Source: Candidatus Ozemibacter sibiricus (GTDB lineage Bacteria; Muiribacteriota; Ozemobacteria; Ozemobacterales; Ozemobacteraceae). Taken from it: 64,000 nucleotides of DNA. The notes under the pieces are model-generated. The model saw nothing but the letters and a program-made list of their open reading frames with translations. It had not been told where the DNA came from and did not search any database. The position numbers and the translations under genes were made by a program. Positions 1 through 64,000 of this stretch are shown piece by piece. Each line of letters begins with the position of its first letter. Position 1 is the stretch's first letter. The stretch covers positions 1 through 64,000 of the forward strand of contig QOQW01000004.1 in the NCBI GenBank assembly GCA_003327425.1, in the 5' to 3' direction.

Positions 1-362
1 GGGGGCTGATAGGGGAAGGCGATGTCATCGATCTTTTCGTCAGGCGTCGAAGATTTGCGATCGGGCCCTTTCGAATAGACGATTCCCGCCATGGGGTCGA
101 CCACATAGGAGACCCCCCAGGGATCGATAGGGGATTTATTTAAATACCTGCCAGTGAGATCTGATACATCGCTCTTCGCGTATTCTCCTTCTCGGGTCTC
201 ATAGACCGCCAGCGCCCGGGCAATTTCCTCGAGGTCGGCTTTCGCTTTGGCGATACGTGACTCTGCCACATACGACTGGACGTATGGCAAGGCCGCCCCC
301 GCCAGAATGGCCAGAATGGTGATGACCACCAGCAGCTCGATCAGGGTGAAACCTCGTCTCAT
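1..362 (-). CDS. Type II secretion/type IV pilus pseudopilin, GspG-like (partial, C-terminus outside window)
   Basis: Reading from the ATG at 362 down to the window edge gives a class III prepilin signal: a short basic leader (MRRG) cleaved after Gly, then F-T-L-I-E with Glu at +5 and a hydrophobic helix. An amphipathic helix follows and then a Pro-Trp-Gly turn (SPIDPWG), typical of GspG major pseudopilins. It would be processed by a prepilin peptidase and assembled into an inner-membrane-anchored pseudopilus. It is the last of three consecutive pseudopilin paralogues downstream of the secretin gene and closely resembles the next gene (shared helix and DPWG segment). The 3' end is cut by the window, so any C-terminal extension cannot be judged. 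Confidence 0.85.
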   Translation of the reverse strand, partial: MRRGFTLIELLVVITILAILAGAALPYVQSYVAESRIAKAKADLEEIARALAVYETREGEYAKSDVSDLTGRYLNKSPIDPWGVSYVVDPMAGIVYSKGPDRKSSTPDEKIDDIAFPYQP

Positions 363-391
363 AGGGCTTATCGTCTCCTTTGTCCCGATGC

Positions 392-1135
392 TCATTGAGG
401 TTGGATCACAACATCTTGGCTCGCCAGACACCGATTGGGAACTCGCGACAGATCCCAGATTTCGTTGCCAGCTTTTACCGTGAGAGTGTCGCTGCCTGGC
501 ACGAAGGCGTTCACCACGCCGGTCGCCAGCGGCAGAGTCAGCTGCTTCAGATCAACCGACTGCGAGAGGCCCCCCCAATGGAAGGCCGCATCAATGGTGG
601 TGGTACCGGTCAGCGCAAAATAGGCGTGCGCCCCGGATGGATTCTGAATAGCATCGGAAGAAGCCGATATGCCCCGGGAGAAACTCAGCACCAGGTAGTC
701 GGGGGTGTTTTGCGTATCCACCTGGCCGGTATGGTTCGCATCTACCCAGGTGACCTGGGTAAGCGCCAGCAAGGGTTGATAGGGGAACACGATGTCATCC
801 GCATTATAGGGAATGCGGTCGGGGCCGCAGGAAAAGACCACCCCTGACCCCGTGGCCACGATGTAGGCCTTGCCCCAGGGGTCGATCGGACTTCGGGAAA
901 GATAGCGGCCATCGAGCTGAAACACATCGGAGGCGGTGTAGGTCTTTTCCCGCATCTCGTAGGTGGCCAGGGCTCGGCTGATCGCCTCGAGGTCGCTTTT
1001 GGCCTTGCTGATGCGGCTTTCCTGCACATAGCTCTGGACGTACGGCAGGGCGGCGCCGACCAGGACCGCCAGGATGGCGATCACCACCAGCAGCTCGATC
1101 AGGGTGAAAGCGTGCCGATTGCGCACCTGCTTCAT
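392..1135 (-). CDS. Pseudopilin with C-terminal extension (GspG-like)
   Basis: The start was set at the ATG at 1135 because GGGAAAGGA lies directly before it and the protein then begins MKQVRNRHAFTLIELL, a prepilin leader cleaved before Phe with Glu at +5. A longer reading from 1216 would add an implausible 27-residue leader. The mature part has the N-terminal helix and a DPWG-type GspG core (to about residue 130). About 115 further residues begin with a D-A-N-H-T-G-Q-V-D stretch resembling an EF-hand/dockerin calcium loop, followed by beta-rich sequence. The same extension occurs in the neighbour at 1389. Likely a pseudopilus subunit of the secretion system encoded around it; the role of the extension is unknown. 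Confidence 0.85.
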   Translation of the reverse strand: MKQVRNRHAFTLIELLVVIAILAVLVGAALPYVQSYVQESRISKAKSDLEAISRALATYEMREKTYTASDVFQLDGRYLSRSPIDPWGKAYIVATGSGVVFSCGPDRIPYNADDIVFPYQPLLALTQVTWVDANHTGQVDTQNTPDYLVLSFSRGISASSDAIQNPSGAHAYFALTGTTTIDAAFHWGGLSQSVDLKQLTLPLATGVVNAFVPGSDTLTVKAGNEIWDLSRVPNRCLASQDVVIQPQ

Positions 1136-1388
1136 TCCTTTCCCAGAGCCTAGTCTATCACCAGTCACGAACTTTGTCCCATCATTTCGGATTTCGTCAA
1201 TGTGTTTTTTTGGCACGCAATGTGTGAAAAAAAATAAATCATTTTTTATTTGCGCAAGAACCGTACCTTGCCCGAAGATCGGGGGAACCGCTTGAACCTA
1301 CATCCTGACACAATTTTCTACCACACCCCCTGGGTAATTTTGCCCTACCCCAGGAAAATTTCCCCAGAAAAATAACGGTTTATTTATT

Positions 1389-2258
1389 TTACATTCTTTT
1401 CCGTTGAATGACAACGTCCTCAAGGCTTTTCAAAGGCATCGGCGGCGAGCTGAAATCCACTACGCTCTGGATATCGTAGAACACCTGGATCTTCGTCTCG
1501 CCGATCTTGATGCGCGGCGGCAGAGGCGGCCCGAAGAAGATCTTCAAGCTCCGCCCTTTGGCCGGAGCCACCACCTTGGCACTGCCGAAGGCATTCTCCG
1601 GATTGACGGTCCGGAAGTCGAACAGCGATACCCCTTCCATGCGGGCCGGACGCGAGAAACTGATTTCGACCTCGTCTCCCATGTCGATCTGGCCATTGCG
1701 ATTGGCATCTACATACTCGGCCCGAGTCACGTAAAAATCAGCCGGCAGGTAGTGATAGACCAGATCGTCTGATTTTCCCGCGAAATTCGTCGTTTCATCG
1801 ACGAGATTGGGGCCGCAGGAATAGATCACCCCGAGCTCGGGGGCATGAAGATACGGCTTTCCCCAAGGGTCGAGCGGGGGTGCCGTTTCCAGGTAGGTCC
1901 CAACGAAGGTTCCGAGGTATTGGGCGGTGAAGGTGCCGATCTCGAATGGTTTCTCTTCACGAATATTGTACAACCGCACCGCCTTCGCCAGATCTTCGAG
2001 ATCATTGCGGGCGCGGGCCGCCTTGGCCGCCACGATGTGCTGCTCGTATTCCTGGATGGCGAACACGATGATCACCGAGAGAATGATCAGGGTGACCATC
2101 AATTCGATCAGGGAAAAGCCGACGCGGCTCCTTCGGCCAGCACCAGCCAGAGAAGACCGGATCGAACCGCCCCAAGGAACATCGAACCCCGGCTTCTCGC
2201 CGGGATTCCGATCGTCCCTCGAAAGGGCCGCAGGTCGGGTGGCGGTTGGTTCGCTCAA
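1389..2258 (-). CDS. Pseudopilin with calcium-loop and Ig-like C-terminal region
   Basis: 289 residues from a TTG start at 2258, preceded by AGAAGGA at good spacing. No ATG or GTG closer to the pilin signal was found. The prepilin motif (G then FSLIELMVTLIIL) sits unusually far in, near residue 47, so the leader is long for this family. After the helix and a DPWG turn comes D-A-N-R-N-G-Q-I-D, a good calcium-loop match. A beta-rich tail follows whose pattern (ISFSRP near the loop, hydrophobic strands after it) resembles bacterial Ig-like Big_5/SbsA-type domains. It lies between the secretin gene and a sister pseudopilin, so a structural or substrate-selecting pseudopilus subunit is likely. The leader length is odd and the start is therefore less certain. 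Confidence 0.8.
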   Translation of the reverse strand: MSEPTATRPAALSRDDRNPGEKPGFDVPWGGSIRSSLAGAGRRSRVGFSLIELMVTLIILSVIIVFAIQEYEQHIVAAKAARARNDLEDLAKAVRLYNIREEKPFEIGTFTAQYLGTFVGTYLETAPPLDPWGKPYLHAPELGVIYSCGPNLVDETTNFAGKSDDLVYHYLPADFYVTRAEYVDANRNGQIDMGDEVEISFSRPARMEGVSLFDFRTVNPENAFGSAKVVAPAKGRSLKIFFGPPLPPRIKIGETKIQVFYDIQSVVDFSSPPMPLKSLEDVVIQRKRM

Positions 2259-2278
2259 CGCATCATCCTTCTAGTTCC

Positions 2279-2316
2279 GCCCCCCGCCGCAACCCTGGGC
2301 CAGTCCGGCGGGGGGC
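2279..2316 (-). terminator. Strong stem-loop between secretin and pseudopilin genes
   Basis: Perfect 11-bp GC stem (arms 2279-2289 and 2306-2316) with a 16-nt loop in the 172-bp gap between the secretin stop and the next pseudopilin start. No T-run follows on the minus strand, so it may be a partial terminator or an mRNA-stabilising element tuning secretin versus pilin levels rather than a full stop. Confidence 0.4.
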
Positions 2317-2430
2317 ATCGGGATCTGCTCTCAACGAAAGAGCCTCGGCAAGCTGGCGTATCGCCTGGTCAAATTCTTCATGGAAGGGCGCATCCGTTCA
2401 GCTCTCCTTTCAACCCCGCTATCGCGGGGA

Positions 2431-4395
2431 TCATTTGAGGATCACCTCTTGATTGGCCGCCGTCACGGACTCGAAGCGATCGAGGTTCACCAGATGGGGC
2501 GTCACCAGCATGATCATTTCGGATTCGCTGTTGGACACATTGTTCTGGGTCAGCAGCCGCCGCAGCAAGGGAATCTTGTTCAGCACGGCGGGGCTGTTGG
2601 ATTTGGTCGAATCCTGGTTGCGGATCAATCCGCCCAGAACGACCGTTTCCCCATCCTTGACCCGGACATAGGTGGTCGTCGAGCGCTCCGACCGCACCAA
2701 CTGCCCATCGGCATTGGGTGGCTCGGTATCATCGACGGTGACGTTCAAATCGAGGGTGATCTCGTTGTCGCGAGTGATTTCGGGGGTCACGTCGAGCCGA
2801 ATGCCGACTTTGACATCCCGGTATTCTTTGTACGGCTGGATGTTGTTGCCAAAGATGTTCGTATTGGTGGCGACTTCATAGCGGTAGTAGGGCACCGGAT
2901 AGATCTTCCCGATGCTGATCGTCGCCTTTTTGCCATGCACGGCGCGAATCTTCGGGCTGGCAAGGGTCTTGGCCTTGTTCTGGCTTTCCAGGAAATCGAG
3001 CTTGGCCGCCAGCGGATAGGAAGTCGGCAGACGAGTGATGTCGTTCACCGAGATCGAGGTGGTTTTCAAATCGATGCCGAGGGATTTCGCCGAGTCGCGC
3101 GCCACCTCCAGCAGCTTGACCTCGATGACCGCCTGTTTCAACTTCTCATCGATGTTTTCGATGACCTTGGCGATCAACTCCAGGTTTTCGGGAGTGTCAT
3201 AGCATGAGAGGGCGTTGATCCGCTCGTTGACTGCCATGTTCGAGGTGTCGATCTTCTCGGCCAGCGATTTGCTGCCGGTGATCATGCTGATCACCTCGGC
3301 CGGCTTGGCGTTGACGAGTTTGAAGGTGCGGTATTCCTTGGTTCCGAACCCCTTGGCTTCTTCTTTCGACATGATGATGAAGGTGTTCTCATTGTGGGGC
3401 TTCTTGACCAGGTTGTTGGTGGTGATCAGCAGATCGAGCAGTTCGTCGAGGTTCAGATTCTCGACATAGAAGTTGACCTGCTTGTCTTCAACCGATTCGT
3501 GGATGATCAGGTTGACATTCATCATCTTCGACAGGGTCTGCAAGGCATCTTTCAAGCTCAGATCGCGGAACAGCAATTCGCGCGCCACGCGCCCTGAGTC
3601 TTGACCCAGGGAAATGACCGTCAGCTCGTTCCCCTTCAGGGTATATTGGAAATTCTTCTGCAACAGCAGATTCTTGAGCACTTCGCGCAACGGCACATCC
3701 TGGGCGCTGATCGAAAACCTGCCGCGCACCCCGCTGTCAGCCACGACCTTCAGGTTGAATTTGATGGCCAGTGCCCGCAGGATTTCAGAGAGCTCCTCCT
3801 GCTCGAACTGCATGCTGACCCGCTGGTCGAGGAGGCCACCGGCCGGCGGTATCTCGGGCAGGGCCGGCCGAGCCACCGCCCCCGCCGGGCCGCTCTCGGG
3901 AAGAGGACGGGAAGGCATGCTCCCGCTCGGGGCATCCATCGGCCGGGAGGTCTTGGCGCTGGGCACGGGCCGAACCGCCAGAACCGGCGCCTGGACGGCA
4001 GCCGGCGGCAGCAGTTCGAGGAACAGGTTCCCGCCTACCAGCCGCGGCACGAAGGTGCCTGGTTCTTTGAAGACCAGAGTGGCGCGCGTCACATCGGGGT
4101 TGCCGCTGACCTGGCTGAGACGCATGAATTTGATCTTGGGATGGGGGGCCAGCACGATCGAGGCGCCAGGCTCGTAGGAGAAGAAGGGGAGATCGAGCAT
4201 CAGGATGTCGGGACCGGGTTGCCGGCTTTTAACATCCTGAAAAGTAAGGGTCGGGAACAGCTTCAACGTTCGGGCATCGTGGGTGGCCACGGTGGGGTCG
4301 CTGAACGAGTCACCGAACGCGACCGAGAACCCTCCCGCCAGGGCCAGAATGACCAGGAAGGTTCCCACTCTCACGCCGCGCGTGTGATGTTCCAT
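2431..4395 (-). CDS. Secretin (PilQ/GspD family outer-membrane channel)
   Basis: 654 residues from the ATG at 4395, chosen because GGAG lies 8 nt upstream and the protein then opens with a signal peptide (MEHHTRGVRVGTFLV...). An upstream in-frame start would put a polar stretch before it. Order: signal peptide, an AMIN-like beta domain (about 20-120), a Pro-rich linker, an STN domain (about 185-245; SEILRALAIKFNLKVV), N0/N1-type periplasmic repeats, then the secretin core ending with V-V-L-G-G-L-I and an NKIPLLRRLL segment typical of the gate and C-terminal region. It should form the multimeric outer-membrane pore for the pseudopilus/secretion machine built with GspF and the pseudopilins here. 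The AMIN-plus-STN arrangement is closer to PilQ than to GspD, although the neighbours are GspG-like. Confidence 0.93.
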   Translation of the reverse strand: MEHHTRGVRVGTFLVILALAGGFSVAFGDSFSDPTVATHDARTLKLFPTLTFQDVKSRQPGPDILMLDLPFFSYEPGASIVLAPHPKIKFMRLSQVSGNPDVTRATLVFKEPGTFVPRLVGGNLFLELLPPAAVQAPVLAVRPVPSAKTSRPMDAPSGSMPSRPLPESGPAGAVARPALPEIPPAGGLLDQRVSMQFEQEELSEILRALAIKFNLKVVADSGVRGRFSISAQDVPLREVLKNLLLQKNFQYTLKGNELTVISLGQDSGRVARELLFRDLSLKDALQTLSKMMNVNLIIHESVEDKQVNFYVENLNLDELLDLLITTNNLVKKPHNENTFIIMSKEEAKGFGTKEYRTFKLVNAKPAEVISMITGSKSLAEKIDTSNMAVNERINALSCYDTPENLELIAKVIENIDEKLKQAVIEVKLLEVARDSAKSLGIDLKTTSISVNDITRLPTSYPLAAKLDFLESQNKAKTLASPKIRAVHGKKATISIGKIYPVPYYRYEVATNTNIFGNNIQPYKEYRDVKVGIRLDVTPEITRDNEITLDLNVTVDDTEPPNADGQLVRSERSTTTYVRVKDGETVVLGGLIRNQDSTKSNSPAVLNKIPLLRRLLTQNNVSNSESEMIMLVTPHLVNLDRFESVTAANQEVILK

Positions 4396-4627
4396 GACGT
4401 CTGCTCCTTCATGCCTGTACGACAAGATCGCCCCGACCGGGAAGCCCGGCGAGATTCAATGACCCAGTATCTGTATCGGCATCGCCCGGCGAAAATTTGA
4501 GGGCAACTTGCCGGCGATCGATGCTGGCCTGACTCCAGAAATCAAAATCAGGGGAGCGAGCCGATCCGACCAATCTACGCTCGGTTGCATTCACACGCCC
4601 AAGAAAAAGCAAAACGAATATAAATAG

Positions 4628-4657
4628 TTGCGTATCGCATCCAAAATGTCTTATAAT
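4628..4657 (+). promoter_or_regulatory. Sigma-70-type promoter of the toxin-antitoxin pair
   Basis: -35 TTGCGT (4628-4633), 18-bp spacer, -10 TATAAT (4652-4657), about 35 bp before the antitoxin ATG. A TGCG-TAT-CGCA inverted repeat (4629-4639) overlaps the -35 and an ATGCAT palindrome overlaps the -10; either could be an autoregulatory operator. Confidence 0.65.
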
Positions 4658-4692
4658 GCATAGAGACAGCCAAATTCAGGAGGGATACCACT

Positions 4693-4911
4693 ATGGCAGT
4701 CGCCGTTAGGATTTCCCCAGAGCTTATCAACGCCGCCAAGATCCATGGCCGAGTAAACCATCGGTCGATTCCTGGGCAAATTGAGTTCTGGGCCAAGATT
4801 GGAAAGTGCCTTGAGGAGAATCCCGACTTAACTTTTGAGGATATTAAGGAAATTTTAATCGGTATTGAGGAATTAAACGAAGGCAAAGGAAAAGAATACA
4901 AATTTGGATGA
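4693..4911 (+). CDS. ParD-like antitoxin
   Basis: 72 residues with an AGGAGGG ribosome site 8 nt before the ATG. The N-terminus (MAVAVRISPELINAAKIHGR) looks like a ribbon-helix-helix beginning, followed by a short helical region; the overall pattern fits the ParD-like antitoxin family (RSIPGQIEFWAKIGK). It would bind and neutralise the toxin encoded immediately downstream and repress the shared promoter. The pair is visibly AT-richer than the flanking genes and is inserted on the opposite strand within a secretion/pilus cluster, which suggests horizontal acquisition. Confidence 0.8.
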   Translation: MAVAVRISPELINAAKIHGRVNHRSIPGQIEFWAKIGKCLEENPDLTFEDIKEILIGIEELNEGKGKEYKFG

Positions 4912-4915
4912 AAAG

Positions 4916-5194
4916 ATGAAAATCATCCAGTCTCCGACATTTGAACGTTTTGTAAAAAAGCAACCAAGTCAATTTAAAAGCAAATTAGACCAAATCATCA
5001 ATGAGATCACCCAAGACCCGAAATGTGGCCAGGCCAAGAAGGGGGATCTGTCTGACATTCGAGTCTATAAATTCAAAGAGAATAATACGCTTTACCTATT
5101 GTCCTATAGGCTAATAGGAGAAGAATTGCAACTCATTATGCTTGGAACCCACGAGAATTTCTACCGAGAGTTGAAAAGATACATCAAAAGATAG
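4916..5194 (+). CDS. RelE/ParE-superfamily toxin
   Basis: 92 residues from the ATG at 4916, five bases after the antitoxin stop. A TTG at 4904 that would overlap the antitoxin is the alternative start. The sequence MKIIQSPTFERFVKK, a central lysine-rich region, DIRVYKF, a YLLSYR strand and a C-terminal helix (ENFYRELKRY) follow the compact ParE/RelE toxin fold. The expected activity is ribosome-dependent mRNA cleavage or gyrase inhibition; sequence alone does not decide which. Translation is probably coupled to the antitoxin. AT-rich codon use sets both genes apart from their surroundings. Confidence 0.8.
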   Translation: MKIIQSPTFERFVKKQPSQFKSKLDQIINEITQDPKCGQAKKGDLSDIRVYKFKENNTLYLLSYRLIGEELQLIMLGTHENFYRELKRYIKR

Positions 5195-5428
5195 TTTCCA
5201 GATGGCCACCCAGAAATGGAGAATCCCAACCGAGCGAGAGCGAAATGGCCCCCAAACGGCCTTCACCTCCCGGTGAAGCGGGTTTCTCGCAGGCCATTTC
5301 CGTGCTAACCCGCGGTGTGCCCGATGGCCCGCCATGAAGAGGGCGAAGACCCCCGCAGCGGCAAGGGGGGCTGGGACCTCTCAAGCCAACGCTGAGTCCG
5401 GACGCCCAACCCACTCCGCCGGCCTCGA

Positions 5429-6622
5429 TCAGCCGGCGCCGGGGAGGCCGGGGCCGGCGGGGCCGCCCGCGCCCCCGCCGCCGGTGACCACTTTGGCCAT
5501 CCGGAAGATCGGCAGGTACATGGCCACGACGATGAACCCGACGATCGAACCCAGCACCACGATGAAGGCGGGCTCGACCAGGGCGGTCAGCTGGTCGATC
5601 AGGAAGTTGATCTCGTCTTCGTAGAAGTCGGCGACCTTTTCGAGCATCTCGTCGAGGTTGCCCGACTCCTCGCCGACCTCGATCATCTGGGTCGACAGCT
5701 CGGGCATGATGTTGATCTGGCCAAGAGCCTTGGCGATCGGCTTGCCGCCCTCGACGTCGCGCACCACGCTCAACAAGGCCTCGGCGATCACGGCATTGTC
5801 GACCGCCTCGACGCTGATCTTCATGCCGGTGATGATGGTCACGCCCGACTGGAAGAGCGTGGCCAGGTTGCGGGCGTAGAGGGCGATGTTGTATTTCTGC
5901 GTCAGCTCGCCGAACATCGGCACCTTGAGCTTGAGACCGTCGAAGAAGTATTTCCCGCCTTTGGTCTGGTTCACCTGGTAGAGCACCAAGACGATCCCGA
6001 GCAGGATGGCGGTGATGTTCAGGAAATTGTTCCCGATGAAGGTGCTGGTGTCGATGACGACCTGGGTCGCCCACGGCAGCTCCTGGCCGAACTGCTGGAA
6101 CAGCTTGGCGAAGTTGGGGATGACCGCCAGCATCAGGAACAGCACCACGCCGGTGGCCACGACGGTGATGATGGCGGGATAGGTCATGGCCGCCAGCACC
6201 CGCCGCCGCAGCTTCAACTGACGTTCGAGCAGCGTTGCCAACCGATCGAGGACGTTGAACAGCCGGCCGCTTTCTTCCCCAACCCGCACGAGGTTCACAT
6301 ACAGCAAGCCGAACACGTCTTCATTCTTTCGGAAGGCTGCATTGAGGGGAATCCCCCCTTCGACCTCATCGCGCATGCGGCTGATGATGTGGCGAAACCG
6401 CGGATTGGTCATCTGGCGGGCCAGGGTGGCCAGGGTGCGCAAAACGGAAATACCCGCCTTGTTCAGGGTGGCGAAATATTTGGTGAACAACAGGAGTTGG
6501 GCGGTCGTCACTCGCCCATAGAACGGGTTCAGGTAGGACAGCAGCGACCGCTCCTCTTCCGGTCCTTCGGAGCCTTTCGTCTTGGGTTCCGGCGCCGGTT
6601 TCGCGCGTTCAATCTCGGCCAT
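5429..6622 (-). CDS. Type II secretion/type IV pilus inner-membrane platform protein (GspF/PilC)
   Basis: 397 residues from the ATG at 6622, chosen for its AGGAG seven bases upstream; a start six codons earlier is possible. Two T2SSF repeats are visible: the first at about 55-180 (FATLNKAGISVLRTL, GGIPLNAAF, VGEESGRL) followed by transmembrane helices (TYPAIITVVATGVVLFLML), and the second at about 260-380 (YARNLATLFQSGVTI, GKPIAKAL, VGEESGNLDEML) with a final helix before a Gly/Pro-rich tail. It is the polytopic platform that connects the assembly ATPase to pseudopilin polymerisation. No GspE-type ATPase is in the window. In transcription order the secretin gene follows it after the toxin-antitoxin insertion. 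Confidence 0.93.
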   Translation of the reverse strand: MAEIERAKPAPEPKTKGSEGPEEERSLLSYLNPFYGRVTTAQLLLFTKYFATLNKAGISVLRTLATLARQMTNPRFRHIISRMRDEVEGGIPLNAAFRKNEDVFGLLYVNLVRVGEESGRLFNVLDRLATLLERQLKLRRRVLAAMTYPAIITVVATGVVLFLMLAVIPNFAKLFQQFGQELPWATQVVIDTSTFIGNNFLNITAILLGIVLVLYQVNQTKGGKYFFDGLKLKVPMFGELTQKYNIALYARNLATLFQSGVTIITGMKISVEAVDNAVIAEALLSVVRDVEGGKPIAKALGQINIMPELSTQMIEVGEESGNLDEMLEKVADFYEDEINFLIDQLTALVEPAFIVVLGSIVGFIVVAMYLPIFRMAKVVTGGGGAGGPAGPGLPGAG

Positions 6623-6775
6623 GCGGGTTCTCCTGGTCACCCCATGCCTGGCATGGGTGGCATCGCAAATGTTCGGGTTCGTGGGTAATCATACCACGAA
6701 TCGCCCGCCGAGGAACCCCTCTGCCCCCCGGCGAGATGGGTCGTAGAGAACCGGCCGAACCTCTTCGCCCGGTTC

Positions 6776-7213
6776 TTACCAGGGCAGAACGACGCCCCCG
6801 CGCTTGAGTTTCACATCGCGAATCTGGCGTCCGCCATGGCCAGGATAGGCGACGGTTTCCGTCTCGGTGGCCAGAAACGCATTGGAATCGACTCCAGGCG
6901 TGCCAGTCGCCGGCACGACCACCAGCACCTGCACCGGTTCCCCATCGCCCCACGGGTGGAGGAGAAGTTTTTGGTAGGAATCCTGGAGATAGGGGCCCTG
7001 AAGAGCTTCGAGGGTGGTCGGATACGCCAGCCGGTCTTTGAAATGCCTGGCCAGCGCGTCGCGCACGGTGCGCAGATTCGAGCGCACGACGGCGGCGCGG
7101 GCTTCTTCGAGGTAATCGGTGTAATAGCCGACCCCTAAAATGGCCAAGGTGGCGATCACGGCGACCACCACCAGCATTTCGATCAAGGTGAACCCCGAGC
7201 GCCGATCACTCAT
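6776..7213 (-). CDS. Type IV pilin-like/pseudopilin protein
   Basis: 145 residues beginning MSDRRSG with FTLIEMLVVVAVIA after the cleavage Gly: a clean class III prepilin signal with Glu at +5 and a hydrophobic helix. A helix (EEARAAVVRSNLRTVRDAL) and a short globular part ending in GGVVLPW follow. It overlaps the stop of the Wza-like gene by 4 bp (ATGA), indicating translational coupling, and is followed by gspF. It lacks the calcium-loop extension seen in the paralogues at the window start, so it could be a minor pseudopilin of the same machine. Confidence 0.85.
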   Translation of the reverse strand: MSDRRSGFTLIEMLVVVAVIATLAILGVGYYTDYLEEARAAVVRSNLRTVRDALARHFKDRLAYPTTLEALQGPYLQDSYQKLLLHPWGDGEPVQVLVVVPATGTPGVDSNAFLATETETVAYPGHGGRQIRDVKLKRGGVVLPW

Positions 7214-8085
7214 TCATTGCGCACCATCAGGATGACCTGTTCGAGGGGATCTTTGAAATCGAGCAACTTGCGGGTCGGCTTGTAGCCCTTCCGGGTCAGT
7301 TTGACCTCGGCGAATTCGCGTTTGATCTCGCGAACCTTGAAGACACCCTTGCTGTTCGTTCGAATCTTCATCTGGTCGAGGCGGACCTCGACATCGGCCA
7401 GCGGCTGTTTCGTCTCGGCATCGACCACTTTCACGGTCACTTCTTCGGCCAGAGCGACGGGAGTGAGCGGCAGCCGATGCGGCGGCCCGACCTGCACGAA
7501 CTCTTCGAGTGGCCCCTGCAGGACGTTGTAGCCATCGGCCAGCAGAATGATGCGGCCGGCCGGCTGATCGACCACCACCTGGCCCAGGCGATTGCTCTGG
7601 TAGATCTTGCCGCCGAGCAGCATGGCGGCTCCGCCGATGCCACGGCCCGTCTTGCTGTCGACGATCTCGATCGGGCAGGGGGAAGGCAGGCCAGCCGACG
7701 CAGCGACGCTCCCGGAGGTGGCGGCCGACGGCGCCGCCCCGGCCGGCTCGCGCGAGGCGGGGCCGGCGCCGGGCGAGGCGATGGTCGAGCGCGGCCGGCT
7801 CAGCAGATTGACCTGGACCAGAGGTTCGCGCAGGTAGCCATCGTCGAGGGCTTTGGCGATCAAGCGAGCCGCTTCGACGGGAGAACGCCCGCCGATCTCG
7901 ACGGAGCCGAGCAAGGGGTAGGAAATCGCCCCATTGGCATCGAGCACGCGCTCGACAGTGAGTTCAGGCTCGCCTTTGACCCAGATCCTGATGCGATCGC
8001 CCGGGCCAAGCGTCTCCTGGGCGCGGGCGGCCGGAGCGCACGCCAGCAGCACCATCCACAGGCACAGCAAGATTCGCCTAGTCAT
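7210..8085 (-). CDS. Polysaccharide-export-type (Wza-like) periplasmic protein with repeat domains
   Basis: 291 residues from the ATG at 8085, with GGAG just upstream and a signal peptide ending near APAARAQ. Residues about 25-105 form a Poly_export domain (LGPGDRIRIWVKGEPELT, then GSVEIGGRSPVEAARLIA), the fold found at the N-terminus of Wza. After a low-complexity Ala/Pro/Ser linker come two carboxypeptidase-regulatory-like beta-sandwich modules (VTVKVVDAETKQPLADV, TNSKGVFKVREI). It has no C-terminal amphipathic helix like Wza, so it is unlikely to form the outer-membrane pore itself. Its coupling to a pseudopilin and GspF suggests an accessory role in the secretion system rather than in capsule export. 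Confidence 0.75.
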   Translation of the reverse strand: MTRRILLCLWMVLLACAPAARAQETLGPGDRIRIWVKGEPELTVERVLDANGAISYPLLGSVEIGGRSPVEAARLIAKALDDGYLREPLVQVNLLSRPRSTIASPGAGPASREPAGAAPSAATSGSVAASAGLPSPCPIEIVDSKTGRGIGGAAMLLGGKIYQSNRLGQVVVDQPAGRIILLADGYNVLQGPLEEFVQVGPPHRLPLTPVALAEEVTVKVVDAETKQPLADVEVRLDQMKIRTNSKGVFKVREIKREFAEVKLTRKGYKPTRKLLDFKDPLEQVILMVRNE

Positions 8086-8317
8086 TTTACTCCGCTGATT
8101 AGAGGCTGCACTTTCCATCGGCCGAATCGCCCGGAACCTTTAGCCCATTTTACTCGATTTTTTGGGCTCGAGCGACCGGCCGGCCCCAGCCCCCCGGCCA
8201 GCCCCTCCACTCGCCCGACCAGAGGGGCACGACACCGGGCTTCGGCTCGGAGCCCGCCACGACGACGCCGTGCCAACCCGCGGCGACCATCGACCGTGGC
8301 TCGCCCCCGGGCAGCGC

Positions 8318-9793
8318 TCAGGCGCGTCGGCGTGCCGAACTCGACAGGATATTCAATTCGCCCCGGTATTTGGCGACGGTGCGCCGCGCGATGTAGATGC
8401 CTTCGGCTTTCAAGCGCTCGACGATGTCGCTGTCGGAGAGCGGGTTCTTGGGATCTTCCTGCTTGACCAGGTCTTCGATCCGTTTCTTGACCGCCTGGGT
8501 CGAGACGTCTTCGCCGGTGTGGGTGCGGGCGGCCCCGCTGAAGAAGAACTTCAATTCGAGCAGGCCGCGCGGGGTCTGGGCGTATTTCCCGCTGGTGGCG
8601 CGGCTGACCGTCGATTCGTGCACGCCCGCCATCACAGCGACATCCTGCAAGGTCAGCGGTTTCAGATACAGGATGCCATGATCGAGGAACTCATGCTGCA
8701 CTTCGACGATCGCCTTGGTGACGTTGAGAATCGTCTCTTTGCGCTTGTCGATGTAGCGCATGAACGACCGCGCCGCTTCGAGCTTCTCGCGGATGAATTC
8801 GTAGGTCGCTTTATCGGTGCGATCTTTGTTCTTGATGGCCTCTTTGTAGAGGTTGTTGATGCGCAGTCGCGGAATGTCGCGTTCATTGAGGGAGACGACA
8901 TACTCGCCGTCGACCTTCTCGATGAAGACGTCGGGCGTCACGTAGATCTGGTCGCCGGCCACGGGGAAGCTGGCCCCCGGCTTGGGGTTGAACCCTTTGA
9001 TCACCTCCACGGCGGCCTGGATGTCTTCCAGGTCATAGCCGGTGGCTTTGGCGATCTGCGCCAGGCGGTTGGCGGCCAGGTCGTCGAGATGCTTGTCGAT
9101 CACCGCGGTCACGGCATCATCTTCGTAGCCTTCATCGCGGGCCTGCAGCAACAGGCACTCGCGCAGGTCGTAGGCGCCGACCCCGGCCGGATCCATCGAC
9201 TGGATGGCGCGCACTACCTTGTCGACCACCGCCTGGTCGATCTTGAGCATCTCGGCCAGCTGCTCGCGGGTGTAGCGCAGGTAGCCGTTGCGATCGATCA
9301 GGCCGACCAGGAACTCGCCGATCTTGCGTTCGGTCGGGTTGAGATCGACCTCATGCAGCTGGTTGTTGAGGTGTTCGCGAAGGTTGGTCTTGGCGGAGAC
9401 GAAGTTCTCGAAGGTAGCTTCGTCTTCTTCCCCGGTGTAGCGGCCGCGCGACACCTTGAACTCGGTGTTCTCGCTGTCTTGGATGTATTTCTGCCAGTCG
9501 ATGCCGAAGTCGTCGCGACTCTCCTCGCGGAATTCCTTGGAGGGCGGCACCGGTTCGACCGGTTCTTCCTGGAGCTTCTCGAGGGGGATCTCGGTCGGGG
9601 GTTCTTTGGAGGACTCGTCTCGGCTGGGTTCCTCGAGCTCGACCACGGGGTTGGTCTCGAGCATCTCGAGCACCTGGTTCTTCAGCTCGACCGTGTTCAA
9701 CTGCAGAATCTTGATCGCCAGCTGCATCTCTGGCGTCATCTTCAGTTGCAGCGTCTGCTTCTGCTGCAATCCCAATCGCATGGAATTGTCCAT
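8318..9793 (-). CDS. rpoN: RNA polymerase sigma-54 factor RpoN
   Basis: 491 residues, normal length. Region I is glutamine/leucine-rich (MRLGLQQKQTLQLKM, ILQLNTVELKNQVLEML) and contacts activators. An acidic region II follows, then the core-binding domain (about 105-290), a helix-turn-helix (DVAVMAGVHESTVSRATSGKY) and the RpoN box near the C-terminus (ARRTVAKYRG; the usual last residue is Glu). It directs RNA polymerase to -24/-12 promoters and needs AAA+ activators; sigma-54 commonly controls pilus, nitrogen and respiratory genes. It is monocistronic, with its own promoter, between the secretion and haem clusters. No convincing -24/-12 promoter was seen in the window. Confidence 0.97.
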   Translation of the reverse strand: MDNSMRLGLQQKQTLQLKMTPEMQLAIKILQLNTVELKNQVLEMLETNPVVELEEPSRDESSKEPPTEIPLEKLQEEPVEPVPPSKEFREESRDDFGIDWQKYIQDSENTEFKVSRGRYTGEEDEATFENFVSAKTNLREHLNNQLHEVDLNPTERKIGEFLVGLIDRNGYLRYTREQLAEMLKIDQAVVDKVVRAIQSMDPAGVGAYDLRECLLLQARDEGYEDDAVTAVIDKHLDDLAANRLAQIAKATGYDLEDIQAAVEVIKGFNPKPGASFPVAGDQIYVTPDVFIEKVDGEYVVSLNERDIPRLRINNLYKEAIKNKDRTDKATYEFIREKLEAARSFMRYIDKRKETILNVTKAIVEVQHEFLDHGILYLKPLTLQDVAVMAGVHESTVSRATSGKYAQTPRGLLELKFFFSGAARTHTGEDVSTQAVKKRIEDLVKQEDPKNPLSDSDIVERLKAEGIYIARRTVAKYRGELNILSSSARRRA

Positions 9794-9811
9794 AGGTTCA
9801 CCTGTGAGGTG

Positions 9812-9842
9812 AGTATACCAAAATCCCCGGTCTGCCGACCAA
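9812..9842 (-). promoter_or_regulatory. rpoN promoter (extended -10)
   Basis: On the minus strand TGG precedes TATACT (9817-9812), an extended -10, with a TTGGTC -35-like element (9842-9837) at a 19-bp spacer. A CACCT-CAC-AGGTG palindrome begins immediately after the -10 and includes the AGGTG ribosome site, so the 5' leader is only about 15-20 nt and the palindrome may be an operator. Confidence 0.5.
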
Positions 9843-10007
9843 CTTTTTCCAACTGGCCTCCCGAGCTGGTTTCACCAACTTTAGGGAGGCCCCCCCGACG
9901 CCCATCGCCCCTTCGGACCTTCGGGCCCCGCCACGTCGGAACAAGACAGCCTGGGGTCTGGCGCTGAGATCGCGGCGCCACGCCCCGTGCCCGCGGCGAC
10001 GGAACTC

Positions 10008-11231
10008 TCAAGCCGAGGGGCGGGCGCCGATCTCCTCGTCGGTCAGATAGCAGGCCGGGTCGGGCTGCCAGGGGTCGCCGGTCGCGCGGAAGGCCCGCAC
10101 CCGCAGCGAACCGCCGCACATGGCCTGGAACCGACAGATGGCGCATTTCCCCTTCAGCAACGGCAGGCGATCTTTGAGGCCGGCCATCAGCGGGTCGGAC
10201 GTGTCCATCCAGATGGCGGAGAACGGCCGCTGGCGGACGTTGCCGAAGGTCTTGTCCTGCCAGAACTGGTCGGGATGCACATTGCCGACGAAATCGACGC
10301 AGCCGATCCCGACGCCGGACGAGAACCGGCCGCCCCCGTTCCACTCGAGCAGACGGCGCACTTCTTCGGCCCGGGGCGAGCCTTCCTGCACCAGTTTGAG
10401 GTAGAGATAGGGACCATCGACGTGGTTGTCGACGGTCAGCACGTCGAGGTCGACTCCCGCCTCGACGGCCTGACGCGTGCGACGGCAGATGGTATCGAGG
10501 GCCGCCCGGCTCTCGGCGGGCGTCAGATCGTCGTCGGAGATGGCGCGGCCACGCCCTGAATAGACGAGATGGTAGAAACAGGCCCGCGGAATCTTCTCGG
10601 CAAGGATGAAATCGAAGATGCCATCGAGATCCTGCACGTTGCGGCGGGTCAGGGTCAGGCGCAGGCCCACCCGCTGGCCGACCGCCTGGCAGTTCCGGAA
10701 GCCGGCCATCGCCTGGCGGAAGGCGCCTGGCACGCCGCGGAACGCATCGTTGACGTCTTCGAGCCCGTCGAGCGAGATGCCCACATAGATGAAGCCGATC
10801 TCTTTCAGCCGGCGCGCGACCGCCTCGGTGATCAGCGTGCCATTGGTCGACAGCACCGGGCGCAGCCCTCGGGCCACGGCGTAGGCCGCCAGCTCGAACA
10901 GATCGCGGCGCATCAGGGGCTCGCCGCCCGAAAAGAGCAGGGCGGGAATGCCGAACGCGGCCAGATCGTCGATCAGGGCCCGCCCCTCGGGGCCGGTCAG
11001 TTCGTCGGGGTATTCTTGATTGCAACTGTCGGTATAGCAATGGACGCAGCGCAGGTTGCAGCGGCGGGTGGTGTTCCAGACGACGACGGGACGGCGGTCG
11101 GCGGCCGAACGCGCCTTCCCGTGCCCATGGAAATGGTGCTGATGCGCCACCTTCGCCGGGCCGTCCCGGCCGTAGCGCAGCGGGTCGCCAGTCGTTTCGC
11201 GACCGACGTACAGACGGGTGATGTTGATCAT
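10008..11231 (-). CDS. Radical SAM/SPASM protein of the AhbC/NirJ family (siroheme-derived haem synthesis)
   Basis: 407 residues. The opening MINITRLYVGRETTGDPLRYG is characteristic of NirJ/AhbC-type proteins. A His-rich patch (HQHHFHGHG, about 30-38) precedes the radical SAM cysteines C58, C62, C65 (CNLRCVHC) and the SAM-binding GGEP motif. The C-terminus has a SPASM-type cysteine set (CVDF, CAIC, MCGG, a final PACYL) for an auxiliary [4Fe-4S] cluster. AhbC removes the acetate groups of 12,18-didecarboxysiroheme to give Fe-coproporphyrin III; NirJ acts in haem d1 synthesis. Location directly downstream of hemC-SUMT-hemD and hemA, whose product leads to precorrin-2, supports the haem branch (AhbC). 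AhbA/B, AhbD and other d1 genes are not in the window, so the exact branch is inferred. Confidence 0.8.
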   Translation of the reverse strand: MINITRLYVGRETTGDPLRYGRDGPAKVAHQHHFHGHGKARSAADRRPVVVWNTTRRCNLRCVHCYTDSCNQEYPDELTGPEGRALIDDLAAFGIPALLFSGGEPLMRRDLFELAAYAVARGLRPVLSTNGTLITEAVARRLKEIGFIYVGISLDGLEDVNDAFRGVPGAFRQAMAGFRNCQAVGQRVGLRLTLTRRNVQDLDGIFDFILAEKIPRACFYHLVYSGRGRAISDDDLTPAESRAALDTICRRTRQAVEAGVDLDVLTVDNHVDGPYLYLKLVQEGSPRAEEVRRLLEWNGGGRFSSGVGIGCVDFVGNVHPDQFWQDKTFGNVRQRPFSAIWMDTSDPLMAGLKDRLPLLKGKCAICRFQAMCGGSLRVRAFRATGDPWQPDPACYLTDEEIGARPSA

Positions 11232-11290
11232 GGGTCAGGGGTCTCCAGAGAAGGAATCGGCCTTCGGACCGACCGTCAACACTGCTTTCC

Positions 11291-14050
11291 TCATCGGCGG
11301 AAGAGGTCGACGAGGCAATCGGTCAGGCCAGGAATGGTATGGACGGCGGCGGTTCCCAGCAGGCGCAAGCCGGCCGCCTGGATGGTCGCGGTGGTGACCG
11401 GTCCGATCGACACCGCCGGAATGGCCGACACCGTGAGCCCCTGGCCGTCGATCAACCGCAGGAAGTGCTCGACGGTCGAAGAACTGGTGAAGGTGACGGC
11501 GTCGACCCGGCCCTCGCGCAGGGCGGCCAGGGCCTGCGGCTCGGGGGCGGCTTCGGCCACCGTGCGGTAGAGGACGACGACCTCGACCTCCCAGCCCTCG
11601 CGGCGCAAGGTGTCGGGCAGCACATCTCGGGCGGTCTCGGCCCGCAGGATGGCGACGCGGCCCGGCGGCTGGCCAGCCGGCGGCGTGGCCAGGGTCTTCC
11701 GCGCGGCCTCGCTCTGGAAGAACGGCAGCAGCGCCTCGGCCACGTAGGTGTCAGGAACGACATCGGGATGCACCCCGCGCCGGCGGAAGGCCTCGGCGGT
11801 GACCGGCCCGATGCAGACGATGGTTACCCCGGCCAGGGCGCGGGCATCGAGGCCGGCGGCGAACAGGCGGTCCCAGAAGGCTTCGGCGCCGTTGACCGAG
11901 GTGAAGACGAGGTGGGTCCAGCGCGGCGCGGCAGGGGCAGGGGCGGCAGCAGCGCCGGCGAGGGACGGCGACGGCCGCGGGACGAGCCGGTCGAGGAAGG
12001 CGGCGAAGGCGGGTTTGGGGTCGATCCGCTCGATTCGGATGGTGGGGAACGGCAGCACGGTGGCGCCCAGTTCTTCGAGGCGCTGGCAGAAGGCGCCCGC
12101 CTGCGCCCGCGACCGAGTCACCACGATGGTGCGGCCGAACAGCGGGCGCTTCTCGAGCCAGGCCAGCCGCTCCCGCAATTCCACCACCCGGCCGACCACG
12201 ATGATCGACGGAGGCTGGATGGCGGCCGCCTGGGCCCGCTCGACGATGGTGGCGAGGGTGCCGGTGACGCAGCGCTGCCGCGGCGAGGTGGCCTGCTCGA
12301 TGAGAGCGACCGGGGTGGCGGGATCTTTTCCGGCTTCGATCAAGTTGCGCACAATGTGGGGCAACTGCCGCACGCCCATCAGGAAGACGATGGTCCGCAG
12401 TCCGGCCAACGAGGCCCACGGCACGGCATCGCGCGGGGTGGCCGTGCCAGGCTCGGCGTCGTGGCCGGTGACGATGGCCACTTCGCTGGTGAAATCGCGA
12501 TGGGTCACGGGAATGCCGGCGGCGGCGGGCCCGGCGATGGCCGAGGTGACGCCCGGCACGACTTCGAAGGGCACGCCTGCGGCGGCCAGGGCTTCGAGCT
12601 CTTCGCCGCCTCGCCCGAACACCATGGGATCGCCGCCTTTGAGGCGGACGACGGTGCGACCGGCCCTGGCTTCCCGCACCAGCGTGGCGTTGATCTCGTC
12701 CTGGGTCAGGGTGTGGGCCCCGGCTCGCTTGCCGGCATTGATCAGCACGGCGTCGGGACGCGCCTCGGCCAGGAAGGAGGTGGCGCCCAGGGCATCGTGG
12801 ACGATGACATCGGCCGTGCGCACCAGGGCCAGGCCGCGGACGGTGATCAGTCCGGGGTCGCCCGGCCCCGCCCCGACCAGGAACACCCTCCCGCCGGTCG
12901 CGGGCGGCGGCGGGCGATCTTCTTCAGAAGAGGCAGGGGCGTCGAAAGCTGGTGGCGAATCGACATCTTGAGCGGATTGCTGCGAGCGCTCGGCAGAACC
13001 GGCCGGGACGCCGGAGCGGCCGGTTCTGCCAGCACCGTCAGAGCGGCCCGCGCCGCCGGTGCCGGCGCGGGCGGACGGAGGCCCGGCGAGTGGCGCGGGC
13101 GAGCGGGCCCCGGTCGCCAGATCGGCCCGACCGGCGGCCAGCAGATCGGCGGCGCCGGCCGTCAGCAGGTCGGCGGCCACGGCGGCGCCGAGCGCTTCGG
13201 CCGCTTCGGGGGTGGCGGCCGGTCCCTCGCGACGCGCGGTCAGGGCCCGTTCGCCCGTCGGATCGCTGACGAAGCCGATCACTCGCAGCCGCCCTTCGCT
13301 CTCGACGGCATGGACCGCCAGGGGCACCTGGCAGCCGCCCTGCAACCGTGCCAGGAAGGCGCGTTCGGCCGTGGCCGCCCGCCGGGCGCCCGGATCTTCG
13401 ACCCCCCGCATCAGCGGCCACAGCCAATCGAGGTCGGCGGCCCGGGCCTCGACGCCCAGGAAGCCCTGACCGGCCGCCGGCATCAGCGTCTCCACGTCGA
13501 ACAGCTCGGTGATACGCGCGGCCAGGCCAAGCCGGCGCAACCCCGCCGCCGCCAGCACGATGGCATCGACCTGCCCCTCGTCGAGCTTGCGCAGTCGGGT
13601 ATCGAGGTTGCCCCGCAGATCGGCGAATCGCAGGTCGGGCCGTTGCCGCCGCAACTGGGCGCGCCGCCGCAAGCTCGAGGTGCCGATCAGGGCGCCGGCG
13701 GGCAGCTCGGCCAGCCGGGCCCCCGAGCGCGACACCAGGGCGTCGCGGGGATCCTCGCGGGCGCTGATGGCCACCAGGGTCAGCCCATCGGCCAACTGGT
13801 GCGGCACATCCTTCAGGCTGTGGACGGCGAGGTCGGCCCGGCCATCGCGCAGCGCTTCTTCGAGCTCTTTGATGAACAGGCCCTGCCCGCCCACCCGGAA
13901 CAACGGTTGGTCGACGACCCGATCGCCCAGCGTCTTGACGATGACTTCGCACAGCTCGAGGTCGAGCGCTTCGTCGCGCACCGCGGCCATCACGGTGCGG
14001 GTCTGCCAGAGCGCAAGCTTGCTGCCACGGGTGGCGAATCGGAGCATCAT
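11291..14050 (-). CDS. Trifunctional HemC-SUMT-HemD fusion: porphobilinogen deaminase / uroporphyrinogen-III C-methyltransferase / uroporphyrinogen-III synthase
   Basis: 919 residues from the ATG at 14050, which overlaps the hemA stop (ATGA). Residues 1-310 are porphobilinogen deaminase: substrate-site LKDVP (Asp81), TSSLRRRAQL and the dipyrromethane cofactor cysteine C240 (LQGGCQVP). An Ala/Gly/Pro-rich linker (about 310-385) leads to SUMT/CobA (about 388-635): VGAGPGDPGL, RLKGGDPMVFGRG and VTHRDF motifs, methylating uroporphyrinogen III at C2 and C7 with SAM. The last part (about 645-919) is uroporphyrinogen-III synthase (VVTRSRAQAG, TSVNGAEAF, FTSSSTVEHF). One polypeptide therefore converts porphobilinogen to precorrin-2. 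SUMT-HemD fusions are known; the added HemC makes this an unusual triple fusion. It is co-transcribed with hemA and AhbC/NirJ. Confidence 0.93.
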   Translation of the reverse strand: MMLRFATRGSKLALWQTRTVMAAVRDEALDLELCEVIVKTLGDRVVDQPLFRVGGQGLFIKELEEALRDGRADLAVHSLKDVPHQLADGLTLVAISAREDPRDALVSRSGARLAELPAGALIGTSSLRRRAQLRRQRPDLRFADLRGNLDTRLRKLDEGQVDAIVLAAAGLRRLGLAARITELFDVETLMPAAGQGFLGVEARAADLDWLWPLMRGVEDPGARRAATAERAFLARLQGGCQVPLAVHAVESEGRLRVIGFVSDPTGERALTARREGPAATPEAAEALGAAVAADLLTAGAADLLAAGRADLATGARSPAPLAGPPSARAGTGGAGRSDGAGRTGRSGVPAGSAERSQQSAQDVDSPPAFDAPASSEEDRPPPPATGGRVFLVGAGPGDPGLITVRGLALVRTADVIVHDALGATSFLAEARPDAVLINAGKRAGAHTLTQDEINATLVREARAGRTVVRLKGGDPMVFGRGGEELEALAAAGVPFEVVPGVTSAIAGPAAAGIPVTHRDFTSEVAIVTGHDAEPGTATPRDAVPWASLAGLRTIVFLMGVRQLPHIVRNLIEAGKDPATPVALIEQATSPRQRCVTGTLATIVERAQAAAIQPPSIIVVGRVVELRERLAWLEKRPLFGRTIVVTRSRAQAGAFCQRLEELGATVLPFPTIRIERIDPKPAFAAFLDRLVPRPSPSLAGAAAAPAPAAPRWTHLVFTSVNGAEAFWDRLFAAGLDARALAGVTIVCIGPVTAEAFRRRGVHPDVVPDTYVAEALLPFFQSEAARKTLATPPAGQPPGRVAILRAETARDVLPDTLRREGWEVEVVVLYRTVAEAAPEPQALAALREGRVDAVTFTSSSTVEHFLRLIDGQGLTVSAIPAVSIGPVTTATIQAAGLRLLGTAAVHTIPGLTDCLVDLFRR

Positions 14051-15588
14051 AGCGTCGGGGCCCTTTCGGAAAGAGACTCGACCGGCCCAGGCGTGTCGCC
14101 GGCGGCGGCCACCGTCGCCGCCGAGGCTCCTGCCCCCCGCGGGGGAACCCTCGTCGCGGCCTGGGCATCGGGGACGGTCGAGGCCACCGCCAGGCCCGCC
14201 ATGGCTGGCGAGGCTGGCAAGGCTGGCGAGGCTGGCGAGGCCGTCGAGACCGGTGAGGCCTTCGGAGTCGCCGAAGCGGTCGCGGTCGTCGTCGCCGGCA
14301 CCGGCACCGGTTCCGACGTAGCCTCGGCATCGGAAGAAGCCAGAGCCGACGGATCGAGGCCGAACAGCCGGGCCAGCACGGCCAGTTCGTCGGCTCCGAC
14401 CTGGGCGCGCTCTTTGAGGGTGATCATCGGATGGTGCAGCCATTTCCCCATCAAGGCCCGGGTCAGGCGCTCGAGATCGGCGCGCAGGTCGGCCGGCAAC
14501 GGTCGGCTGGCGGGAAAGATCCGGTCCAGTTCGGCCCGGCGGATCTCGTCGGCCCGGGCCCGCACCGCCGCCAGCAGCGGCGCCACGGCGAACGTCTCGA
14601 GCGAGCGGTCGAAGCGGGCCAGCTCCTCGTCGATGATCGCTTCGACCTTGGGGGATTCCTGGCGGCGCAGCTCGAGGCTCTCGTCGACCACCTGCTGCAG
14701 ATCATCGATGTCATACAGGAAGACATTCTCGAGGTCGGCGCACTCCGGCTCGATATCGCGGGGCACGGCGATGTCGATGGCGAACAGGGGGCGGTCGTGG
14801 CGAGCGGCCATGACCTCGGCCAGCAGCTCGCGCGTGATGACCGGTCGCGGTGCCCCTGTCGAGCTGATCAGCACATCGGCCTGCGCCAGCTGGGCGGCCA
14901 GATCGGCGAGGGAGGCGGCCCGCCCGCCGTAGAGACGGGCCAGTTCTTCGGCCCGGGCCGGCGTGCGGTTGGCGAACAGCAGGGCGCCAACGCCGCGATC
15001 GCGCATCTGGCGGGCGACCAGCCCGGCCATCTCGCCGGCGCCCACGACCAGGGCGGTGCAGCGGTCGAGCGGGCCGAAGATGGAGCGGGCCATTTCGACC
15101 GCGGCCGAGGCGATGGACACGGTATTTTCCGAGATGCGGGTCTCGGCCCGCACCCGTTTGCCGACCTCGAGCGCCCGTTGGAACAGGGCGTGCAGGTGCT
15201 TCCCGACCGACCCGGCCGCCGCCGCGGCCTGATAGGAGGCCTTGACCTGGTGCAGGATCTGCTGCTCGCCCAGCACCATCGAATCGAGGCCGGCGGCGAC
15301 GAGCAGCAGATGCCGCACGACGTCCCTTCCCCAGCAGCGATAGGCATAGGGCTCGATCTCGCTCCAGGAACGATTCTCGCTGGCCAGCCACGCGGCGAAC
15401 ATGGCCTGGGCCGCCGCTGCGTCGCCATAGAAGTAGGCCTCGACCCGGTTGCAGGTCAGGACCGTCACCGCTTCCATGGCCCGGCCATCGGCGCCGGGCA
15501 GCCCGGAGACGCACAGCCCGGCGAACCGCTCCCGTACCTCGACGGGAGCGGAGGCATGATTCAGCCCGATTAAATAGAACCCAGCCAT
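14047..15588 (-). CDS. hemA: Glutamyl-tRNA reductase HemA
   Basis: 513 residues from the ATG at 15588 (a GTG one codon earlier is the alternative). NADPH-dependent reduction of glutamyl-tRNA to glutamate-1-semialdehyde, first step of C5-pathway tetrapyrrole synthesis. Visible are the catalytic cysteine in TCNRVE (about C46), SMVLGEQQILHQVK, the NADPH-binding VVGAGEMAGLVAR and ANRTPARAEEL, the spinal helix and the C-terminal dimerisation domain. The family ends near residue 420-430; about 85 further residues form a low-complexity Ala/Ser/Pro/Thr tail encoded partly by a 9-bp tandem repeat. The gene overlaps the hemC fusion by 4 bp. Glu-tRNA-aminomutase (HemL) and HemB are not in the window. 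Confidence 0.96.
   Translation of the reverse strand: MAGFYLIGLNHASAPVEVRERFAGLCVSGLPGADGRAMEAVTVLTCNRVEAYFYGDAAAAQAMFAAWLASENRSWSEIEPYAYRCWGRDVVRHLLLVAAGLDSMVLGEQQILHQVKASYQAAAAAGSVGKHLHALFQRALEVGKRVRAETRISENTVSIASAAVEMARSIFGPLDRCTALVVGAGEMAGLVARQMRDRGVGALLFANRTPARAEELARLYGGRAASLADLAAQLAQADVLISSTGAPRPVITRELLAEVMAARHDRPLFAIDIAVPRDIEPECADLENVFLYDIDDLQQVVDESLELRRQESPKVEAIIDEELARFDRSLETFAVAPLLAAVRARADEIRRAELDRIFPASRPLPADLRADLERLTRALMGKWLHHPMITLKERAQVGADELAVLARLFGLDPSALASSDAEATSEPVPVPATTTATASATPKASPVSTASPASPALPASPAMAGLAVASTVPDAQAATRVPPRGAGASAATVAAAGDTPGPVESLSERAPTL
14204..14239. repeat. 9-bp tandem repeat in the hemA tail
   Basis: Four consecutive copies of GCTGGC(G/A)AG at 14204-14239, with a degenerate fifth at 14240-14248. 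They encode the repeated Ser-Pro-Ala type residues of the disordered HemA C-terminal tail and are a likely slippage site. Confidence 0.7.
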
Positions 15589-15657
15589 CACTGTTGCAGC
15601 AAGAATGGGCAGGACAAACGAAGACGTTTTTCGTCGCGTCCACCCCTGAGCGGCCCC

Positions 15658-15687
15658 TTGCTCCGGGGTTATTTATCAGGATATCAT
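15658..15687 (+). promoter_or_regulatory. Promoter of the ferritin-like gene
   Basis: -35 TTGCTC (15658-15663), 18-bp spacer, -10 TATCAT (15682-15687). Transcription would start near 15694, directly before two tandem hairpins and about 73 nt upstream of the ferritin-like start codon. Confidence 0.5.
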
Positions 15688-15698
15688 GAATCTAAATC

Positions 15699-15740
15699 CC
15701 CCACCAGGGTGGGGTTCTATCTCCCCCTCGGGGGCATTTT
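15699..15740 (+). promoter_or_regulatory. Tandem leader hairpins, attenuator-like
   Basis: Hairpin 1 has 7-bp arms (15699-15705 and 15708-15714). Hairpin 2 has 5-bp all-GC arms (15723-15727 and 15730-15734) followed by CATTTT. Both lie between the putative promoter and the ferritin-like ATG at 15767. The second resembles a weak intrinsic terminator, so the leader could attenuate transcription; in the other direction it would insulate divergent hemA. Confidence 0.4.
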
Positions 15741-15766
15741 AGCGCCGAGCTGGCCTGGAGGTTCAT

Positions 15767-16204
15767 ATGAGTTTCGAAGATATTCCCGCCGTCATCGATC
15801 ATGCCATCCGCCTCGAAGAAGCGACAGCAGCCTTCTATGACCACCTGCTGAATCTCGACCTCGAACCTGAAGCGGCCACACTGGTCCGCTCCCTTGTGGC
15901 CCAAGAAAAAAAACACGCCAAGCAACTGGCTGAATTCAAAAAAACCTGCACTGCCGCCGGTTTTATACAGAACCTCCCAGCTTTTCCGCAGCCGACGCTT
16001 GACCTGCTGGCCGAACGCCGCCGGCTTTCCCTTGGCGACCTCCTCCAGATCGCCATGCAGGTGGAAGTGGCCAGTCGGGATTTCTATCAGTCGGTGGCCC
16101 AGCTGGCTCCTAATGAGCCGATGCGCAAGCTCTTCGGGGCTCTCACCCGGTTCGAACAGAGCCACATCGATCTCCTGACCCGTCATTTAGCCTATTCCAA
16201 CTAG
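15767..16204 (+). CDS. Ferritin-like/rubrerythrin-type diiron protein
   Basis: 145 residues forming a predicted four-helix bundle. Diiron ligands of the ferritin/rubrerythrin type are all present: Glu17/18 (RLEEATAAFYDHLL), the first ExxH at E47-H50 (EKKH), Glu100 (MQVEVASRDFY) and the second ExxH at E130-H133 (EQSH). There is no rubredoxin domain and no cysteine tetrad, so it is a short erythrin-like protein that may reduce peroxide or handle iron and could use a neighbouring cytochrome or flavoprotein as electron donor. The ribosome site GGAGG precedes the ATG. It stands alone before the Rnf/cytochrome operon, and a helical relative without these ligands closes that operon (24274). Confidence 0.8.
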   Translation: MSFEDIPAVIDHAIRLEEATAAFYDHLLNLDLEPEAATLVRSLVAQEKKHAKQLAEFKKTCTAAGFIQNLPAFPQPTLDLLAERRRLSLGDLLQIAMQVEVASRDFYQSVAQLAPNEPMRKLFGALTRFEQSHIDLLTRHLAYSN

Positions 16205-16528
16205 AACCATCCGACGTTGCTCCCAATCAATCACCCCAGAGCATCCCCAGACGCTCGCGACATTCATTCTTTCCTATCTTTCCTTATGCCTCAATGATTG
16301 TCCGATAATTCAGGAGGGTTTGTTCCACCTGGCCGCTCAGGTCTTTCCATAGAAGGTTCAAGTATAGCCACCGGCAAAGGGGAATACGGCGGCAGAGACC
16401 TAGGGACACCAATTCGTTCCATTTGTGATTATCCCGAGATTTGCCTTGCCAAATCCCGAAAATTTTGATACCCTCTTACCGATAGCCTTCCATTCCATGG
16501 TGTACCCTTAAGAAGTGAGGGTGATGAT
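16205..16528 (+). other. Intergenic region upstream of the Rnf/cytochrome operon
   Basis: 324 bp without a credible reading frame. It should carry the promoter of the following operon, but I see only weak -10-like TTGATA near 16465 without a well-spaced -35. An inverted repeat GATTTG-N6-CAAATC lies around 16439-16456 and a small hairpin (ACCCT 16504-16508 with AGGGT 16518-16522) overlaps the ribosome site of the next gene, so repression or translational control is possible. No known riboswitch pattern was recognised. Confidence 0.4.
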
Positions 16529-16894
16529 ATGCGTCAGTTTTTGTACGGGTGCGGGGTCGCGTTGATGATGGGACTCCTGGTAGTGGCCGGAACGAACTTA
16601 GCGACCGCCGAGGATGCTCCGACCAGCGACAGTCCTGCCAAGGCCCCGGCTGAGTTTTTGTTCACCAAGGTCGGCGATGCCGGTCAGGTCAAGTTCAAGC
16701 ACGAAGGACACGGCAAGGCTGCATGCTCGGATTGCCACGAAGGGGCTGCTCCTCTTTTCCCTCAAGTTCGGGCTAAAGAGCCGTACAAAATGGCCGACAT
16801 CTACGCGGGCAAATACTGCGGAGCCTGCCATGACGGCAAAAAAGCCTTCGCCGCCAAGGGCGATTGCACCAAGTGCCACGCTTCTGAAGAGTAG
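16529..16894 (+). CDS. Triheme c7-type periplasmic cytochrome
   Basis: 121 residues: signal peptide (residues 1-27, ending NLATAED), then a c7/c3-like domain with exactly three CXXCH sites at 66-70 (CSDCH), 97-101 (CGACH) and 113-117 (CTKCH). Additional histidines in KFKHEGHGKA can serve as distal ligands. The segment MADIYAGKYCGACHDG recurs nearly unchanged in the 12-haem lipoprotein at 28261. It is a soluble periplasmic electron carrier. It is the first gene of a tightly packed operon with Rnf subunits, an NqrF-like flavoprotein and two octaheme cytochromes, so it probably exchanges electrons between the membrane complex and those cytochromes. Confidence 0.9.
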   Translation: MRQFLYGCGVALMMGLLVVAGTNLATAEDAPTSDSPAKAPAEFLFTKVGDAGQVKFKHEGHGKAACSDCHEGAAPLFPQVRAKEPYKMADIYAGKYCGACHDGKKAFAAKGDCTKCHASEE

Positions 16895-16908
16895 GGTCCG
16901 ATCAGCCC

Positions 16909-17198
16909 GTGAACACTGCCGCCCACCCGTCTGATGCCCCTGGTGTTTGCATCAATTGTCTCGATTGCATTTCGGTCTGTCCCGCGGGATTGCTGCCACA
17001 TTATCTGTATCACTTCGCGTTGGCCGGTCTGACCGAGCAGCTCGAGACCTACCGAGCGCATGACTGCTCTACGTGCGAAGCCTGCTCAGATGCTTGCCCG
17101 GCCTGCCTTCCTCTGGCGCAGCAAATTGCTGACGCCAGGGCTCGTCTTCAGGCCCCCCCATTTCTAAACCCTCCGCACCCATCAGCACCGACCAATGA
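16909..17198 (+). CDS. Mini-RnfC: stand-alone double [4Fe-4S] domain of the RnfC C-terminus (3' end uncertain)
   Basis: GTG start 14 bp after the cytochrome stop, with AGGG upstream. Residues 14-24 (C14, C17, C20, C24, CPAGLLP) and 53-63 (C53, C56, C59, C63, CPACLPL) are the two CxxCxxCxxxC cluster motifs of the RnfC C-terminal region (PAGLLPHYLYHFA; LPLAQQIADAR). The SLBB/NADH-FMN body of RnfC is absent. As written the frame stays open to 17625, overlapping rnfD by 430 bp with sequence that looks non-coding. Next to a C7 tract at 17153-17159, one extra C would end the protein at 17198 in an ATGA overlap with rnfD, and one fewer would end it at 17167. I give the coupled end (about 97 residues) as most likely. 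Probably a peripheral iron-sulphur subunit of the Rnf-like complex. Confidence 0.65.
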
Positions 17199-18163
17199 AC
17201 CGCATCGCCCCTGGTGGCCGGACACCCATCGCGCCTCGGAAACGCCTCATCCGATTTCCGTGGGTCATCAGCGTGGCCGTTGTGCCTCTCTATGTCGGGG
17301 CGGTCGGTCGGTATGGGCGGAAAGTTCTGGCGATGCTTGGACTCAGCCTGCTGACTGGGTTCCTCGTCGACACGCTGGCCTTCCGACTGCGAAGCGATCG
17401 CGCACCGCGCTGGTCATGGGTGATCTGGGTGGTCTTCCCGCTGGCCTTGTCGGCGGGTGTACCGCTTTGGCTCGTTCCCATCGGCTTGAGCTTCGGGCTG
17501 GTCTTTGGCCTTCACCTGTTCGGCGGCTACGGGCGCACCTTGTTTCCCACCGCAGCCGTCGGAATTGTGTTCCTCGCCCTCGGGTATTCCACCGCCTTCA
17601 ACATCACCACCAAACCGTTCGCTGATCCCGATCTGGGGTTCTCGCGATGGGCATCCCAAATTCCGCTGGCAGGCACGGTTTTCGCCGATCTTCGCAAGTT
17701 CGGAGATATCCCGATCACCGACTTTCTGACAGGTCGAATTCCAGGTGCCATCGGTGAATCGTACGGGGGCTATCTGATTCTACTGGGCGTGGTCCTGCTG
17801 ATCGCCGGGTTTATCGACTGGCGGTTCGTTTCCGCGGTGATTGGAGGCATGGTCACCTTTGCTTGGCTGGGTGCCCACTGGTTTCCGGGGCAGGTGCTCC
17901 CCCCCCACAACCAATTGCTGGCCGGCAGTTTCCTGCTCTACCTGACGGTGTTCGTCCCCTCTGATCCCTTCGCTCTTCCCCGAACGCCTGAAGGACGGTG
18001 GGCTGGGGGCCTGCTGTTCGCCTTTTTCACCGTGATGCTGCGCAGTTTCTCCGGATTCGCCGAAGGAGTCTGGTTCGCGGCGCTGCTGCTGGCCGTTTTT
18101 TCCCCGCTGATTGACCAGCTCGTCGGCGAGCATCTATACCGCCGGCCCCGAGGTTCCGCATGA
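17195..18163 (+). CDS. rnfD: RnfD/NqrB-family membrane subunit
   Basis: 322 residues, about ten hydrophobic segments, usual family length. Recognisable RnfD/NqrB blocks include FGGYGRTLFPTAAVG, the periplasmic loop around residues 165-190 and the C-terminal LTVFVPSDPFALPRTPEGRW. The characterised proteins carry FMN covalently on a Thr in this loop. Here the corresponding region reads GRIPGAIGESYGGYL without an obvious acceptor Thr, so flavinylation is doubtful. It should form the ion-translocating membrane core with RnfA, RnfE and RnfG. The start overlaps the probable mini-RnfC stop and the stop overlaps rnfG by 4 bp. Confidence 0.88.
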   Translation: MNRIAPGGRTPIAPRKRLIRFPWVISVAVVPLYVGAVGRYGRKVLAMLGLSLLTGFLVDTLAFRLRSDRAPRWSWVIWVVFPLALSAGVPLWLVPIGLSFGLVFGLHLFGGYGRTLFPTAAVGIVFLALGYSTAFNITTKPFADPDLGFSRWASQIPLAGTVFADLRKFGDIPITDFLTGRIPGAIGESYGGYLILLGVVLLIAGFIDWRFVSAVIGGMVTFAWLGAHWFPGQVLPPHNQLLAGSFLLYLTVFVPSDPFALPRTPEGRWAGGLLFAFFTVMLRSFSGFAEGVWFAALLLAVFSPLIDQLVGEHLYRRPRGSA

Positions 18164-18741
18164 CCCAGACCTGGCGCGACCTGTGGTTCATGCTGGTGCT
18201 GACGACCATCTGCACCATTCTGCTGGTCGTCGTCGAGGGCATCTATCAGACTCGGATGGCCACCGATCCCAGCTTGATGCGACGCGCCTTGCAACTGGTT
18301 GGATTGCCGCTCGGCGAAGATGTCCGGAGCACGTTCGAGCAGACCTTTACGACAGTCGCCCGGAAAGAGTATCCCGGCAGCTTTTTCATCGGAAAGCAAA
18401 ACCCAGCCATGATCATCCGCCAAGAAGAAGGGGCGGGGTTGTGGGGGAAAATCATCCTGCTCGTCGCCTATGATCTGAGGCGAGGCGCCATTTTAGGCAT
18501 CGACGTGCTCGAGCACAGCGAAACCCCGGGCCTGGGGGCTCGCATCGAAGAAGAGAAGTTCCGCGCCCAATTCCGCGGCCTGATCGCTCGGCATGGTGTG
18601 CGCGCGGCCAAGATCAAGTTTAAAGAAGGCGAATTCGACGGAGTCACCGGGGCGACCCTGACATCGAAGGCCGTCGAGGAAATCATCAATGCCGCCATCC
18701 GTAAGATCAAAACGGTAGCCGGGCCAGGGGGAACGCCATGA
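18160..18741 (+). CDS. rnfG: RnfG/NqrC-family FMN-binding subunit
   Basis: 193 residues: one N-terminal transmembrane helix (about 9-27) and a periplasmic FMN-binding domain. The flavinylation motif is intact at D160-GVTGATLTS, with Thr166 as the expected phosphoester-linked FMN site, and the family motif ETPGLGARI is at about 121-129. Attachment needs an ApbE flavin transferase, which is not in the window. Electrons would pass from the FMN of RnfG toward periplasm-facing cytochromes, which fits the cytochrome genes in this operon. It overlaps both rnfD and rnfE by 4 bp. Confidence 0.92.
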   Translation: MTQTWRDLWFMLVLTTICTILLVVVEGIYQTRMATDPSLMRRALQLVGLPLGEDVRSTFEQTFTTVARKEYPGSFFIGKQNPAMIIRQEEGAGLWGKIILLVAYDLRRGAILGIDVLEHSETPGLGARIEEEKFRAQFRGLIARHGVRAAKIKFKEGEFDGVTGATLTSKAVEEIINAAIRKIKTVAGPGGTP

Positions 18742-19358
18742 GCCTCACCAACACCCAAGCCTGGAAGGTGTTCGCCGAAGGCCTGTGGAAGAACAATCCG
18801 ATCTTCATCATGGTACTTGGCATCTGCAGCTCGCTGGCCGTCACCACGTTCGTCAAGAACGCCTTCGTCATGTATCTTGGCGTGGCCTTCGCCACCGTCT
18901 TCACCTCGGCCATCGTCGCCGCCATTCGCAAGCGCATCCCGGCCACGTACCGGATGCTCGTCTTCATGATGATCACCTCGACGCTGGTCATCGTCTTCGA
19001 CCGGCTGCTGAAATTGACCTTGCCCGCGGTATCGAAAGAAATGGGCCCCTATGTCGGGTTGATCATCACCAACTGCATCGTCATGGGGCGCTCCGAAGCC
19101 TTCGCCATGTCGAACACTCCCTGGCTGTCGGCTCTCGATGGCTTGGGAGTCAGTACGGGTTATGGGCTGGTCTTGCTCGCCATCGCGGTGTTGCGCGAGG
19201 TGTTCGGCATGGGCACATTGTTGGGGACGCCAGTCATGCCGGGAGGCTATCAGCGCTGCGGCCTGCTCATTTCGGCTCCGGGAGCCTTTCTGTGCCTGAC
19301 CGTCCTGCTGTTTTTGGCCAATTTTATCCGCGAGGCGAGGGGCGAGGGAAAAAAATGA
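18738..19358 (+). CDS. rnfE: RnfE/NqrD-family membrane subunit
   Basis: 206 residues with six predicted transmembrane helices and close similarity to RnfE/NqrD throughout (KNNPIFIMVLGICSSLAVT, VGLIITNCIVMGRSEAFA, REVFGMGTLLG). Cys30 and Cys113 sit in the half-helix motifs that, with the matching cysteines of RnfA, bind the intramembrane iron centre in Nqr/Rnf. It forms the electron- and ion-conducting heart of the complex with RnfA. ATGA overlaps at both ends indicate tight co-translation. Confidence 0.94.
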   Translation: MSLTNTQAWKVFAEGLWKNNPIFIMVLGICSSLAVTTFVKNAFVMYLGVAFATVFTSAIVAAIRKRIPATYRMLVFMMITSTLVIVFDRLLKLTLPAVSKEMGPYVGLIITNCIVMGRSEAFAMSNTPWLSALDGLGVSTGYGLVLLAIAVLREVFGMGTLLGTPVMPGGYQRCGLLISAPGAFLCLTVLLFLANFIREARGEGKK

Positions 19359-20143
19359 AGAATTCCTTTCTCCTGACGCTTCTGGCTGGCCTGATCTGTG
19401 GTCTCGGGCCGGGGGCCCCCTGCCTCCTGGCCAATACGCCCACCATGCCGATCACCCCCCCGATTACCGCGCCGGCCAGCGTCATTTCCACGCCAACCAG
19501 CGCCACCCCAGCGCCGGCCACCAGTTCCCATGTCACCCCCGGACCGTTCGCCATCGATGATCCCATGCGACTGTTGGTCATCTTCTTCGCCTCGGTCCTG
19601 ACCAATAACATTGCCCTGGCCTACTTCATCGGGATGTGCGCCTTTCTGGCCCTGTCGAAGAACACCAAGGTCGCCTTCGGCATGGGAGCCGCTGTTACCT
19701 TCGTGACCGGCCTTACCGCGATGGCCAATTGGTTGCTCAACCATTTCGTTCTGGTGCCGCTCGGCCTCGAATCCTTCCAATTCCTTGTCTTCATTCTGAC
19801 CATCGCCACTATCGTCCAGTTTCTCGAGCTTTTCATCGATCGGTATTTTCCACCCTTGTATGAGGCCTTCGGCATCTTTCTCCCCCTGATCACCGTCAAC
19901 TGCACCGTGCTCGGCACCTCGCTGTTCATGGTCCTGCGACAGTACCGCTTCTGGGAGGCGACCGTATTCAGTTTCGCGACCGGCCTGGGCTGGATGCTCG
20001 CCATCCTGTTGTTGGCAGGCCTGCGCCACCATCTGCCCTTCTGTCGGCCGCCCCGGTACCTGGGCGAGATCGGCACCGCTTTGTTGCTGGCCGGTTTGAT
20101 GGCGATGGCCTTCAACGGCTTCTCGGGCATGGTGAAACTGTGA
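19355..20143 (+). CDS. rnfA: RnfA/NqrE-family membrane subunit with N-terminal signal-like extension
   Basis: 262 residues, versus about 190-200 for normal RnfA/NqrE. The conserved part starts near residue 71 (MRLLVIFFASVLTNNIALAYFIG) and keeps both cysteines of the intramembrane iron site, C95 (IGMCAFLAL) and C183 (VNCTVLG). In front is a signal-peptide-like helix (MKNSFLLTLLAGLICG) and a Thr/Pro-rich spacer of about 40 residues. The ATG at 19355 overlaps the rnfE stop, which supports the long form. An internal ATG at 19565 would give the classical length but has no evident ribosome site. The extension would lie in the periplasm and could dock a cytochrome. Confidence 0.9.
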   Translation: MKNSFLLTLLAGLICGLGPGAPCLLANTPTMPITPPITAPASVISTPTSATPAPATSSHVTPGPFAIDDPMRLLVIFFASVLTNNIALAYFIGMCAFLALSKNTKVAFGMGAAVTFVTGLTAMANWLLNHFVLVPLGLESFQFLVFILTIATIVQFLELFIDRYFPPLYEAFGIFLPLITVNCTVLGTSLFMVLRQYRFWEATVFSFATGLGWMLAILLLAGLRHHLPFCRPPRYLGEIGTALLLAGLMAMAFNGFSGMVKL

Positions 20144-20170
20144 TGGGAAACAACATCGGGTGACCCGCTG

Positions 20171-21265
20171 ATGCTGTCGACGTTGCTCATCGCCCTCCTA
20201 GCCCTCAACGGGCTGATCCTTGGCATGTGCCTGTTCCTGCTCGGGGCTCGTCATTGGCTGGCTAGCTATGGCCAGGTCAAGATCCGAGTCAACGACGAGA
20301 AAGAGCTGCTGGTGCAGGGCGGCAATTCTCTCCTGCTCTCCCTTGTCAGCCAGAAGATCTTCATCCCCTCCGCCTGCGGCGGGCGGGGAACGTGCGGGTA
20401 CTGCCGCGTCAAGGTGCTTGAAGGGGGTGGCTCGGTTCTGGCTACCGAGCAGATGATTCTGACCCCAGCCGAGATCAAGGAAAAGAAGCGGCTGGCCTGC
20501 CAGGTGCGTGCCCGGCACGACCTGGTCGTGCAGGTCCCAGAGGAGTTCCTGGCCATCAAGGAATTCCAGACTGTGGTCAGTAAGGTCGAAGTGATGACAG
20601 ACCTGATCAAGAAGATCACTTTCAAATTGATCGACCCCAAAACCATCGTCTTCAAACCTGGCCAGTATGTCCAGGTCAGCTTGGTCCGCCCCGGGGAAGA
20701 GCCAATCTATCGCGGGTATTCGATCGCCAGCTCCCCGTTCGCCAATGACATCATCGAATTGAACGTACGGCGGGTCGAAGGCGGAGTGATGAGCACCTAC
20801 CTGCATACCCTCAAAGAAGGCGACTCGATGGTGCTGTCAGGCCCTTACGGCGAGTTCTTCCTGCAAGAGACCACCAACCGCAGCGTCGTCTGCATCGCCG
20901 GCGGGGTCGGTTTGGCGCCCATGAAATCGATCATTGCCTATTTGACCGAAAAGAAGATCGATCGCCGGGTCTACCTGTTCTATGGCGCCCGCACCCTGCC
21001 GCTTCTTTACGACCACCAGGTATTCGTCGAGATGGCCAAGCGCAATCCGAATTTCCGGTACATTCCTGCCCTCTCTGACGATACCGTCGGCAGCGAATGG
21101 AACGGTCACCGTGGCTTGATCACCAAGGTCTTCCAGGAGGTCTTTCCCGCCGGGGAACCAGCCGAAGCCTACCTTTGCGGCCCGCCCGTCATGATCGATG
21201 CCCTCCTGCCCTTGCTGGCGGCCAAAGGCATTCAGCCGAATGATATCTATTACGACAAGTTCTGA
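20171..21265 (+). CDS. NqrF-like NADH-oxidising flavoprotein (2Fe-2S/FAD)
   Basis: 364 residues in NqrF order: an N-terminal transmembrane helix (1-25), a plant-type [2Fe-2S] domain with ligands C69, C75, C78 and C110 (ACGGRGTCGYC, LACQ), then a ferredoxin-reductase module with the FAD motif RGYSIAS (181-187), the NAD pocket GGVGLAP (244-250), CGPPVMID (336-343) and the NqrF-like ending DIYYDKF. In Nqr this subunit oxidises NADH and passes electrons to the membrane core. It follows rnfA by 27 bp, where an Rnf operon would normally have rnfB and a full rnfC. It is therefore the likely NADH entry point of this complex. Somewhat shorter than typical NqrF (about 400 residues). Confidence 0.88.
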   Translation: MLSTLLIALLALNGLILGMCLFLLGARHWLASYGQVKIRVNDEKELLVQGGNSLLLSLVSQKIFIPSACGGRGTCGYCRVKVLEGGGSVLATEQMILTPAEIKEKKRLACQVRARHDLVVQVPEEFLAIKEFQTVVSKVEVMTDLIKKITFKLIDPKTIVFKPGQYVQVSLVRPGEEPIYRGYSIASSPFANDIIELNVRRVEGGVMSTYLHTLKEGDSMVLSGPYGEFFLQETTNRSVVCIAGGVGLAPMKSIIAYLTEKKIDRRVYLFYGARTLPLLYDHQVFVEMAKRNPNFRYIPALSDDTVGSEWNGHRGLITKVFQEVFPAGEPAEAYLCGPPVMIDALLPLLAAKGIQPNDIYYDKF

Positions 21266-21298
21266 AGTCTGACGATTTGGCACGACAAGGAGATATCC

Positions 21299-22753
21299 AT
21301 GCCTGAAAGACCCCGCCTGATCATCGCCTGTTTTTTGGTGTATTCCCTGGTGACGACGGTTTCCCCGTTGGCTGCTCGCGCCCAGGACAAAGGGCTTTAC
21401 ACGACGACGGCGATGGCCACCCCCCAGACGCAGAAATGTCTCGAGTGCCATGCGTCGATGAATCCCAATCTCTGCATGTCCTGGGAACGAGGCAAACATG
21501 CTACGCGCGGGATCGGCTGCTACGAATGCCACATGGCCAGCGATACAGATCCCGATGCCTTGGTCGACCACCACGGGTTCACCATCAGCCCGCTGGTTAC
21601 CCCGAAGGATTGCGGGCGTTGCCATCCCGCCGAGACCGCCTCCTTTCTTGGATCGCAGCATGCGAAAGGCGGGCGGGTGTTGCACTCGCTGTCGAACTAC
21701 TGGGGCGAGGTGGTCGAAGGGTATGCCGCCTCTCTCGGTGGGTGCCAAGCCTGCCACGGCTCAAAAATCAAAGTCGACCCGAAGACCCGCAAGATTTCGG
21801 CGGACGGGTATCCCAACTACGGCATCGGACGAATCAATCCCGACGGCTCCGAAGGCAACTGCTCGGCCTGCCACCAGCGCCACGATTTCCGTCTTGCAGC
21901 GGTGCGACGTTCCGAAGTCTGCGGGCGCTGCCACATAGGCCCCGACCACCCTCAGATCGAGATCTGGCAAGAATCGAAGCACGGCAACGCCTTTGATGAG
22001 ATGAACAAAGGCGTTGATTTCGACAAACCGTCCCTCTTGTTGGGTCAAGATCCGATCGCGGTCCCCAACTGCGTGACCTGCCATCTAGGAGGCACCATCG
22101 CCAGCGGGAGCGGTTCTACCCATGATCCAGGCGCGCGCCTCAGCTGGAATCTGCGGGATGCTATCAGCGTGCGCCGGAATGACTGGCGGGCCAACCGCTC
22201 GCGGATGCAGGCCGTCTGTCGCAATTGTCACAGCCCAGCCTTCGTCAAGAGCCATTTCATCCAGCTCGACAAGGCCGTTGCCCTCTATAACCACAAGTTC
22301 GCCCTGCCTGCCAAGGAAATCATCGAGGCCGTCCGAGCCGCCGGCAAACTCGACCCCTCGCCGGTCAACGAAAAGCTGGAGCGCGATTTCTGGCACTTGT
22401 GGCACCACCAGGGGCGCCGGGCCCGGATGGGCGTGGCCATGATGGGCGCTGATTACGTGCAATGGCAGGGCTTCTACGAAGTAGCGCTGCTCTTCTACTT
22501 CGAGTTCCTTCCCGAGGCCGAGCGGCTGCTGCCGGGCGTCACCGCCGCCATCATGGACCGTCCCGAGCACCGCTGGCTGAAAAAGGCCATCCATACACCG
22601 GAAGACATCAAGAAAGCCATCGCCGACGGCATCGCTTTCTGGGAGGAAGCATCACCAGAGCCCGGGCCGCCCGCCACCTCTTCCACACCCACTCCGAGTT
22701 CCGCCTCGGCATCGGCACCAATCCCAACCGCCACCGACTCACGACAGCAGTAG
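21299..22753 (+). CDS. Octaheme cytochrome c, hydroxylamine oxidoreductase (HAO) family, copy 1
   Basis: 484 residues: signal peptide (to about 28), then eight CXXCH motifs at 47, 74, 105, 149, 188, 208, 258 and 307. HAO-family landmarks are present: GPDHPQ with Asp216-His217 after the sixth motif, matching the catalytic Asp-His pair of HAO, SKHG, and the C-terminal block HHQGRRARMGVAMMGADYVQWQGFY in which Tyr386 occupies the region of the tyrosine that cross-links haem P460. Here WQG stands where I recall WHG as common in the family. Members oxidise hydroxylamine or hydrazine or reduce nitrite or hydroxylamine; direction cannot be read from sequence. The acidic, Pro-rich C-terminal tail has no membrane anchor. 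It lies 33 bp after the NqrF-like gene and directly before a paralogue. Confidence 0.88.
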   Translation: MPERPRLIIACFLVYSLVTTVSPLAARAQDKGLYTTTAMATPQTQKCLECHASMNPNLCMSWERGKHATRGIGCYECHMASDTDPDALVDHHGFTISPLVTPKDCGRCHPAETASFLGSQHAKGGRVLHSLSNYWGEVVEGYAASLGGCQACHGSKIKVDPKTRKISADGYPNYGIGRINPDGSEGNCSACHQRHDFRLAAVRRSEVCGRCHIGPDHPQIEIWQESKHGNAFDEMNKGVDFDKPSLLLGQDPIAVPNCVTCHLGGTIASGSGSTHDPGARLSWNLRDAISVRRNDWRANRSRMQAVCRNCHSPAFVKSHFIQLDKAVALYNHKFALPAKEIIEAVRAAGKLDPSPVNEKLERDFWHLWHHQGRRARMGVAMMGADYVQWQGFYEVALLFYFEFLPEAERLLPGVTAAIMDRPEHRWLKKAIHTPEDIKKAIADGIAFWEEASPEPGPPATSSTPTPSSASASAPIPTATDSRQQ

Positions 22754-22754
22754 G

Positions 22755-24215
22755 ATGATGGGCGCATACCGCAGAGTCATCATGGCAAGCGCAGTGGTCG
22801 TTCTCTGGTTCCTTCTGATCGGCCTGCCGGGGGCGACCGCGGAACTCCCCCTCTCCCAAGCGACCCAGAGCTGTTTGAAATGTCATGAATCGATGTCACC
22901 CAACCTCGTCGAGAGCTGGCGAAAGAGTTCCCATGCCCAGCACGGCATCGGTTGCTTCGAATGTCATCAGGCCAACGCCTCCGATCCAGACGCCATCCCT
23001 GACCACAACGGACATATCATCAGTACCTTGGTCACCCCGAACGATTGTGGCCGCTGCCATGCCGAGCAAGCGGCCAGCTTCGCTCGCTCGCGGCATGCCA
23101 CGACCGCCCTCCGAATGCGACAACCTGATGGCCAGGCCTTTGATGGCACCAAACCAGAGGTGTTCCTCGGGGGAGTGATGCAAGGGATGGCCAGCTTCCT
23201 GAACGGCTGCGAATCGTGCCACGGCAGCCAGGTCGCCATCGACCCCGAGACCCGACTGCCCCTGTCCCGCACCTATCCCAACCACGGCATCGGACGAATC
23301 AATCCCGACGGTTCGGTCGGCGCCTGCTCGGCCTGCCATCAGCGGCACGAGTTCCGCATCGCCAGTACCCGGCAGCCAGGCGTTTGCGGTCGCTGCCATC
23401 TCGGCCCCGATCACCCCCAACTCGAAATCTGGAAGGAATCCAAGCACGGCCTCACGTTCCATACCACCAATGACCTCGTCGACCTAAACCGCCGCCCCTT
23501 GCTGCTCGGGCGGCATCCGGTAGTCGTTCCCACCTGCGCGACCTGCCATCTTGGTGGGACCATCGGCGGCACTGCTCAGACCCATGACCCCGGCACCCGC
23601 CTCAGCTGGCGCACCGGACTCGAGGTCAGTTCCCGCACCACCGACTGGTCCGACAAGCGGTTGGCCATGTTCAATGTCTGCGCCAACTGCCATTCGATGA
23701 ACCTGATTATCAGCCATTACGAGCATCTCGACAAAGCGATCGCCCTCTACAACAAGAAGTTCGCCGAACCCGCCCGCGAGATTCTCGATCGGTTGAGGCA
23801 GGCCGGCAAGCTCGATCCTGCCCCATTCAATGAGAAAATCGAGCTGATCTGGCTCTCTCTGTGGCACCATGAAGGCCGCCGGGCCCGCATGGGCGCCGCC
23901 ATGATGGGCCCCGACTACGTGCAATGGCAGGGGTTCTACCAGGTGGCCTTGCGGTTCTATTTCGAATTCCTCCCTGAAGCTGAGCGACTCAGCCCGGGCA
24001 TTACCGCCGAGATCGCTGCCCGGCCCGAGCACAGGTGGTTGACCGAGATCGGGGGCACCAAGGAGGAAGCCGAAGCGGCCATTCAGCGCAGTATTCGGTT
24101 CTGGCTTGAATCCCAACCACCAGATCCAGGATCTGGCCAACCAGACGACGGGGCAAGCGCGACGATGGAAACGGCCCCTGCCATTTCCACCCCAGCCACC
24201 GAAAAAAGCCACTGA
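22755..24215 (+). CDS. Octaheme cytochrome c, hydroxylamine oxidoreductase (HAO) family, copy 2
   Basis: 486 residues, clearly paralogous to the preceding gene along its whole length. Signal peptide (to about 29), eight CXXCH motifs at 40, 67, 98, 152, 191, 211, 261 and 309, Asp219-His220 in GPDHPQ, and HHEGRRARMG with MMGPDYVQWQGFY (Tyr388). The insertion around residues 118-140 (MRQPDGQAFDGTKPEVFLG) is longer than in copy 1. It begins one base after the copy 1 stop, so the two are almost certainly co-translated and may form a heteromeric complex analogous to HAO trimers. Expected location periplasm; substrate probably a nitrogen oxide or hydroxylamine, with the neighbouring Rnf/Nqr-like pump or c7 cytochrome as redox partner. 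Confidence 0.88.
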   Translation: MMGAYRRVIMASAVVVLWFLLIGLPGATAELPLSQATQSCLKCHESMSPNLVESWRKSSHAQHGIGCFECHQANASDPDAIPDHNGHIISTLVTPNDCGRCHAEQAASFARSRHATTALRMRQPDGQAFDGTKPEVFLGGVMQGMASFLNGCESCHGSQVAIDPETRLPLSRTYPNHGIGRINPDGSVGACSACHQRHEFRIASTRQPGVCGRCHLGPDHPQLEIWKESKHGLTFHTTNDLVDLNRRPLLLGRHPVVVPTCATCHLGGTIGGTAQTHDPGTRLSWRTGLEVSSRTTDWSDKRLAMFNVCANCHSMNLIISHYEHLDKAIALYNKKFAEPAREILDRLRQAGKLDPAPFNEKIELIWLSLWHHEGRRARMGAAMMGPDYVQWQGFYQVALRFYFEFLPEAERLSPGITAEIAARPEHRWLTEIGGTKEEAEAAIQRSIRFWLESQPPDPGSGQPDDGASATMETAPAISTPATEKSH

Positions 24216-24273
24216 TGGTCGCCTGCGCTCGCCATTCGTTCTGATTTCGCCCCACGGCAGGAGGTAGCAAGAC

Positions 24274-24729
24274 ATGGTTGGAAAGCAGGTCGGAGACATT
24301 CTGGCCCAGGCACAGCAATTCCACCAGGATTTGAGTCGCTTCTACGACAACCTCGAGAAGGTGGCCGATCGTGAACGAGTGAAGATGTTGCTGAAATATT
24401 TCAGCCACCAGGAGCAGGCGCTGCAAGAAAGCCTGCGCGATTTCGAAGCCTCGATCGGACAGGAGGTGCTATCCACCTGGTATAAATTCCCACCTGAGTC
24501 AGAAGGCAAGGACCTTCTCGAACGACTGCACCTCGAGCCCTCGATGACGGTCAACCAGGTGGTGGAGATCGCTCTGGCCTTGATTGATTGTCTGGCCAAG
24601 GTCTATCAGACCGCCGCTGAAACCGCCCCCACCGAAGAGGTTCGCGAGGTGTTCCGCCACCTCCTCCGTCTCGCTGACCGCCAGCGGGACCGGCTGCAGG
24701 AGCAAGGCGAGGCGGTAAAAGATCTGTAG
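24274..24729 (+). CDS. Ferritin-like helical protein lacking diiron ligands
   Basis: 151 residues, almost entirely helical, with heptad-like stretches (FHQDLSRFYDNLEKVADRERVKMLLKYF; LLRLADRQRDRLQEQGEAV). Length and helix pattern match the ferritin-like gene at 15767, but the ExxH ligand pairs are missing: the equivalent helix reads HQEQALQE and the last helix ADRQRDRL. It is therefore unlikely to bind a diiron centre and may be a structural or regulatory partner. A good AGGAGG precedes the ATG and it is the last gene of the Rnf/octaheme operon. Function unknown. Confidence 0.6.
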   Translation: MVGKQVGDILAQAQQFHQDLSRFYDNLEKVADRERVKMLLKYFSHQEQALQESLRDFEASIGQEVLSTWYKFPPESEGKDLLERLHLEPSMTVNQVVEIALALIDCLAKVYQTAAETAPTEEVREVFRHLLRLADRQRDRLQEQGEAVKDL

Positions 24730-24902
24730 AAGGCTCTCCCCGGCGATCGGGCCACCTCGCCGTCGAGCACGTGATGGTGCGGCTGACGCGCCCCGGCCGT
24801 CGGGCCCTGCCCCCTAGACGGCCAGTCGGATGCCTCGATCCGTCGCTGGCGAGTGACAGAGGATCCCTCCCTTCTGGGGTAAGGTCTTGGTCCAGGAAAT
24901 TC

Positions 24903-24931
24903 TTGAAAAATCACTTCGCTCTCAGTAGCAT
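24903..24931 (+). promoter_or_regulatory. Promoter of the porin-cytochrome operon
   Basis: -35 TTGAAA (24903-24908), 17-bp spacer, -10 TAGCAT (24926-24931), 47 bp before the start of the 12-haem periplasmic cytochrome. It separates this operon from the upstream Rnf/octaheme operon. Confidence 0.5.
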
Positions 24932-24978
24932 CAACTGGTATTTCTTTTTCCTGCAGTACCCCCTCGAAGGCGGTGGAT

Positions 24979-26031
24979 ATGGTCGGAAAGCTGGTCTCGG
25001 GCCTGAAGTGGTGGCTTCCCCTCGTTCTGGCGGTCAGCGCCGCCTCGTTGGCGCTCGGCGGTTCGCCGACCGCCGGCCCCGGGTTCATGAGCCGGACCGC
25101 CTGCCTGAAGTGCCACAAGGGACAGGCGATGAAAGATACCGTGCACGCCCGTCTCCCCGTCGGCACGCTGCGCCTCGACAAGCTCGAGTGCGAGGCCTGC
25201 CATGGCCCCGGAGAAGCCCATGTCGTCGAGAGCGGTGTCAAGGAGAAGATCGTCCGGCGACCTGCCGCCCGCGTGGTGAAAGACCTGTGCCTCGCCTGCC
25301 ACCCCAAGGACCGGGCCGATCTGGCCGCCTGGAAACGTGATGCCCACTACCAGCACCCCGACCTCGACTGTCTGACCTGCCACGATATCCACAGCGGCAA
25401 GAACGTGGCGCAACTGGTGAAAGGCCAGAACGACCTGTGCCTCGGGTGCCACCAGGACATCGGCGCCCAGTTCGCCCGTCCCTATCGCCATCCGCTCGGC
25501 CAGGGACAGCTCGAGTGCGCCGACTGCCACAACGTGCATGGCAACGACCGGATGCGCGGTCGGCCCGCTGCTCGCCATGCCATGTGCACGAAATGCCATA
25601 GCGAGGTGAAAGGGCCCTTCATGCATGAGCACAAGGCCGTCACCGATGACGAAGGCTGCCTGAACTGCCACCAACCGCACGGGGGGGCGGCGCGCAAACT
25701 GCTGAAGCAGACCGACAACCAGCTCTGCCTCGTCTGTCATCAGGATGAACTCGTCCTCAACCCGATCACCACAGGGTCTGACCGGCGGTCTCGAACCACG
25801 ACCGAGCACTCCCGGCTGCCCGTGTTCCAGGGCCGATGCGCGACCTGCCACGGGACACCGTTCAACCCCGTCGTCGGGGTTCACACCATCGCGGTGCCTG
25901 CCCACGAATGCGCCCTCTGCCACGCCAGCATCAAGGGGGTCGACCACACCCGCTTCATCGCCCAAGGCCGATGCATCGACTGTCATACCGACATCCACGG
26001 CTCCAATCACTCCCGGGCCTTCCTGGATTGA
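24979..26031 (+). CDS. Periplasmic 12-haem c-type cytochrome, MtrA/DmsE-like
   Basis: 350 residues from the ATG at 24979 (AAGG upstream; a GTG two codons earlier is possible). Signal peptide about 1-34, then twelve CXXCH motifs, beginning CLKCH (42), CEACH (71), CLACH (104), CLTCH (131), CLGCH (154), CADCH (180), CTKCH (203) and CLNCH (227) and ending CIDCH near the C-terminus. Repeats of the type CxxCHxxHG and many spaced His residues suit bis-His coordination, as in MtrA/PioA/DmsE decahaem proteins; two extra motifs make it longer than the usual ten-haem form. With the following barrel it should form an electron wire through the outer membrane. Confidence 0.9.
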   Translation: MVGKLVSGLKWWLPLVLAVSAASLALGGSPTAGPGFMSRTACLKCHKGQAMKDTVHARLPVGTLRLDKLECEACHGPGEAHVVESGVKEKIVRRPAARVVKDLCLACHPKDRADLAAWKRDAHYQHPDLDCLTCHDIHSGKNVAQLVKGQNDLCLGCHQDIGAQFARPYRHPLGQGQLECADCHNVHGNDRMRGRPAARHAMCTKCHSEVKGPFMHEHKAVTDDEGCLNCHQPHGGAARKLLKQTDNQLCLVCHQDELVLNPITTGSDRRSRTTTEHSRLPVFQGRCATCHGTPFNPVVGVHTIAVPAHECALCHASIKGVDHTRFIAQGRCIDCHTDIHGSNHSRAFLD

Positions 26032-26041
26032 GGTTAACGCC

Positions 26042-28231
26042 ATGTGCATCCGCATCATCCGCCGCTTCATCGCCCACCTCGCTCTGGTCCTGTTCCTGAT
26101 GCCGCCGCTCGGCTGGGCCATCGCGCCAGAAGACGCCGCCCAGCTCGCGAGCAAGGTCGCCCAGACCTGGACGACCGACGGCAGCACCCGCATCCGGACT
26201 GTGCGCGACCGCGACGGCAGGATCCTCTCGCAGCGCATCTACGATCGCACCACCGGCCGCTTCCTGCGGGAAGGCGCTCCCGGCATCATGTCGGGGGCCA
26301 TCGCCAGCCCTGCCGCCGCAACGACGCCGACGCCCGCGCCGCCGGCCTGTGAGACCGCCAGCACCGAACAGAAGGCCGAGCCGAAGAAGAAGGCCAAGAA
26401 GAAGATCGAACCGCCAGCCTGGACCGGCCACCTGACGCTCGGCAGCCGCCTCGACGAGGTCGACCAGGGCCGCGTCCGTTCCTACGAGGAGCTGTACAAA
26501 GGCGAAAAGGATGGCATCGGCGTGGCGCACTTCGACCTGCGCCGGGTATCCACCCGCCGTCTGTTCCGGATCGGCGCCGAATCGTTCGGCACCTGGAACC
26601 ACTCGATGGGCGCCCGCCTCGATTTCCGGCATGAGTCGGCCATGAGCATCCGGGCGAAGTTCCGCCGCACCGAATGGGATTTCGGCACGGTGCTCGATCC
26701 CGAAACGCTGCGCACCTCCTTCCAGCTCGATGCCGGGTGGGACCGCCCCGACCTGCGCTATTGGCCTCGCGTCGTGGTCGGCTTCCGGGGCCAGGAGATC
26801 ACCGGCGACATGCTGCGCCTGCAAGGCAGCACCGCCCAGGTGCACCCGCGCGACCGGTTCGCCAATGCCTGGAACCCTTCGTCCCGCGATTTCACCTTCG
26901 GGGTGTTCGTCGGCCAGGGCCGATGCGATGCCTCGCTGTCCTATGCCGAGAATGTCAACCGCAACAGCGACACCAAACTCTACCAGCAGGACATCGATTT
27001 CAACGGCATCCGTGATCTGCTCCAGATCTGGAAGTGGCAGCAGAACTTCAGCAAAACCCTGACCGGGAAGGTGGACTACCGCTTCAACGACCGCTATTCG
27101 CTCGGGATCAGCGTTTCGACCACGCAGACCGACAACGAGTTCGACACCATCCGGCTCCGGCAGGAGCCGGTCGGCTTCGCTGGCCAGCGCACCGACCAGA
27201 CCGGCCTGCATGGCCAGGATCACGGCTGGCTCGACGGCCACACCCGCCTCGAAGAGTACGTGCTGCAGGCCCGCCCCGACGACCGCTGGGACGTCGAAGC
27301 CCGGATCGAACGCCGCACCATGCGCGCCCGCGCCGACGGCCGGCTACGGTGGTTCGACAACGCGGGAATCCTGACCGCCACAGATGACACCGCCACCTGC
27401 AACCGCATCGATGAGGGACTGGCCGAGGTGCGGGCCGACTATCACGGCTTCGCCCGGACCCCGATCTATGTCGGCTACCGTTGGCTCGACCGCGAAGAAC
27501 TCGATGACGACACCCTCGGCACCTACGCTTACAATGCGGCAGGCAACCGCACCTGGCAGCCAACCACCCGCGCCCTCGACCGGTGGTCAACTCTCGAATC
27601 GGTCGAGAAGATGGGCTTCGTTGGCGTGCATCATGCCTTCGACCCGCGTTGGAGCATCGATCTGCGTCACGAGACCGGGCAGGTCACCGACCAGCATGGA
27701 GCACGAACCGGCTACAACCTCAAGAGCCTGGTCGGCACCTTCGACAAGACCCGCCAGGTAGCCGTGGTACGCGCCCGCCCCGACCCCGACTGGTCTATGC
27801 TGCTGAAACTGCGCCGTGACCAGACCGACCGGGGCGACATCGGCGCCGCGGACGAACGCCGGGCCGTCGCCCTCTTCGCCACCTGGACTCCCGCCCGGCG
27901 CAAGTTCACGGTCGGCAGCGGCTACACTCGCACCATCGGCGATCTGCAGCTGCGCACTGCCAGCTTCCAGGACGAGATCGAGACCGTCTCGCTGAACGGC
28001 ACCTACCGGTTCGACGATCGCTGGTCGGCGACCCTCGACTTGTGGCAGGCAGCGACGGGCGATGTCACCCGCCAGGACTACCAGACCGGTCAGATCAAAC
28101 TGCGACGCCAGCTAAGGAAAGGCCATGAGGCCTCGATCGGCTATGCCCGACGCTTCTTCGAGAACCGCGACCGCCCGGTCGAGGACTTCACCGCCCACGT
28201 CTTCCTGTTCGCCTACGAGCTTCCCTTGTGA
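26042..28231 (+). CDS. Outer-membrane beta-barrel of a porin-cytochrome complex (MtrB/PioB-like)
   Basis: 729 residues from the ATG at 26042, 10 bp after the cytochrome stop. A signal peptide (to about 28), a soluble segment, a Lys-rich linker (KAEPKKKAKKK, about 115-125) and then roughly 600 residues of alternating polar/hydrophobic strands (TGHLTLGSRLDEV, SLSYAENVN, YSLGISVSTTQT, ATLDLWQAATGD) ending in an aromatic strand with FLFAYELPL. This is the profile of large MtrB-type barrels that encase a multihaem cytochrome. It lacks the N-terminal CXXC typical of Shewanella MtrB. Its position between a periplasmic and a lipoprotein multihaem cytochrome supports the conduit role; similarity to a named family must be checked by profile search. 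Confidence 0.8.
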   Translation: MCIRIIRRFIAHLALVLFLMPPLGWAIAPEDAAQLASKVAQTWTTDGSTRIRTVRDRDGRILSQRIYDRTTGRFLREGAPGIMSGAIASPAAATTPTPAPPACETASTEQKAEPKKKAKKKIEPPAWTGHLTLGSRLDEVDQGRVRSYEELYKGEKDGIGVAHFDLRRVSTRRLFRIGAESFGTWNHSMGARLDFRHESAMSIRAKFRRTEWDFGTVLDPETLRTSFQLDAGWDRPDLRYWPRVVVGFRGQEITGDMLRLQGSTAQVHPRDRFANAWNPSSRDFTFGVFVGQGRCDASLSYAENVNRNSDTKLYQQDIDFNGIRDLLQIWKWQQNFSKTLTGKVDYRFNDRYSLGISVSTTQTDNEFDTIRLRQEPVGFAGQRTDQTGLHGQDHGWLDGHTRLEEYVLQARPDDRWDVEARIERRTMRARADGRLRWFDNAGILTATDDTATCNRIDEGLAEVRADYHGFARTPIYVGYRWLDREELDDDTLGTYAYNAAGNRTWQPTTRALDRWSTLESVEKMGFVGVHHAFDPRWSIDLRHETGQVTDQHGARTGYNLKSLVGTFDKTRQVAVVRARPDPDWSMLLKLRRDQTDRGDIGAADERRAVALFATWTPARRKFTVGSGYTRTIGDLQLRTASFQDEIETVSLNGTYRFDDRWSATLDLWQAATGDVTRQDYQTGQIKLRRQLRKGHEASIGYARRFFENRDRPVEDFTAHVFLFAYELPL

Positions 28232-28260
28232 TCCGACACATCCTGCAAGGAGTGATGCGC

Positions 28261-30141
28261 ATGTCGTCCCATTCGCCCCGAATCCTGGTCTACCTGGCCC
28301 TATGTGGTATCGTGGCCGTCGGTCTGGCCGGCTGCGTCCTGAAACCCGGCAACAACGACTCGTCGTCAGCCCCCCCCTCGCTGCTGCCCACCACGACCAG
28401 CCCGTCCGACCCCCTCTTCACCACTCCGGTGACCTATATGGGCAACGCGAATGTGGCGACCGTTTCATTCTCACACTTCACGCATGTCCAGCAGGCCAAT
28501 CAGAGCTGCGCCCTCTGCCATCCCTCGCCCTGGAACATCGCCAGCGCCACGGGCAATGCCAGCCTCCTGGCAGGCCTTCGCACCATCGCCATGACCATGG
28601 CCGAGATGTACCAGGGCAAATACTGCGGCAAATGCCACAACGGCGTGAGCGCATTTTCCGTCAAGACAGGCTGCAGCACCTGCCATGCCAATCTGCCGGC
28701 CAACGGTCCCGATGTGGTGTTCAACCTCGCCAACTCCGGCAAGGTCCTCTTCAAGCACAGCAGCCACGTCAATTCCTACAAGAAGACCTGCAACGAATGC
28801 CATGATACCCCCTGGCCGATGAAGAGCGAGACTGGCAAGCACACGATGGCCCAGATGTATGCCGGGGAATCCTGCGGCAAATGCCACACCGGCGCGGTCG
28901 GGCAAGGCTTCGACCTGAAACTTTCGCAGAACTGCCAGAAATGCCATGCCGACTCCCATGAAGGGATCAGCCCATCGGTCATCTCTGCCACGAACTGCGT
29001 GAAATGCCATCAGAAGATCGTCGAGGAGTTGAATACCCCGAATCCCGGCAAGCTCTTCCATGCCCGCGATTTCATCAACGGCTACAGTTCGAGTCCGTCG
29101 TGCGCCGAGTGCCATGCCCACGAAGCGGTGACCAAGGGCAAAGCTGGCGCGACCGGCGTCAGCTCCGGCTTTTCCAACACCACCATCACCTGCCAGACCT
29201 GCCATTTCACCAATGAGACCGAACAACTGGCCGCCGGCGCAAAGCATGACTTCCGCCTGCGTAAGGCGTCTCGCGAGCTGTGCGCGACCTGCCACCATCT
29301 GCGGTACACCTACGATCCGGCCTTTCCCGAAAAAGTTGGATTCAAAGCCGGCGATATCTCCACCAGCAACATTCCTCAATACCTTATGACCATGACCTAC
29401 CGGATCGGTACTCGTACACTGCCCAGCCTGGGCGATGCCTCCCTGATCGCCTCCACCACGGCCGCGGCACGCAGCAGTTCGGCCGCCTATTTGGCCAGTG
29501 TTACCCAGTATCTCCTCACCAGCGCCAAATCCGCGCCGCCCACCAGCGACGGGTTGATCCATGGCGGCAAATATCCGCACTATTCTGGACAATACGATCT
29601 CCTCATGGGCGCGGAAGCCGACACCACCGTGCCCTTCTCCAAGGACCTGAATGGCGATCCCCTGGCGTACCCCGAAACCAACCACAAGCAATTCGCCAAT
29701 GCTTGCACCGAATGCCACATGCATCGCACCGCAGGCTCGGGAAAATTCGGGCACACGTTCCTGACCACCGAGGAGGCGTGCAAGAAATGCCATACCAGCG
29801 GTATCAATAAGCATGACTACATGAACCAGATCGAGAACGACGACAACCACACCGGTCTGCTGGTCGATCTCGGTCATGAACTCGATGCAGATGGCAATGG
29901 GCAGGTCAAATGGGGACGCAGCGGCGAAGATCAAGATCTGGTGAAGGTCATGAACAGCAACGTTATTTCATCAGGATCCAAGCTCCTCTTCCTCGGGGCC
30001 GCCTGGAACTTCCAGACCATCGAAGAAGACCGCAGCAAGGGGATTCACAACTTCAAGTATGCCAAGGCTCTCCTCGAAAACAGCCTCAAGATCATCAAGC
30101 AGATCAAAGCCCGCGAGAATATCACCTTCCCCTTGCCCTGA
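28261..30141 (+). CDS. Lipoprotein 12-haem c-type cytochrome (outer-surface terminal cytochrome candidate)
   Basis: 626 residues from the ATG at 28261, placed by AGGAG eight bases upstream. The signal peptide ends in a lipobox (VGLAGC, about Cys23), so the protein is a lipoprotein. Twelve CXXCH motifs follow, from CALCH and CGKCH through CKKCH in the last third. The first half contains two c7-like triheme modules with segments AEMYQGKYCGKCHNG and AQMYAGESCGKCHTG, close to the c7 cytochrome at 16529. The rest is haem-sparse, and the C-terminal 120 residues have no CXXCH. As third gene of the cytochrome-barrel-cytochrome set it is the likely outer-face electron exit, functionally like MtrC/OmcA but not evidently homologous. 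Confidence 0.85.
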   Translation: MSSHSPRILVYLALCGIVAVGLAGCVLKPGNNDSSSAPPSLLPTTTSPSDPLFTTPVTYMGNANVATVSFSHFTHVQQANQSCALCHPSPWNIASATGNASLLAGLRTIAMTMAEMYQGKYCGKCHNGVSAFSVKTGCSTCHANLPANGPDVVFNLANSGKVLFKHSSHVNSYKKTCNECHDTPWPMKSETGKHTMAQMYAGESCGKCHTGAVGQGFDLKLSQNCQKCHADSHEGISPSVISATNCVKCHQKIVEELNTPNPGKLFHARDFINGYSSSPSCAECHAHEAVTKGKAGATGVSSGFSNTTITCQTCHFTNETEQLAAGAKHDFRLRKASRELCATCHHLRYTYDPAFPEKVGFKAGDISTSNIPQYLMTMTYRIGTRTLPSLGDASLIASTTAAARSSSAAYLASVTQYLLTSAKSAPPTSDGLIHGGKYPHYSGQYDLLMGAEADTTVPFSKDLNGDPLAYPETNHKQFANACTECHMHRTAGSGKFGHTFLTTEEACKKCHTSGINKHDYMNQIENDDNHTGLLVDLGHELDADGNGQVKWGRSGEDQDLVKVMNSNVISSGSKLLFLGAAWNFQTIEEDRSKGIHNFKYAKALLENSLKIIKQIKARENITFPLP

Positions 30142-30165
30142 CCGCCTGACATCGCAAGGATTCAA

Positions 30166-30197
30166 GCACCCCCGGCGGGACTTCCCGCCGGGGGTGC
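30166..30197 (+). terminator. Stem-loop terminator after the porin-cytochrome operon
   Basis: Perfect 15-bp inverted repeat (30166-30180 and 30183-30197) with a two-base centre, 24 bp after the lipoprotein cytochrome stop. Only a weak T-rich stretch follows (30200s), so termination may be partly factor-assisted. The rest of the 332-bp gap up to rpmB holds a CCGGCAC-C-GTGCCGG palindrome (30284-30298) and the rpmB promoter; no other gene was seen. Confidence 0.7.
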
Positions 30198-30407
30198 GGC
30201 TTCTGGACACCATTGTCTTCTTTTCCCTTCGCTTCTCGCGTCTCTCGCCTTGGGTGGCGGCAGCGGCTCCCAAGCGAGGTTCACCGGCACCGTGCCGGCA
30301 CGCCATGGTTTGACCCCATCGAACCCTCATGGCACGCTGGTTTCGTGCCCCCATGCATTCCAGGGGGTCGCCCACCTTTGACCCACAGAAAACTTCGCGA
30401 TCAAGCC

Positions 30408-30436
30408 TTGCAAGCTATGTACATTTCTGATAGAAT
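30408..30436 (+). promoter_or_regulatory. rpmB promoter
   Basis: -35 TTGCAA (30408-30413), exactly 17-bp spacer, -10 TAGAAT (30431-30436), followed by a GGAGG ribosome site and the rpmB ATG at 30474. One of the best sigma-70-type promoters in the window. Confidence 0.75.
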
Positions 30437-30473
30437 GAGTTTCTACTTCGCCTTTTGACCGGAGGAAAGAGAC

Positions 30474-30665
30474 ATGTCCAGGAAATGCATGGTTTGCGAC
30501 CGCGGTCCTCAGACCTTCTATCAGCTCAGCCACTCCCACCGCCGGACCAAGCGCCGCTGGAGCGTCAACCTGCAGCGGAAGCGCATCATGTTCCGCGGGA
30601 AGATGATGAAGGGGTACATCTGCACCCGCTGCCTCGGCACGCAGAGCGCCCAGCTCGCCGTCTGA
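30474..30665 (+). CDS. rpmB: 50S ribosomal protein L28
   Basis: 63 residues, normal length for short L28. It begins MSRKCMVCDRGPQ and contains the conserved SHRRTKRRWSVNLQR, then an IC-TRC pair (CTRC). The CxxC pairs at 5-8 and about 51-54 identify the zinc-binding (C+) form of L28. It is part of the large ribosomal subunit. It stands alone between its own promoter and a UUCG terminator, independent of the cytochrome operon upstream. Confidence 0.95.
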   Translation: MSRKCMVCDRGPQTFYQLSHSHRRTKRRWSVNLQRKRIMFRGKMMKGYICTRCLGTQSAQLAV

Positions 30666-30693
30666 GGCCTCAACCGACCGTCGTCTTCTGTCC

Positions 30694-30728
30694 CCACCGC
30701 GCTCTTCGGAGCGCGGTGGTCGGTTTTT
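30694..30728 (+). terminator. rpmB intrinsic terminator with UUCG tetraloop
   Basis: 11-bp perfect GC stem (30694-30704 and 30709-30719), TTCG loop, then a five-T run at 30724-30728. Textbook rho-independent terminator 28 bp after the rpmB stop. Confidence 0.92.
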
Positions 30729-30782
30729 CCTTGAACTCTTTCGGACAACGACACGGCCCGGCGATCAGCTCAGGATCTATGC

Positions 30783-31316
30783 TCAATCCTGCCGGCTGAC
30801 CAACGCGGGGTGCTGGCGCGTCAGCATGGCCGACAGGATGACGCCAAGAAGCGCCTCAGGGCCGACATGCAGGAGGTTGTACCCGAGGCCCACCCCGAGC
30901 GCGCCCATCCAGGTGACGGCAGCCGGGTTTCCCCCCGTGAAGAAAACGGCGCCAGCCACCACATGGCAGGCCAGCCGCGCCAGGTTGGCCACCAGGCTGG
31001 CCACGGCGGCCCGGGTCGGGGTGGCCCAGACCCACACGCCCGCCAGGCCCAGGCTGGCGAAGGCGAGCGGATAGTCGAGCACGCACTGCACCGGATGCAC
31101 GACGAACGGCTTGAGGACGGCCGACAGCACCCCCAGCAACGCTCCCGTCGTTACCCCGACCCGCCAGCCGCGCCGGGCGGCGAGAATCATCACCGGCCAG
31201 AACCCCAGCGAGACCGAGCCCCCGCTCGGGAGCTGGAACAGCTTGACCTGCGCCAGCGCCAAGCTCACGGCCAGCATCATGCCGCTCTCGGCCAGCACAG
31301 GCACGCGCCGGTTCAT
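30783..31316 (-). CDS. ThiT-like energy-coupling thiamine transporter (S component)
   Basis: 177 residues from the ATG at 31316, giving the usual ThiT length; an Arg-rich N-terminal extension from the ATG at 31436 is possible. Six hydrophobic segments and the ThiT signature blocks are present: LAQVKLFQLPSGGSVSLG, AARRGWRVGVTTGALLG, and VVHPVQCVLDYPLAFASLGLAG, the last lining the thiamine pocket in known ThiT. It would import thiamine with the shared ECF ATPase/T components, which are not in the window. No TPP riboswitch pattern is visible upstream on the minus strand. An extended -10 (TGC TAAAAT, 31453-31445) lies directly before the longer start. Confidence 0.8.
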   Translation of the reverse strand: MNRRVPVLAESGMMLAVSLALAQVKLFQLPSGGSVSLGFWPVMILAARRGWRVGVTTGALLGVLSAVLKPFVVHPVQCVLDYPLAFASLGLAGVWVWATPTRAAVASLVANLARLACHVVAGAVFFTGGNPAAVTWMGALGVGLGYNLLHVGPEALLGVILSAMLTRQHPALVSRQD

Positions 31317-31743
31317 GTTCTTCTGGGCACGCGGGCCTGCCGTCGGGCGCCCAGAGGCCGATGCCCCACCATCACCATTTCGACAAGCCCTCCTTGGAGC
31401 CTGCCGACCGAGACCGGGCCGGCGGCGATTCTCCATCGGCCCCCATTTTAGCATATTCCCTTCCGCTCATAAGGCTGCCCAGGCCCAGAGCAGAGCGAAC
31501 ACGCCAAGCTCCCCTCCAGTGATCACCATAGACACATCGGCCAGACCAATCGGCAAACCAATCGACCGGGCCGTTGGACGCGCCAGGTTCGGCCGTCGAC
31601 CGCCAGCCATCGAGAAGGCGGCGATCCCTGGTGGTGCCCTGCCGAAACATTGATCGATCAGGTCTGGTCGCCCTCCTGGGGTTGTCATTCGCCTCCGGAG
31701 AAGTAGGGGTTGGCACGGGGGTATGCTAAACTGGTCGCAGTCT
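31317..31743. other. Divergent intergenic region with two extended -10 elements
   Basis: Holds the possible Arg-rich N-terminal extension of the ThiT-like gene (31317-31436, minus) and, on the minus strand, TGC TAAAAT at 31453-31445, whose predicted start point is close to the ATG at 31436. On the plus strand TGC TAAACT (31725-31732) lies 11 bp before the ATG at 31744. Nothing else was recognised. Confidence 0.35.
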
Positions 31744-32913
31744 ATGTCAGGAACCTCGGTGGAAATCCTCCTCATCCATACCACCGCCTCCCCGCAAATC
31801 CGGTATGGGCGGTTGCAGAAAGCGGCCGGCCGCACGGCCCCGCTCGGTCTGGCCTGCCTCGAAGCCGCTTTTCCCGGACGGCTGGCGCTCGTCGACCTGC
31901 AGCACCGAGGCAGCGGTGCTCTCGAGGCGGTGGCGGCGGCCCTCGATGGCCTGCTGGCCAACCTCTGGCCAAGCCCCTGGCCCCGAGTGCGGGCCGTCGT
32001 GGTGCAAGCCGCCTCCGATTGGACCGAGGAAACCTCGGCCACGCTGGCCCAGGCGATCCGGGAACGGTTCCCGGAGGCTCGTCTCGTCCTGGGCGGGGAG
32101 ATCCGCCGACGGTTCCTGCCGCACTGGGATGCGCTCGTTCTGGGCACCGGCCACCGCCTGGTGGCCGGGCTTCTCGCTGGCGACCACCCCAGCGGTTGGA
32201 GCGAAACCCTGGCCGCCGATCTGCGTGAACCCCTACCGGTGCCGGCTTCCCCTCTGACCGACGCGGCTGGGTATACAGCCTCGGCAGAGAAGCAGATCAC
32301 CGGCCGCACCATCGCGGTCTATCAGCCCTGGCTGGGCTTGCTCGATCGCACCCAGATCCTGTGCACCCGGCCGCCGATCCCGTTCTTGGCACGCCTGGTG
32401 CCATGGTTGCAGCGGTCGGGCTTCGATGCCGTCGCCTTTGCGGCCCCTGTCTGGCCGGCAGCCGCTTACGAGGAGTTGCAGGAGATCTGCTTCCAGCAGC
32501 GGTTCCCCTTTTCGCTGGCGGTTTCCGATCCGAGCGAGGCGGCCGCTATCGCGCGCCTGCCCACCGGATTCCTGGACCGCCTCTGGCTCTTCCCGGGCAA
32601 TCGGGAAGACCTGCTCGAAGCCTTCTCGGCCATCGCTCCTCGGTTCGGCGAGATGGAAGTACGGCTGGGCCTGCGTCTGCGACATGACCTGGCCCGTTCG
32701 CCATTCCTCGAATCCCTGATGGAATGCTGCGAGCACCTGTCGATCAAGCTGCCCGGCGAGTGGGAATCGGCTCTCCTGCGCCGCGTGCTGGTCGATTTCT
32801 ACCTGCGGCAAGGCCGTCTCTGGCAGCACCTCTGGCGCCTGCGTTCGGCACGCGATCTGCTCACCTTCATGCGGGGGGCCTATGGCCTGTTCGATCTCGT
32901 CATCCGCCGATGA
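31744..32913 (+). CDS. B12-binding/radical-SAM-like protein without the radical SAM cysteines
   Basis: 389 residues from the ATG at 31744; the ATG at 31723 would add seven residues and has a GGGGG run before it. The layout follows cobalamin-dependent radical SAM proteins: an N-terminal Rossmann-like part (VEILLIHTTASPQI, APLGLACLEAAFP, RLVLGGEIRRRFL, DALVLGTGHRLV), then a TIM-barrel-like part starting DRTQILCTRPPIPFLARLV with a GFDAVAFAAPVW strand and a C-terminal helical region. At the place where CxxxCxxC should be, only the first Cys remains (CTRPPIP). It therefore probably cannot bind the [4Fe-4S]-SAM cluster. Likely a pseudoenzyme or partner protein; function unknown. The next gene is aroQ. 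Confidence 0.55.
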   Translation: MSGTSVEILLIHTTASPQIRYGRLQKAAGRTAPLGLACLEAAFPGRLALVDLQHRGSGALEAVAAALDGLLANLWPSPWPRVRAVVVQAASDWTEETSATLAQAIRERFPEARLVLGGEIRRRFLPHWDALVLGTGHRLVAGLLAGDHPSGWSETLAADLREPLPVPASPLTDAAGYTASAEKQITGRTIAVYQPWLGLLDRTQILCTRPPIPFLARLVPWLQRSGFDAVAFAAPVWPAAAYEELQEICFQQRFPFSLAVSDPSEAAAIARLPTGFLDRLWLFPGNREDLLEAFSAIAPRFGEMEVRLGLRLRHDLARSPFLESLMECCEHLSIKLPGEWESALLRRVLVDFYLRQGRLWQHLWRLRSARDLLTFMRGAYGLFDLVIRR

Positions 32914-33123
32914 GCGCGTCGACCAGGCGGCCGCTTCCCCCTTGCCCCGCCGCGCGGGCGGCCGCGTCGGCGGGACGCCCTGGCGCCGCCATTCGTGCTT
33001 CTGCGGCACCATGCCAGGCCATGAACACGTCGCACGTCTGGGGCCCATGTTCCTGTGGCGCTGCCGCACCAAGCCCCCATGGTGCGCCTCATTCCATCGC
33101 CCTTTGATCAGAGGAGGAACCCC

Positions 33124-33600
33124 ATGAAATTGCTGGTCGTCCATGGTCCCAATCTCAATCTGCTCGGCATTCGCGAGCCTCATCTCTACGGCACCCGCAC
33201 GCTGGCCGACCTCAACGGCGAACTGGCGAACCTGGCCGGTCGCCACGGGGTGATGCTCGATTTCTTCCAATCCAACCATGAAGGAGCGATTCTCGACCGC
33301 TTGCAGGCAGCCAGAACCCAGGTCGATGGCATCATCATCAATCCCGGGGGGCTCGGGCACACCAGCGTCTGCCTGCGCGACTGCCTCGCCGCCCTCGGGT
33401 TGCCGGTCATCGAAGTGCACCTGACCAATCTGCAGACCCGCGAGGAATTCCGGCACACGTCCTTGATCACCGCCGTCTGCCGGGGCGTGATCGCCGGGTT
33501 CGGCCCCCTCGGCTATCGTCTCGCCCTCGAGGCGTTCCTGGCCATGCCGAAGCCGGCGACCGCCGAGCCGGGGCCGGGAACGGGGCCGGTCCGGGCCTGA
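33124..33600 (+). CDS. aroQ: 3-dehydroquinate dehydratase, type II
   Basis: 158 residues from the ATG at 33124, set by AGGAGG six bases upstream and by the family start MKLLVVHGPNLNLLG. Catalytic and binding features of type II dehydroquinase are present: PNLNLLG, the flexible-loop Tyr in LYGTRTL, SNHEGAILDRL, INPGGLGHTS and EVHLTN, then the C-terminal ITAVCRGVIAGFG. It dehydrates 3-dehydroquinate in the shikimate pathway as a dodecamer in the cytoplasm. The C-terminal tail (about 15 residues, Pro/Gly-rich) exceeds the norm. It is followed after 17 bp by the U32 gene. Confidence 0.96.
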   Translation: MKLLVVHGPNLNLLGIREPHLYGTRTLADLNGELANLAGRHGVMLDFFQSNHEGAILDRLQAARTQVDGIIINPGGLGHTSVCLRDCLAALGLPVIEVHLTNLQTREEFRHTSLITAVCRGVIAGFGPLGYRLALEAFLAMPKPATAEPGPGTGPVRA

Positions 33601-33617
33601 CGAAGGCGTTCCCTGCG

Positions 33618-36257
33618 ATGAGCGACCTGCGACGCGCCCACCGGCCGGAGCTGCTCGCCCCCGCCGGCGACATGGCCGCGCTCAAAGCGGCCCTCCTGGC
33701 CGGGGCGGATGCCGTCTACCTCGCCGGGCGCCGGTTCGGGGCGCGCGCCTTCGCTCCCAATTTCGATGAGGCCGGTCTGCGCTGGGCGCGGCGGGTCACC
33801 CACGCCCTGGGGCGGCGGCTCTATGTCACGCTGAACACGCTGGTCTTCGATGCCGAATGGCCGCTGCTCGATCAGGCGATCGATTTCTATGAAGCCCTGC
33901 GCCCCGACGCCCTGATCATCCAGGATCTCGGGGTGGCGGAGCATCTGGTGCGGCGGGGCAGCCGCCTGCCCCGCCACCTTAGCACCCAGGCCGCCTGGTT
34001 CGGCCTCGGCGGCGCCGCCTTGCTGCGCGATCTCGGCATCAGTCGGGTCATTCTGCCACGCGAGCTGTCGCTGGCCGAGATCAAGGATCTGGCCGGGCGA
34101 ACCCCCTTCGAGCTGGAGGTCTTCGTGCACGGCGCCATGTGCTACAGCATCTCGGGACGTTGTTTCTGGAGCGTCGCCCTGGGCACGCGCTCCGGCAACC
34201 GGGGGACCTGCGCCCAGCCCTGTCGCAAACCCTATCGGGAAGAGGTTCCCGGAGCGGTCGAGCGGTGGCCGTTCAGCCCCATGGACCTGCGACTGGCCGG
34301 GCGACTGGCCGATCTCTGCGTTCCCGGCGTGGCCGCCCTCAAGATCGAAGGGCGGATGAAAGGCGCCGACTATGTCTATCATGTCGTCCGCACCTATCGA
34401 ACGTTGCTCGACCACCTGGAGCCCCCCGGCGCCCAACGGGGAATGACCGAGCGCGCGCCTGACCGCGCTCACCGCCCGGGCGATGAGGGCGGCCTCGCCC
34501 AGCCAAAGCATGTACCAGTGGCGGAGGAAGCTCTCGAGGAGGTCCTCGGCCGCGGCTTCACCCGGGCCAGCCATGGCGGGTTCATCGACGGACCGCCGGC
34601 CGGCGACTGGACCACCGGGAACCACCCAGGCAGCGAAGGCGTGTTCCTCGGGAAGGTGGTGGGCCGCCGGGCCGATGGCCTGACGGAGGTGGAATGCCGC
34701 TTTCCTCCTCAGGCGGGTGACGGGGTGGCCTGGATTCGACCGAGCGCTGCTCCGGAGGGGCAAGGGGCGATCGAGGCCAGGGAACGGCCCACTGCCAGCG
34801 GACGGGCGGCGGCCCGAGGAGGGCGGCGGCGGTCGAGGCGCCCCGGCAGCCAGGAACGCGTCGGCCCGGGCGCCCCTCCTGTTTCCCCCACCGCCGGTGA
34901 GCGGGTCGGCGAGCGCCTGACCTATGCGAGCCCGGTGCCGGGGCATTCCCATCGATGGGTGGTGCGGGGGCTTCCCCCCGAGCTGCCACCCGGCACTCCC
35001 CTCTGGCGCACCAGCTCGGGCGCCTCCCCCGACTGGATGACCGGATGGCGCAAAGAATGGGAACGGACCCCGGTCGATCTGTTCTGGTCAGGCCATGAAG
35101 GGCAGCCGCTGGCGGTCGAAACCCGCCTGTACGGCCGAGCCGTGCGCCTCACGACGACCGAGCCCCTGCGCCTGGCGGTGGGAGCTGGCCTCGAAAGCGG
35201 CGTGCTGGCCGACAAATGCACGGCCCTGGGCGAGCATTTCCGGGCGCGGCGCCATGTGACCTCCGCCCTCGGCCGGGGTCTCTTCGTGCCGCTGACCGAA
35301 CTCAAGAAGCTGAAACGGTCGCTGGTCGAAGCCCTCCTGCAGATGGAACGGCTGCCGCCGCCCCCCATGCCTGGCCGGCCCGGCAGCGAGGCTGCCGAGC
35401 GACCGGGCATCGCCGGGGCGACCAGCCCGGCGTCGGCAGGGCCATCCGACGGTCAGGGGCCTTCCGACCCTGGCGGGGAATCCCAGACCGGCGCGCCTCG
35501 GGTTTCCGCGACTGACCCGGCCCGCCGGCCGGGCGAACGCGCGCCGCGTCTGTTCATCCGCGTCTGGAATCGGACCTTTCCCTTCGTCCGCGATCTCCAT
35601 CCGGATGCCTGGATTCTGCCTTTCCCTGAAAGGGGAGAGGTCCGGCTGCCCTTCCGCCTGCCGCCTGAGCGACTGCGGTTCTGGTTGCCCCCGGTTCTCA
35701 CCCGTGCGCAGCTCGACACCTTGATCGAGGCCCTCCAGGCGCAGCCACCGCAAGAATTCCTGTGCCTGGGGTGGGAAGCCTTCGCCCTGGCCGAGGCCTG
35801 TCCCCAGCATCGCTTCCGCCTCGACTGGACCTTCAATCTGGTCAACCGTCGAGCCGTCGGGGTCGTTGTCTCGCAAGGCCTGGTCGCCACCGCCGGCCGC
35901 GAATGGCCGGCCGACGATCCCCCCGTGGCGCCCGGTCCGGTGTGGACGGCCAGTTGGAACCCGGTCATCTCGTTCAGCCGCTTCCCCCCTCGGGTCGGCC
36001 CCAGAACATTCGTGGCCAATGCCCACCGTGATCGCTTCTTTCCGCTCGACGTGGGCAACGGCGTAACCGCCTTGTGCCTGGCCGAGATTCCCGCCGCGGT
36101 GAGCCCGCCCCCCGGACTCGATCTGCAAGTAGATGTCGCCGTCGCCCCCCGCGAAAATCCGGTCGGCCTCGCGGCGGCCCTCCAAGATCTCCTAGAGCCT
36201 CTCCGTCATCATCAGCCCTCCCGCGCCCGGCCGCGCCCGCGGTCAGAGCCCGCGTGA
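33618..36257 (+). CDS. Peptidase U32 family protein (RlhA/TrhP-like) with long low-complexity inserts
   Basis: 879 residues. The N-terminal 270 residues are a U32 TIM barrel (ELLAPAGDMAALKAALLAGADAVYL, EVFVHGAMCYSISGRCFWS, NRGTCAQPCRKPY, ALKIEGRMKGADYV), with the four cysteines of the family at about 177, 184, 201 and 205. Characterised members are prephenate-dependent tRNA/rRNA hydroxylases rather than proteases (RlhA C2501, TrhP U34). The C-terminal DUF3656-like part (about 500-870) is RlhA-like. Two Gly/Ala/Pro/Arg-rich inserts, about 275-330 and 380-430, and another at about 580-640, lengthen it by roughly 200 residues. The pairing with the shikimate enzyme aroQ is notable because prephenate, the hydroxylation cofactor, comes from that pathway. 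Confidence 0.85.
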   Translation: MSDLRRAHRPELLAPAGDMAALKAALLAGADAVYLAGRRFGARAFAPNFDEAGLRWARRVTHALGRRLYVTLNTLVFDAEWPLLDQAIDFYEALRPDALIIQDLGVAEHLVRRGSRLPRHLSTQAAWFGLGGAALLRDLGISRVILPRELSLAEIKDLAGRTPFELEVFVHGAMCYSISGRCFWSVALGTRSGNRGTCAQPCRKPYREEVPGAVERWPFSPMDLRLAGRLADLCVPGVAALKIEGRMKGADYVYHVVRTYRTLLDHLEPPGAQRGMTERAPDRAHRPGDEGGLAQPKHVPVAEEALEEVLGRGFTRASHGGFIDGPPAGDWTTGNHPGSEGVFLGKVVGRRADGLTEVECRFPPQAGDGVAWIRPSAAPEGQGAIEARERPTASGRAAARGGRRRSRRPGSQERVGPGAPPVSPTAGERVGERLTYASPVPGHSHRWVVRGLPPELPPGTPLWRTSSGASPDWMTGWRKEWERTPVDLFWSGHEGQPLAVETRLYGRAVRLTTTEPLRLAVGAGLESGVLADKCTALGEHFRARRHVTSALGRGLFVPLTELKKLKRSLVEALLQMERLPPPPMPGRPGSEAAERPGIAGATSPASAGPSDGQGPSDPGGESQTGAPRVSATDPARRPGERAPRLFIRVWNRTFPFVRDLHPDAWILPFPERGEVRLPFRLPPERLRFWLPPVLTRAQLDTLIEALQAQPPQEFLCLGWEAFALAEACPQHRFRLDWTFNLVNRRAVGVVVSQGLVATAGREWPADDPPVAPGPVWTASWNPVISFSRFPPRVGPRTFVANAHRDRFFPLDVGNGVTALCLAEIPAAVSPPPGLDLQVDVAVAPRENPVGLAAALQDLLEPLRHHQPSRARPRPRSEPA

Positions 36258-36351
36258 ACCTCTGCCCCAGGATCTAGCCCCCCTCGTGAGAGCAGAGGGA
36301 CAGGTCCAGGGGCCTTCTCCATTTTCCCGTCGCTGGCGGCCTAGAACGGCA

Positions 36352-36375
36352 CCACCCCCGACCGCGCGGGGGTGG
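36352..36375. terminator. Stem-loop between convergent genes
   Basis: 9-bp GC stem (36352-36360 and 36367-36375) with a six-base loop in the gap between the U32 gene (plus) and the UspA gene (minus). There is no T-run on either strand, so it is only a candidate bidirectional terminator. Confidence 0.4.
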
Positions 36376-36425
36376 CGAGAGATGACGAAGGGCCCCGTGG
36401 CCTTGTTATGAGCAGGCCAGGGTGG

Positions 36426-36881
36426 TCAGGGCTGGACGAACCCGTGGGCCGTGGCTTTGACCGTGAGCACCGGGCAGGGAGCTTTGCGGGCCACCTCATA
36501 GGAGGTGCCGCCCAGCCAGGCATCGACGAAGCCCGACTCGCCGTGCGCCCCGATGATGATCAGGTCGACCCCCTTGGCCTGGGCCTCATCGATGATCGTC
36601 TCATAGGTCAACCCACCTCGCACGGCATGCGAGATCTCGAGAGACTTGTACTGGTCGCGCGCGGCCAGCGCAGCGAGCTTCTCGGCGGCTTCCTTTTCCC
36701 ACCGTTCCATGGTGTGCAGGGGGTCTTCGAGATTGCCAGGATGCATCGCCTCTTCTTCGATGACGTGCAGCAGATGGATCTGGGAGCCGAATTCCATGGC
36801 GAAGCTGGCCGCATACCGCAACGACAGCTCGGCGGTCTCGGAAAAGTCGATAGGAACCAGGATCTTCTTGATGTTGATCAT
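36426..36881 (-). CDS. Universal stress protein UspA family
   Basis: 151 residues with the complete single-domain Usp fold: MINIKKILVPIDFSETAELSL at the start, and near the C-terminus the ATP-binding pattern G-2x-G-9x-G-(S/T) in IIGAHGESGFVDAWLGGTSYEV followed by APCPVLTVK. It is a cytoplasmic nucleotide-binding protein of stress and energy-limited states. It follows the TolB-like propeller gene by 13 bp on the same strand and probably shares its promoter. Confidence 0.92.
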   Translation of the reverse strand: MINIKKILVPIDFSETAELSLRYAASFAMEFGSQIHLLHVIEEEAMHPGNLEDPLHTMERWEKEAAEKLAALAARDQYKSLEISHAVRGGLTYETIIDEAQAKGVDLIIIGAHGESGFVDAWLGGTSYEVARKAPCPVLTVKATAHGFVQP

Positions 36882-36894
36882 GGCCGGCCTCCCG

Positions 36895-37749
36895 TCACTT
36901 CATCCACCAAGGGGTGCGTCCAGCGGTCAGAACTTTGGTTTCCATGCCATCGCCCCGGCTGATGGCGATGCGTCCCTCGTGCTCGTAGGTCACCCAGTTC
37001 TTGTCGGGAGAGACCGCGGGGTACATGCCCATGATCAAGGGTCGCTGGATTTTCTTCGCGGCCAGATCGAGGTATTCGATCTCGTTCTCGCCGTTGCGGT
37101 CGGAGATGTAGGCGAGGAACTTCCCGTCGCGGGTGAAGACGGGGAAGGACTCGTTGACGCCAGGGGTCTGGGTGAGTCGCACGATGCCCTGCGCCATGGT
37201 CGAGATCATGTAGAGGTCGTTGGTGCCGTCGTCGGTCAGGACGGAGACGGCGATCCACTCGCTGTCGGGAGACCAATCGGCGGCGGTGACCCGCAGGTTC
37301 TGCGAGATCTGCGTGGCCTGCTTGCTTTCGATGCTGTACGAGTAGAGTTCGGCCTTCTGGTCGCAGGTAGTATAGAGCAGGAACTTGCCATTCGGGGAAA
37401 ACCCTTCGAGGGCGACACCTTCGAGGATCTTCTTGATCTTCTTGGCGTCACGGCTGAGGAGGTAGACTTCGGATTTCATATCCGGCGTCTTGTTGGTGAA
37501 GCCGATCCAGCCGCTGGTTTCGCAAGAGCGCGGGAACACGATGTTGAAATAGGCGGGCGTGAGACGCACTTTTCCCGTGCCGTCGGGGTTGATCGTGGCC
37601 AGGTAGGTCTTGCCTGGTTCGGAAGTATCGACGTACAGGATCTTGCCGGTGGGGGGGGCGGCCTCCTGGGCCCCCAGGGGGGCGCCAGCCGTCAGGAGGA
37701 TGAACGCCGAGAGCAGTCCGAGGCACAGCAGGGTGGAAACGATTCTCAT
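36895..37749 (-). CDS. TolB-like beta-propeller protein (secreted)
   Basis: 284 residues: signal peptide (to about 27, ending PLGAQ) and then repeated PD40/WD40-like blades with the typical W/F-SPDG pattern (GFSPNGKFLLYTT, DWSPDSEWIAVS, VFTRDGKFLAYISDRNGENEIE, AVSPDKNWVTYEH). This matches the TolB propeller without the TolB N-terminal domain. No TolA/Q/R or Pal gene is adjacent, so a Tol-system role is unproven; a periplasmic binding or sensing protein is as likely. It has its own promoter (37806-37834) and is followed by uspA. Confidence 0.75.
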   Translation of the reverse strand: MRIVSTLLCLGLLSAFILLTAGAPLGAQEAAPPTGKILYVDTSEPGKTYLATINPDGTGKVRLTPAYFNIVFPRSCETSGWIGFTNKTPDMKSEVYLLSRDAKKIKKILEGVALEGFSPNGKFLLYTTCDQKAELYSYSIESKQATQISQNLRVTAADWSPDSEWIAVSVLTDDGTNDLYMISTMAQGIVRLTQTPGVNESFPVFTRDGKFLAYISDRNGENEIEYLDLAAKKIQRPLIMGMYPAVSPDKNWVTYEHEGRIAISRGDGMETKVLTAGRTPWWMK

Positions 37750-37805
37750 CGACAGCCCTTCCTTTCAGGGGAAAAAGAATCAGGCGGGGGTGAGCCCCGC
37801 CCGAG

Positions 37806-37834
37806 AGTATAAACCAATTTCAGGGGAACGCCAA
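37806..37834 (-). promoter_or_regulatory. Promoter of the TolB-like/uspA pair
   Basis: Minus strand: -35 TTGGCG (37834-37829), 17-bp spacer, -10 TATACT (37811-37806), 56 bp upstream of the TolB-like ATG and just after the stop of the LysM gene. Confidence 0.6.
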
Positions 37835-37841
37835 CCGTTTC

Positions 37842-39557
37842 CTAGGGGAAGAGTTTGAGCAGGTCGTCGAGGTACCCTGCCTTCTTCTGCAGCTTGGCGA
37901 TCTCTTCGTCTTTGGCCTTGATCTCCTTCAGCAAAGCCTGCACTTGCGGACCATTGTCGGGATTGTAGCGATCGAGCTTGGCCAGCTTGTCCTCGGCGGC
38001 CTTCTTGGCCTCCTGGATTTTGGCGATATCGCTCTTGATGCCGGCCACCTGCTGCTTGGATTCGTTGTGGACCTTCTGGAAGTCGCTCCAGGCCTTGGCC
38101 AGGCGCTCGCGGCACTCTTTCACCTTCTTGGCGGCAGATTCGATGTCGTTGCCGAAGATGCCCAGGAATTTTTCGGTGTCGTTCTTGGCGACCATCTCTT
38201 CATAGAGCTTCTGAGCTTCGAAGAGCTGGTACTGCAGGGTGTGCAGACTGATGCCGGGGGCAGCATAGCCGTACCCGAAGGGGTCTTGATTGAAGGGCGA
38301 GAATTGGTTGTATTTCGGGTTGAGGGTGGCGGCGCGATCGATGGCGGTGAGGTAGGCGCGCTCCTGGCCGAGGATGTTGGGCATGCCGATCTTGGCGAGG
38401 TCGGCCTCGTAGTTCTTCTGGGCGTGGCTCTTGGCCTTCTCGGCGTCGGCTTTGGCCTTCTCGGCCGCTTCCTTGGCTGCCTTCTCCTTGGCGGCCTTCT
38501 CCGCGGCTTCCTTGGCCGCCTTCTCCTTGGCGGCCTTCTCGGCCTCGGCCTTGGCCTTTTCAGCGGCTTCCTTGGCCGCCTTCTCGGCCGCTTCCTTGGC
38601 CGCCTTCTCCTTGGCGGCCTTCTCGGCCGCGGTCTTGGCCTTCTCGGCCTCAGCCTTGGCTTTCTCAGCCGCTTCCTTGGCCGCTTTCTCCTTGGCGGCC
38701 TTCTCGGCGGCTTCCTTGGCGGCCTTTTCCGCCTCGGCCTTGGCCTTCTCGGCCGCTTCCTTGGCGGCGGCTTCGTTCACCTTGGCCGATTCGGCGTTGG
38801 TGATCGGCTGGCCGTCACGATTGACCAGTTTGACCTTGCCCTTCTCGATGACCCAACGATAGCCTTCGGGCGGGTTCAGGCTCATCCATTCCTCTTCGGT
38901 GATGATGCCCTTGTCGATCATCAGGCGGACGGTCTGGGTGTTCAACTCGGTGAGGGTCTTGCCCTGCGCCAGCAGCGCCATGTTCATGCGATTGACGGCT
39001 TCTTGCAGCTTCAGGATCTTCTGTTCGACCGTCAGGGGTTTGGTGGTGGCAGGCGGCGTGGTCGGCTTGGTGGTGCTGCCAGTCGCAGCATTGGTGTCGC
39101 CCGGCTTGGTATCGCTCGGTTTGGTATCGCTCGGTTGGGTGTCGCCCGAGGTCTGACCAGGGATGGGAATGACCAATTCCCACCCGTCGATGATCAGGTC
39201 GGGGTTTTTCAGGAGGCCAGGATATTTCTTGGCGTTGGCTTTGACGATTTCCATATAGCGGGAGCCATCGCCCAGATATTTCTTGGCCAGCCCCCACAGG
39301 GTGTCACCACGGGTGACTTTGTGGGTGATGGTCTTGGTTTCTCGTTTTTCTTTATTTTTGTCTTCTTTTTTGTCGACCTGATCGACCTTGGTGGCGGATT
39401 GGGTCGGCGGAGGTGGTGGCGTCTCAGCGGCATCGGAGGTGCTCACCTCTTTGGGAGCGCTGATGACGATGTCATCGGCGTCTTCGAACATGGCCAGGGC
39501 CGGCAGCTGAACCCACAGACAGAGGAGAACCAGGCACAGAATCGTCGAAGCTCGCAT
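37842..39557 (-). CDS. Secreted LysM protein with long Ala/Lys/Glu coiled-coil region
   Basis: 571 residues from the ATG at 39557 (AAGGA upstream; signal peptide MRASTILCLVLLCLW). A LysM domain at about 75-130 (HKVTRGDTLWGLAKKYLGDG, NPDLIIDGWELVIP) should bind peptidoglycan. A Thr/Pro/Asp-rich stretch with three TQPSD/TKPSD-like repeats follows, then about 120 residues made almost only of KAAKEAAEKAKAEAEK repeats, predicted as a long single helix or coiled coil. The C-terminal 170 residues are again helical (KKVKECRERLAKAWSDF, DIAKIQEAKKAAEDKL). The arrangement recalls periplasm-spanning TolA-like or envelope-tethering proteins. Function unknown; its own TATAAT promoter lies upstream. Confidence 0.75.
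   Translation of the reverse strand: MRASTILCLVLLCLWVQLPALAMFEDADDIVISAPKEVSTSDAAETPPPPPTQSATKVDQVDKKEDKNKEKRETKTITHKVTRGDTLWGLAKKYLGDGSRYMEIVKANAKKYPGLLKNPDLIIDGWELVIPIPGQTSGDTQPSDTKPSDTKPGDTNAATGSTTKPTTPPATTKPLTVEQKILKLQEAVNRMNMALLAQGKTLTELNTQTVRLMIDKGIITEEEWMSLNPPEGYRWVIEKGKVKLVNRDGQPITNAESAKVNEAAAKEAAEKAKAEAEKAAKEAAEKAAKEKAAKEAAEKAKAEAEKAKTAAEKAAKEKAAKEAAEKAAKEAAEKAKAEAEKAAKEKAAKEAAEKAAKEKAAKEAAEKAKADAEKAKSHAQKNYEADLAKIGMPNILGQERAYLTAIDRAATLNPKYNQFSPFNQDPFGYGYAAPGISLHTLQYQLFEAQKLYEEMVAKNDTEKFLGIFGNDIESAAKKVKECRERLAKAWSDFQKVHNESKQQVAGIKSDIAKIQEAKKAAEDKLAKLDRYNPDNGPQVQALLKEIKAKDEEIAKLQKKAGYLDDLLKLFP
38425..38780. repeat. Repetitive coding tract (Ala/Lys/Glu repeats)
   Basis: Imperfect repeats of about 15-33 bp encoding AAKEKAAKEAAEKA-type units within the LysM gene. 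Codon variation between copies shows the repeat is old or maintained at protein level, but its copy number is likely to vary between strains. Confidence 0.75.
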
Positions 39558-39601
39558 GTCCTTCACCTCACGCTTGCAGATGGATAGCCTTATCAACCCC
39601 T

Positions 39602-39607
39602 ATTATA
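39602..39607 (-). promoter_or_regulatory. -10 element of the LysM gene
   Basis: Consensus TATAAT on the minus strand (39607-39602), 44 bp before the ATG at 39557. No good -35 is visible (TTCCCG at an 18-bp spacer). Confidence 0.45.
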
Positions 39608-39842
39608 CCCATAATACCGGGGGAACGGGAAATAGTTTTCGGCGAGGGGGTACCCTCATGAAATTTTTGTTTTCCGAACCCCCGAAGGCGTGGACACTCC
39701 CCCTTGCCCAGGGCTCGAAGCCGCCGGCAAGGGTTCGCCCTTGGCGGGTGGACAGGAGGATCCTTCACCTGGCAGGGGCGTTTTCCGGCGTGGAAAATTG
39801 TGGTATGGTGGGGCGACTCACAACCTGGGGAGGAATGTCGGT

Positions 39843-40271
39843 ATGTGGCCACGTTGGGTGCGCGGAATCATCACCTTGTGGGTGGCGTTCGACAGCCAGA
39901 ACCGCAAAGGGCTCGATCTGTTCTGGGTGCTGGTGATCTTGCTGCTGGGGCCGCTCCTGCTGCCGTTCTATCTGGCGGCCCGCCCCCTGGTCAAGGGCGA
40001 AACCCGTCGCGGCGGGTACCTGTGGAATGTTCTGTGGAATTTCGAAAAACTGGTGTCGACGCTCACAGGGTTGGCCGCGTCGGCCGTCTTCCTCGAGAAC
40101 ATGATGGAATCGGAAAACCGTGAGCTGCCGGAGGTCAAGCGGGCGGAAATCAAGGCCGGCTCCATTCTCGGGGTCGTCGCCATCATCCTGGCGTTCGGGG
40201 TGGCCCGCCTGATGTTCGATGGCATCCGCACCAGCCTGGAAGTCGGGATGGAGGAAGAAACCGGCGGGTGA
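39843..40271 (+). CDS. Small membrane protein of unknown function
   Basis: 142 residues from the ATG at 39843, with GGGGAGG about 9 bases upstream; longer readings begin in non-coding sequence. Three hydrophobic helices are likely (FWVLVILLLGPLLLPFYLA; STLTGLAASAVFLENM; GSILGVVAIILAFGVARLMF), with a short charged C-terminus (EVGMEEETGG). No family was recognised. Its stop overlaps the start of the hydrolase-like gene (GTGA), so the two are probably co-translated and may work together at the membrane. Confidence 0.65.
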   Translation: MWPRWVRGIITLWVAFDSQNRKGLDLFWVLVILLLGPLLLPFYLAARPLVKGETRRGGYLWNVLWNFEKLVSTLTGLAASAVFLENMMESENRELPEVKRAEIKAGSILGVVAIILAFGVARLMFDGIRTSLEVGMEEETGG

Positions 40272-41437
40272 GCCGGCCCCAGCCCACCACGATCGTTCGC
40301 CACCAGCTTGACGAGCGCGATCGGCGCCGTGGCCGGTGGTCCGTCACACTCGTCGCCAGCAACCTGGTCATCATCAAGGCGCTGCTGGCGGCAGGGCTGG
40401 TCTTGGTGCTGATAGCAGCGGCGGGCCCCCTTCAGGCCGGTCAGCCCCTGGGGGCCGAACAACCGCTGACCGGACCAGGCGGCAGCGGCGACTACCGGCA
40501 TGCCAGCTTCCTGCAGAAGGAATTCGGTGTCGGCGAGGAACGCACCCTTCTCTTCGAGCCGACCGCGCCGCGCCCGGCCAGCGCCCCGGTCGTCATCTTC
40601 CTGCACGGGTGGGTGACCTCCGATCCCGGGTACCACGCTGGCTGGATCGAGCATCTCTGCCGCCGCGGCTGGATCGTGGTCTACCCGCTCTATCAGGGGA
40701 CCGGCGAACATTCCTCGCGATACACCGGGAATGTGATCCGCAGCGTGAAAGAGGCCTTCCGGCGTCTGTATGCCGAACCCGACCTGCAACCTGACCGGGA
40801 GCGAGTGGCGGTGATCGGCCACGAGGTCGGCGCCCTGCTCGCCGCCAATCTGGCCGCCGCGGCCCGGTATTGCAAGCTGCCGCAACCCCGCGTCGTGATG
40901 CTGTTGCACCCCTCGCGCCACACCCACCTGCGGACCGGTCTGTATGGCGGAGTCGAGATCTACGATCTGTCGGGCATCCCTGCCGGCACCTTGCTGATGA
41001 CCATCGTCGGCGAAGAAGAGGATCCCGATTCCTATGAACTGGCCCGCGAACTCTTCTACGCCGCCGACAACGTGCGCGCGCGCGACAAGGACTTCGTCAC
41101 CTTCCTCAGCGACTTCCACGGCAAACCGCCTCTGGTGGCCGACCGCCATGCCGCCCTTTCGCCCAAGGAACCCAGGTACGAACGGGAAGTCGACCGCCGG
41201 CGGTTCGAGTATCTCAAGGTGTTCAAGGCGCGCCGTCTGTCACGTTGGACCCGCTGCCGCGGTCTCGACGCCATGGATTGGTACGGCACTTTCCGGCTGT
41301 TCGACGGCCTGGCGGCCGTCGCCTTCGCCAACGGCCCCCGCGACGAGGTGCTCGGCAATACCCCTCGCCAGCGGTTCATGGGCTTCTGGAGCGATCGGCG
41401 TCCCGTCAACGGCCTTCTCTCCACCAACCGCCCCTGA
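40268..41437 (+). CDS. Alpha/beta-hydrolase-fold protein with Glu in place of the nucleophilic Ser
   Basis: 389 residues from the GTG at 40268, overlapping the previous gene by 4 bp. One transmembrane or signal helix (about 30-52) precedes the hydrolase fold: oxyanion-hole HG (VVIFLHGWVTS), helix segments and the nucleophile elbow. The elbow reads VIGHEVGALLAANLA, so the usual G-x-S-x-G serine is Glu. Candidate acid (GEEEDPDS) and His (ADRHAALSP) are retained. Either the protein is a non-catalytic binder or a changed nucleophile is used. Lipid or ester substrates are typical of the family; nothing more can be said from context. Confidence 0.7.
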   Translation: MSRPQPTTIVRHQLDERDRRRGRWSVTLVASNLVIIKALLAAGLVLVLIAAAGPLQAGQPLGAEQPLTGPGGSGDYRHASFLQKEFGVGEERTLLFEPTAPRPASAPVVIFLHGWVTSDPGYHAGWIEHLCRRGWIVVYPLYQGTGEHSSRYTGNVIRSVKEAFRRLYAEPDLQPDRERVAVIGHEVGALLAANLAAAARYCKLPQPRVVMLLHPSRHTHLRTGLYGGVEIYDLSGIPAGTLLMTIVGEEEDPDSYELARELFYAADNVRARDKDFVTFLSDFHGKPPLVADRHAALSPKEPRYEREVDRRRFEYLKVFKARRLSRWTRCRGLDAMDWYGTFRLFDGLAAVAFANGPRDEVLGNTPRQRFMGFWSDRRPVNGLLSTNRP

Positions 41438-41566
41438 GGGGGTACCGGGTCTCGCATTTCGGCGAGGGCCGGGCCTTCGCATGGCCCGGCGCCCGAAGCG
41501 CCAGGGGGTTTCTGGAAGCGGAAGGCATTGCCCGAGGGGGTGGCAAGACACCCGCCAAATGCTTCG

Positions 41567-42667
41567 TCAGGGCAGGGCGAACCCGAGGGTGACGAGGGCA
41601 GAGCGCAGCTCGTCAGGATTCCGCCAGACCAGGAAGGGGATGCCGGCAGCGGCCAGATCGGTAGCGAGCGCATTCAGCCGACCGGCATCGCGGGCTTCGC
41701 GCCCCGGCACCTGACGGATGATGATGCCCAGACAGGGCCGCGATCCTTCTTTGATGAAGTCGGCGTAGATTTCGGGATCTTTTTCCCCGCTGTCGCCGAG
41801 CAGCAGGAAGGGACGCCCGGGGTAGGCGTCGGCCAGCCGCCGGAGCCATTTCGTCTTGTGAACCGCCGGATCGGAGCCATCGCTGTGCAAGGTGTGCTTG
41901 GTGATGAGCACGCCTTCGGGAAACCCCTGCCGCGCGAAGAAGCCTTCCAGCGAGCGGGCCATGGCGGCGGGCGAGCAGGACAGATAGACGACGAGCGGGC
42001 GGCCGTGGGCGGGTGATGCCGCCGCCAGATGCCGGTAGAGGGGCGGGGTGCCCGGAACCGCTTCACGGTCCTCGACCGTCTTCAGCAGAGAATTGATGAC
42101 CAGCCGCACCCGGCGGGTGACCTCGGTGACCTGGATGGTATCGTCAATATCGCTGACCATCAGGAAGTCAGGCGGCGGAGGCAGGCACATTTCTTTCTGC
42201 CAGAGCGTCTGTGAGGCGACGGGGTCGATCAGACCCAGGGTGGCAGTTCCTGTCCAGTTGGGGATACGCCAGGAAAAAGCCCCTTCGCCATCGAGGATCA
42301 GGGCATGGCTGGCGGGGCCGACCTGCAGGATCACCGGCGCCGAGGCGGCGGGAGTGGCCAGCAGACTGCGGATGCGATCGCGCCGGCGAACTCCGGGCCG
42401 AGGGCTGCCGGTGTTGACGTAGCCTTCGATCAGGGTCTTCCCGGGCTCGAAGTGGGGAAGAATGCGAACCGCCGGACAGTCAAGCGCCATAGCGGCGGGG
42501 GTCAGCCACCCGAGGATGACCAGAATGGCAAGAGGGGCGATCGTGGCCGTCCTGAGGCGGGCGCCCCGACGCGGGACAGGGGGCGGCCAGCTCGCGCGGG
42601 CCGGAGACGGGAGCGAGCTCCGGGGCGGAAGACAGGATGGCGAGGCGCATGCGATCTCCTGGCTCAT
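41567..42667 (-). CDS. App1-type (DUF2183) phosphatase-like secreted protein
   Basis: 366 residues; AAGGAG lies eight bases before the ATG. The N-terminus is basic and Pro-rich before a hydrophobic helix (about 45-60), so it is exported or membrane-anchored. A beta domain follows, then a HAD-like phosphatase core with the DxDxT signature (MVSDIDDTIQVTEV), LVVYLSCSP, KTKWLRRL and LLLGDSGEKDPEIYADF, as in yeast App1 phosphatidate phosphatase and bacterial DUF2183 proteins. The probable activity is dephosphorylation of a phospholipid or related substrate at the cell envelope. A TAAAAT -10 lies upstream (42718-42713). It is divergent from the M48 peptidase gene. Confidence 0.85.
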   Translation of the reverse strand: MSQEIACASPSCLPPRSSLPSPARASWPPPVPRRGARLRTATIAPLAILVILGWLTPAAMALDCPAVRILPHFEPGKTLIEGYVNTGSPRPGVRRRDRIRSLLATPAASAPVILQVGPASHALILDGEGAFSWRIPNWTGTATLGLIDPVASQTLWQKEMCLPPPPDFLMVSDIDDTIQVTEVTRRVRLVINSLLKTVEDREAVPGTPPLYRHLAAASPAHGRPLVVYLSCSPAAMARSLEGFFARQGFPEGVLITKHTLHSDGSDPAVHKTKWLRRLADAYPGRPFLLLGDSGEKDPEIYADFIKEGSRPCLGIIIRQVPGREARDAGRLNALATDLAAAGIPFLVWRNPDELRSALVTLGFALP

Positions 42668-42712
42668 GACGAGGACTCCTTTCGCCGTCTGGCAGTTCCG
42701 GCGGTCGCCGCT

Positions 42713-42718
42713 ATTTTA
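42713..42718 (-). promoter_or_regulatory. -10 element of the App1-like gene
   Basis: TAAAAT on the minus strand (42718-42713), with a TGAC-containing -35-like element 17-18 bp upstream; the start codon is 45 bp downstream. Confidence 0.4.
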
Positions 42719-42890
42719 CTCCAACGAACACGAAGCGGTCACCTGCCGGGCTCTTGCCGACAGGTCCTCCTCCATCTTCCGATGAGAACCATCTGCCAAC
42801 CCATCGAGGCCGGGAAAAGGGCGGGAGATGGCGAGGACCGCAAGGCCGCTGAACATCTTGTTGGCACGACGTCGAAAAGGGGTTTGAGGA

Positions 42891-44954
42891 ATGGCCATCG
42901 GTTGCGGTACCATGCAGGGCATGCGGAATGCATTGTTGTGTGTGATCCTGCTGTTTCTGGGCATCATCGTCGGCATCGGGACCATCGGGCGAGAAGCTCC
43001 GCCGGGATTTCCCCCCGTCGAAACGATCCGTGAGCTGGTGCGGGCTCGACAGCCCCACTTGTTTCTGGACGACCTGGCCGAGACCATGGGCGCCCCCGAG
43101 CTGGATGGGCACGATCTGCGGGCGCTCCTGCGACGGTTCGATGAGATCGGCGGAGAGGCCTCCGCCGCTGAGCTGACCACCATCGAGGGGATCCGCGGCG
43201 TCATGCTGCGGCGCTACGGGCATCCGGGGCGGGCGTTCGACGTGCTGTGGCGAGCGTTCCGTGGCAGCGAAGACCGAGACGAACGGGAAGCCCTGCTCGA
43301 GCAGCTGTTCCAGGCCGCCCGCGCCAGTCGGCAGGAACAGGAGTTCCTGCGGGTGACCTCCGATACCGCCCTGCTGCTCGAATTCGGCCAGACCCTGAAC
43401 GACTTCCGCGCCTTGAGCGCGACCGCGGCCCCGCCCCTCCCCGAAAAACGGCGCGGGAAGATGCTTCTGGCCTGGGTCATGCTGCTGATTCTGCCCTGGT
43501 TCATCGCCGAATGGCGGGTCTACCGGTGGCGGCAGCGGTTTCCCGGCCCGGCTGAGCGGCAGGGGCCGTTCTTCGCCTTCATGCGTTCGTCGATCGGTGT
43601 GGTGACGAGCATCGTCAGCGCAGTGCTGGTGCTGGCCTTCAACCTGCCGACCGCGCTGGGGTTCGAAGCCGCGGCAGGGCCGGCCCTGGCCCACCTGCTG
43701 GTGGTCTACCTCTCGACGTTGCGCCCCTTGCACCGGCTCGATCGTGAAGTGCGGGGCGCCACCTGGGGATTCCTGGCCTATGCCCGCGCCGTCATCGGCA
43801 TGGCCATGGTCAATGCAGCCCTGCTCGTGGTGCCCATCGGCGCGGCGCTCATCCTGCGGGCCATGACCGCCAATCTGCCTCTCTGGCCGATCACCTGGCC
43901 GCTGGGGGTGGGCCTGGGCTTCCCTGCCCTGTGCGGAGCGTTGCTGCTGCTCTACCCCCTGCTCGTCCCTTGGATCCTGTGGATGCGGCGGCTGCCGGCC
44001 GACCAACGGCCACCGGGGGCCGCCGGCCTCGAGGTGCCCCTCTACCGGTGGGACCTCTCCGGGAGCAAGATCTACAATGCCCTCGCGTTCGGATACCTGT
44101 CCCCGACGCAGGCGATCGCCATTTCTTCGCCCTTGCTCGAAGAGTTCCCCGAACCGAGTTTGAGGGCCATTCTGGAACATGAAAAAGCGCATCTGGCGCA
44201 GGGCCACCTGTTCGTCTACTTCCTGCTGATGCTGGCCGGCGCCATGGTGGGCGGCGTCTATGCAGTGGTCTGGCCCCTCGAAGTTCAACGCCTCTTGATG
44301 ATGGGCCCAGGATTCTGGCAGATCGGCGGCTTCTTCCTGGTTTTGATGGGGCTGCTGGCCGTCTTCCGGCGTCTGGCCTGGGAGCACGAGACCGCCGCCG
44401 ATGCCCAGGCCGCCACCGCGGTGGGGCGGGAAGCCTATCTGCAGGCCCTGACCGAGCTGACCTGCGCCAATTACCTTCCCGAGCGGGTGCGGGAGGGCGA
44501 GGAGGCGCAAGGCATCCATCCCCCTCTGCAGGAGCGCAAACGGCGGTTGCGGGCCGCCGACGGCGAGTGCTTCCTGCCGACCCACCCGCCCTCGACCGTC
44601 ACGCTGGTCGCCCTCTGGCGCAGCCGTCTGGCCGTCGATTGGAAATCAGGCCAGACTGAGGCCGAGCACCTGTGCGCCCTCGATTACCACCTGACGAGCC
44701 CCGAACCCGCCGGGCGCTGGCGCGAACTGGCGGCCCGGCATGCCGCCTTCGGCTCGGAATGCCTGGTGCGGCGCGATGGGCGCGGGCTCGAGGTGCTGGC
44801 CTGCGCTCAGAAGAGCTGTGCTCGTCAGGCTGACCCGCCCTTGCCCGCCGACCGCATCTGCCTGCTGTGCAGCGCCGGCCAGCGCGAAGCCCTGGGCGAT
44901 CCCCGCCTCACGTGGACGGGAACCCCGACCGGCTGTCGCTTGCTGACCTCTTGA
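42891..44954 (+). CDS. Membrane-embedded M48-family metallopeptidase
   Basis: 687 residues. An N-terminal transmembrane helix (about 12-30), a helical soluble part (about 40-180, TPR-like spacing), then several transmembrane helices (about 190-370) and the M48 catalytic core: zinc-binding HEKAH at H430-E431-H434 (ILEHEKAHLAQGH) and a downstream third-ligand Glu in WEHETAADAQA. It resembles HtpX/BlaR1-type peptidases, without an evident sensor domain. The C-terminal 130 residues contain four cysteines (CLVR, CAQKSC, CLLC) that may bind metal. Alternative starts at 42912 and 42921 exist. Substrate unknown; probably membrane protein quality control or regulated proteolysis. Confidence 0.8.
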   Translation: MAIGCGTMQGMRNALLCVILLFLGIIVGIGTIGREAPPGFPPVETIRELVRARQPHLFLDDLAETMGAPELDGHDLRALLRRFDEIGGEASAAELTTIEGIRGVMLRRYGHPGRAFDVLWRAFRGSEDRDEREALLEQLFQAARASRQEQEFLRVTSDTALLLEFGQTLNDFRALSATAAPPLPEKRRGKMLLAWVMLLILPWFIAEWRVYRWRQRFPGPAERQGPFFAFMRSSIGVVTSIVSAVLVLAFNLPTALGFEAAAGPALAHLLVVYLSTLRPLHRLDREVRGATWGFLAYARAVIGMAMVNAALLVVPIGAALILRAMTANLPLWPITWPLGVGLGFPALCGALLLLYPLLVPWILWMRRLPADQRPPGAAGLEVPLYRWDLSGSKIYNALAFGYLSPTQAIAISSPLLEEFPEPSLRAILEHEKAHLAQGHLFVYFLLMLAGAMVGGVYAVVWPLEVQRLLMMGPGFWQIGGFFLVLMGLLAVFRRLAWEHETAADAQAATAVGREAYLQALTELTCANYLPERVREGEEAQGIHPPLQERKRRLRAADGECFLPTHPPSTVTLVALWRSRLAVDWKSGQTEAEHLCALDYHLTSPEPAGRWRELAARHAAFGSECLVRRDGRGLEVLACAQKSCARQADPPLPADRICLLCSAGQREALGDPRLTWTGTPTGCRLLTS

Positions 44955-44980
44955 AGCGGCGAACCCAGATGGAATGACAA

Positions 44981-45002
44981 CCCCCGCCAGGCCTGGCGGG
45001 GG
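44981..45002. terminator. Bidirectional terminator between convergent genes
   Basis: A perfect 22-bp GC palindrome 26 bp after the M48 stop and 58 bp before the ddl stop (minus strand). The hairpin serves both strands equally; no T-run on either side. Confidence 0.6.
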
Positions 45003-45060
45003 AGGCAAACAACCGAACCGGGGGCAGGGAGCCCGCCGGCGGTGACCGTCGACGGCCGTC

Positions 45061-46227
45061 TCAGGCCACGGCTTTGAGCGACTCCTGCTTGTCGGAATAC
45101 CGTTCCAGAGCGAGCTTGATCAGGCGGTCGACCAGTTCGGGATAGGGAATGCCCGAGGCTTCCCAGAGCTTCGGATACATGCTGATCGAGGTGAAGCCGG
45201 GAATGGTGTTGACCTCGTTGATGAGCAGCTTGCCAGAGCGACGATCCAGGAAGAAGTCGACCCGGGCCATGCCGGCGCAGTCGAGCGCTTTGAAGGCCGC
45301 GATCGCCAGCCGCCGGATCTCGGCGGTCTGCTCGGCCGACAGCTCGGCCGGAATGTGCAGTTCGGATTTGTTGTCGATGTATTTGGCGTTGTAATCGTAG
45401 AATTCGTTGCAAGGCACGATCTCGCCCGGCACCGAGGCGATGGGATCGTCATTGCCCAGGACCGAGACCTCGAGTTCGCGCCCGTCGATGAACTCCTCGA
45501 CCAGCACCTTGCGGTCGTAGCGGGCCGCCAGATGGAGCGCCTTGATCAGCTCGCCGCGATCGTGGGCTTTCGAGACGCCGACCGACGAGCCGCTGTTGAC
45601 CGGTTTGACGAAGCAGGGATAGGTGAACTGCGCCTCGATCTGCTCGACGACGGCCGCCGTGCGGGTCTTGATGTCGCGGCGCAGGAACTCGCGGAAATCG
45701 CCGATTGGCAGGCCGGCATCGCGGAAGACGCGTTTGGCCGCGGTCTTGTCCATGCCCAGGGCCGAGGCGAGCACCCCGCAGCCGACGTAGGGGATGTCGG
45801 CCATCTCGAGCAGGCCCTGCAGGGTGCCGTCTTCCCCGTAGGTGCCATGCACGACCGGGAACAGCACATCGAGCTTGACGCGTTCGCCGGGACCGGTCTT
45901 GTCGAGCAGCACCAGCCCGCGATGCGACGGATCGCCGATGAGACCGGTCTGGCCGAGGTCGGGCGACACCGCCGCGCCAGCCGCCGTCGATGCCGAAGCG
46001 GCAACCTTCTCTGGCAGACGACCGGGAGCGGTCGGGTCGGGCAGGAACTTCTGCGGGTCGGCTCCGACCAGCCAGGTGCCTCGCTTGGAGATGCCGATGG
46101 GAACGACCTCGTATTTATGTGGATCGAGAGCCTTGATGATGGACTGGGCCGAGACCAGCGACACTTCGTGTTCGCCGGAACGCCCGCCGAAGATGACGCC
46201 GACCGTGATTTTCAAAGGGGAATCCAT
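45061..46227 (-). CDS. ddl: D-alanine--D-alanine ligase
   Basis: 388 residues. ATP-grasp enzyme joining two D-Ala for peptidoglycan. Visible are [77 protein letters not shown] and the metal-binding C-terminal [21 protein letters not shown]. The segment [11 protein letters not shown] has the Tyr typical of Ala-Ala ligases rather than the VanA-type (D-Ala-D-Lac) change, so no vancomycin-resistance function is suggested. An insert near residues 65-100 (Ala/Ser-rich) is slightly longer than usual. Its gene is divergent from the polysaccharide locus and has its own promoter. Confidence 0.97.
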
Positions 46228-46331
46228 GTTGCTGCCTCCTCGGTGCCCGATATGTCATTCTATCTATCGGCATTCCGGCCCGGGAACCTGACCGACGGCG
46301 CCGCGCCTCGCTCCAGGTCCCTGGTAGGAGC

Positions 46332-46340
46332 ATGATAGCA
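46332..46340 (-). promoter_or_regulatory. Extended -10 of ddl
   Basis: TGC followed by TATCAT on the minus strand (46340-46332); no good -35 is seen, as expected for extended -10 promoters. Confidence 0.4.
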
Positions 46341-46534
46341 CAGAGGGCGATCCTTCGTGGCATCTCGAGGGGATCCGTGATCGCGCCGTCGGTTGGTCGC
46401 TCAGACGAAAGAAGATCGCTCGCCTGCCGGCGCTCCTGGCGGCGGTTTCACCCCCACGGTCGAGCCAGCGCGGCCAGGCGAACGGTGTTCCTGAGCGAGT
46501 TGGATTCGGAGTAGCGCATGGCAGGAGTCCAAGG

Positions 46535-46540
46535 TAGAAT
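46535..46540 (+). promoter_or_regulatory. -10 element adjacent to the UbiA-like start (leaderless candidate)
   Basis: TAGAAT ends six bases before the ATG at 46547, so transcription would begin at or next to the start codon. There is no ribosome site between. Confidence 0.4.
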
Positions 46541-46546
46541 CGGGGC

Positions 46547-47494
46547 ATGGATCGAGCACCGATGTTCCCCCTGCTGGCGAGTTTACGACCGCGCCAATGG
46601 GTGAAGAACCTGTTGGTGATGGCCGGGTTGATCTTCTCGGAGAAACACCTGCTGACCGATCTCGAGGCCTGGCTGGCGGCGGGGTCGGCCTTCCTGATCT
46701 TCTGCGGGCTGTCGGGCAGCGTCTACCTCTTGAACGATCTGGTCGACCTCGAGCGCGACCGGCAGCACCCCGACAAGGCCAAACGCCCGCTGGCCGCCGG
46801 GCACCTGTCGGTGGCCCGGGCCCAGGCCGGCCTGGGGGGCCTGCTCTTCTTCTGCCTGGGAGGCGCCAGCCTGCTGCCCATTCCCTTTTTCGTCGCCGCG
46901 CTGCTGTATCTGGTGCTGAATGTGGCCTACAGCCTGTGGTTGAAGCGGGTGGTCATCATCGACGTGATGTGCGTGGCCACCGGGTTCGTGCTGCGCGCCG
47001 AAGCCGGAGTGGCCGCGTTGCGTGTGGTCGACCCGCAGATCTACATGTCGAAATGGCTGTTGATCTGCACGTTCCTGCTCGCCCTGTTCCTGATCCTGGC
47101 CAAGCGTCGTCAGGAAGTGCGCCGTTTCGCTGGCACCGGCGCCGGCAACCGGACGCGCGAGGCCCTGGCCGGGTATTCGGCCCAGTATATCGACGAACTG
47201 TCGAGCATCGTCTGCGCCGCGACGGTGATCGCCTATGCCATCTACACCGTCAGCCCTGATACCAAGGCCAAATTCGGCACCGAAGCCCTCGTCTACACCA
47301 TCCCGCCCGTGATCTATGGCATTTTTCGCTATTTGTACCTGATCCATATCGAGGGCAGAGGCGAGAACCCGAGCGAACTCTGCCTGACCGACCGGCCGCT
47401 GCAGGCCACCTTGGTGGTCTGGGTGCTCATCGTGGTGGCCATTCTGCACGGACCAACCCTTCTGAGCTACCTTTCCGGCAGCGCCGGGCCGTGA
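46547..47494 (+). CDS. UbiA-family prenyltransferase, decaprenyl-phosphate phosphoribosyltransferase-like
   Basis: 315 residues, eight to nine transmembrane helices. The first Asp-rich motif NDLVDLERDRQHPDKAKRP and the sequence start LLASLRPRQWVKNLLVMAGLIF match the DPPR-synthase (Rv3806c/UbiA) subgroup, which transfers phosphoribosyl from PRPP to polyprenyl phosphate to make a sugar donor (for example for arabinose-type residues). The second conserved site is near KRRQEVRRF and YSAQYIDEL. As first gene of a polysaccharide locus, a role in making a lipid-linked pentose donor is more likely than quinone synthesis. The epimerase partners (DprE1/E2-type) are not in the window. Confidence 0.8.
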   Translation: MDRAPMFPLLASLRPRQWVKNLLVMAGLIFSEKHLLTDLEAWLAAGSAFLIFCGLSGSVYLLNDLVDLERDRQHPDKAKRPLAAGHLSVARAQAGLGGLLFFCLGGASLLPIPFFVAALLYLVLNVAYSLWLKRVVIIDVMCVATGFVLRAEAGVAALRVVDPQIYMSKWLLICTFLLALFLILAKRRQEVRRFAGTGAGNRTREALAGYSAQYIDELSSIVCAATVIAYAIYTVSPDTKAKFGTEALVYTIPPVIYGIFRYLYLIHIEGRGENPSELCLTDRPLQATLVVWVLIVVAILHGPTLLSYLSGSAGP

Positions 47495-47521
47495 AGGCGC
47501 CGCCCAAGGGAAGGCCGGGCA

Positions 47522-48589
47522 ATGCCGCCTGACCTGGCGATCCTGCCCCGCTTCCACTGCCTGGGGCCCTCGAGCCGGTATCGGCTCTTCCAGTTCCTGC
47601 CCGAGCTGGCCGCGGCCGGCCTGCAGGTCGTCACCCAGCCGTTGTTCGGCGCCGCTTATCTGCGGAACCGGTACCAGGGGGGCGGCTGGCCGGTGGGCCT
47701 GATGCTGCGGGCCTACCTCGAGCGGATGTCCTTCTTGCGGCGCTTGCCGCCGGGGACGCCGTTGCTGATCGAGAAGGATCTATTCCCGTGGCTTCCCGCC
47801 AGCTTCGAACTGCCCTGGCTGCGCCGCCATCCGTTCCGGCTCGACCTGGATGATGCCGTTCACGTCTGGTACCGGCGGCGTCCATTCCTGGCCGGGAAGT
47901 TCGCCGCTCTGGCCCGCCGGGCCAGTTGTATCCAGGCGGGCAATCGCTGGCTGGCCCGGGAGTTCGCCCGCTACGGCGCTCCGGTCGAGCTGATCCCAAC
48001 GGTGATCGACCCGATTCCCTGCCAGGCGAACCGGAACTCAGCGCCGGGCCCCGGACCGCTTCGCGTCGGCTGGATCGGTTCGCCCCTGTCGCAAGAGCAC
48101 CTCGAACCGTTCTGGCCAGTCCTAGAGCGCACCGACCTGCCTCCTCTGGAATTGCGGATCATGGGCGGCAATCCCCGCCTGGCCCGGGGCCTGCCGACCC
48201 GGCACCGGATCGTCTGGCTCCCCTGGTCGACCCCGGCCGAACGAGAGTTCCTGGCCGGACTCGACGTCGGCATCATGCCCTTGCGCCCCGGCCCCTTCTC
48301 CGATGGGAAGTGCGGATTCAAGCTGCTGCAGTATCTGGCGGCCGGGGTGCCGCCGATCGCCACGCCCACCCTCGCCAACCGAGAGATTCTTGGCGAGGGG
48401 CGGTATGGCGCCCTGGCCGCCGACCCCGCCGACTGGGCCGCGGCCTTGCGCCGACTGGCCACCGACCATGACCACTGGCGCGCCCTGGCCGCGGCTGGCC
48501 CCGAGCGAGTCGGCACCGCCTACTCCCGGCAGGTCTGGGCGCCGCGAGTGGTCGCGACGCTGCGTGATTTCGTCGCCCGCCGCGGGTAG
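47522..48589 (+). CDS. Glycosyltransferase family 1/4-like
   Basis: 355 residues in a GT-B arrangement. The N-terminal half begins LAILPRFHCLGPSSRYRLFQFLPEL and contains DLDDAVHVWYRR. The C-terminal half starts LRVGWIGSPLSQEHLEPFW and contains a donor-site-like stretch GKCGFKLLQYLAAGVPPIATP with the E-containing segment REILGEGRYGALA. Members move a nucleotide sugar to a growing glycan in the cytoplasm. The acceptor and sugar are unknown. It lies 27 bp after the UbiA-like gene. Confidence 0.8.
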   Translation: MPPDLAILPRFHCLGPSSRYRLFQFLPELAAAGLQVVTQPLFGAAYLRNRYQGGGWPVGLMLRAYLERMSFLRRLPPGTPLLIEKDLFPWLPASFELPWLRRHPFRLDLDDAVHVWYRRRPFLAGKFAALARRASCIQAGNRWLAREFARYGAPVELIPTVIDPIPCQANRNSAPGPGPLRVGWIGSPLSQEHLEPFWPVLERTDLPPLELRIMGGNPRLARGLPTRHRIVWLPWSTPAEREFLAGLDVGIMPLRPGPFSDGKCGFKLLQYLAAGVPPIATPTLANREILGEGRYGALAADPADWAAALRRLATDHDHWRALAAAGPERVGTAYSRQVWAPRVVATLRDFVARRG

Positions 48590-48826
48590 CTGACCTCTTT
48601 CGCCGAGGCCACCCCAGGGCCACAGGCCCCCTGGCCGCCAGCCCCGACCTGCTGAACGCCAGCGTTGCCCGGCGCCGGGGCGCGACCACGGCGACGAGGC
48701 CAGGCCGCGGCTTCTCACCGACGACCCGGCTTTCACAGGGGGAGGCTGGCCGGCGCGGATCGCCCGCGCCTTTCCCTCGCCTTCTTGCTCATGGTATCCT
48801 GACGCACCGGTCGGCTTTCGCGGGTC

Positions 48827-50275
48827 ATGACCGTGGCAGGGTGTTCCCAGCGAGCGGGCCGACAGGAAGGAGCGTCGCACCACCCCATGACCGGACCGGG
48901 ACAGGAGGCGGATCGCCGGACGCCGCACCCTACAGGCACGGGGTGCGACCGGCTGGCCGAGGCTTGCCCTGCCCGCTCAGGAACCGCTTGCGAAAGCCAC
49001 TGGGGCCGCATCCTCTCGCCCGGCCTGCATCTCGCCTTCCTGGGCAACCAGGATTTCACCTTGTGGAAATTTCGCGGGCCCTGGATGAAAGCCCTGCGCG
49101 AACATGGGTGTCGAGTCACCGTGCTTTCCCCGCCCGGCCCGTACGTACCCCGTCTGCGAGAACTCGGCCTCGAGGTGCGGGAATTTCCCCTCGACCGCAC
49201 TGGCCTCTCCCTGCCCGCCGAGTGGCGGACCATCCGAGAACTCGGCGCCGGGCTGGCCGAACTGCGCCCCGACCTGCTGCATGTCTTCATGGCCAAGCCA
49301 GTGATCTATGGGTGCCTGGCCGCCCACCGCACGCCGCAGACGCGCGTGGTGGCCACGATCACCGGGTTAGGTTCGATCTTCGTCCATCGCCGGTTCCGAG
49401 GCATGCAGTTCCTGTTGAAGACCCTCTATCGAATCTCGTTGCGACGCGCCTCGCGGGTCATCTTCCAGAACGCCGACGACCGGGAATTCTTCCAGCAGCA
49501 CCGTCTCATTCCAGCCAGCAAGGCCGTCGTGATACGTGGGAACGGGATCGTCATGCCAGGCCGACCCCGCCTACCCCGCGATCCGCGCGCTCTAGCGACC
49601 GTGCTGATGACCGCCCGGCTCATCGAATCGAAGGGCGTGCGCGAATACTGCCAGGCGGCCGGTCGGCTCCGACAACGGCGGCCCGCTCTGCCGTCGCGCT
49701 TCGTCTTGATCGGCACCCCCGATACCGACAGCCCCGACGCCCTGTCGGAGAGCGAGCTGGCGACGCTGACCGCTCGGCATGGCGTGCAGCGCCTCGGCTA
49801 CCAGGACGATGTGGCCGGGTGGCTGCAGCAGGCCGACATCTTCTGCCTGCCATCCTATCGGGAAGGGCTGTCGGTCGCCTGCCTGGAAGCCATGGCCCAC
49901 GGCCTGCCGATCGTGACCACCGATGCCCCGGGCTGCCGCGATCTCATCGAGCCGGGCGTCAGCGGTCTGCTGGCGCCCGTCGCCGACGCCCAGGGCCTGG
50001 CCGATGCCATCGAACGGCTGCTCGACGATGCGGCGCTCCGCGCGCGCCTCGGCGAAGCCGGGCGGGAGCGCTGCCAGCGCGAGTTCTCGGCCGAACGCAT
50101 CTTCCCCCAGCTGGCTGAGGTCTATGCGGCCGTCCTGCCGACGCGAGCCGACCATGCCTTGCCGCGTGAGCCTCACCGCCCGGCCGCGGTAGCGCGAGCG
50201 CCTGCCGCACCCGCCGAGCCGCCCGGCCAGGACATCGCCGTCGGCCTGACCTCCATGCCACGGCAGAGCGCATGA
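48827..50275 (+). CDS. Glycosyltransferase family 4
   Basis: 482 residues; the true start is uncertain because the first about 65 residues are polar and unlike the family (an ATG at 48887 is an alternative, and the conserved part begins LSPGLHLAFLGNQDFTLWKFRGPW). GT-B fold: N-terminal acceptor domain (DLLHVFMAKPVIYGCLAAH, ITGLGSIF), C-terminal donor domain (VLMTARLIESKGVREYCQAAG, RLGYQDDVAGWLQQADIFCLPSYREGLSVACLEAMAHGLPIVTTDAPGCRDLI; the catalytic E-x7-E is EGLSVACLE). It resembles WcaA/PssF-type capsule glycosyltransferases that make an early linkage. The C-terminal about 40 residues are a low-complexity tail. It overlaps the next gene by 4 bp. Confidence 0.88.
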   Translation: MTVAGCSQRAGRQEGASHHPMTGPGQEADRRTPHPTGTGCDRLAEACPARSGTACESHWGRILSPGLHLAFLGNQDFTLWKFRGPWMKALREHGCRVTVLSPPGPYVPRLRELGLEVREFPLDRTGLSLPAEWRTIRELGAGLAELRPDLLHVFMAKPVIYGCLAAHRTPQTRVVATITGLGSIFVHRRFRGMQFLLKTLYRISLRRASRVIFQNADDREFFQQHRLIPASKAVVIRGNGIVMPGRPRLPRDPRALATVLMTARLIESKGVREYCQAAGRLRQRRPALPSRFVLIGTPDTDSPDALSESELATLTARHGVQRLGYQDDVAGWLQQADIFCLPSYREGLSVACLEAMAHGLPIVTTDAPGCRDLIEPGVSGLLAPVADAQGLADAIERLLDDAALRARLGEAGRERCQREFSAERIFPQLAEVYAAVLPTRADHALPREPHRPAAVARAPAAPAEPPGQDIAVGLTSMPRQSA

Positions 50276-52161
50276 ACCGAACATCACCGCCACGAGACAT
50301 CCTGACCCCGGCCGCATCTGGCGCCTTCGCCGAAAATCGAGAGGCGAGCCGCGTGGAAGCCTTCGCGCCAGGCGCCTTCGGAACTGCGCCATGGGCCGGA
50401 TTCTTGGCGACCGACGGCGATCTTGCGCCATACGGCGCGGATGATGGTCCTGGTGTCCGGTCGGCCGCCGGCGACCGCGCTCGATGGTGGTTCTGGGTCC
50501 TGCTGCTGGCCGTTCTGGCCATCAATGCCGCCAAATCCCCCGTGATCATCGCCCGCTTCGAACAGTGGGACGTTCCCGCCGAAGATTTCCTGCTTCGCTT
50601 CAGCATTTCCTTCGCCTGGCGACTGGCTCTTCTGCCCTTGCTGATCCGGTTGTCCGCACCTCTCCTGCTGTTGGTGGCTGTTCTGCAGAGCCTGTTCCAT
50701 ATGGTCCACACCCTCTATTTCGCCTTCTTCCGCATCCCCCTCACCTGGCAGGCGGCCGTCGCCCTGGCCGAAGAAGGCTGGACCCTCCTGCGCCTGCCGC
50801 GCGTCATCCCCTGGGATGCCGGCGCCGCCATCGCCATCGCCGACTTGCCCCTGGTCGTCGGCCTTCTTCTGCTCCGGCAAGCCTGTCCTCAGGCCTGGCC
50901 CACCCCAGGCCGGACCGCCCGCGGGCTCGGGCTGGGCGGCGTTATCATCCTCACCGCCGCCCTGAGCGGTCTGATCTGGTTGCACGGCTCCCCCGCCACC
51001 TGGTTCCGGTCACCCGCTGTCACCGATCATCAGGCGGTCCGCTGGTGCGGGTTGCCTGGCTACATGCTGGGCAGGCTGGTCTGGGGCGAACCGTTCCCGC
51101 GGCTGACCTACGCCTCGACCATCGTCACCGGCCCCGGCCGCCACCCTCCTTATGACATCGTCTTGATCCAGGTGGAATCCCTCGATAGCGGCCTGATCGG
51201 CCGCCGCTCCCGCGATGGCTGGCTGCTTCCCCATCTGACCGCCCTGGCTCGCGAAGGGGTGTTCTTTCCGGTCACCCTGGCCTACCACCTGGGTGGAGCG
51301 ACGACCGATTGCGAGATCTCGATCCTCAACTCGGTCGAACCGCTGGTCGACCAGCCCGCCATCAAATCCGACCGCGAGACCTTCCCGAACTCCATGGTCG
51401 CCATCCTGGCCGAGCAAGGGTATTCAACCCAGGCATTCCATGGCAATCTGGGCGAGTATTTCAACCGCCGGCAGGCCTTTCCTCGCATGGGGTTCCAGCG
51501 CTTCCATGACGTGCACGACATGCAACTCTGGGGGGAACCCGACTGCTGGGGCGCCGCCGACGAGCTGGTCTTCGCCGCGGTCGCCCGCACCTGGGCGAGC
51601 ACGCCCGCCCCCCGGTTCTTCCATGTCATCACCATGACCAGCCATTCCCCCTTCGACGCGGTCAATAAATATCCGTCGACCTACGCCCAGGCCATTCCGG
51701 CCGATCTGCTGCAGGAAGTCGAACCCGAGAGCGTGCGCAACTACTTCCGCTCGATGGTCTACGTCGATGCCTGCATCGGGTCGTTCGTCGCCAGCCTCGA
51801 TCGCCGCTCGACCGTCATCGCCATCTTCGGCGATCACTCGTTTCCGCTCGAGTCGACCGATTATCGATCCCACCGCGTGCTGCGGGATGGGCGCCTGTTC
51901 GAGTTCGTGCCGTTGATCCTGCTGGTGCCCGGGGCTACGCCTCGCGTTGAACGCACCATGGCGGCGGGCTTCCTCGATATCGCGCCCACCTTGCTGCGGG
52001 CGGCCGGGGTGCCGTTCCGCCTGCGCAGCGCCGGCTCCGACCTGCTGGACCCGGCCGCCATGGCCCGTTCTGCCATTCCTTTCCTGGGCAGCGAATGCAG
52101 CCGCAAGGATCTGGTCCGGTGGGCCCTGGAACACGCCGCCGTCCCCGGATGCGCGCTCTGA
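50272..52161 (+). CDS. LtaS-like membrane phosphoglycerol transferase/sulfatase family
   Basis: 629 residues: an N-terminal polar stretch, five transmembrane helices (about 75-240), then an extracytoplasmic alkaline-phosphatase-fold domain (about 300-625). Catalytic features: metal-site Glu in VLIQVESLDSG, the nucleophile Thr in GGATTDCEISIL, HVITMTSHSPFD, and the metal-binding FGDHSFP. Such enzymes transfer phosphoglycerol (or a related group) from phosphatidylglycerol to glycans, as LtaS in lipoteichoic acid or OpgB in periplasmic glucans. In a diderm polysaccharide locus it probably decorates the exported polymer. It overlaps its neighbours on both sides. Confidence 0.85.
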   Translation: MNRTSPPRDILTPAASGAFAENREASRVEAFAPGAFGTAPWAGFLATDGDLAPYGADDGPGVRSAAGDRARWWFWVLLLAVLAINAAKSPVIIARFEQWDVPAEDFLLRFSISFAWRLALLPLLIRLSAPLLLLVAVLQSLFHMVHTLYFAFFRIPLTWQAAVALAEEGWTLLRLPRVIPWDAGAAIAIADLPLVVGLLLLRQACPQAWPTPGRTARGLGLGGVIILTAALSGLIWLHGSPATWFRSPAVTDHQAVRWCGLPGYMLGRLVWGEPFPRLTYASTIVTGPGRHPPYDIVLIQVESLDSGLIGRRSRDGWLLPHLTALAREGVFFPVTLAYHLGGATTDCEISILNSVEPLVDQPAIKSDRETFPNSMVAILAEQGYSTQAFHGNLGEYFNRRQAFPRMGFQRFHDVHDMQLWGEPDCWGAADELVFAAVARTWASTPAPRFFHVITMTSHSPFDAVNKYPSTYAQAIPADLLQEVEPESVRNYFRSMVYVDACIGSFVASLDRRSTVIAIFGDHSFPLESTDYRSHRVLRDGRLFEFVPLILLVPGATPRVERTMAAGFLDIAPTLLRAAGVPFRLRSAGSDLLDPAAMARSAIPFLGSECSRKDLVRWALEHAAVPGCAL

Positions 52162-53576
52162 AGACGAGCACTTTCTTTGGGCGGGCGTCGACCCGAGAAC
52201 CGTCCGCTGAGACCGTCGACGGTCGAACCGACCCCGGCAGACCTTGGCTGGACCATGCGGCCCGCCGCTTGCTCCCGTATGGGATGGCCAGATCCCTCAG
52301 CCTGGCCGGGCCGTATCTGCTCCAGGCGCTGTTCTGGCAGGTCGCCGGGGCCGAGGCCGCCGGCCGCTTCTTTTTCCTGACCTCCGCCGCCATGTTTCTG
52401 GTGCTGCTGGCCGATCTCGGCACCAGCAACGCCTTCCCGGTACTGTGGGGCTCGCAACCCGGACGCGCGGTGCCGGAGCTGTCCGATGTGCTGACGCTGC
52501 GCCAGGTCGTCGCCCTCGGCAGCCTCGGCGCGCTTGGCGCGATGGCCGCCGCCGGCTGCTGGCAGCCGATGGCGCTGCTCGATTTCGCCCTGCTCGGAGT
52601 GTTCGTCGGCAGCCGAACCGCCCTGACCGCCCGCCAGGGGCGCCTGTATGCCTTCCAGCGGTTCGGTCTGCTGGCGCGCGGGGCGCTGTGGCATGCCATC
52701 GGGCTGCTGGCGGTGCTGATCGGGGCGGGAGCGACGGCCGGCGTGACGCCGACGGTCGGCCTGCTGGCCCTGATCGGCGGCAATCTCAGCGAACTGGGCG
52801 CCATGGCGCAAGCCGGGGTCCTGAGCTGGGGTGCCGATCTTCCCCCGCCCCCGCCGGGGTCTTGGTCGGCGCGCGCCCGGCAGGCGGCCAGACGCCTGGC
52901 GCCCTACGCCGTGGCCGGAGCGGCCGCCGCCGTGTATCAGCGGTCCGACGCCCTGATCGGAGACCTATTCCTGGACCGAGAAACACTGGGCCTGTTCGGA
53001 ACGCTCGATGCCTGCTATCGCCTGACCTCGGCCCCCGTGTTTCTCAGCGGGCAGGCGATCTATCCGGCCCTGCGGGCGGCGCACGAGGCGGGCCGGCCAG
53101 CCCAGACCCGGACGGTTCTGACCCACCACCTGCGAACGGGTGGACTGCTGGCCCTGGCCGGCATGGCGGCCTTCGCCATTCTGACCGGCCGCAATCCCCT
53201 GGGGCAGGCCGGCCCGGTCGGCGGCCCGGCGCTCGCGCCGGGAACGCTCGGGAGCGCGGCGACGGCCTGGCTCTGGTGGCCGTTCTTCCTGGCCATTCCG
53301 GTCGCCATGGGGACGGCGCTGATGGCTCCGCTCTACTTCAGCCGCGGGCAGGCGGCCCGCCTGGCGAAGGTGGCCGCCATCAGCGGCCTCGTCCGGCCCC
53401 TGTCAGGAGCCCTGGCAACCGCCCTCCTCGGCCCCGCCGGCCTGGCCCTCAACAATCTGGCGCTGGAAGCCGGCCAGGCCGTTCTCACCCTGGTGGTGCT
53501 GCCGCGATGGTTCCCGGCAGCGACCGGGGCGCCGCCCCCTCCTCTTGCTGCTGACCAGGCGAAGGCTCGCCTCTGA
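52149..53576 (+). CDS. Polysaccharide flippase (MVF/Wzx-type oligosaccharide exporter)
   Basis: 475 residues from the ATG at 52149, overlapping the LtaS-like gene by 13 bp. About twelve to fourteen hydrophobic segments, with a Wzx/MATE-like pattern (RSLSLAGPYLLQALFWQVAG, FFFLTSAAMFLVLLADLGTSNAFP, VAGAAAAVYQRSDALIGDLFL, DRETLGLFGTLDACYRLTSAP). It should flip the undecaprenyl-linked repeat across the inner membrane. Its last 92 bp overlap the convergent polymerase gene on the other strand. The N-terminal 30 residues are polar and an internal start is possible. Confidence 0.8.
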   Translation: MRALKTSTFFGRASTREPSAETVDGRTDPGRPWLDHAARRLLPYGMARSLSLAGPYLLQALFWQVAGAEAAGRFFFLTSAAMFLVLLADLGTSNAFPVLWGSQPGRAVPELSDVLTLRQVVALGSLGALGAMAAAGCWQPMALLDFALLGVFVGSRTALTARQGRLYAFQRFGLLARGALWHAIGLLAVLIGAGATAGVTPTVGLLALIGGNLSELGAMAQAGVLSWGADLPPPPPGSWSARARQAARRLAPYAVAGAAAAVYQRSDALIGDLFLDRETLGLFGTLDACYRLTSAPVFLSGQAIYPALRAAHEAGRPAQTRTVLTHHLRTGGLLALAGMAAFAILTGRNPLGQAGPVGGPALAPGTLGSAATAWLWWPFFLAIPVAMGTALMAPLYFSRGQAARLAKVAAISGLVRPLSGALATALLGPAGLALNNLALEAGQAVLTLVVLPRWFPAATGAPPPPLAADQAKARL

Positions 53577-54816
53577 CCCAGGGCAGAACCGTCGACCCGA
53601 ACCCGACGAACAGCCACGTCGGCGTCGACAGCAGCTTGTTGCCGATGAATCCGAGCCAGATGACCACCAGCAGAAGGCCGCCGAAAAAGAGGCGAAACGG
53701 GTCGGCATCGCCCCAACGCGGATTGGTCACCAACCACCCAGCCAGCAGCCCGACCAGACAGGGAAACACCAGGACTCCTGCCACCCCGGCATCGAAGGCG
53801 AACTGGACCAGCCAGGTGCCGGTATTGGCAGGGTACGGCAGAGGATGAAGCTCGAGAATTTCGCTGGGGACAGGCACGCCCGCGAGAAGGAAACTGATGG
53901 TCTTGTAATAGGGAAGCAGCAGATGATTCAGAGGCGGCGGGGCCGGGTCGGCCAGGGCCATGGCTTCCTGCAGATACGGCAGGTTCACGCCCAGGTAGAA
54001 GAAGACCGTGGCCAAACCCACCAGGGGTTCAGGCATCTCCGGCATCCATTTCCCCTGCTCATGGACCGGGAATCCTTTCCCCAACCAAGCCCCGATCAGC
54101 CAGAAGGCTGCGAGGGCAAAAACCAGCCCGGCCATCGCCACCTTCCACACCAGGCGCGGGGCCTGCCGTTCCCGGGCCAGGAGGAGGCAGAATCCGCACC
54201 ACATGGCCGTCCAGATGATGCGGGTGCGGCCGGTCGAAACCAGGTTGCTGACTAGAGCCAGCCCAGCCACCCATGACCAATGGGCCCCCAGGCGGATCCC
54301 CGCCTCCCGTCCGATCACCACCAGCACCGGAATGAGCATGGTGGCATAGTGGAGCAATTTGGTCGGATCGGAGAACTCCTCGGAATTCATGGCCAACCGC
54401 AGTTCATGCGGCCGTTGGAGCAACCCGCCCCACCCGACCTGCCACACTACGGCCGCCACGAAGCCCAGGAACCCGACCAGGCCGACGAGAGCGGTCGCGC
54501 GCAGCACTTGCAGAAATCGGCAGGCATCGACGCGCACCGCCGGAGGCACGGCCGGTCGGGGGCGAGCGCCGGCCAGGGCGCCGAACAGGAAGGCGGCCGT
54601 CGCACTCGCCACGATGAACAGGAAAGCGGGCTGCAACGAGTGGAAGGTCATCCAGCCCATGGCCAGCACGATGCCCATCGGCACCCACGAACCGAGGAAG
54701 GCCGTCACCGGGTTTCCCCAGAAACCGAACCAGGAGGCAGACCACGTTCCGATCACGGCCCCCACCCCGAGCACCGTCAGCGCCGGCAGCCCCGCGGCCA
54801 CCAATTCGTCGATCAC
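53485..54816 (-). CDS. O-antigen/oligosaccharide repeat-unit polymerase-like membrane protein
   Basis: 443 residues, ten to twelve transmembrane segments, with the large extracytoplasmic loop (about 300-340; NLPYLQEAM, PLPYPANTGTWLVQFAFDAG) typical of Wzy/OAPol-type proteins, and an arginine-rich cytoplasmic patch STGRTRIIW. It would polymerise repeat units in the periplasm together with the flippase and the Wzz-like protein. It is convergent with and overlaps the flippase gene, but pairs with the Wzz-like gene on the minus strand (49 bp apart). Sequence conservation in this family is low, so the assignment rests on topology and context. Confidence 0.7.
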   Translation of the reverse strand: MIDELVAAGLPALTVLGVGAVIGTWSASWFGFWGNPVTAFLGSWVPMGIVLAMGWMTFHSLQPAFLFIVASATAAFLFGALAGARPRPAVPPAVRVDACRFLQVLRATALVGLVGFLGFVAAVVWQVGWGGLLQRPHELRLAMNSEEFSDPTKLLHYATMLIPVLVVIGREAGIRLGAHWSWVAGLALVSNLVSTGRTRIIWTAMWCGFCLLLARERQAPRLVWKVAMAGLVFALAAFWLIGAWLGKGFPVHEQGKWMPEMPEPLVGLATVFFYLGVNLPYLQEAMALADPAPPPLNHLLLPYYKTISFLLAGVPVPSEILELHPLPYPANTGTWLVQFAFDAGVAGVLVFPCLVGLLAGWLVTNPRWGDADPFRLFFGGLLLVVIWLGFIGNKLLSTPTWLFVGFGSTVLPWVRGEPSPGQQQEEGAAPRSLPGTIAAAPPG

Positions 54817-54865
54817 GCTCCCCGCTCCCGCGCGGCGAATCGCCAGAAGGCGGGCGTCGCCACCC

Positions 54866-55759
54866 TCACCGCGCGCTCGCCCTGCCGCCCGGCGGCACCG
54901 GGGGGCAACCAGACGCCGTTACAACAGGAGATGCCGCCTGACTTTCCCGGTGGGAATCGTGCCAATGGCGGAAGATGGCCCAGGCGCCGGCCCACAGCAG
55001 GGAATTGAGGAGACAGACGACCAGCAGATCGAGCCGCGAGGGCCAGACCGGGCGATGGGCCACCACCGGCGGCACCACGACCCGCCACCGCGGGACCGGG
55101 TCAGGCGAACCGCCCGGCCGGCCGAGCATGATCGCGATTTCCGACCGCCGGCGGGCCAGGTTCAGTTGCTGGTATCTGGTTTCTTCGAAATGCGGAGAAG
55201 CCCCGACGAAGGTGGGCAGAATGCCGGCCCAGGGACTGCCCGACGCGGGCTGGGCGATGATCCGGAAGGCCGACATCGAGGCGAGCTGGCGATCGAACTG
55301 GCCCAGGTTCATGTCGAGCACCTGGGCATCCTGCTCGAGAATGTAGCGGGCCCGGGCCCGCGAAGCCGCCTGCCACCGCGCTGCGATGCCGTCCAGCAGT
55401 GCTTGGACGACCCCGCAGGCCACCTCGGGCGAAGGATGCCGGAACCGGAAGCGGAAGGTGCCGAGCGTCGGATCGCTCTCCTGGAATCGGCGCTCGATGA
55501 GCGGCCGCGCCGCCCAGCCCGCTTCTTGTTCGAGGCCGAAGCGGGCCCGCACTTCCGCCGCCAGATCGGGCGCCTCGAGCAAGCTGCGGATGGTCTCGAC
55601 ATTGCACACATCTTCGCTGAAATCGAGATGGCTGGCCGGCAGCATCTGGATCACCGCCCCGCTCTCGAACCGCTCCTTCCAGAGCAGGAACACTCCGGCA
55701 ATCTGGACCGCCAGAAGCGCCGCCGCCAACAACAGAGCCGAACGCCACAGCCTGGGCAT
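54866..55759 (-). CDS. Wzz-like chain-length determinant
   Basis: 297 residues with one transmembrane helix at each end (about 8-27 and 240-262: LDLLVVCLLNSLLWAGAWAIF), bracketing a large periplasmic domain with helical hairpins (VRARFGLEQEAG, LNLARRRSEIAIM). A Pro-rich motif before the second helix (PRWRVVVPPVVAHRPVWPSRL) is the Wzz hallmark. It controls polymer length with the polymerase encoded next to it. No tyrosine-kinase domain is attached (Walker motifs absent), so it is of the Wzz rather than Wzc type. The C-terminal 30 residues are low complexity. Confidence 0.85.
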   Translation of the reverse strand: MPRLWRSALLLAAALLAVQIAGVFLLWKERFESGAVIQMLPASHLDFSEDVCNVETIRSLLEAPDLAAEVRARFGLEQEAGWAARPLIERRFQESDPTLGTFRFRFRHPSPEVACGVVQALLDGIAARWQAASRARARYILEQDAQVLDMNLGQFDRQLASMSAFRIIAQPASGSPWAGILPTFVGASPHFEETRYQQLNLARRRSEIAIMLGRPGGSPDPVPRWRVVVPPVVAHRPVWPSRLDLLVVCLLNSLLWAGAWAIFRHWHDSHRESQAASPVVTASGCPPVPPGGRASAR

Positions 55760-55878
55760 ACCGATGCACCACCTTGTCGGGTCGTTCCCCTCGGGAACCT
55801 GGCAACTCTACCCTGAAACCCAGGCGCCAGGCAATCGGTGGCCGTCGATCGGCCCGTCGCCCTTCGGTGGCGGCGCGG

Positions 55879-56370
55879 TTACAACAGGCCCATTTCGGCC
55901 CGGGGATTGATCGTCTGAATGGCCCGCCGCAGCAGGAGCGGCTCTTCGATCACCTTCGGCCGGCGGGGCGGCGGCCAGCGCATCGCCGTCTGCTTGACCA
56001 CGGTCGATGAGAACTCGCGGCTCACGGGTGGCAAGCCCGCCACTTGCAGATGGGTCACCACGCGGTAATCGACGCCTTTGGCCAGCGGCTTGGACAAGGG
56101 CAGCCGCACCTGGACCTTGCCCTGCCCAGGGAGATTCCTCTTTTCCACAAGAGGCGAAGACGTCACCAGATCGTCGCCTTCATACACCCGGGTCACGACC
56201 AGCACTTTTTCGACCGGCGCGGGCCCCTCGTTCTTGAGGGTGACCAGAGCCTCCCGATCGCTCAGCAGCACCTCATGGCAGCCGACCGTCAGGCGCTCCG
56301 ACACCAGCCACCCGAAAAGCCCGTAGAGCAGCGTCAGACCGATACCTGTCCAGATGGTCATGCGAATCAT
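55879..56370 (-). CDS. Small single-pass membrane protein, unknown
   Basis: 163 residues from the ATG at 56370, fixed by AAGGAGG seven bases upstream. One N-terminal transmembrane helix (MIRMTIWTGIGLTLLYGLFGWLV) and a periplasmic beta-sandwich-like part with the pattern V-T-L-K-N-E-G ... V-V-T-R-V-Y-E-G-D-D, similar to FxLYD-type modules. It ends in a basic, Pro-rich segment (RWPPPRRPK). It precedes the Wzz-like gene on the same strand with 119 bp between, so it may belong to the polysaccharide region. A CGATGTACATCG palindrome lies just upstream. Confidence 0.65.
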   Translation of the reverse strand: MIRMTIWTGIGLTLLYGLFGWLVSERLTVGCHEVLLSDREALVTLKNEGPAPVEKVLVVTRVYEGDDLVTSSPLVEKRNLPGQGKVQVRLPLSKPLAKGVDYRVVTHLQVAGLPPVSREFSSTVVKQTAMRWPPPRRPKVIEEPLLLRRAIQTINPRAEMGLL

Positions 56371-56710
56371 GGGGTGCCTCCTTGCCCGGCGATATCCTGA
56401 GCCTGTTCTACGATGTACATCGGCTGTTGCGGCCATCTTCCTTAGAAGGAGCTCATCGGAAGGGGCTCATTTGTTATGACACCTCCGGGCCCGCAAAAAG
56501 TTCCCTCTTCGCTGGGCCAGCCCGCCGGGAATTCTTGTTCTCGAAGGTCGTTCTCCCCATGAGAGAAACGGCACCGGCGGGGGCTCCCGCTGACCAAGCC
56601 CCCTGGACTGGCTTCCCGAGTTGGCGTTGCTGCGGTTTCCCGCCTGCACCAACGGGCGCGAACGCGCTGACCCCAGGCGAAGCCGCGACGGAACCCGGCT
56701 CCGATCCGCT
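56371..56710. other. Intergenic region with palindrome and short direct repeat
   Basis: 340 bp without a credible gene. Contains CGATGTACATCG (perfect 12-bp palindrome, 56411-56422) next to a TAGAAC -10-like element on the minus strand, and a direct repeat GAAGG(A/G)GCTCAT at 56445-56456 and 56459-56470. Nothing else is recognised. Confidence 0.5.
56411..56422. promoter_or_regulatory. 12-bp palindrome, candidate operator
   Basis: CGATGTACATCG, fully symmetric, 41-52 bp upstream of the small membrane protein's ATG and overlapping the expected promoter region. Confidence 0.35.
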
Positions 56711-57451
56711 TCAGAGCTGGCGAGGAGAGCCAAGTGCCGCCACAAACTCCAGAAAGAGCCGGCGAGAGGGTTCATCAGACAGGCTGGTCTCCTCGGGATG
56801 CCACTGGACGCCGACGAAGATGCGATCGTCGACGGCTTCGAGAGCCTCGGGCAGACCGTCGCCGGCCACCGCCACGACCTTCAGACCGGCGGGCGGCTGG
56901 CGCACCGCCTGATGATGGAAGGAATTGGTGAAAAGTTCAGTGGTACCGAGCCAGGCGGCCAGCCGCGACCTCGGCTCGACGCGCACCCGGTGACTGGTCG
57001 ACCAGCGCGGGCCCTGCTGCGAATGCTGGATGGCCTCGGGCAGGGCCGGGACATGCTGATGGAGCTTGCCCCCGAGGGCCACTGCCATGACCTGGACACC
57101 CCGACAGATGCCCAGCGTCGGCTTGCGCGCGGTAAAGGCCAGGCGAGCCATCTCCAGCTCGAAGACATCGCGGAAGGGGTTGACCAGCCCGAGTTTTGGC
57201 GAGGGCTCTTCCCCCATGTAGCGGGGGTCGATATCTTCGCCGCCAGGCAGGAGCAGGCCATCGATCAGATCGAGGTAGCGTTGCCAGGTCGCAGGCTCCA
57301 TCGAAGGCGGCAGCAGAATGACATCGGCCCCTGCCCGCTGAACGGCCTGGAAGTATTTGCGCGTGACGTAAGTACGCAACCGCATCTCCTGGTCACGGAA
57401 TGCGGTATCGGAATAGGTGATGCCGACGAGGGGAAGACAAGTGGCAGGCAT
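56711..57451 (-). CDS. Class-I glutamine amidotransferase-like hydrolase (peptidase C26, PuuD-like)
   Basis: 246 residues. Peptidase C26 features: an N-terminal PLVGITYSD, PGGEDIDPRYMGE, nucleophile Cys in LGICRGVQVMAVALGG, a conserved FHHQAV and catalytic His in GVQWHPEE, which is the PuuD/gamma-glutamyl-GABA hydrolase pattern. It cleaves gamma-glutamyl bonds, so it could process peptides brought in by the ABC system whose genes lie directly upstream on the same strand (229 bp gap). Cytoplasmic. Substrate is not determined by sequence. Confidence 0.88.
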   Translation of the reverse strand: MPATCLPLVGITYSDTAFRDQEMRLRTYVTRKYFQAVQRAGADVILLPPSMEPATWQRYLDLIDGLLLPGGEDIDPRYMGEEPSPKLGLVNPFRDVFELEMARLAFTARKPTLGICRGVQVMAVALGGKLHQHVPALPEAIQHSQQGPRWSTSHRVRVEPRSRLAAWLGTTELFTNSFHHQAVRQPPAGLKVVAVAGDGLPEALEAVDDRIFVGVQWHPEETSLSDEPSRRLFLEFVAALGSPRQL

Positions 57452-57680
57452 GGCGCGGCGCCTCCTTCATTCGAGGGAACTTCCAGCCGCCGGGCCGCCG
57501 GCCATCACGCGCCTGCCGAGCCGAACGAACCATCGGAGGAGGCGAGGCCGGCCCGCCAGCGGCTGGGGAGGACGTTATACCGCATCCCGCCCCGCCCGGG
57601 CAACTGGGCTGGCGGCGGCCCGGCAGCGGGTAGAGGCTCACCGCATCCCGCTCCGCGCGAGCAACTGCCCGGCGCGGCGT

Positions 57681-58673
57681 TCAGGCCAGCCAGTTGCCCT
57701 TGCGGCCCGGGTCGAGCACGTCGCGCAGCTCGTCCCCCAGCACGTTGAACAGGATGACCACCAGAGCGATGCAGCAGCCGGGGTAGATGGCCAGGGTCGG
57801 ATAGGCCCACAGGTAGTCCTTGCCGGCCGCCACCATGCCGCCCCAGGTCGGCAGGGCCGGGTCCACCCCCAGCCCGAGGAAGCTGAGGCTCGCTTCGGCC
57901 AGGATGGCGGTCGCCATGCCCATGGCGAAGATGACGATGATCAGCGGCAGGCAGTTGGGCAGCAGGTGGGTCAGGATAATGCGCGCATGGCTCGCCCCCA
58001 TGGCCTGGGCGGCCAGCACGAATTCGGCCGAGCGCAGCTCCAGGGCCTGGCTGCGCACGATGCGGGCGGTCTCGGCCCAGCCGACCACCGCGATGGCCAG
58101 AATGACGGTCAGCAGGCCGTTGCCCAGCACCATCGAGATGGCGATGGCCAGCAGCAGACTGGGAAACGCCAGGAAGATGTCGACCAACCGCATCAGCAGC
58201 CAGTCGGTCCAGCCGCCGAAATACCCGGCGAGCAGGCCGACGACGAGCCCGATGGTCAGGGCGAACAGTCGAGCCGAGAAGCCGATGCCCAGCGACAGCC
58301 GCGTGCCGTAGACCAGGCGCGAGAACACATCCTGGCCGTACTGGTCGCACCCCAGCCAGAAGCCCGGCTTCCAGACGGTCGACGGGCGAGTCGGCACGGC
58401 CGCCGTGGCTAGGTGGACAGGCACGCCCGCGGTCGCCAGGAGGTCGGCGACCGATCGCCCCGCCAGAGCTCCGTCTTTCTCGATGGGTTCTTGAACCGCG
58501 ACTGGCACCTCCACCCACCACCCGGTCGGTCGGGCCAGCCGGCGCTGCGGGTCGGTCTCCAGCGGGTCGTGGGGCACCAGCCAGGGCGCGGCGAGGGCCA
58601 CGCCGACCAGCAGCAGGATGCCCAGCAGACTGAGCCGCCCCGTCCAGGACAAGCGGTGCCAGAGCTCCGTCAT
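57681..58673 (-). CDS. Peptide ABC transporter permease (OppC/DppC-like)
   Basis: 330 residues from the ATG at 58673. An N-terminal helix, a long periplasmic segment, and the DppC-type permease core with the EAA loop (AAQAMGASHARIILTHLLPN) and LGCDQYGQDVFSRLVYGTRLSL. It forms the membrane channel with the OppB-like subunit, 14 bp upstream. The segment of about 60 residues between the first helix and the core (LARPTGWW to VPTRPSTV) is longer than in OppC. No OppD/OppF ATPase gene is nearby in the window. Confidence 0.9.
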   Translation of the reverse strand: MTELWHRLSWTGRLSLLGILLLVGVALAAPWLVPHDPLETDPQRRLARPTGWWVEVPVAVQEPIEKDGALAGRSVADLLATAGVPVHLATAAVPTRPSTVWKPGFWLGCDQYGQDVFSRLVYGTRLSLGIGFSARLFALTIGLVVGLLAGYFGGWTDWLLMRLVDIFLAFPSLLLAIAISMVLGNGLLTVILAIAVVGWAETARIVRSQALELRSAEFVLAAQAMGASHARIILTHLLPNCLPLIIVIFAMGMATAILAEASLSFLGLGVDPALPTWGGMVAAGKDYLWAYPTLAIYPGCCIALVVILFNVLGDELRDVLDPGRKGNWLA

Positions 58674-58687
58674 CGCGCGCCTCCTCC

Positions 58688-59632
58688 TCACGCCTGGCCG
58701 AACATCTCGTCGCGCACGCGCGGGTTGATCCAGGCGTAGACGAGATCGAGCAGGAAGTTGACGAAGACGAAGATGAAGGCCGAGAACAGCACGATCCCCT
58801 GGATCACCGGGTAGTCGCGCTGCAGGATGGCCTCCATGGCGAACCGACCGAGACCGGGCACGTCGAAAATCGTCTCGACGATGACCGAGCCGTTCAAGAA
58901 GCTCGACAGGTCGAGCCCGATGACCGTGATGATGGGAATCAGCGCGTTGACCAGCGCATGCCGGAACAGGATGCGCGAGGCCGGCACCCCTTTGGCGCGG
59001 GCCGTGCGGATGAAATCCTGGTTGAGCACCTCGATCAGGCTGCTGCGCACGATGCGGGCCAGGAAGGCCGCCGAGCGCACCCCCAGCGTGAAAGCGGGCA
59101 GCACCAGCGGCCACCAGGCGTCCCCCACCCGATAGGCCGAGGTGGGGAACCATTTCAGCTTGCCCGCCAGCACGTAGAGGAACACCAGCCCGAACAGGAA
59201 GATGGGAATGCTGATACCGGCCACCGACAGCACGGTGCAGAGCCGGTCGATCACGCCGCCGCGGTACATGGCGCCCAGAATGCCGGCCAGCAGCCCGAGA
59301 CTGATCGAAAAGGCCATCGCCAGCACGGTCAGTTTCAAGGTGTAGGGGAACTTCTCGACGATCGAGTCGGCCACCGGCTTGTCGCTGACCGCCGACCGCC
59401 CCAGATCGCCGACGGCCAGCCGGCGCAGGTAGCCCAGGAAGCGCTCGGGCAGCGGGCGGTCGAGCCCCATTTCGGCCGCGATGCGAGCGATCGCCTCGGG
59501 AGAAGCGCGCGGCCCGGCCACCGTCTGGGCGGGGTCGCCCGGGACGAGGTAGAGGACGACGAACGCGATGGCCAGAATGCCGAAAATGACCGGCACCGTG
59601 CCCAGCAGACGACGCAGCGCGAATTCAGCCAT
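58688..59632 (-). CDS. Peptide ABC transporter permease (OppB/DppB-like)
   Basis: 314 residues, standard length. Starts MAEFALRRLLGTVPVIFGILAIAFVVLYLVPGDPA, with the DppB motifs LPERFLGYLRRLAVGDLGRS, the EAA loop RTARAKGVPASRILFRHALVNALIP and ETIFDVPGLGRFAMEAI. It pairs with the OppC-like permease to import oligopeptides (or other solutes of family 5 binding proteins). It follows the binding-protein gene with a 138-bp gap. Confidence 0.92.
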   Translation of the reverse strand: MAEFALRRLLGTVPVIFGILAIAFVVLYLVPGDPAQTVAGPRASPEAIARIAAEMGLDRPLPERFLGYLRRLAVGDLGRSAVSDKPVADSIVEKFPYTLKLTVLAMAFSISLGLLAGILGAMYRGGVIDRLCTVLSVAGISIPIFLFGLVFLYVLAGKLKWFPTSAYRVGDAWWPLVLPAFTLGVRSAAFLARIVRSSLIEVLNQDFIRTARAKGVPASRILFRHALVNALIPIITVIGLDLSSFLNGSVIVETIFDVPGLGRFAMEAILQRDYPVIQGIVLFSAFIFVFVNFLLDLVYAWINPRVRDEMFGQA

Positions 59633-59770
59633 GGTCAGGCCACCCCCAGCCAGCTCACGCCGGCCACCTCCGGCCAGCGCATGCAGGCCACTTCCGGCCA
59701 GCGCACCACCCCGAAACGGCCGGGGCCGGGGCGATCCCGCAGGAGGCCCCGGCCCGCCGGTCGGTGCCGC

Positions 59771-61366
59771 TCACTGGACGGTGCGGATGGTCAGGCCCTT
59801 GTCGAACGCGAAGAGGGGCGAAAAGACCATCTCTTTGACCGCCGGCCCCAGGAGGTAGGTTTCCGGGGTGTGCCAGAGGTAGATCCAGGGGGCTTCCTCG
59901 ACGACCAGGCGGTTGATGGCGGCATACGCCTGCGCCCGCTTGTCGGGATCCTGGATGCGCAGCGCTTCGGTCAGCATGGCATCGACGGCCGGGTTCTTGT
60001 ACTGGGCCCGGTTGCCCCCCGCCCCCCAGTTCTTCGAATGGAAAAGGGGATAGAGGAAGTTCTCGCCGTCAGGATAATCGCCGAACCAGCTCAGATAGAA
60101 GGCTGGCGCCTCGCCGCGATTGATCGCGTCTTTGAGCGCGCTCCATTCCATGGGCTTGAGGGTGACCTGCACGCCATGCTTCTTCAGCTCGCCCTGCAGC
60201 AGGCGAGTGACCTCGAACGCCGACTGCGAAGACTTCTGGTAGAGATCGAACTTGAGCGGCTTGCCGGGCCCGAATCCTGCTTCGGCCAGCAGTTGCCGGG
60301 CCTTGGCCGGATCGTAGGCATACCCGCGCAGGTCGGGCGAATGGCCGAGAATTCCGGGCGGGATCGAACCGGCGGCCGGCACGCCGCGCCCCTGGAAGAC
60401 GGCCTTCAGCATGGCCTGGCGATCGATCAGGTGGTTGAGGGCGCGACGCACCCGCACGTCGTTGAACGGCGCCGTCTGGTTGTTGAGCCCGATGTAGAAG
60501 ACGTTCATGGCCGGCACGTCATGGATGCGCCCGGCACAGTCGGGGCGGGCCGCGAACCGTTCATAATTGGAGGGATTGAGCTGCAGGATGTCGAGGTTGC
60601 CGCTTTCGAACTCCATCTCGGCTTTCAGGCTCTCGGGAATGATGCGCAGCTCGATGACGCCGACCTGCGGGGCGGGGCCATGGTAGGACGGATTGGCCTC
60701 GAGCCTGATGTAGCTATCGCGCTCGCGGGCCACAGCCTTGAAGGGCCCGGTGCCGATGGGCTTCTCGAAGAACTCCTTGCGGGCGATGCGATCGGCCGCC
60801 CCCGAGGGCAGGATGAACGCCGCCGGCATCGACAGCAGACAGAGGAAGGGCGCATACGGTTCGATCAGCTCGATGCAGACGGTGTAGGCATCCGGGCAGG
60901 ACAAGCCGACCACCGTCGAGGCGGTGCCGTCGAGGCGCTCTTTGGCGCCGCGCACCTTCTCGAGAACCCAGGTGCGGGGGGAAGCCGTCTTCGGATCGAG
61001 CAGGCGATCGAAAGAATAGATGACATCCTTGGCGGTGAAGGGCTGCCCGTCATGGAAGCGCACGCCCTGCCGCAGACGGAAGGTATAGAGTTTCCCATCG
61101 GTCGAGATCTCCCACCGTTCGGCGAGGTTGCCGACCAGCTGCATCTTCTCATCATAGCGGACCAGCCCGTCGAACAGCTTGGCCTGCACGCTGCCTTCGT
61201 TGACATCGACGCCGCGCGCCGGATCGAGGTTGGCCGGCTCGCTGGTCAGGTAGCCGCGGAAGGTGCCGCCATAGCGGGGGGAGGTGCCGGCCGCCTGGTT
61301 CGACCAGATGCCGACGACGAGCAGGATCAGAACGATGGCCGCGGTGGGAACGACAAGACGTTTCAT
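59771..61366 (-). CDS. Family 5 extracellular solute-binding protein (OppA/DppA-like)
   Basis: 531 residues. N-terminal signal or membrane anchor (LVVPTAAIVLILLVVGIW), then the SBP family 5 hallmarks: YGGTFRGYLTSEPANLDPARG, LVGNLAERWEIS, FRLRQGVRFHDGQPFTAKDVIYSF, PFKAVARERD and NHLIDRQAMLKAVF. No lipobox is evident, so it is probably a periplasmic protein. It delivers peptides or nickel/opine-type ligands to the OppB/OppC permease pair downstream. It is the second gene of a minus-strand run that starts with the phosphodiesterase. Confidence 0.92.
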   Translation of the reverse strand: MKRLVVPTAAIVLILLVVGIWSNQAAGTSPRYGGTFRGYLTSEPANLDPARGVDVNEGSVQAKLFDGLVRYDEKMQLVGNLAERWEISTDGKLYTFRLRQGVRFHDGQPFTAKDVIYSFDRLLDPKTASPRTWVLEKVRGAKERLDGTASTVVGLSCPDAYTVCIELIEPYAPFLCLLSMPAAFILPSGAADRIARKEFFEKPIGTGPFKAVARERDSYIRLEANPSYHGPAPQVGVIELRIIPESLKAEMEFESGNLDILQLNPSNYERFAARPDCAGRIHDVPAMNVFYIGLNNQTAPFNDVRVRRALNHLIDRQAMLKAVFQGRGVPAAGSIPPGILGHSPDLRGYAYDPAKARQLLAEAGFGPGKPLKFDLYQKSSQSAFEVTRLLQGELKKHGVQVTLKPMEWSALKDAINRGEAPAFYLSWFGDYPDGENFLYPLFHSKNWGAGGNRAQYKNPAVDAMLTEALRIQDPDKRAQAYAAINRLVVEEAPWIYLWHTPETYLLGPAVKEMVFSPLFAFDKGLTIRTVQ

Positions 61367-61402
61367 GATTGCCTTCCTTACTCGAACGGTGGATGCTCTT
61401 CC

Positions 61403-61879
61403 CTATCCATCGGCCGGTTGGGGCTTGAACTTGAATTCGGCCCGGATCTGCCCGGCGACGACCTCGGCCACCACCACCGACGGCGGTCGCCCATCGCGCG
61501 GCTTGCGTGCACTGCCGGGATTGATGATCGTCAGACCCGGCTCTTCGACGATCTCGCCGGCATGGGTATGGCCGTGCACCAGCAGGATGACCCCCGGGCG
61601 CCACGCCCGGCGGGCATCGGCCAGGCGGTGAGCGACCGCGGCGAACCCGCCGTCGATCGGCACCAGACGCGAGACGGGCAGATGGTCGAGCCAGTCGACA
61701 TTGCCCCGCACAGCCTGCACGGGAGCGATCAGCCCCAGCTCCTCGAGCACCTCGTCGACCTCGATATCGCCGGCATGGATGATCAGGTCGACCCCCGCGA
61801 AGGCCTGCCGCACCCAGTTCGGCACCGCGATCGGATGGTCGCCGTTGAGGTGGGTATCTGAAATGAGGCCGATCTTCAT
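61403..61879 (-). CDS. YfcE/MJ0936-like metallophosphoesterase
   Basis: 158 residues with all calcineurin-type metal motifs in order: GLISDTHLNGD, IIHAGDIE, VRGNVDW, LLVHGHTHAGE, and the YfcE-type ending INPGSARKPRDG. It is a small dimetal phosphodiesterase of unknown physiological substrate. It lies 36 bp upstream of the solute-binding protein gene on the same strand, so it may be co-transcribed with the peptide uptake genes, though no functional link is evident. Confidence 0.9.
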   Translation of the reverse strand: MKIGLISDTHLNGDHPIAVPNWVRQAFAGVDLIIHAGDIEVDEVLEELGLIAPVQAVRGNVDWLDHLPVSRLVPIDGGFAAVAHRLADARRAWRPGVILLVHGHTHAGEIVEEPGLTIINPGSARKPRDGRPPSVVVAEVVAGQIRAEFKFKPQPADG

Positions 61880-62006
61880 GGGAAGCGCACGTCGATCCTT
61901 TCGTGAGAGTCGGCCAGCGGGTTCCTTGACACCGCCGGAGATTCAGCTTACATTCCTCATCGGTCGTCCCAGGCAAGAACCAGAGAGGTCACCGCAGGAG
62001 GAAGCC

Positions 62007-62672
62007 ATGGCTCCCAGCCCCGCGCAACTGCCGCGCAAACCCGGTCAGCCGGCCGGTTCGCCGCCCTCTGCAAGCGGCCAGGCATCGAACGACCCGTTGA
62101 CAAAGGCCGAGGAGATCAAGAACAAGGTCATGCAATCCCTCGAGCCCGAGAACATGAGCGTGCCGGCCAAGCGGTTGATCGCCGGCTTCATCGACCTGAC
62201 CCTGATCGGCTGCCTGGTGGCGTTCATGCATGTGCCATTGGTGGTCCTGCAGGCGGTGCTGCCAGGCTTCCTGGTCTCCTTGGTCTCGACCCTGATCGTC
62301 GCCCTGGGCGGCATCCTGATCCTCCTGAAAGACGCCCCCTACCAGATCGCTGTGCTCGACAAGCAAAGTATCGGTAAAAAGGTCATGACCATCCGGGTGG
62401 TCAAGGGCCCCGATCGGCAACCGATCACCACCGCCGATTCGGTCGCCCGCAATTTCCTGCTGGCGGTTCCTTATTTCGCCGCGGCGGCGCTATCCCTGCT
62501 GAATCTCCTCCCCTTCAGGATTCTGGTCGGGGTAGTGGTGATGGTCCTGGCGGCGTTCTTGTTGATTCTGGTGCTAGCTCTCTACGGGTTCGAGATCTTC
62601 ACCATGTTCAAAGACCTGGAAGGCCGTCGCTGGGGCGATCAGAAAGCCGGCACCATGGTGGTGTTGGAGTAA
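62007..62672 (+). CDS. RDD-family membrane protein
   Basis: 221 residues from the ATG at 62007 (GCAGGAGG upstream). About 45 polar Pro/Ser-rich residues precede an RDD domain: SVPAKRLIAGFIDLTLIG (the R and D of the family name), transmembrane helices, GKKVMTIRVVKG, SVARNFLLAVPYF and a final Asp-Gln motif RRWGDQKAGTMVV. RDD proteins are small multi-pass membrane proteins, some with Na+(or K+)/H+ antiport activity; function here is unknown. It is convergent with the VanZ-like gene and has its own leader. Confidence 0.82.
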   Translation: MAPSPAQLPRKPGQPAGSPPSASGQASNDPLTKAEEIKNKVMQSLEPENMSVPAKRLIAGFIDLTLIGCLVAFMHVPLVVLQAVLPGFLVSLVSTLIVALGGILILLKDAPYQIAVLDKQSIGKKVMTIRVVKGPDRQPITTADSVARNFLLAVPYFAAAALSLLNLLPFRILVGVVVMVLAAFLLILVLALYGFEIFTMFKDLEGRRWGDQKAGTMVVLE

Positions 62673-62713
62673 CCGCACGTCTTCACGACGCTCTCCAGGG
62701 AATCAACAAGGCA

Positions 62714-63160
62714 TCAATCGGCGCTGATCCCGATCCGCAACCGGCGGGTGCCGACCAGCCATTCCATCGCCACGATTCCCGCCAGCGCTCCAACGACATC
62801 GACCAGCCAATCGGCCAGCTCGCAGGACCGCATCGGCACGAACGCCTGGTGGATCTCGTCGGTCATGCCATAGAACGCCGAGAAGGCCAGCGCCTTCCAG
62901 GCGCGCCGCCGCCAGCCGAAGATCGATCCAAAGCCTGAGACCGGGCGGGAGCAGGGGCGGCGGCGACGGCGGTGGCTCATGTTCACCCAGGCCAGCACTC
63001 CCAGACCGGCATATTCGATGAAATGCATGACCGGCCCCGTCGGCAGGCCCAGCTCTTCTTCCGGGCGCGACCGCGACGAGACGAAGAAGATCACCAGACA
63101 GTAGGCCAGCAGCGACAGCCTGGCCCACCACAGGGGAATATGCCAACGCCACGTCCGCAT
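62714..63160 (-). CDS. VanZ-like membrane protein
   Basis: 148 residues from the ATG at 63160 (GAGGAG ten bases upstream); a longer reading would add an unlikely leader. VanZ-like features: WARLSLLAYCLVIFFVSS, FIEYAGLGVLAWVN, FSAFYGMTDEIHQAFVPMR and ADWLVDVVGALAGI. The pattern FxExxG ... DExHQxFxPxRxxxxxD is typical. Members are membrane proteins of unclear function, some raising teicoplanin tolerance. A charged Arg-rich loop sits between helices 2 and 3. Confidence 0.88.
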   Translation of the reverse strand: MRTWRWHIPLWWARLSLLAYCLVIFFVSSRSRPEEELGLPTGPVMHFIEYAGLGVLAWVNMSHRRRRRPCSRPVSGFGSIFGWRRRAWKALAFSAFYGMTDEIHQAFVPMRSCELADWLVDVVGALAGIVAMEWLVGTRRLRIGISAD

Positions 63161-63186
63161 GATCGATTCGCTCCTCGAGGGCGGGT

Positions 63187-63195
63187 ATTCTACCA
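63187..63195 (-). promoter_or_regulatory. Extended -10 of the VanZ-like gene
   Basis: TGG then TAGAAT on the minus strand (63195-63187), 27 bp before the start codon. No -35 needed or seen. Confidence 0.45.
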
Positions 63196-63429
63196 CGCCC
63201 TGCCCCCCATCGGGCATCCCGGCGGCCAGGGCCATCGTGCATGTCTGATGGTCGACTACAGCAAGGGCCGCTCATCTTTTCCTGACAACCACCAGCCGCC
63301 ATTGGCCCTTGGGCCCTCGGTCGCCGGCGGGCGGACCATGGCGCTGACAGCCAGACTGGTGCGCATTGACGGGCGAAAGCGACAATCGGAGTCTGTCCTG
63401 CGGCGGTAGCCGAAGAGCCCACGATGGAG

Positions 63430-63435
63430 TATCAT
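63430..63435 (+). promoter_or_regulatory. -10 element adjacent to the TlpA-like start (leaderless candidate)
   Basis: TATCAT ends seven bases before the ATG at 63443, so the transcript would begin at the start codon. No ribosome site is visible. Confidence 0.4.
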
Positions 63436-63442
63436 ACGGCTC

Positions 63443-63955
63443 ATGAGCCGCAATGCCCTGGTCTTGCTGGTGATCGCCCTGCTGACCGTTCCTCTCATCT
63501 TCTTGTTCATCCCCGACGCGCCCCCCGGGCGGCTCGACACCCTGCAGGGCGTGATGCTGTCGACGGTGCAGGGCGAGAAATTCAAATTCAGCGGCATGTT
63601 CACCGACAAGAAGATCCTTTTGGTCTTCTGGTCGATCACCTGCAGTTCGTGCATCGAGGAGATTCCCTTCATCATCAGGCTGCACGAAAAGCTGAAAGAT
63701 CGCCTGACCATCATCGGCGTGCATCCGCCCGGCTTCCCGCTAACCAAGGTGCAGAAGTTCATCAAGCGATATCCGCAACCGATCCCCTACCTGCTGGCAA
63801 TCGACGACGAGATGAAGCTGATCCGCACCTACGAAGCCACCATCCTGCCCAAGACCGTGCTGCTCAACCGGAAGGGAGAGGTGTTGTATGCCCACGTCGG
63901 CTATGAACCCGGCCAGGACGACGAGATCGAACGTGCCATCCGCGAAAAGCTCTGA
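63443..63955 (+). CDS. TlpA/ResA-like thiol-disulfide oxidoreductase
   Basis: 170 residues: a signal anchor (about 4-25) and a thioredoxin domain with a redox pair C67-S-S-C70 (FWSITCSSCIEEIPF) and the cis-Pro loop ATILPKTVLL (about P136). Unlike classical ResA/TlpA (WCxxC) the residue before the first Cys is Thr. The domain is probably periplasmic and reduces apocytochrome CXXCH or other disulfides, which would suit an organism making 43 or more c-type haem sites near this locus. A Ccm/Ccs maturation system was not found in the window. Confidence 0.85.
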   Translation: MSRNALVLLVIALLTVPLIFLFIPDAPPGRLDTLQGVMLSTVQGEKFKFSGMFTDKKILLVFWSITCSSCIEEIPFIIRLHEKLKDRLTIIGVHPPGFPLTKVQKFIKRYPQPIPYLLAIDDEMKLIRTYEATILPKTVLLNRKGEVLYAHVGYEPGQDDEIERAIREKL

Positions 63956-64000
63956 TCGGACCGGCCATCGTTTCTTTTCGTCGCTGCCTGGTCTGGCCGC

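Follow-up and report, generated by a model that had tools for sequence, protein, structure and literature searches.

The operon described here encodes a membrane complex of the RNF/NQR type in which the D subunit has lost the motif for covalent FMN and the C subunit is reduced to its ferredoxin part, and it carries genes for octaheme cytochromes, a linkage that recurs in other genomes. On balance, we favor the view that the operon belongs to a third, re-plumbed branch of the RNF/NQR superfamily, in which electrons would leave the membrane on the outside to periplasmic cytochromes, where the octaheme enzyme would reduce a small acceptor.

Gene content of the operon and the other pumps of the genome

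The window, that is, the whole stretch of 64,000 nucleotides that was analyzed, belongs to contig C35 of a genome of 5.7 Mb from the phylum Ca. Riflebacteria; Ca. Rifleibacterium amylolyticum is one of the named relatives in its family. Open reading frames and profile matches confirmed all ten genes that the first-pass annotation had claimed at 16529-24729, and they form one tightly packed plus-strand operon in the order triheme c7, mini-RnfC, D, G, E, A, NqrF, two octaheme cytochromes and a degenerate ferritin-like protein. Overlaps of 4 bases were found at D/G, G/E and E/A, and the other gaps, from c7 through the last ferritin-like gene, were of 58 bases at most. The same gene order was observed on two contigs of G013, a genome of the same genus, including both octaheme genes and the ferritin-like gene.

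The first gene (16529..16894, plus strand) encodes the triheme c7 cytochrome, with three CXXCH motifs and an N-terminal signal-like stretch (TIGR04257, 1.9e-21). The protein is probably periplasmic, and its orthologues were found at the equivalent place in G013 and G012. The G subunit (RnfG/NqrC; 18160..18741, plus strand; PF04205 6.3e-18, TIGR01947 4e-25) has the FMN site DGVTGAT, and the [ST]GAT motif is kept in all of the clade members tested; an ApbE gene is present in the genome. Both [2Fe-2S] cysteines (C30 and C113) were found in the E subunit (NqrD/RnfE; 18738..19358, plus strand; PF02508 2e-48, NF006777 3e-63), and both were also found in the A subunit (NqrE/RnfA; 19355..20143, plus strand; PF02508 9e-49, TIGR01940 2e-55, TIGR01943 6e-54), whose N-terminus is extended by more than 60 residues and whose start overlaps the E stop (ATGA). 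Two such cysteines in each of E and A are kept across the clade, with the exception of the A subunit of G007, which has one. The NqrF protein (20171..21265, plus strand; TIGR01941 1.4e-80; PF00111, PF00970 and PF00175) consists of an N-terminal hydrophobic helix and the [2Fe-2S], FAD and NADH domains, so that all of the cofactor domains of the Na+-NQR subunit are retained. The Rnf gene names given to the membrane subunits stood only for G, which is nearest to RnfG in profile scores, whereas D is nearer to NqrB, E is nearer to NqrD and A is about equally close to NqrE and RnfA; by score, the membrane core leans to Nqr.

The last gene (24274..24729, plus strand) has an orthologue with 86% identity at the same place in G013, and its homologues sit after nqrF in other NQR operons. 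Its presence was confirmed, with the correction that no Pfam match above the cut-off was obtained and that the diiron site is degenerate. A rubrerythrin/ferritin-like gene with the full E...ExxH...E...ExxH diiron pattern (15767..16204, plus strand; PF02915 7.8e-9) lies 325 bases upstream of the operon, and its membership is uncertain. Ferritin- or rubrerythrin-like genes recur in the operons and several relatives have no nitrate reductase candidates, as would be expected of a stress or overflow sink in which the cytochromes and ferritin-like proteins use NADH electrons to remove peroxide, NO or nitrite with no energy conservation. Nevertheless, a mere sink would not need the cluster cysteines that the E and A pump subunits keep, and we regard this explanation as very unlikely.

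Three Rnf/Nqr sets were detected in the genome: a canonical Rnf, an NqrBCDEF set and the present operon. A PF02508 search of the genome returned six E/A-type genes, two per set. The canonical Rnf (L029) is complete, having RnfC and RnfB as well as A, D, E and G subunits of its own, and the NqrBCDEF set (L030) has the FMN motif; NqrA was not found in the operon or elsewhere in the genome. The first-pass annotation had reported that RnfB was absent, which holds for the operon and its relatives but not for the genome, where RnfB belongs to the separate canonical rnf operon. It had also named rnfB and a full-length rnfC elsewhere in the genome, forming a normal Rnf, as an observation that would speak against its reading, and this complete Rnf was indeed found. 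Since the canonical complex already has these membrane subunits, the genes of the operon are not absorbed by it and therefore represent a third, separate pump. A broken or mis-assembled Rnf was ruled out by the conservation of the operon in G013 and by the separate complete Rnf of the genome.

Loss of the FMN motif in D and stepwise reduction of C

The loss of the FMN site in D is the most telling feature of the operon, and it had been overlooked in the first-pass annotation. In the Rnf of Acetobacterium, T156 of RnfD carries the covalent FMN, and riboflavin is held by N123 and D249 (PMC11889175). When the D subunit of the window (17195..18163, plus strand; PF03116 3.3e-42) and its relatives were aligned to the Acetobacterium Rnf structures, the ApbE motif D-x-x-[ST]-x-A-T was missing, and this was so whether D was judged as an RnfD or as an NqrB. 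The motif Asp is replaced in every D of the clade that was aligned, and the acceptor column is occupied by T, S, P, D, H or N. By contrast, the readable canonical RnfD and NqrB sequences used for comparison, taken from the same and other genomes and many of them from the same ones, keep the acceptor Thr, with Ser in one. By alignment, the D of the window has a Thr at the acceptor column, although the motif around it is missing, and the claim of FMN loss therefore rests on the motif and on the pattern of the clade. The residue equivalent to N123 is missing from the window genus and from G007, the Lentisphaerae and the Spirochaetes, but most of the Riflebacteria with short octaheme proteins keep it; the Asp equivalent to D249 is kept in nearly all of the clade. 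In an AlphaFold model, the D of the Lentisphaerae relative adopts the fold of NqrB/RnfD. Since D is retained though its known flavin role seems to be gone, and the D249-equivalent Asp is kept, a reduced return path may still operate.

The C subunit is also reduced. The mini-RnfC (16909..17625, plus strand) corresponds to the C-terminal double-[4Fe-4S] domain only (about residues 9-81), with two intact CxxCxxCxxxCP motifs, as judged from its match to positions 362-432 of 435 of TIGR01945 (3.7e-13) and from comparison with the C-terminus of RnfC in the PDB. The absence of an NADH-binding RnfC body, already claimed from the first reading of the sequence, was thus borne out: the C-terminal [4Fe-4S] part is all that is recognizable in the operon. 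The frame stays open as far as 17625, with about 430 bases of it shared with D. In the DNA comparison (L032/L033), the G013 counterpart has a stop and about 300 extra bases before D; because these bases are missing from the window, no stop is met before 17625, and the end of the gene in the window is therefore uncertain. Elsewhere in the clade, the C subunit of the Spirochaetes and Lentisphaerae operons has roughly 300-350 aa and no NADH domain, the window genus and G007 have a stub of about 90-100 residues, and most of the Riflebacteria operons have no C subunit. Across the clade, these sequences trace a stepwise loss of RnfC, which has either shrunk to its ferredoxin part or disappeared.

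In the D+E+A+F tree, rooted with RNF taken as the outgroup, the FMN-less clade (Riflebacteria, Lentisphaerae and Spirochaetes) was monophyletic (bootstrap 95). It grouped with a D-G-E-A-F operon of Riflebacteria that keeps the motif (100), and the two together were sister to the NQR group (92). The earlier description of the operon as chimeric is therefore misleading, since in this tree it belongs to an old lineage adjacent to NQR and is not a recent shuffle. The state found at this place in the tree, with NqrF present, RnfB absent and C still carrying [4Fe-4S] motifs, bears on the origin of NQR; it suggests that the recruitment of NqrF preceded the loss of the clusters from the C subunit. This order agrees with some NQR operons that were found with an NqrA still carrying two [4Fe-4S] motifs, and it would refine the scheme of PMC4014512.

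The proximity to NQR calls for considering an ordinary Na+-NQR-like NADH:quinone reductase that merely adjoins cytochrome genes. Such a complex would account for NqrF and the B/D/E-like subunits scoring as Nqr, and NqrA could be dispensable, as in the L030 set of the same genome, which has the FMN motif without NqrA. It is nonetheless an unlikely explanation, given that the FMN motif of D is lost in the FMN-less clade only, that the octaheme linkage recurs in three phyla and that menaquinone genes of the futalosine route were present in 0 of 15 genomes, in a search limited to this route.

Octaheme cytochromes and their linkage to the pump

The two octaheme cytochromes, OCC1 (21299..22753, plus strand; PF13447 1.9e-19, with a signal-like N-terminus) and OCC2 (22755..24215, plus strand; PF13447 3e-22), have eight CXXCH motifs each and six further invariant histidines, and sequence and predicted fold place them with the HAO-type proteins. 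The nearest solved structure, both by sequence and by predicted fold, is IhOCC (4QO5), the best solved relative of OCC2; by fold it is followed by the reducing HAO-like protein of Kuenenia (6h5l) and then by HAO. The nitrite reductases NrfA and ONR have a CXXCK heme, and no such heme was found in the octaheme proteins, in which all eight motifs are CXXCH. In hydroxylamine-oxidizing HAO, a tyrosine is cross-linked to the active-site heme, and the alignment of the octaheme protein to HAO ends short of this region. Most of the Riflebacteria forms are C-terminally truncated. The nearest relatives in sequence and modeled fold fit a reductase, and other octaheme cytochromes reduce nitrite, one of them also tetrathionate (PMC6449678). 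Nitrite or hydroxylamine as the substrate here is a guess.

Membership of the octaheme protein in the HAO superfamily, together with the reversibility of Rnf-type pumps (PMC11889175), would also allow operation in reverse, with the octaheme protein oxidizing hydroxylamine as HAO does and the ion gradient driving the electrons up to NAD+. Both the nearest relatives, 4QO5 and the reducing 6h5l, and the C-terminal truncation of most of the Riflebacteria octaheme proteins argue against it, and we consider this direction highly improbable. The nitrogen-oxide module proposed in the first-pass annotation, when read as nitrate respiration, was not supported by several operon-bearing relatives: no molybdopterin oxidoreductase was found in five Riflebacteria relatives (G018, G010, G004, G003 and G015). 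Nitrate respiration in the same cell is therefore unlikely, and any nitrite or hydroxylamine would need to come from outside the cell.

The genetic linkage of an NADH-fed Rnf/Nqr-type core to multiheme cytochromes, noted first in the window, was found again in Riflebacteria, one Lentisphaerae genome and Spirochaetes. The order D-G-E-A-F-OCC was observed in many Riflebacteria and in L204. In L077 (Lentisphaerae) and in L079 and L203 (both Spirochaetes), the order was C'-D-G-E-A-F-ferritin-OCC, and a ferritin-like gene separates nqrF from the octaheme gene. Among 24 genomes of the family, the special D and the octaheme gene occur together in 17, two have D only, none has the octaheme gene only and five have neither, one of these (G006) with a scattered remnant of the pump. 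The co-occurrence of D and octaheme gene gave p 0.0005, an indicative value only, because related genomes were treated as independent and the remnant of G006 was counted as an absence. The operon genes have moved apart in G002, G014, G016 and G017, and the octaheme gene and D are both kept there.

The octaheme partner is not obligatory for the pump. Pumps without it were found in G007 and G012 (and as the remnant of G006), and the Spirochaete operons L185, L207 and L208 have no octaheme gene beside the pump; other acceptors must therefore exist, and c7 is one candidate in the window genus. A single origin of the octaheme link was not supported, as the Lentisphaerae and Spirochaete copies were placed in the octaheme tree among unlinked copies. 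From this tree, the octaheme gene and the pump seem to have come together on two or more occasions, and such repeated joining lends moderate support to function over common descent.

A candidate porin-cytochrome conduit (24973-30141) follows the operon directly downstream and comprises a cytochrome with 12 hemes, a candidate barrel of 729 aa and a candidate lipoprotein, also with 12 hemes. With c7 belonging to the nanowire_3heme domain family, this arrangement would be consistent with extracellular electron transfer in the window genome, from c7 and the octaheme cytochromes through the conduit to metals. However, no such conduit was found near the operon in the other clade members, and it was rejected as a fixed part of the system because the barrel is missing from G013 despite the same operon and is present in G001 and G008, both without the special D or a closely related octaheme protein. 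Extracellular transfer thus seems improbable as the function of the operon.

A possible electron path and its relation to known systems

Judged from the residues retained, both cuts, that of the D flavin motif and that of C, appear to fall on the electron-return arm, with G, E/A and NqrF intact. In the Rnf of A. woodii, A/E and FMN-G are considered responsible for the Na+ step, and only the returning electrons pass through D (PMC11889175). Under the re-plumbed path that we favor, NADH would deliver electrons to the FAD and [2Fe-2S] of NqrF, from where they would pass to the E/A cluster (in Rnf, Na+ is moved at this step) and then to the FMN on G at the periplasmic side. With the losses in D and C, the usual U-shaped path would be cut after FMN-G on that side and, because the return relay is dismantled, FMN-G would hand the electrons to c-type cytochromes, namely c7, the octaheme enzyme or both. 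This exit at FMN-G and the pumping of ions are proposed by analogy with the Rnf mechanism. The last step, and the weakest one, would be the reduction of a small acceptor by the octaheme protein; nitrite, hydroxylamine or another N-oxide of this kind is the most likely acceptor. The net result would be a quinone-independent oxidation of NADH coupled to ion export. The full assignment, a quinone-free ion-pumping NADH:cytochrome c (ultimately NADH:nitrite or hydroxylamine) oxidoreductase made of an RNF/NQR core minus its return arm, in a lineage as old as NQR, is put forward tentatively as a possibility that may well prove wrong.

The operon shares with Na+-NQR the entry of NADH via NqrF, the B/C/D/E-type core and the position as sister clade in the D+E+A+F tree, but it has a ferredoxin-type RnfC stub in place of NqrA, a B-type subunit without the FMN motif and an octaheme partner. 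With RNF (RnfABCDGE) it shares the D, G, E, A core and the RnfC remnant, whereas it lacks RnfB, the NADH/FMN domain of C and the FMN motif of D, and has NqrF instead. IhOCC and Kustc0457/0458 (6h5l), which share the octaheme fold and are the nearest solved relatives, have to our knowledge no linkage to an ion pump. A B/D-type subunit without the flavinylation Thr is also found in two-subunit Nqr/Rnf-like systems, in which electrons have been proposed to flow in one direction only, from NAD(P)H outward (PMC8238504, PMC11334425). Those systems have no E/A pump subunits and their NAD domain is fused to the membrane subunit, in contrast to the full core and separate NqrF of the operon. The Rnf of Methanosarcina acetivorans is likewise linked to a multiheme c-type cytochrome, MmcA (reviewed in PMC12174285), but it has all six RnfABCDGE subunits, whereas electrons would enter the complex of the operon via NqrF and its main cytochrome is an HAO-type octaheme protein. 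No description of a full core with NqrF and these losses, of octaheme protein, NqrF and Rnf together, or of NqrF with hydroxylamine oxidoreductase was found in the open-access literature.

If the proposed path is true, the respiratory chain between NADH and a periplasmic acceptor would be very short. Moreover, opinions differ on which subunits of Rnf/Nqr move the ion: E and A together with G, or D (NqrB) (PMC11889175). If the complex pumps, pumping would not require the flavin relay of D, and the U-shaped electron path would be optional.

Surroundings of the pump operon

A putative porin-cytochrome conduit was found directly 3' of the pump operon (window 24973-30141, plus strand), composed of a 12-heme cytochrome, a barrel candidate of 729 aa (26042-28231, plus strand) and a second 12-heme cytochrome. 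The second of these cytochromes carries a lipobox-like LAGC. Homologues of the barrel were detected only in the relatives G001 and G008, both lacking the special D (the RnfD/NqrB-type subunit without the covalent-FMN motif).

On the 5' side, back to back with the pump operon and its cytochrome genes, heme biosynthesis genes were located on the minus strand (11291-15591): glutamyl-tRNA reductase and then a long hemC/cobA/hemD-like fusion, assigned by eye. The hemA neighbourhood is conserved in G012 and G013, two relatives with the c7 gene at the same place.

Within the operon, the RnfA/NqrE homologue carries a signal-like N-terminal extension of more than 60 residues (19355-19550, plus strand), and its start lies within the stop codon of the E gene.

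Ferritin-like and NqrA-like proteins in NQR operons

Homologues of the degenerate ferritin-like protein lie 3' of nqrF at L190:10068-11005 and in L209-L211, in NQR operons of the ordinary type from other phyla; this family may be an NQR accessory protein. Two intact [4Fe-4S] motifs were observed in NqrA-like subunits at L193:3197-4660, L176:3590-5128 and L178:5450-6805, and in L209-L211, L213, L214 and L219, within NQR operons normal in other respects. These subunits apparently represent an RnfC/NqrA transition.

Other Rnf/Nqr-type sets

The source genome also holds an NqrBCDEF operon with the FMN motif (L030, G000:C55), for which NqrA was found neither in the operon nor elsewhere in that genome. 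The D-G-E-A-F operon of L186 (G024:C232), sister to the FMN-less clade, retains the FMN motif and has neither C nor octaheme. A scattered pump remnant was detected in the relative G006 (L192:4849-10176): a fusion of 428 aa joins a D-like stretch to G, a ferredoxin resembling mini-RnfC is present together with A, E and NqrF, and other genes are interspersed.
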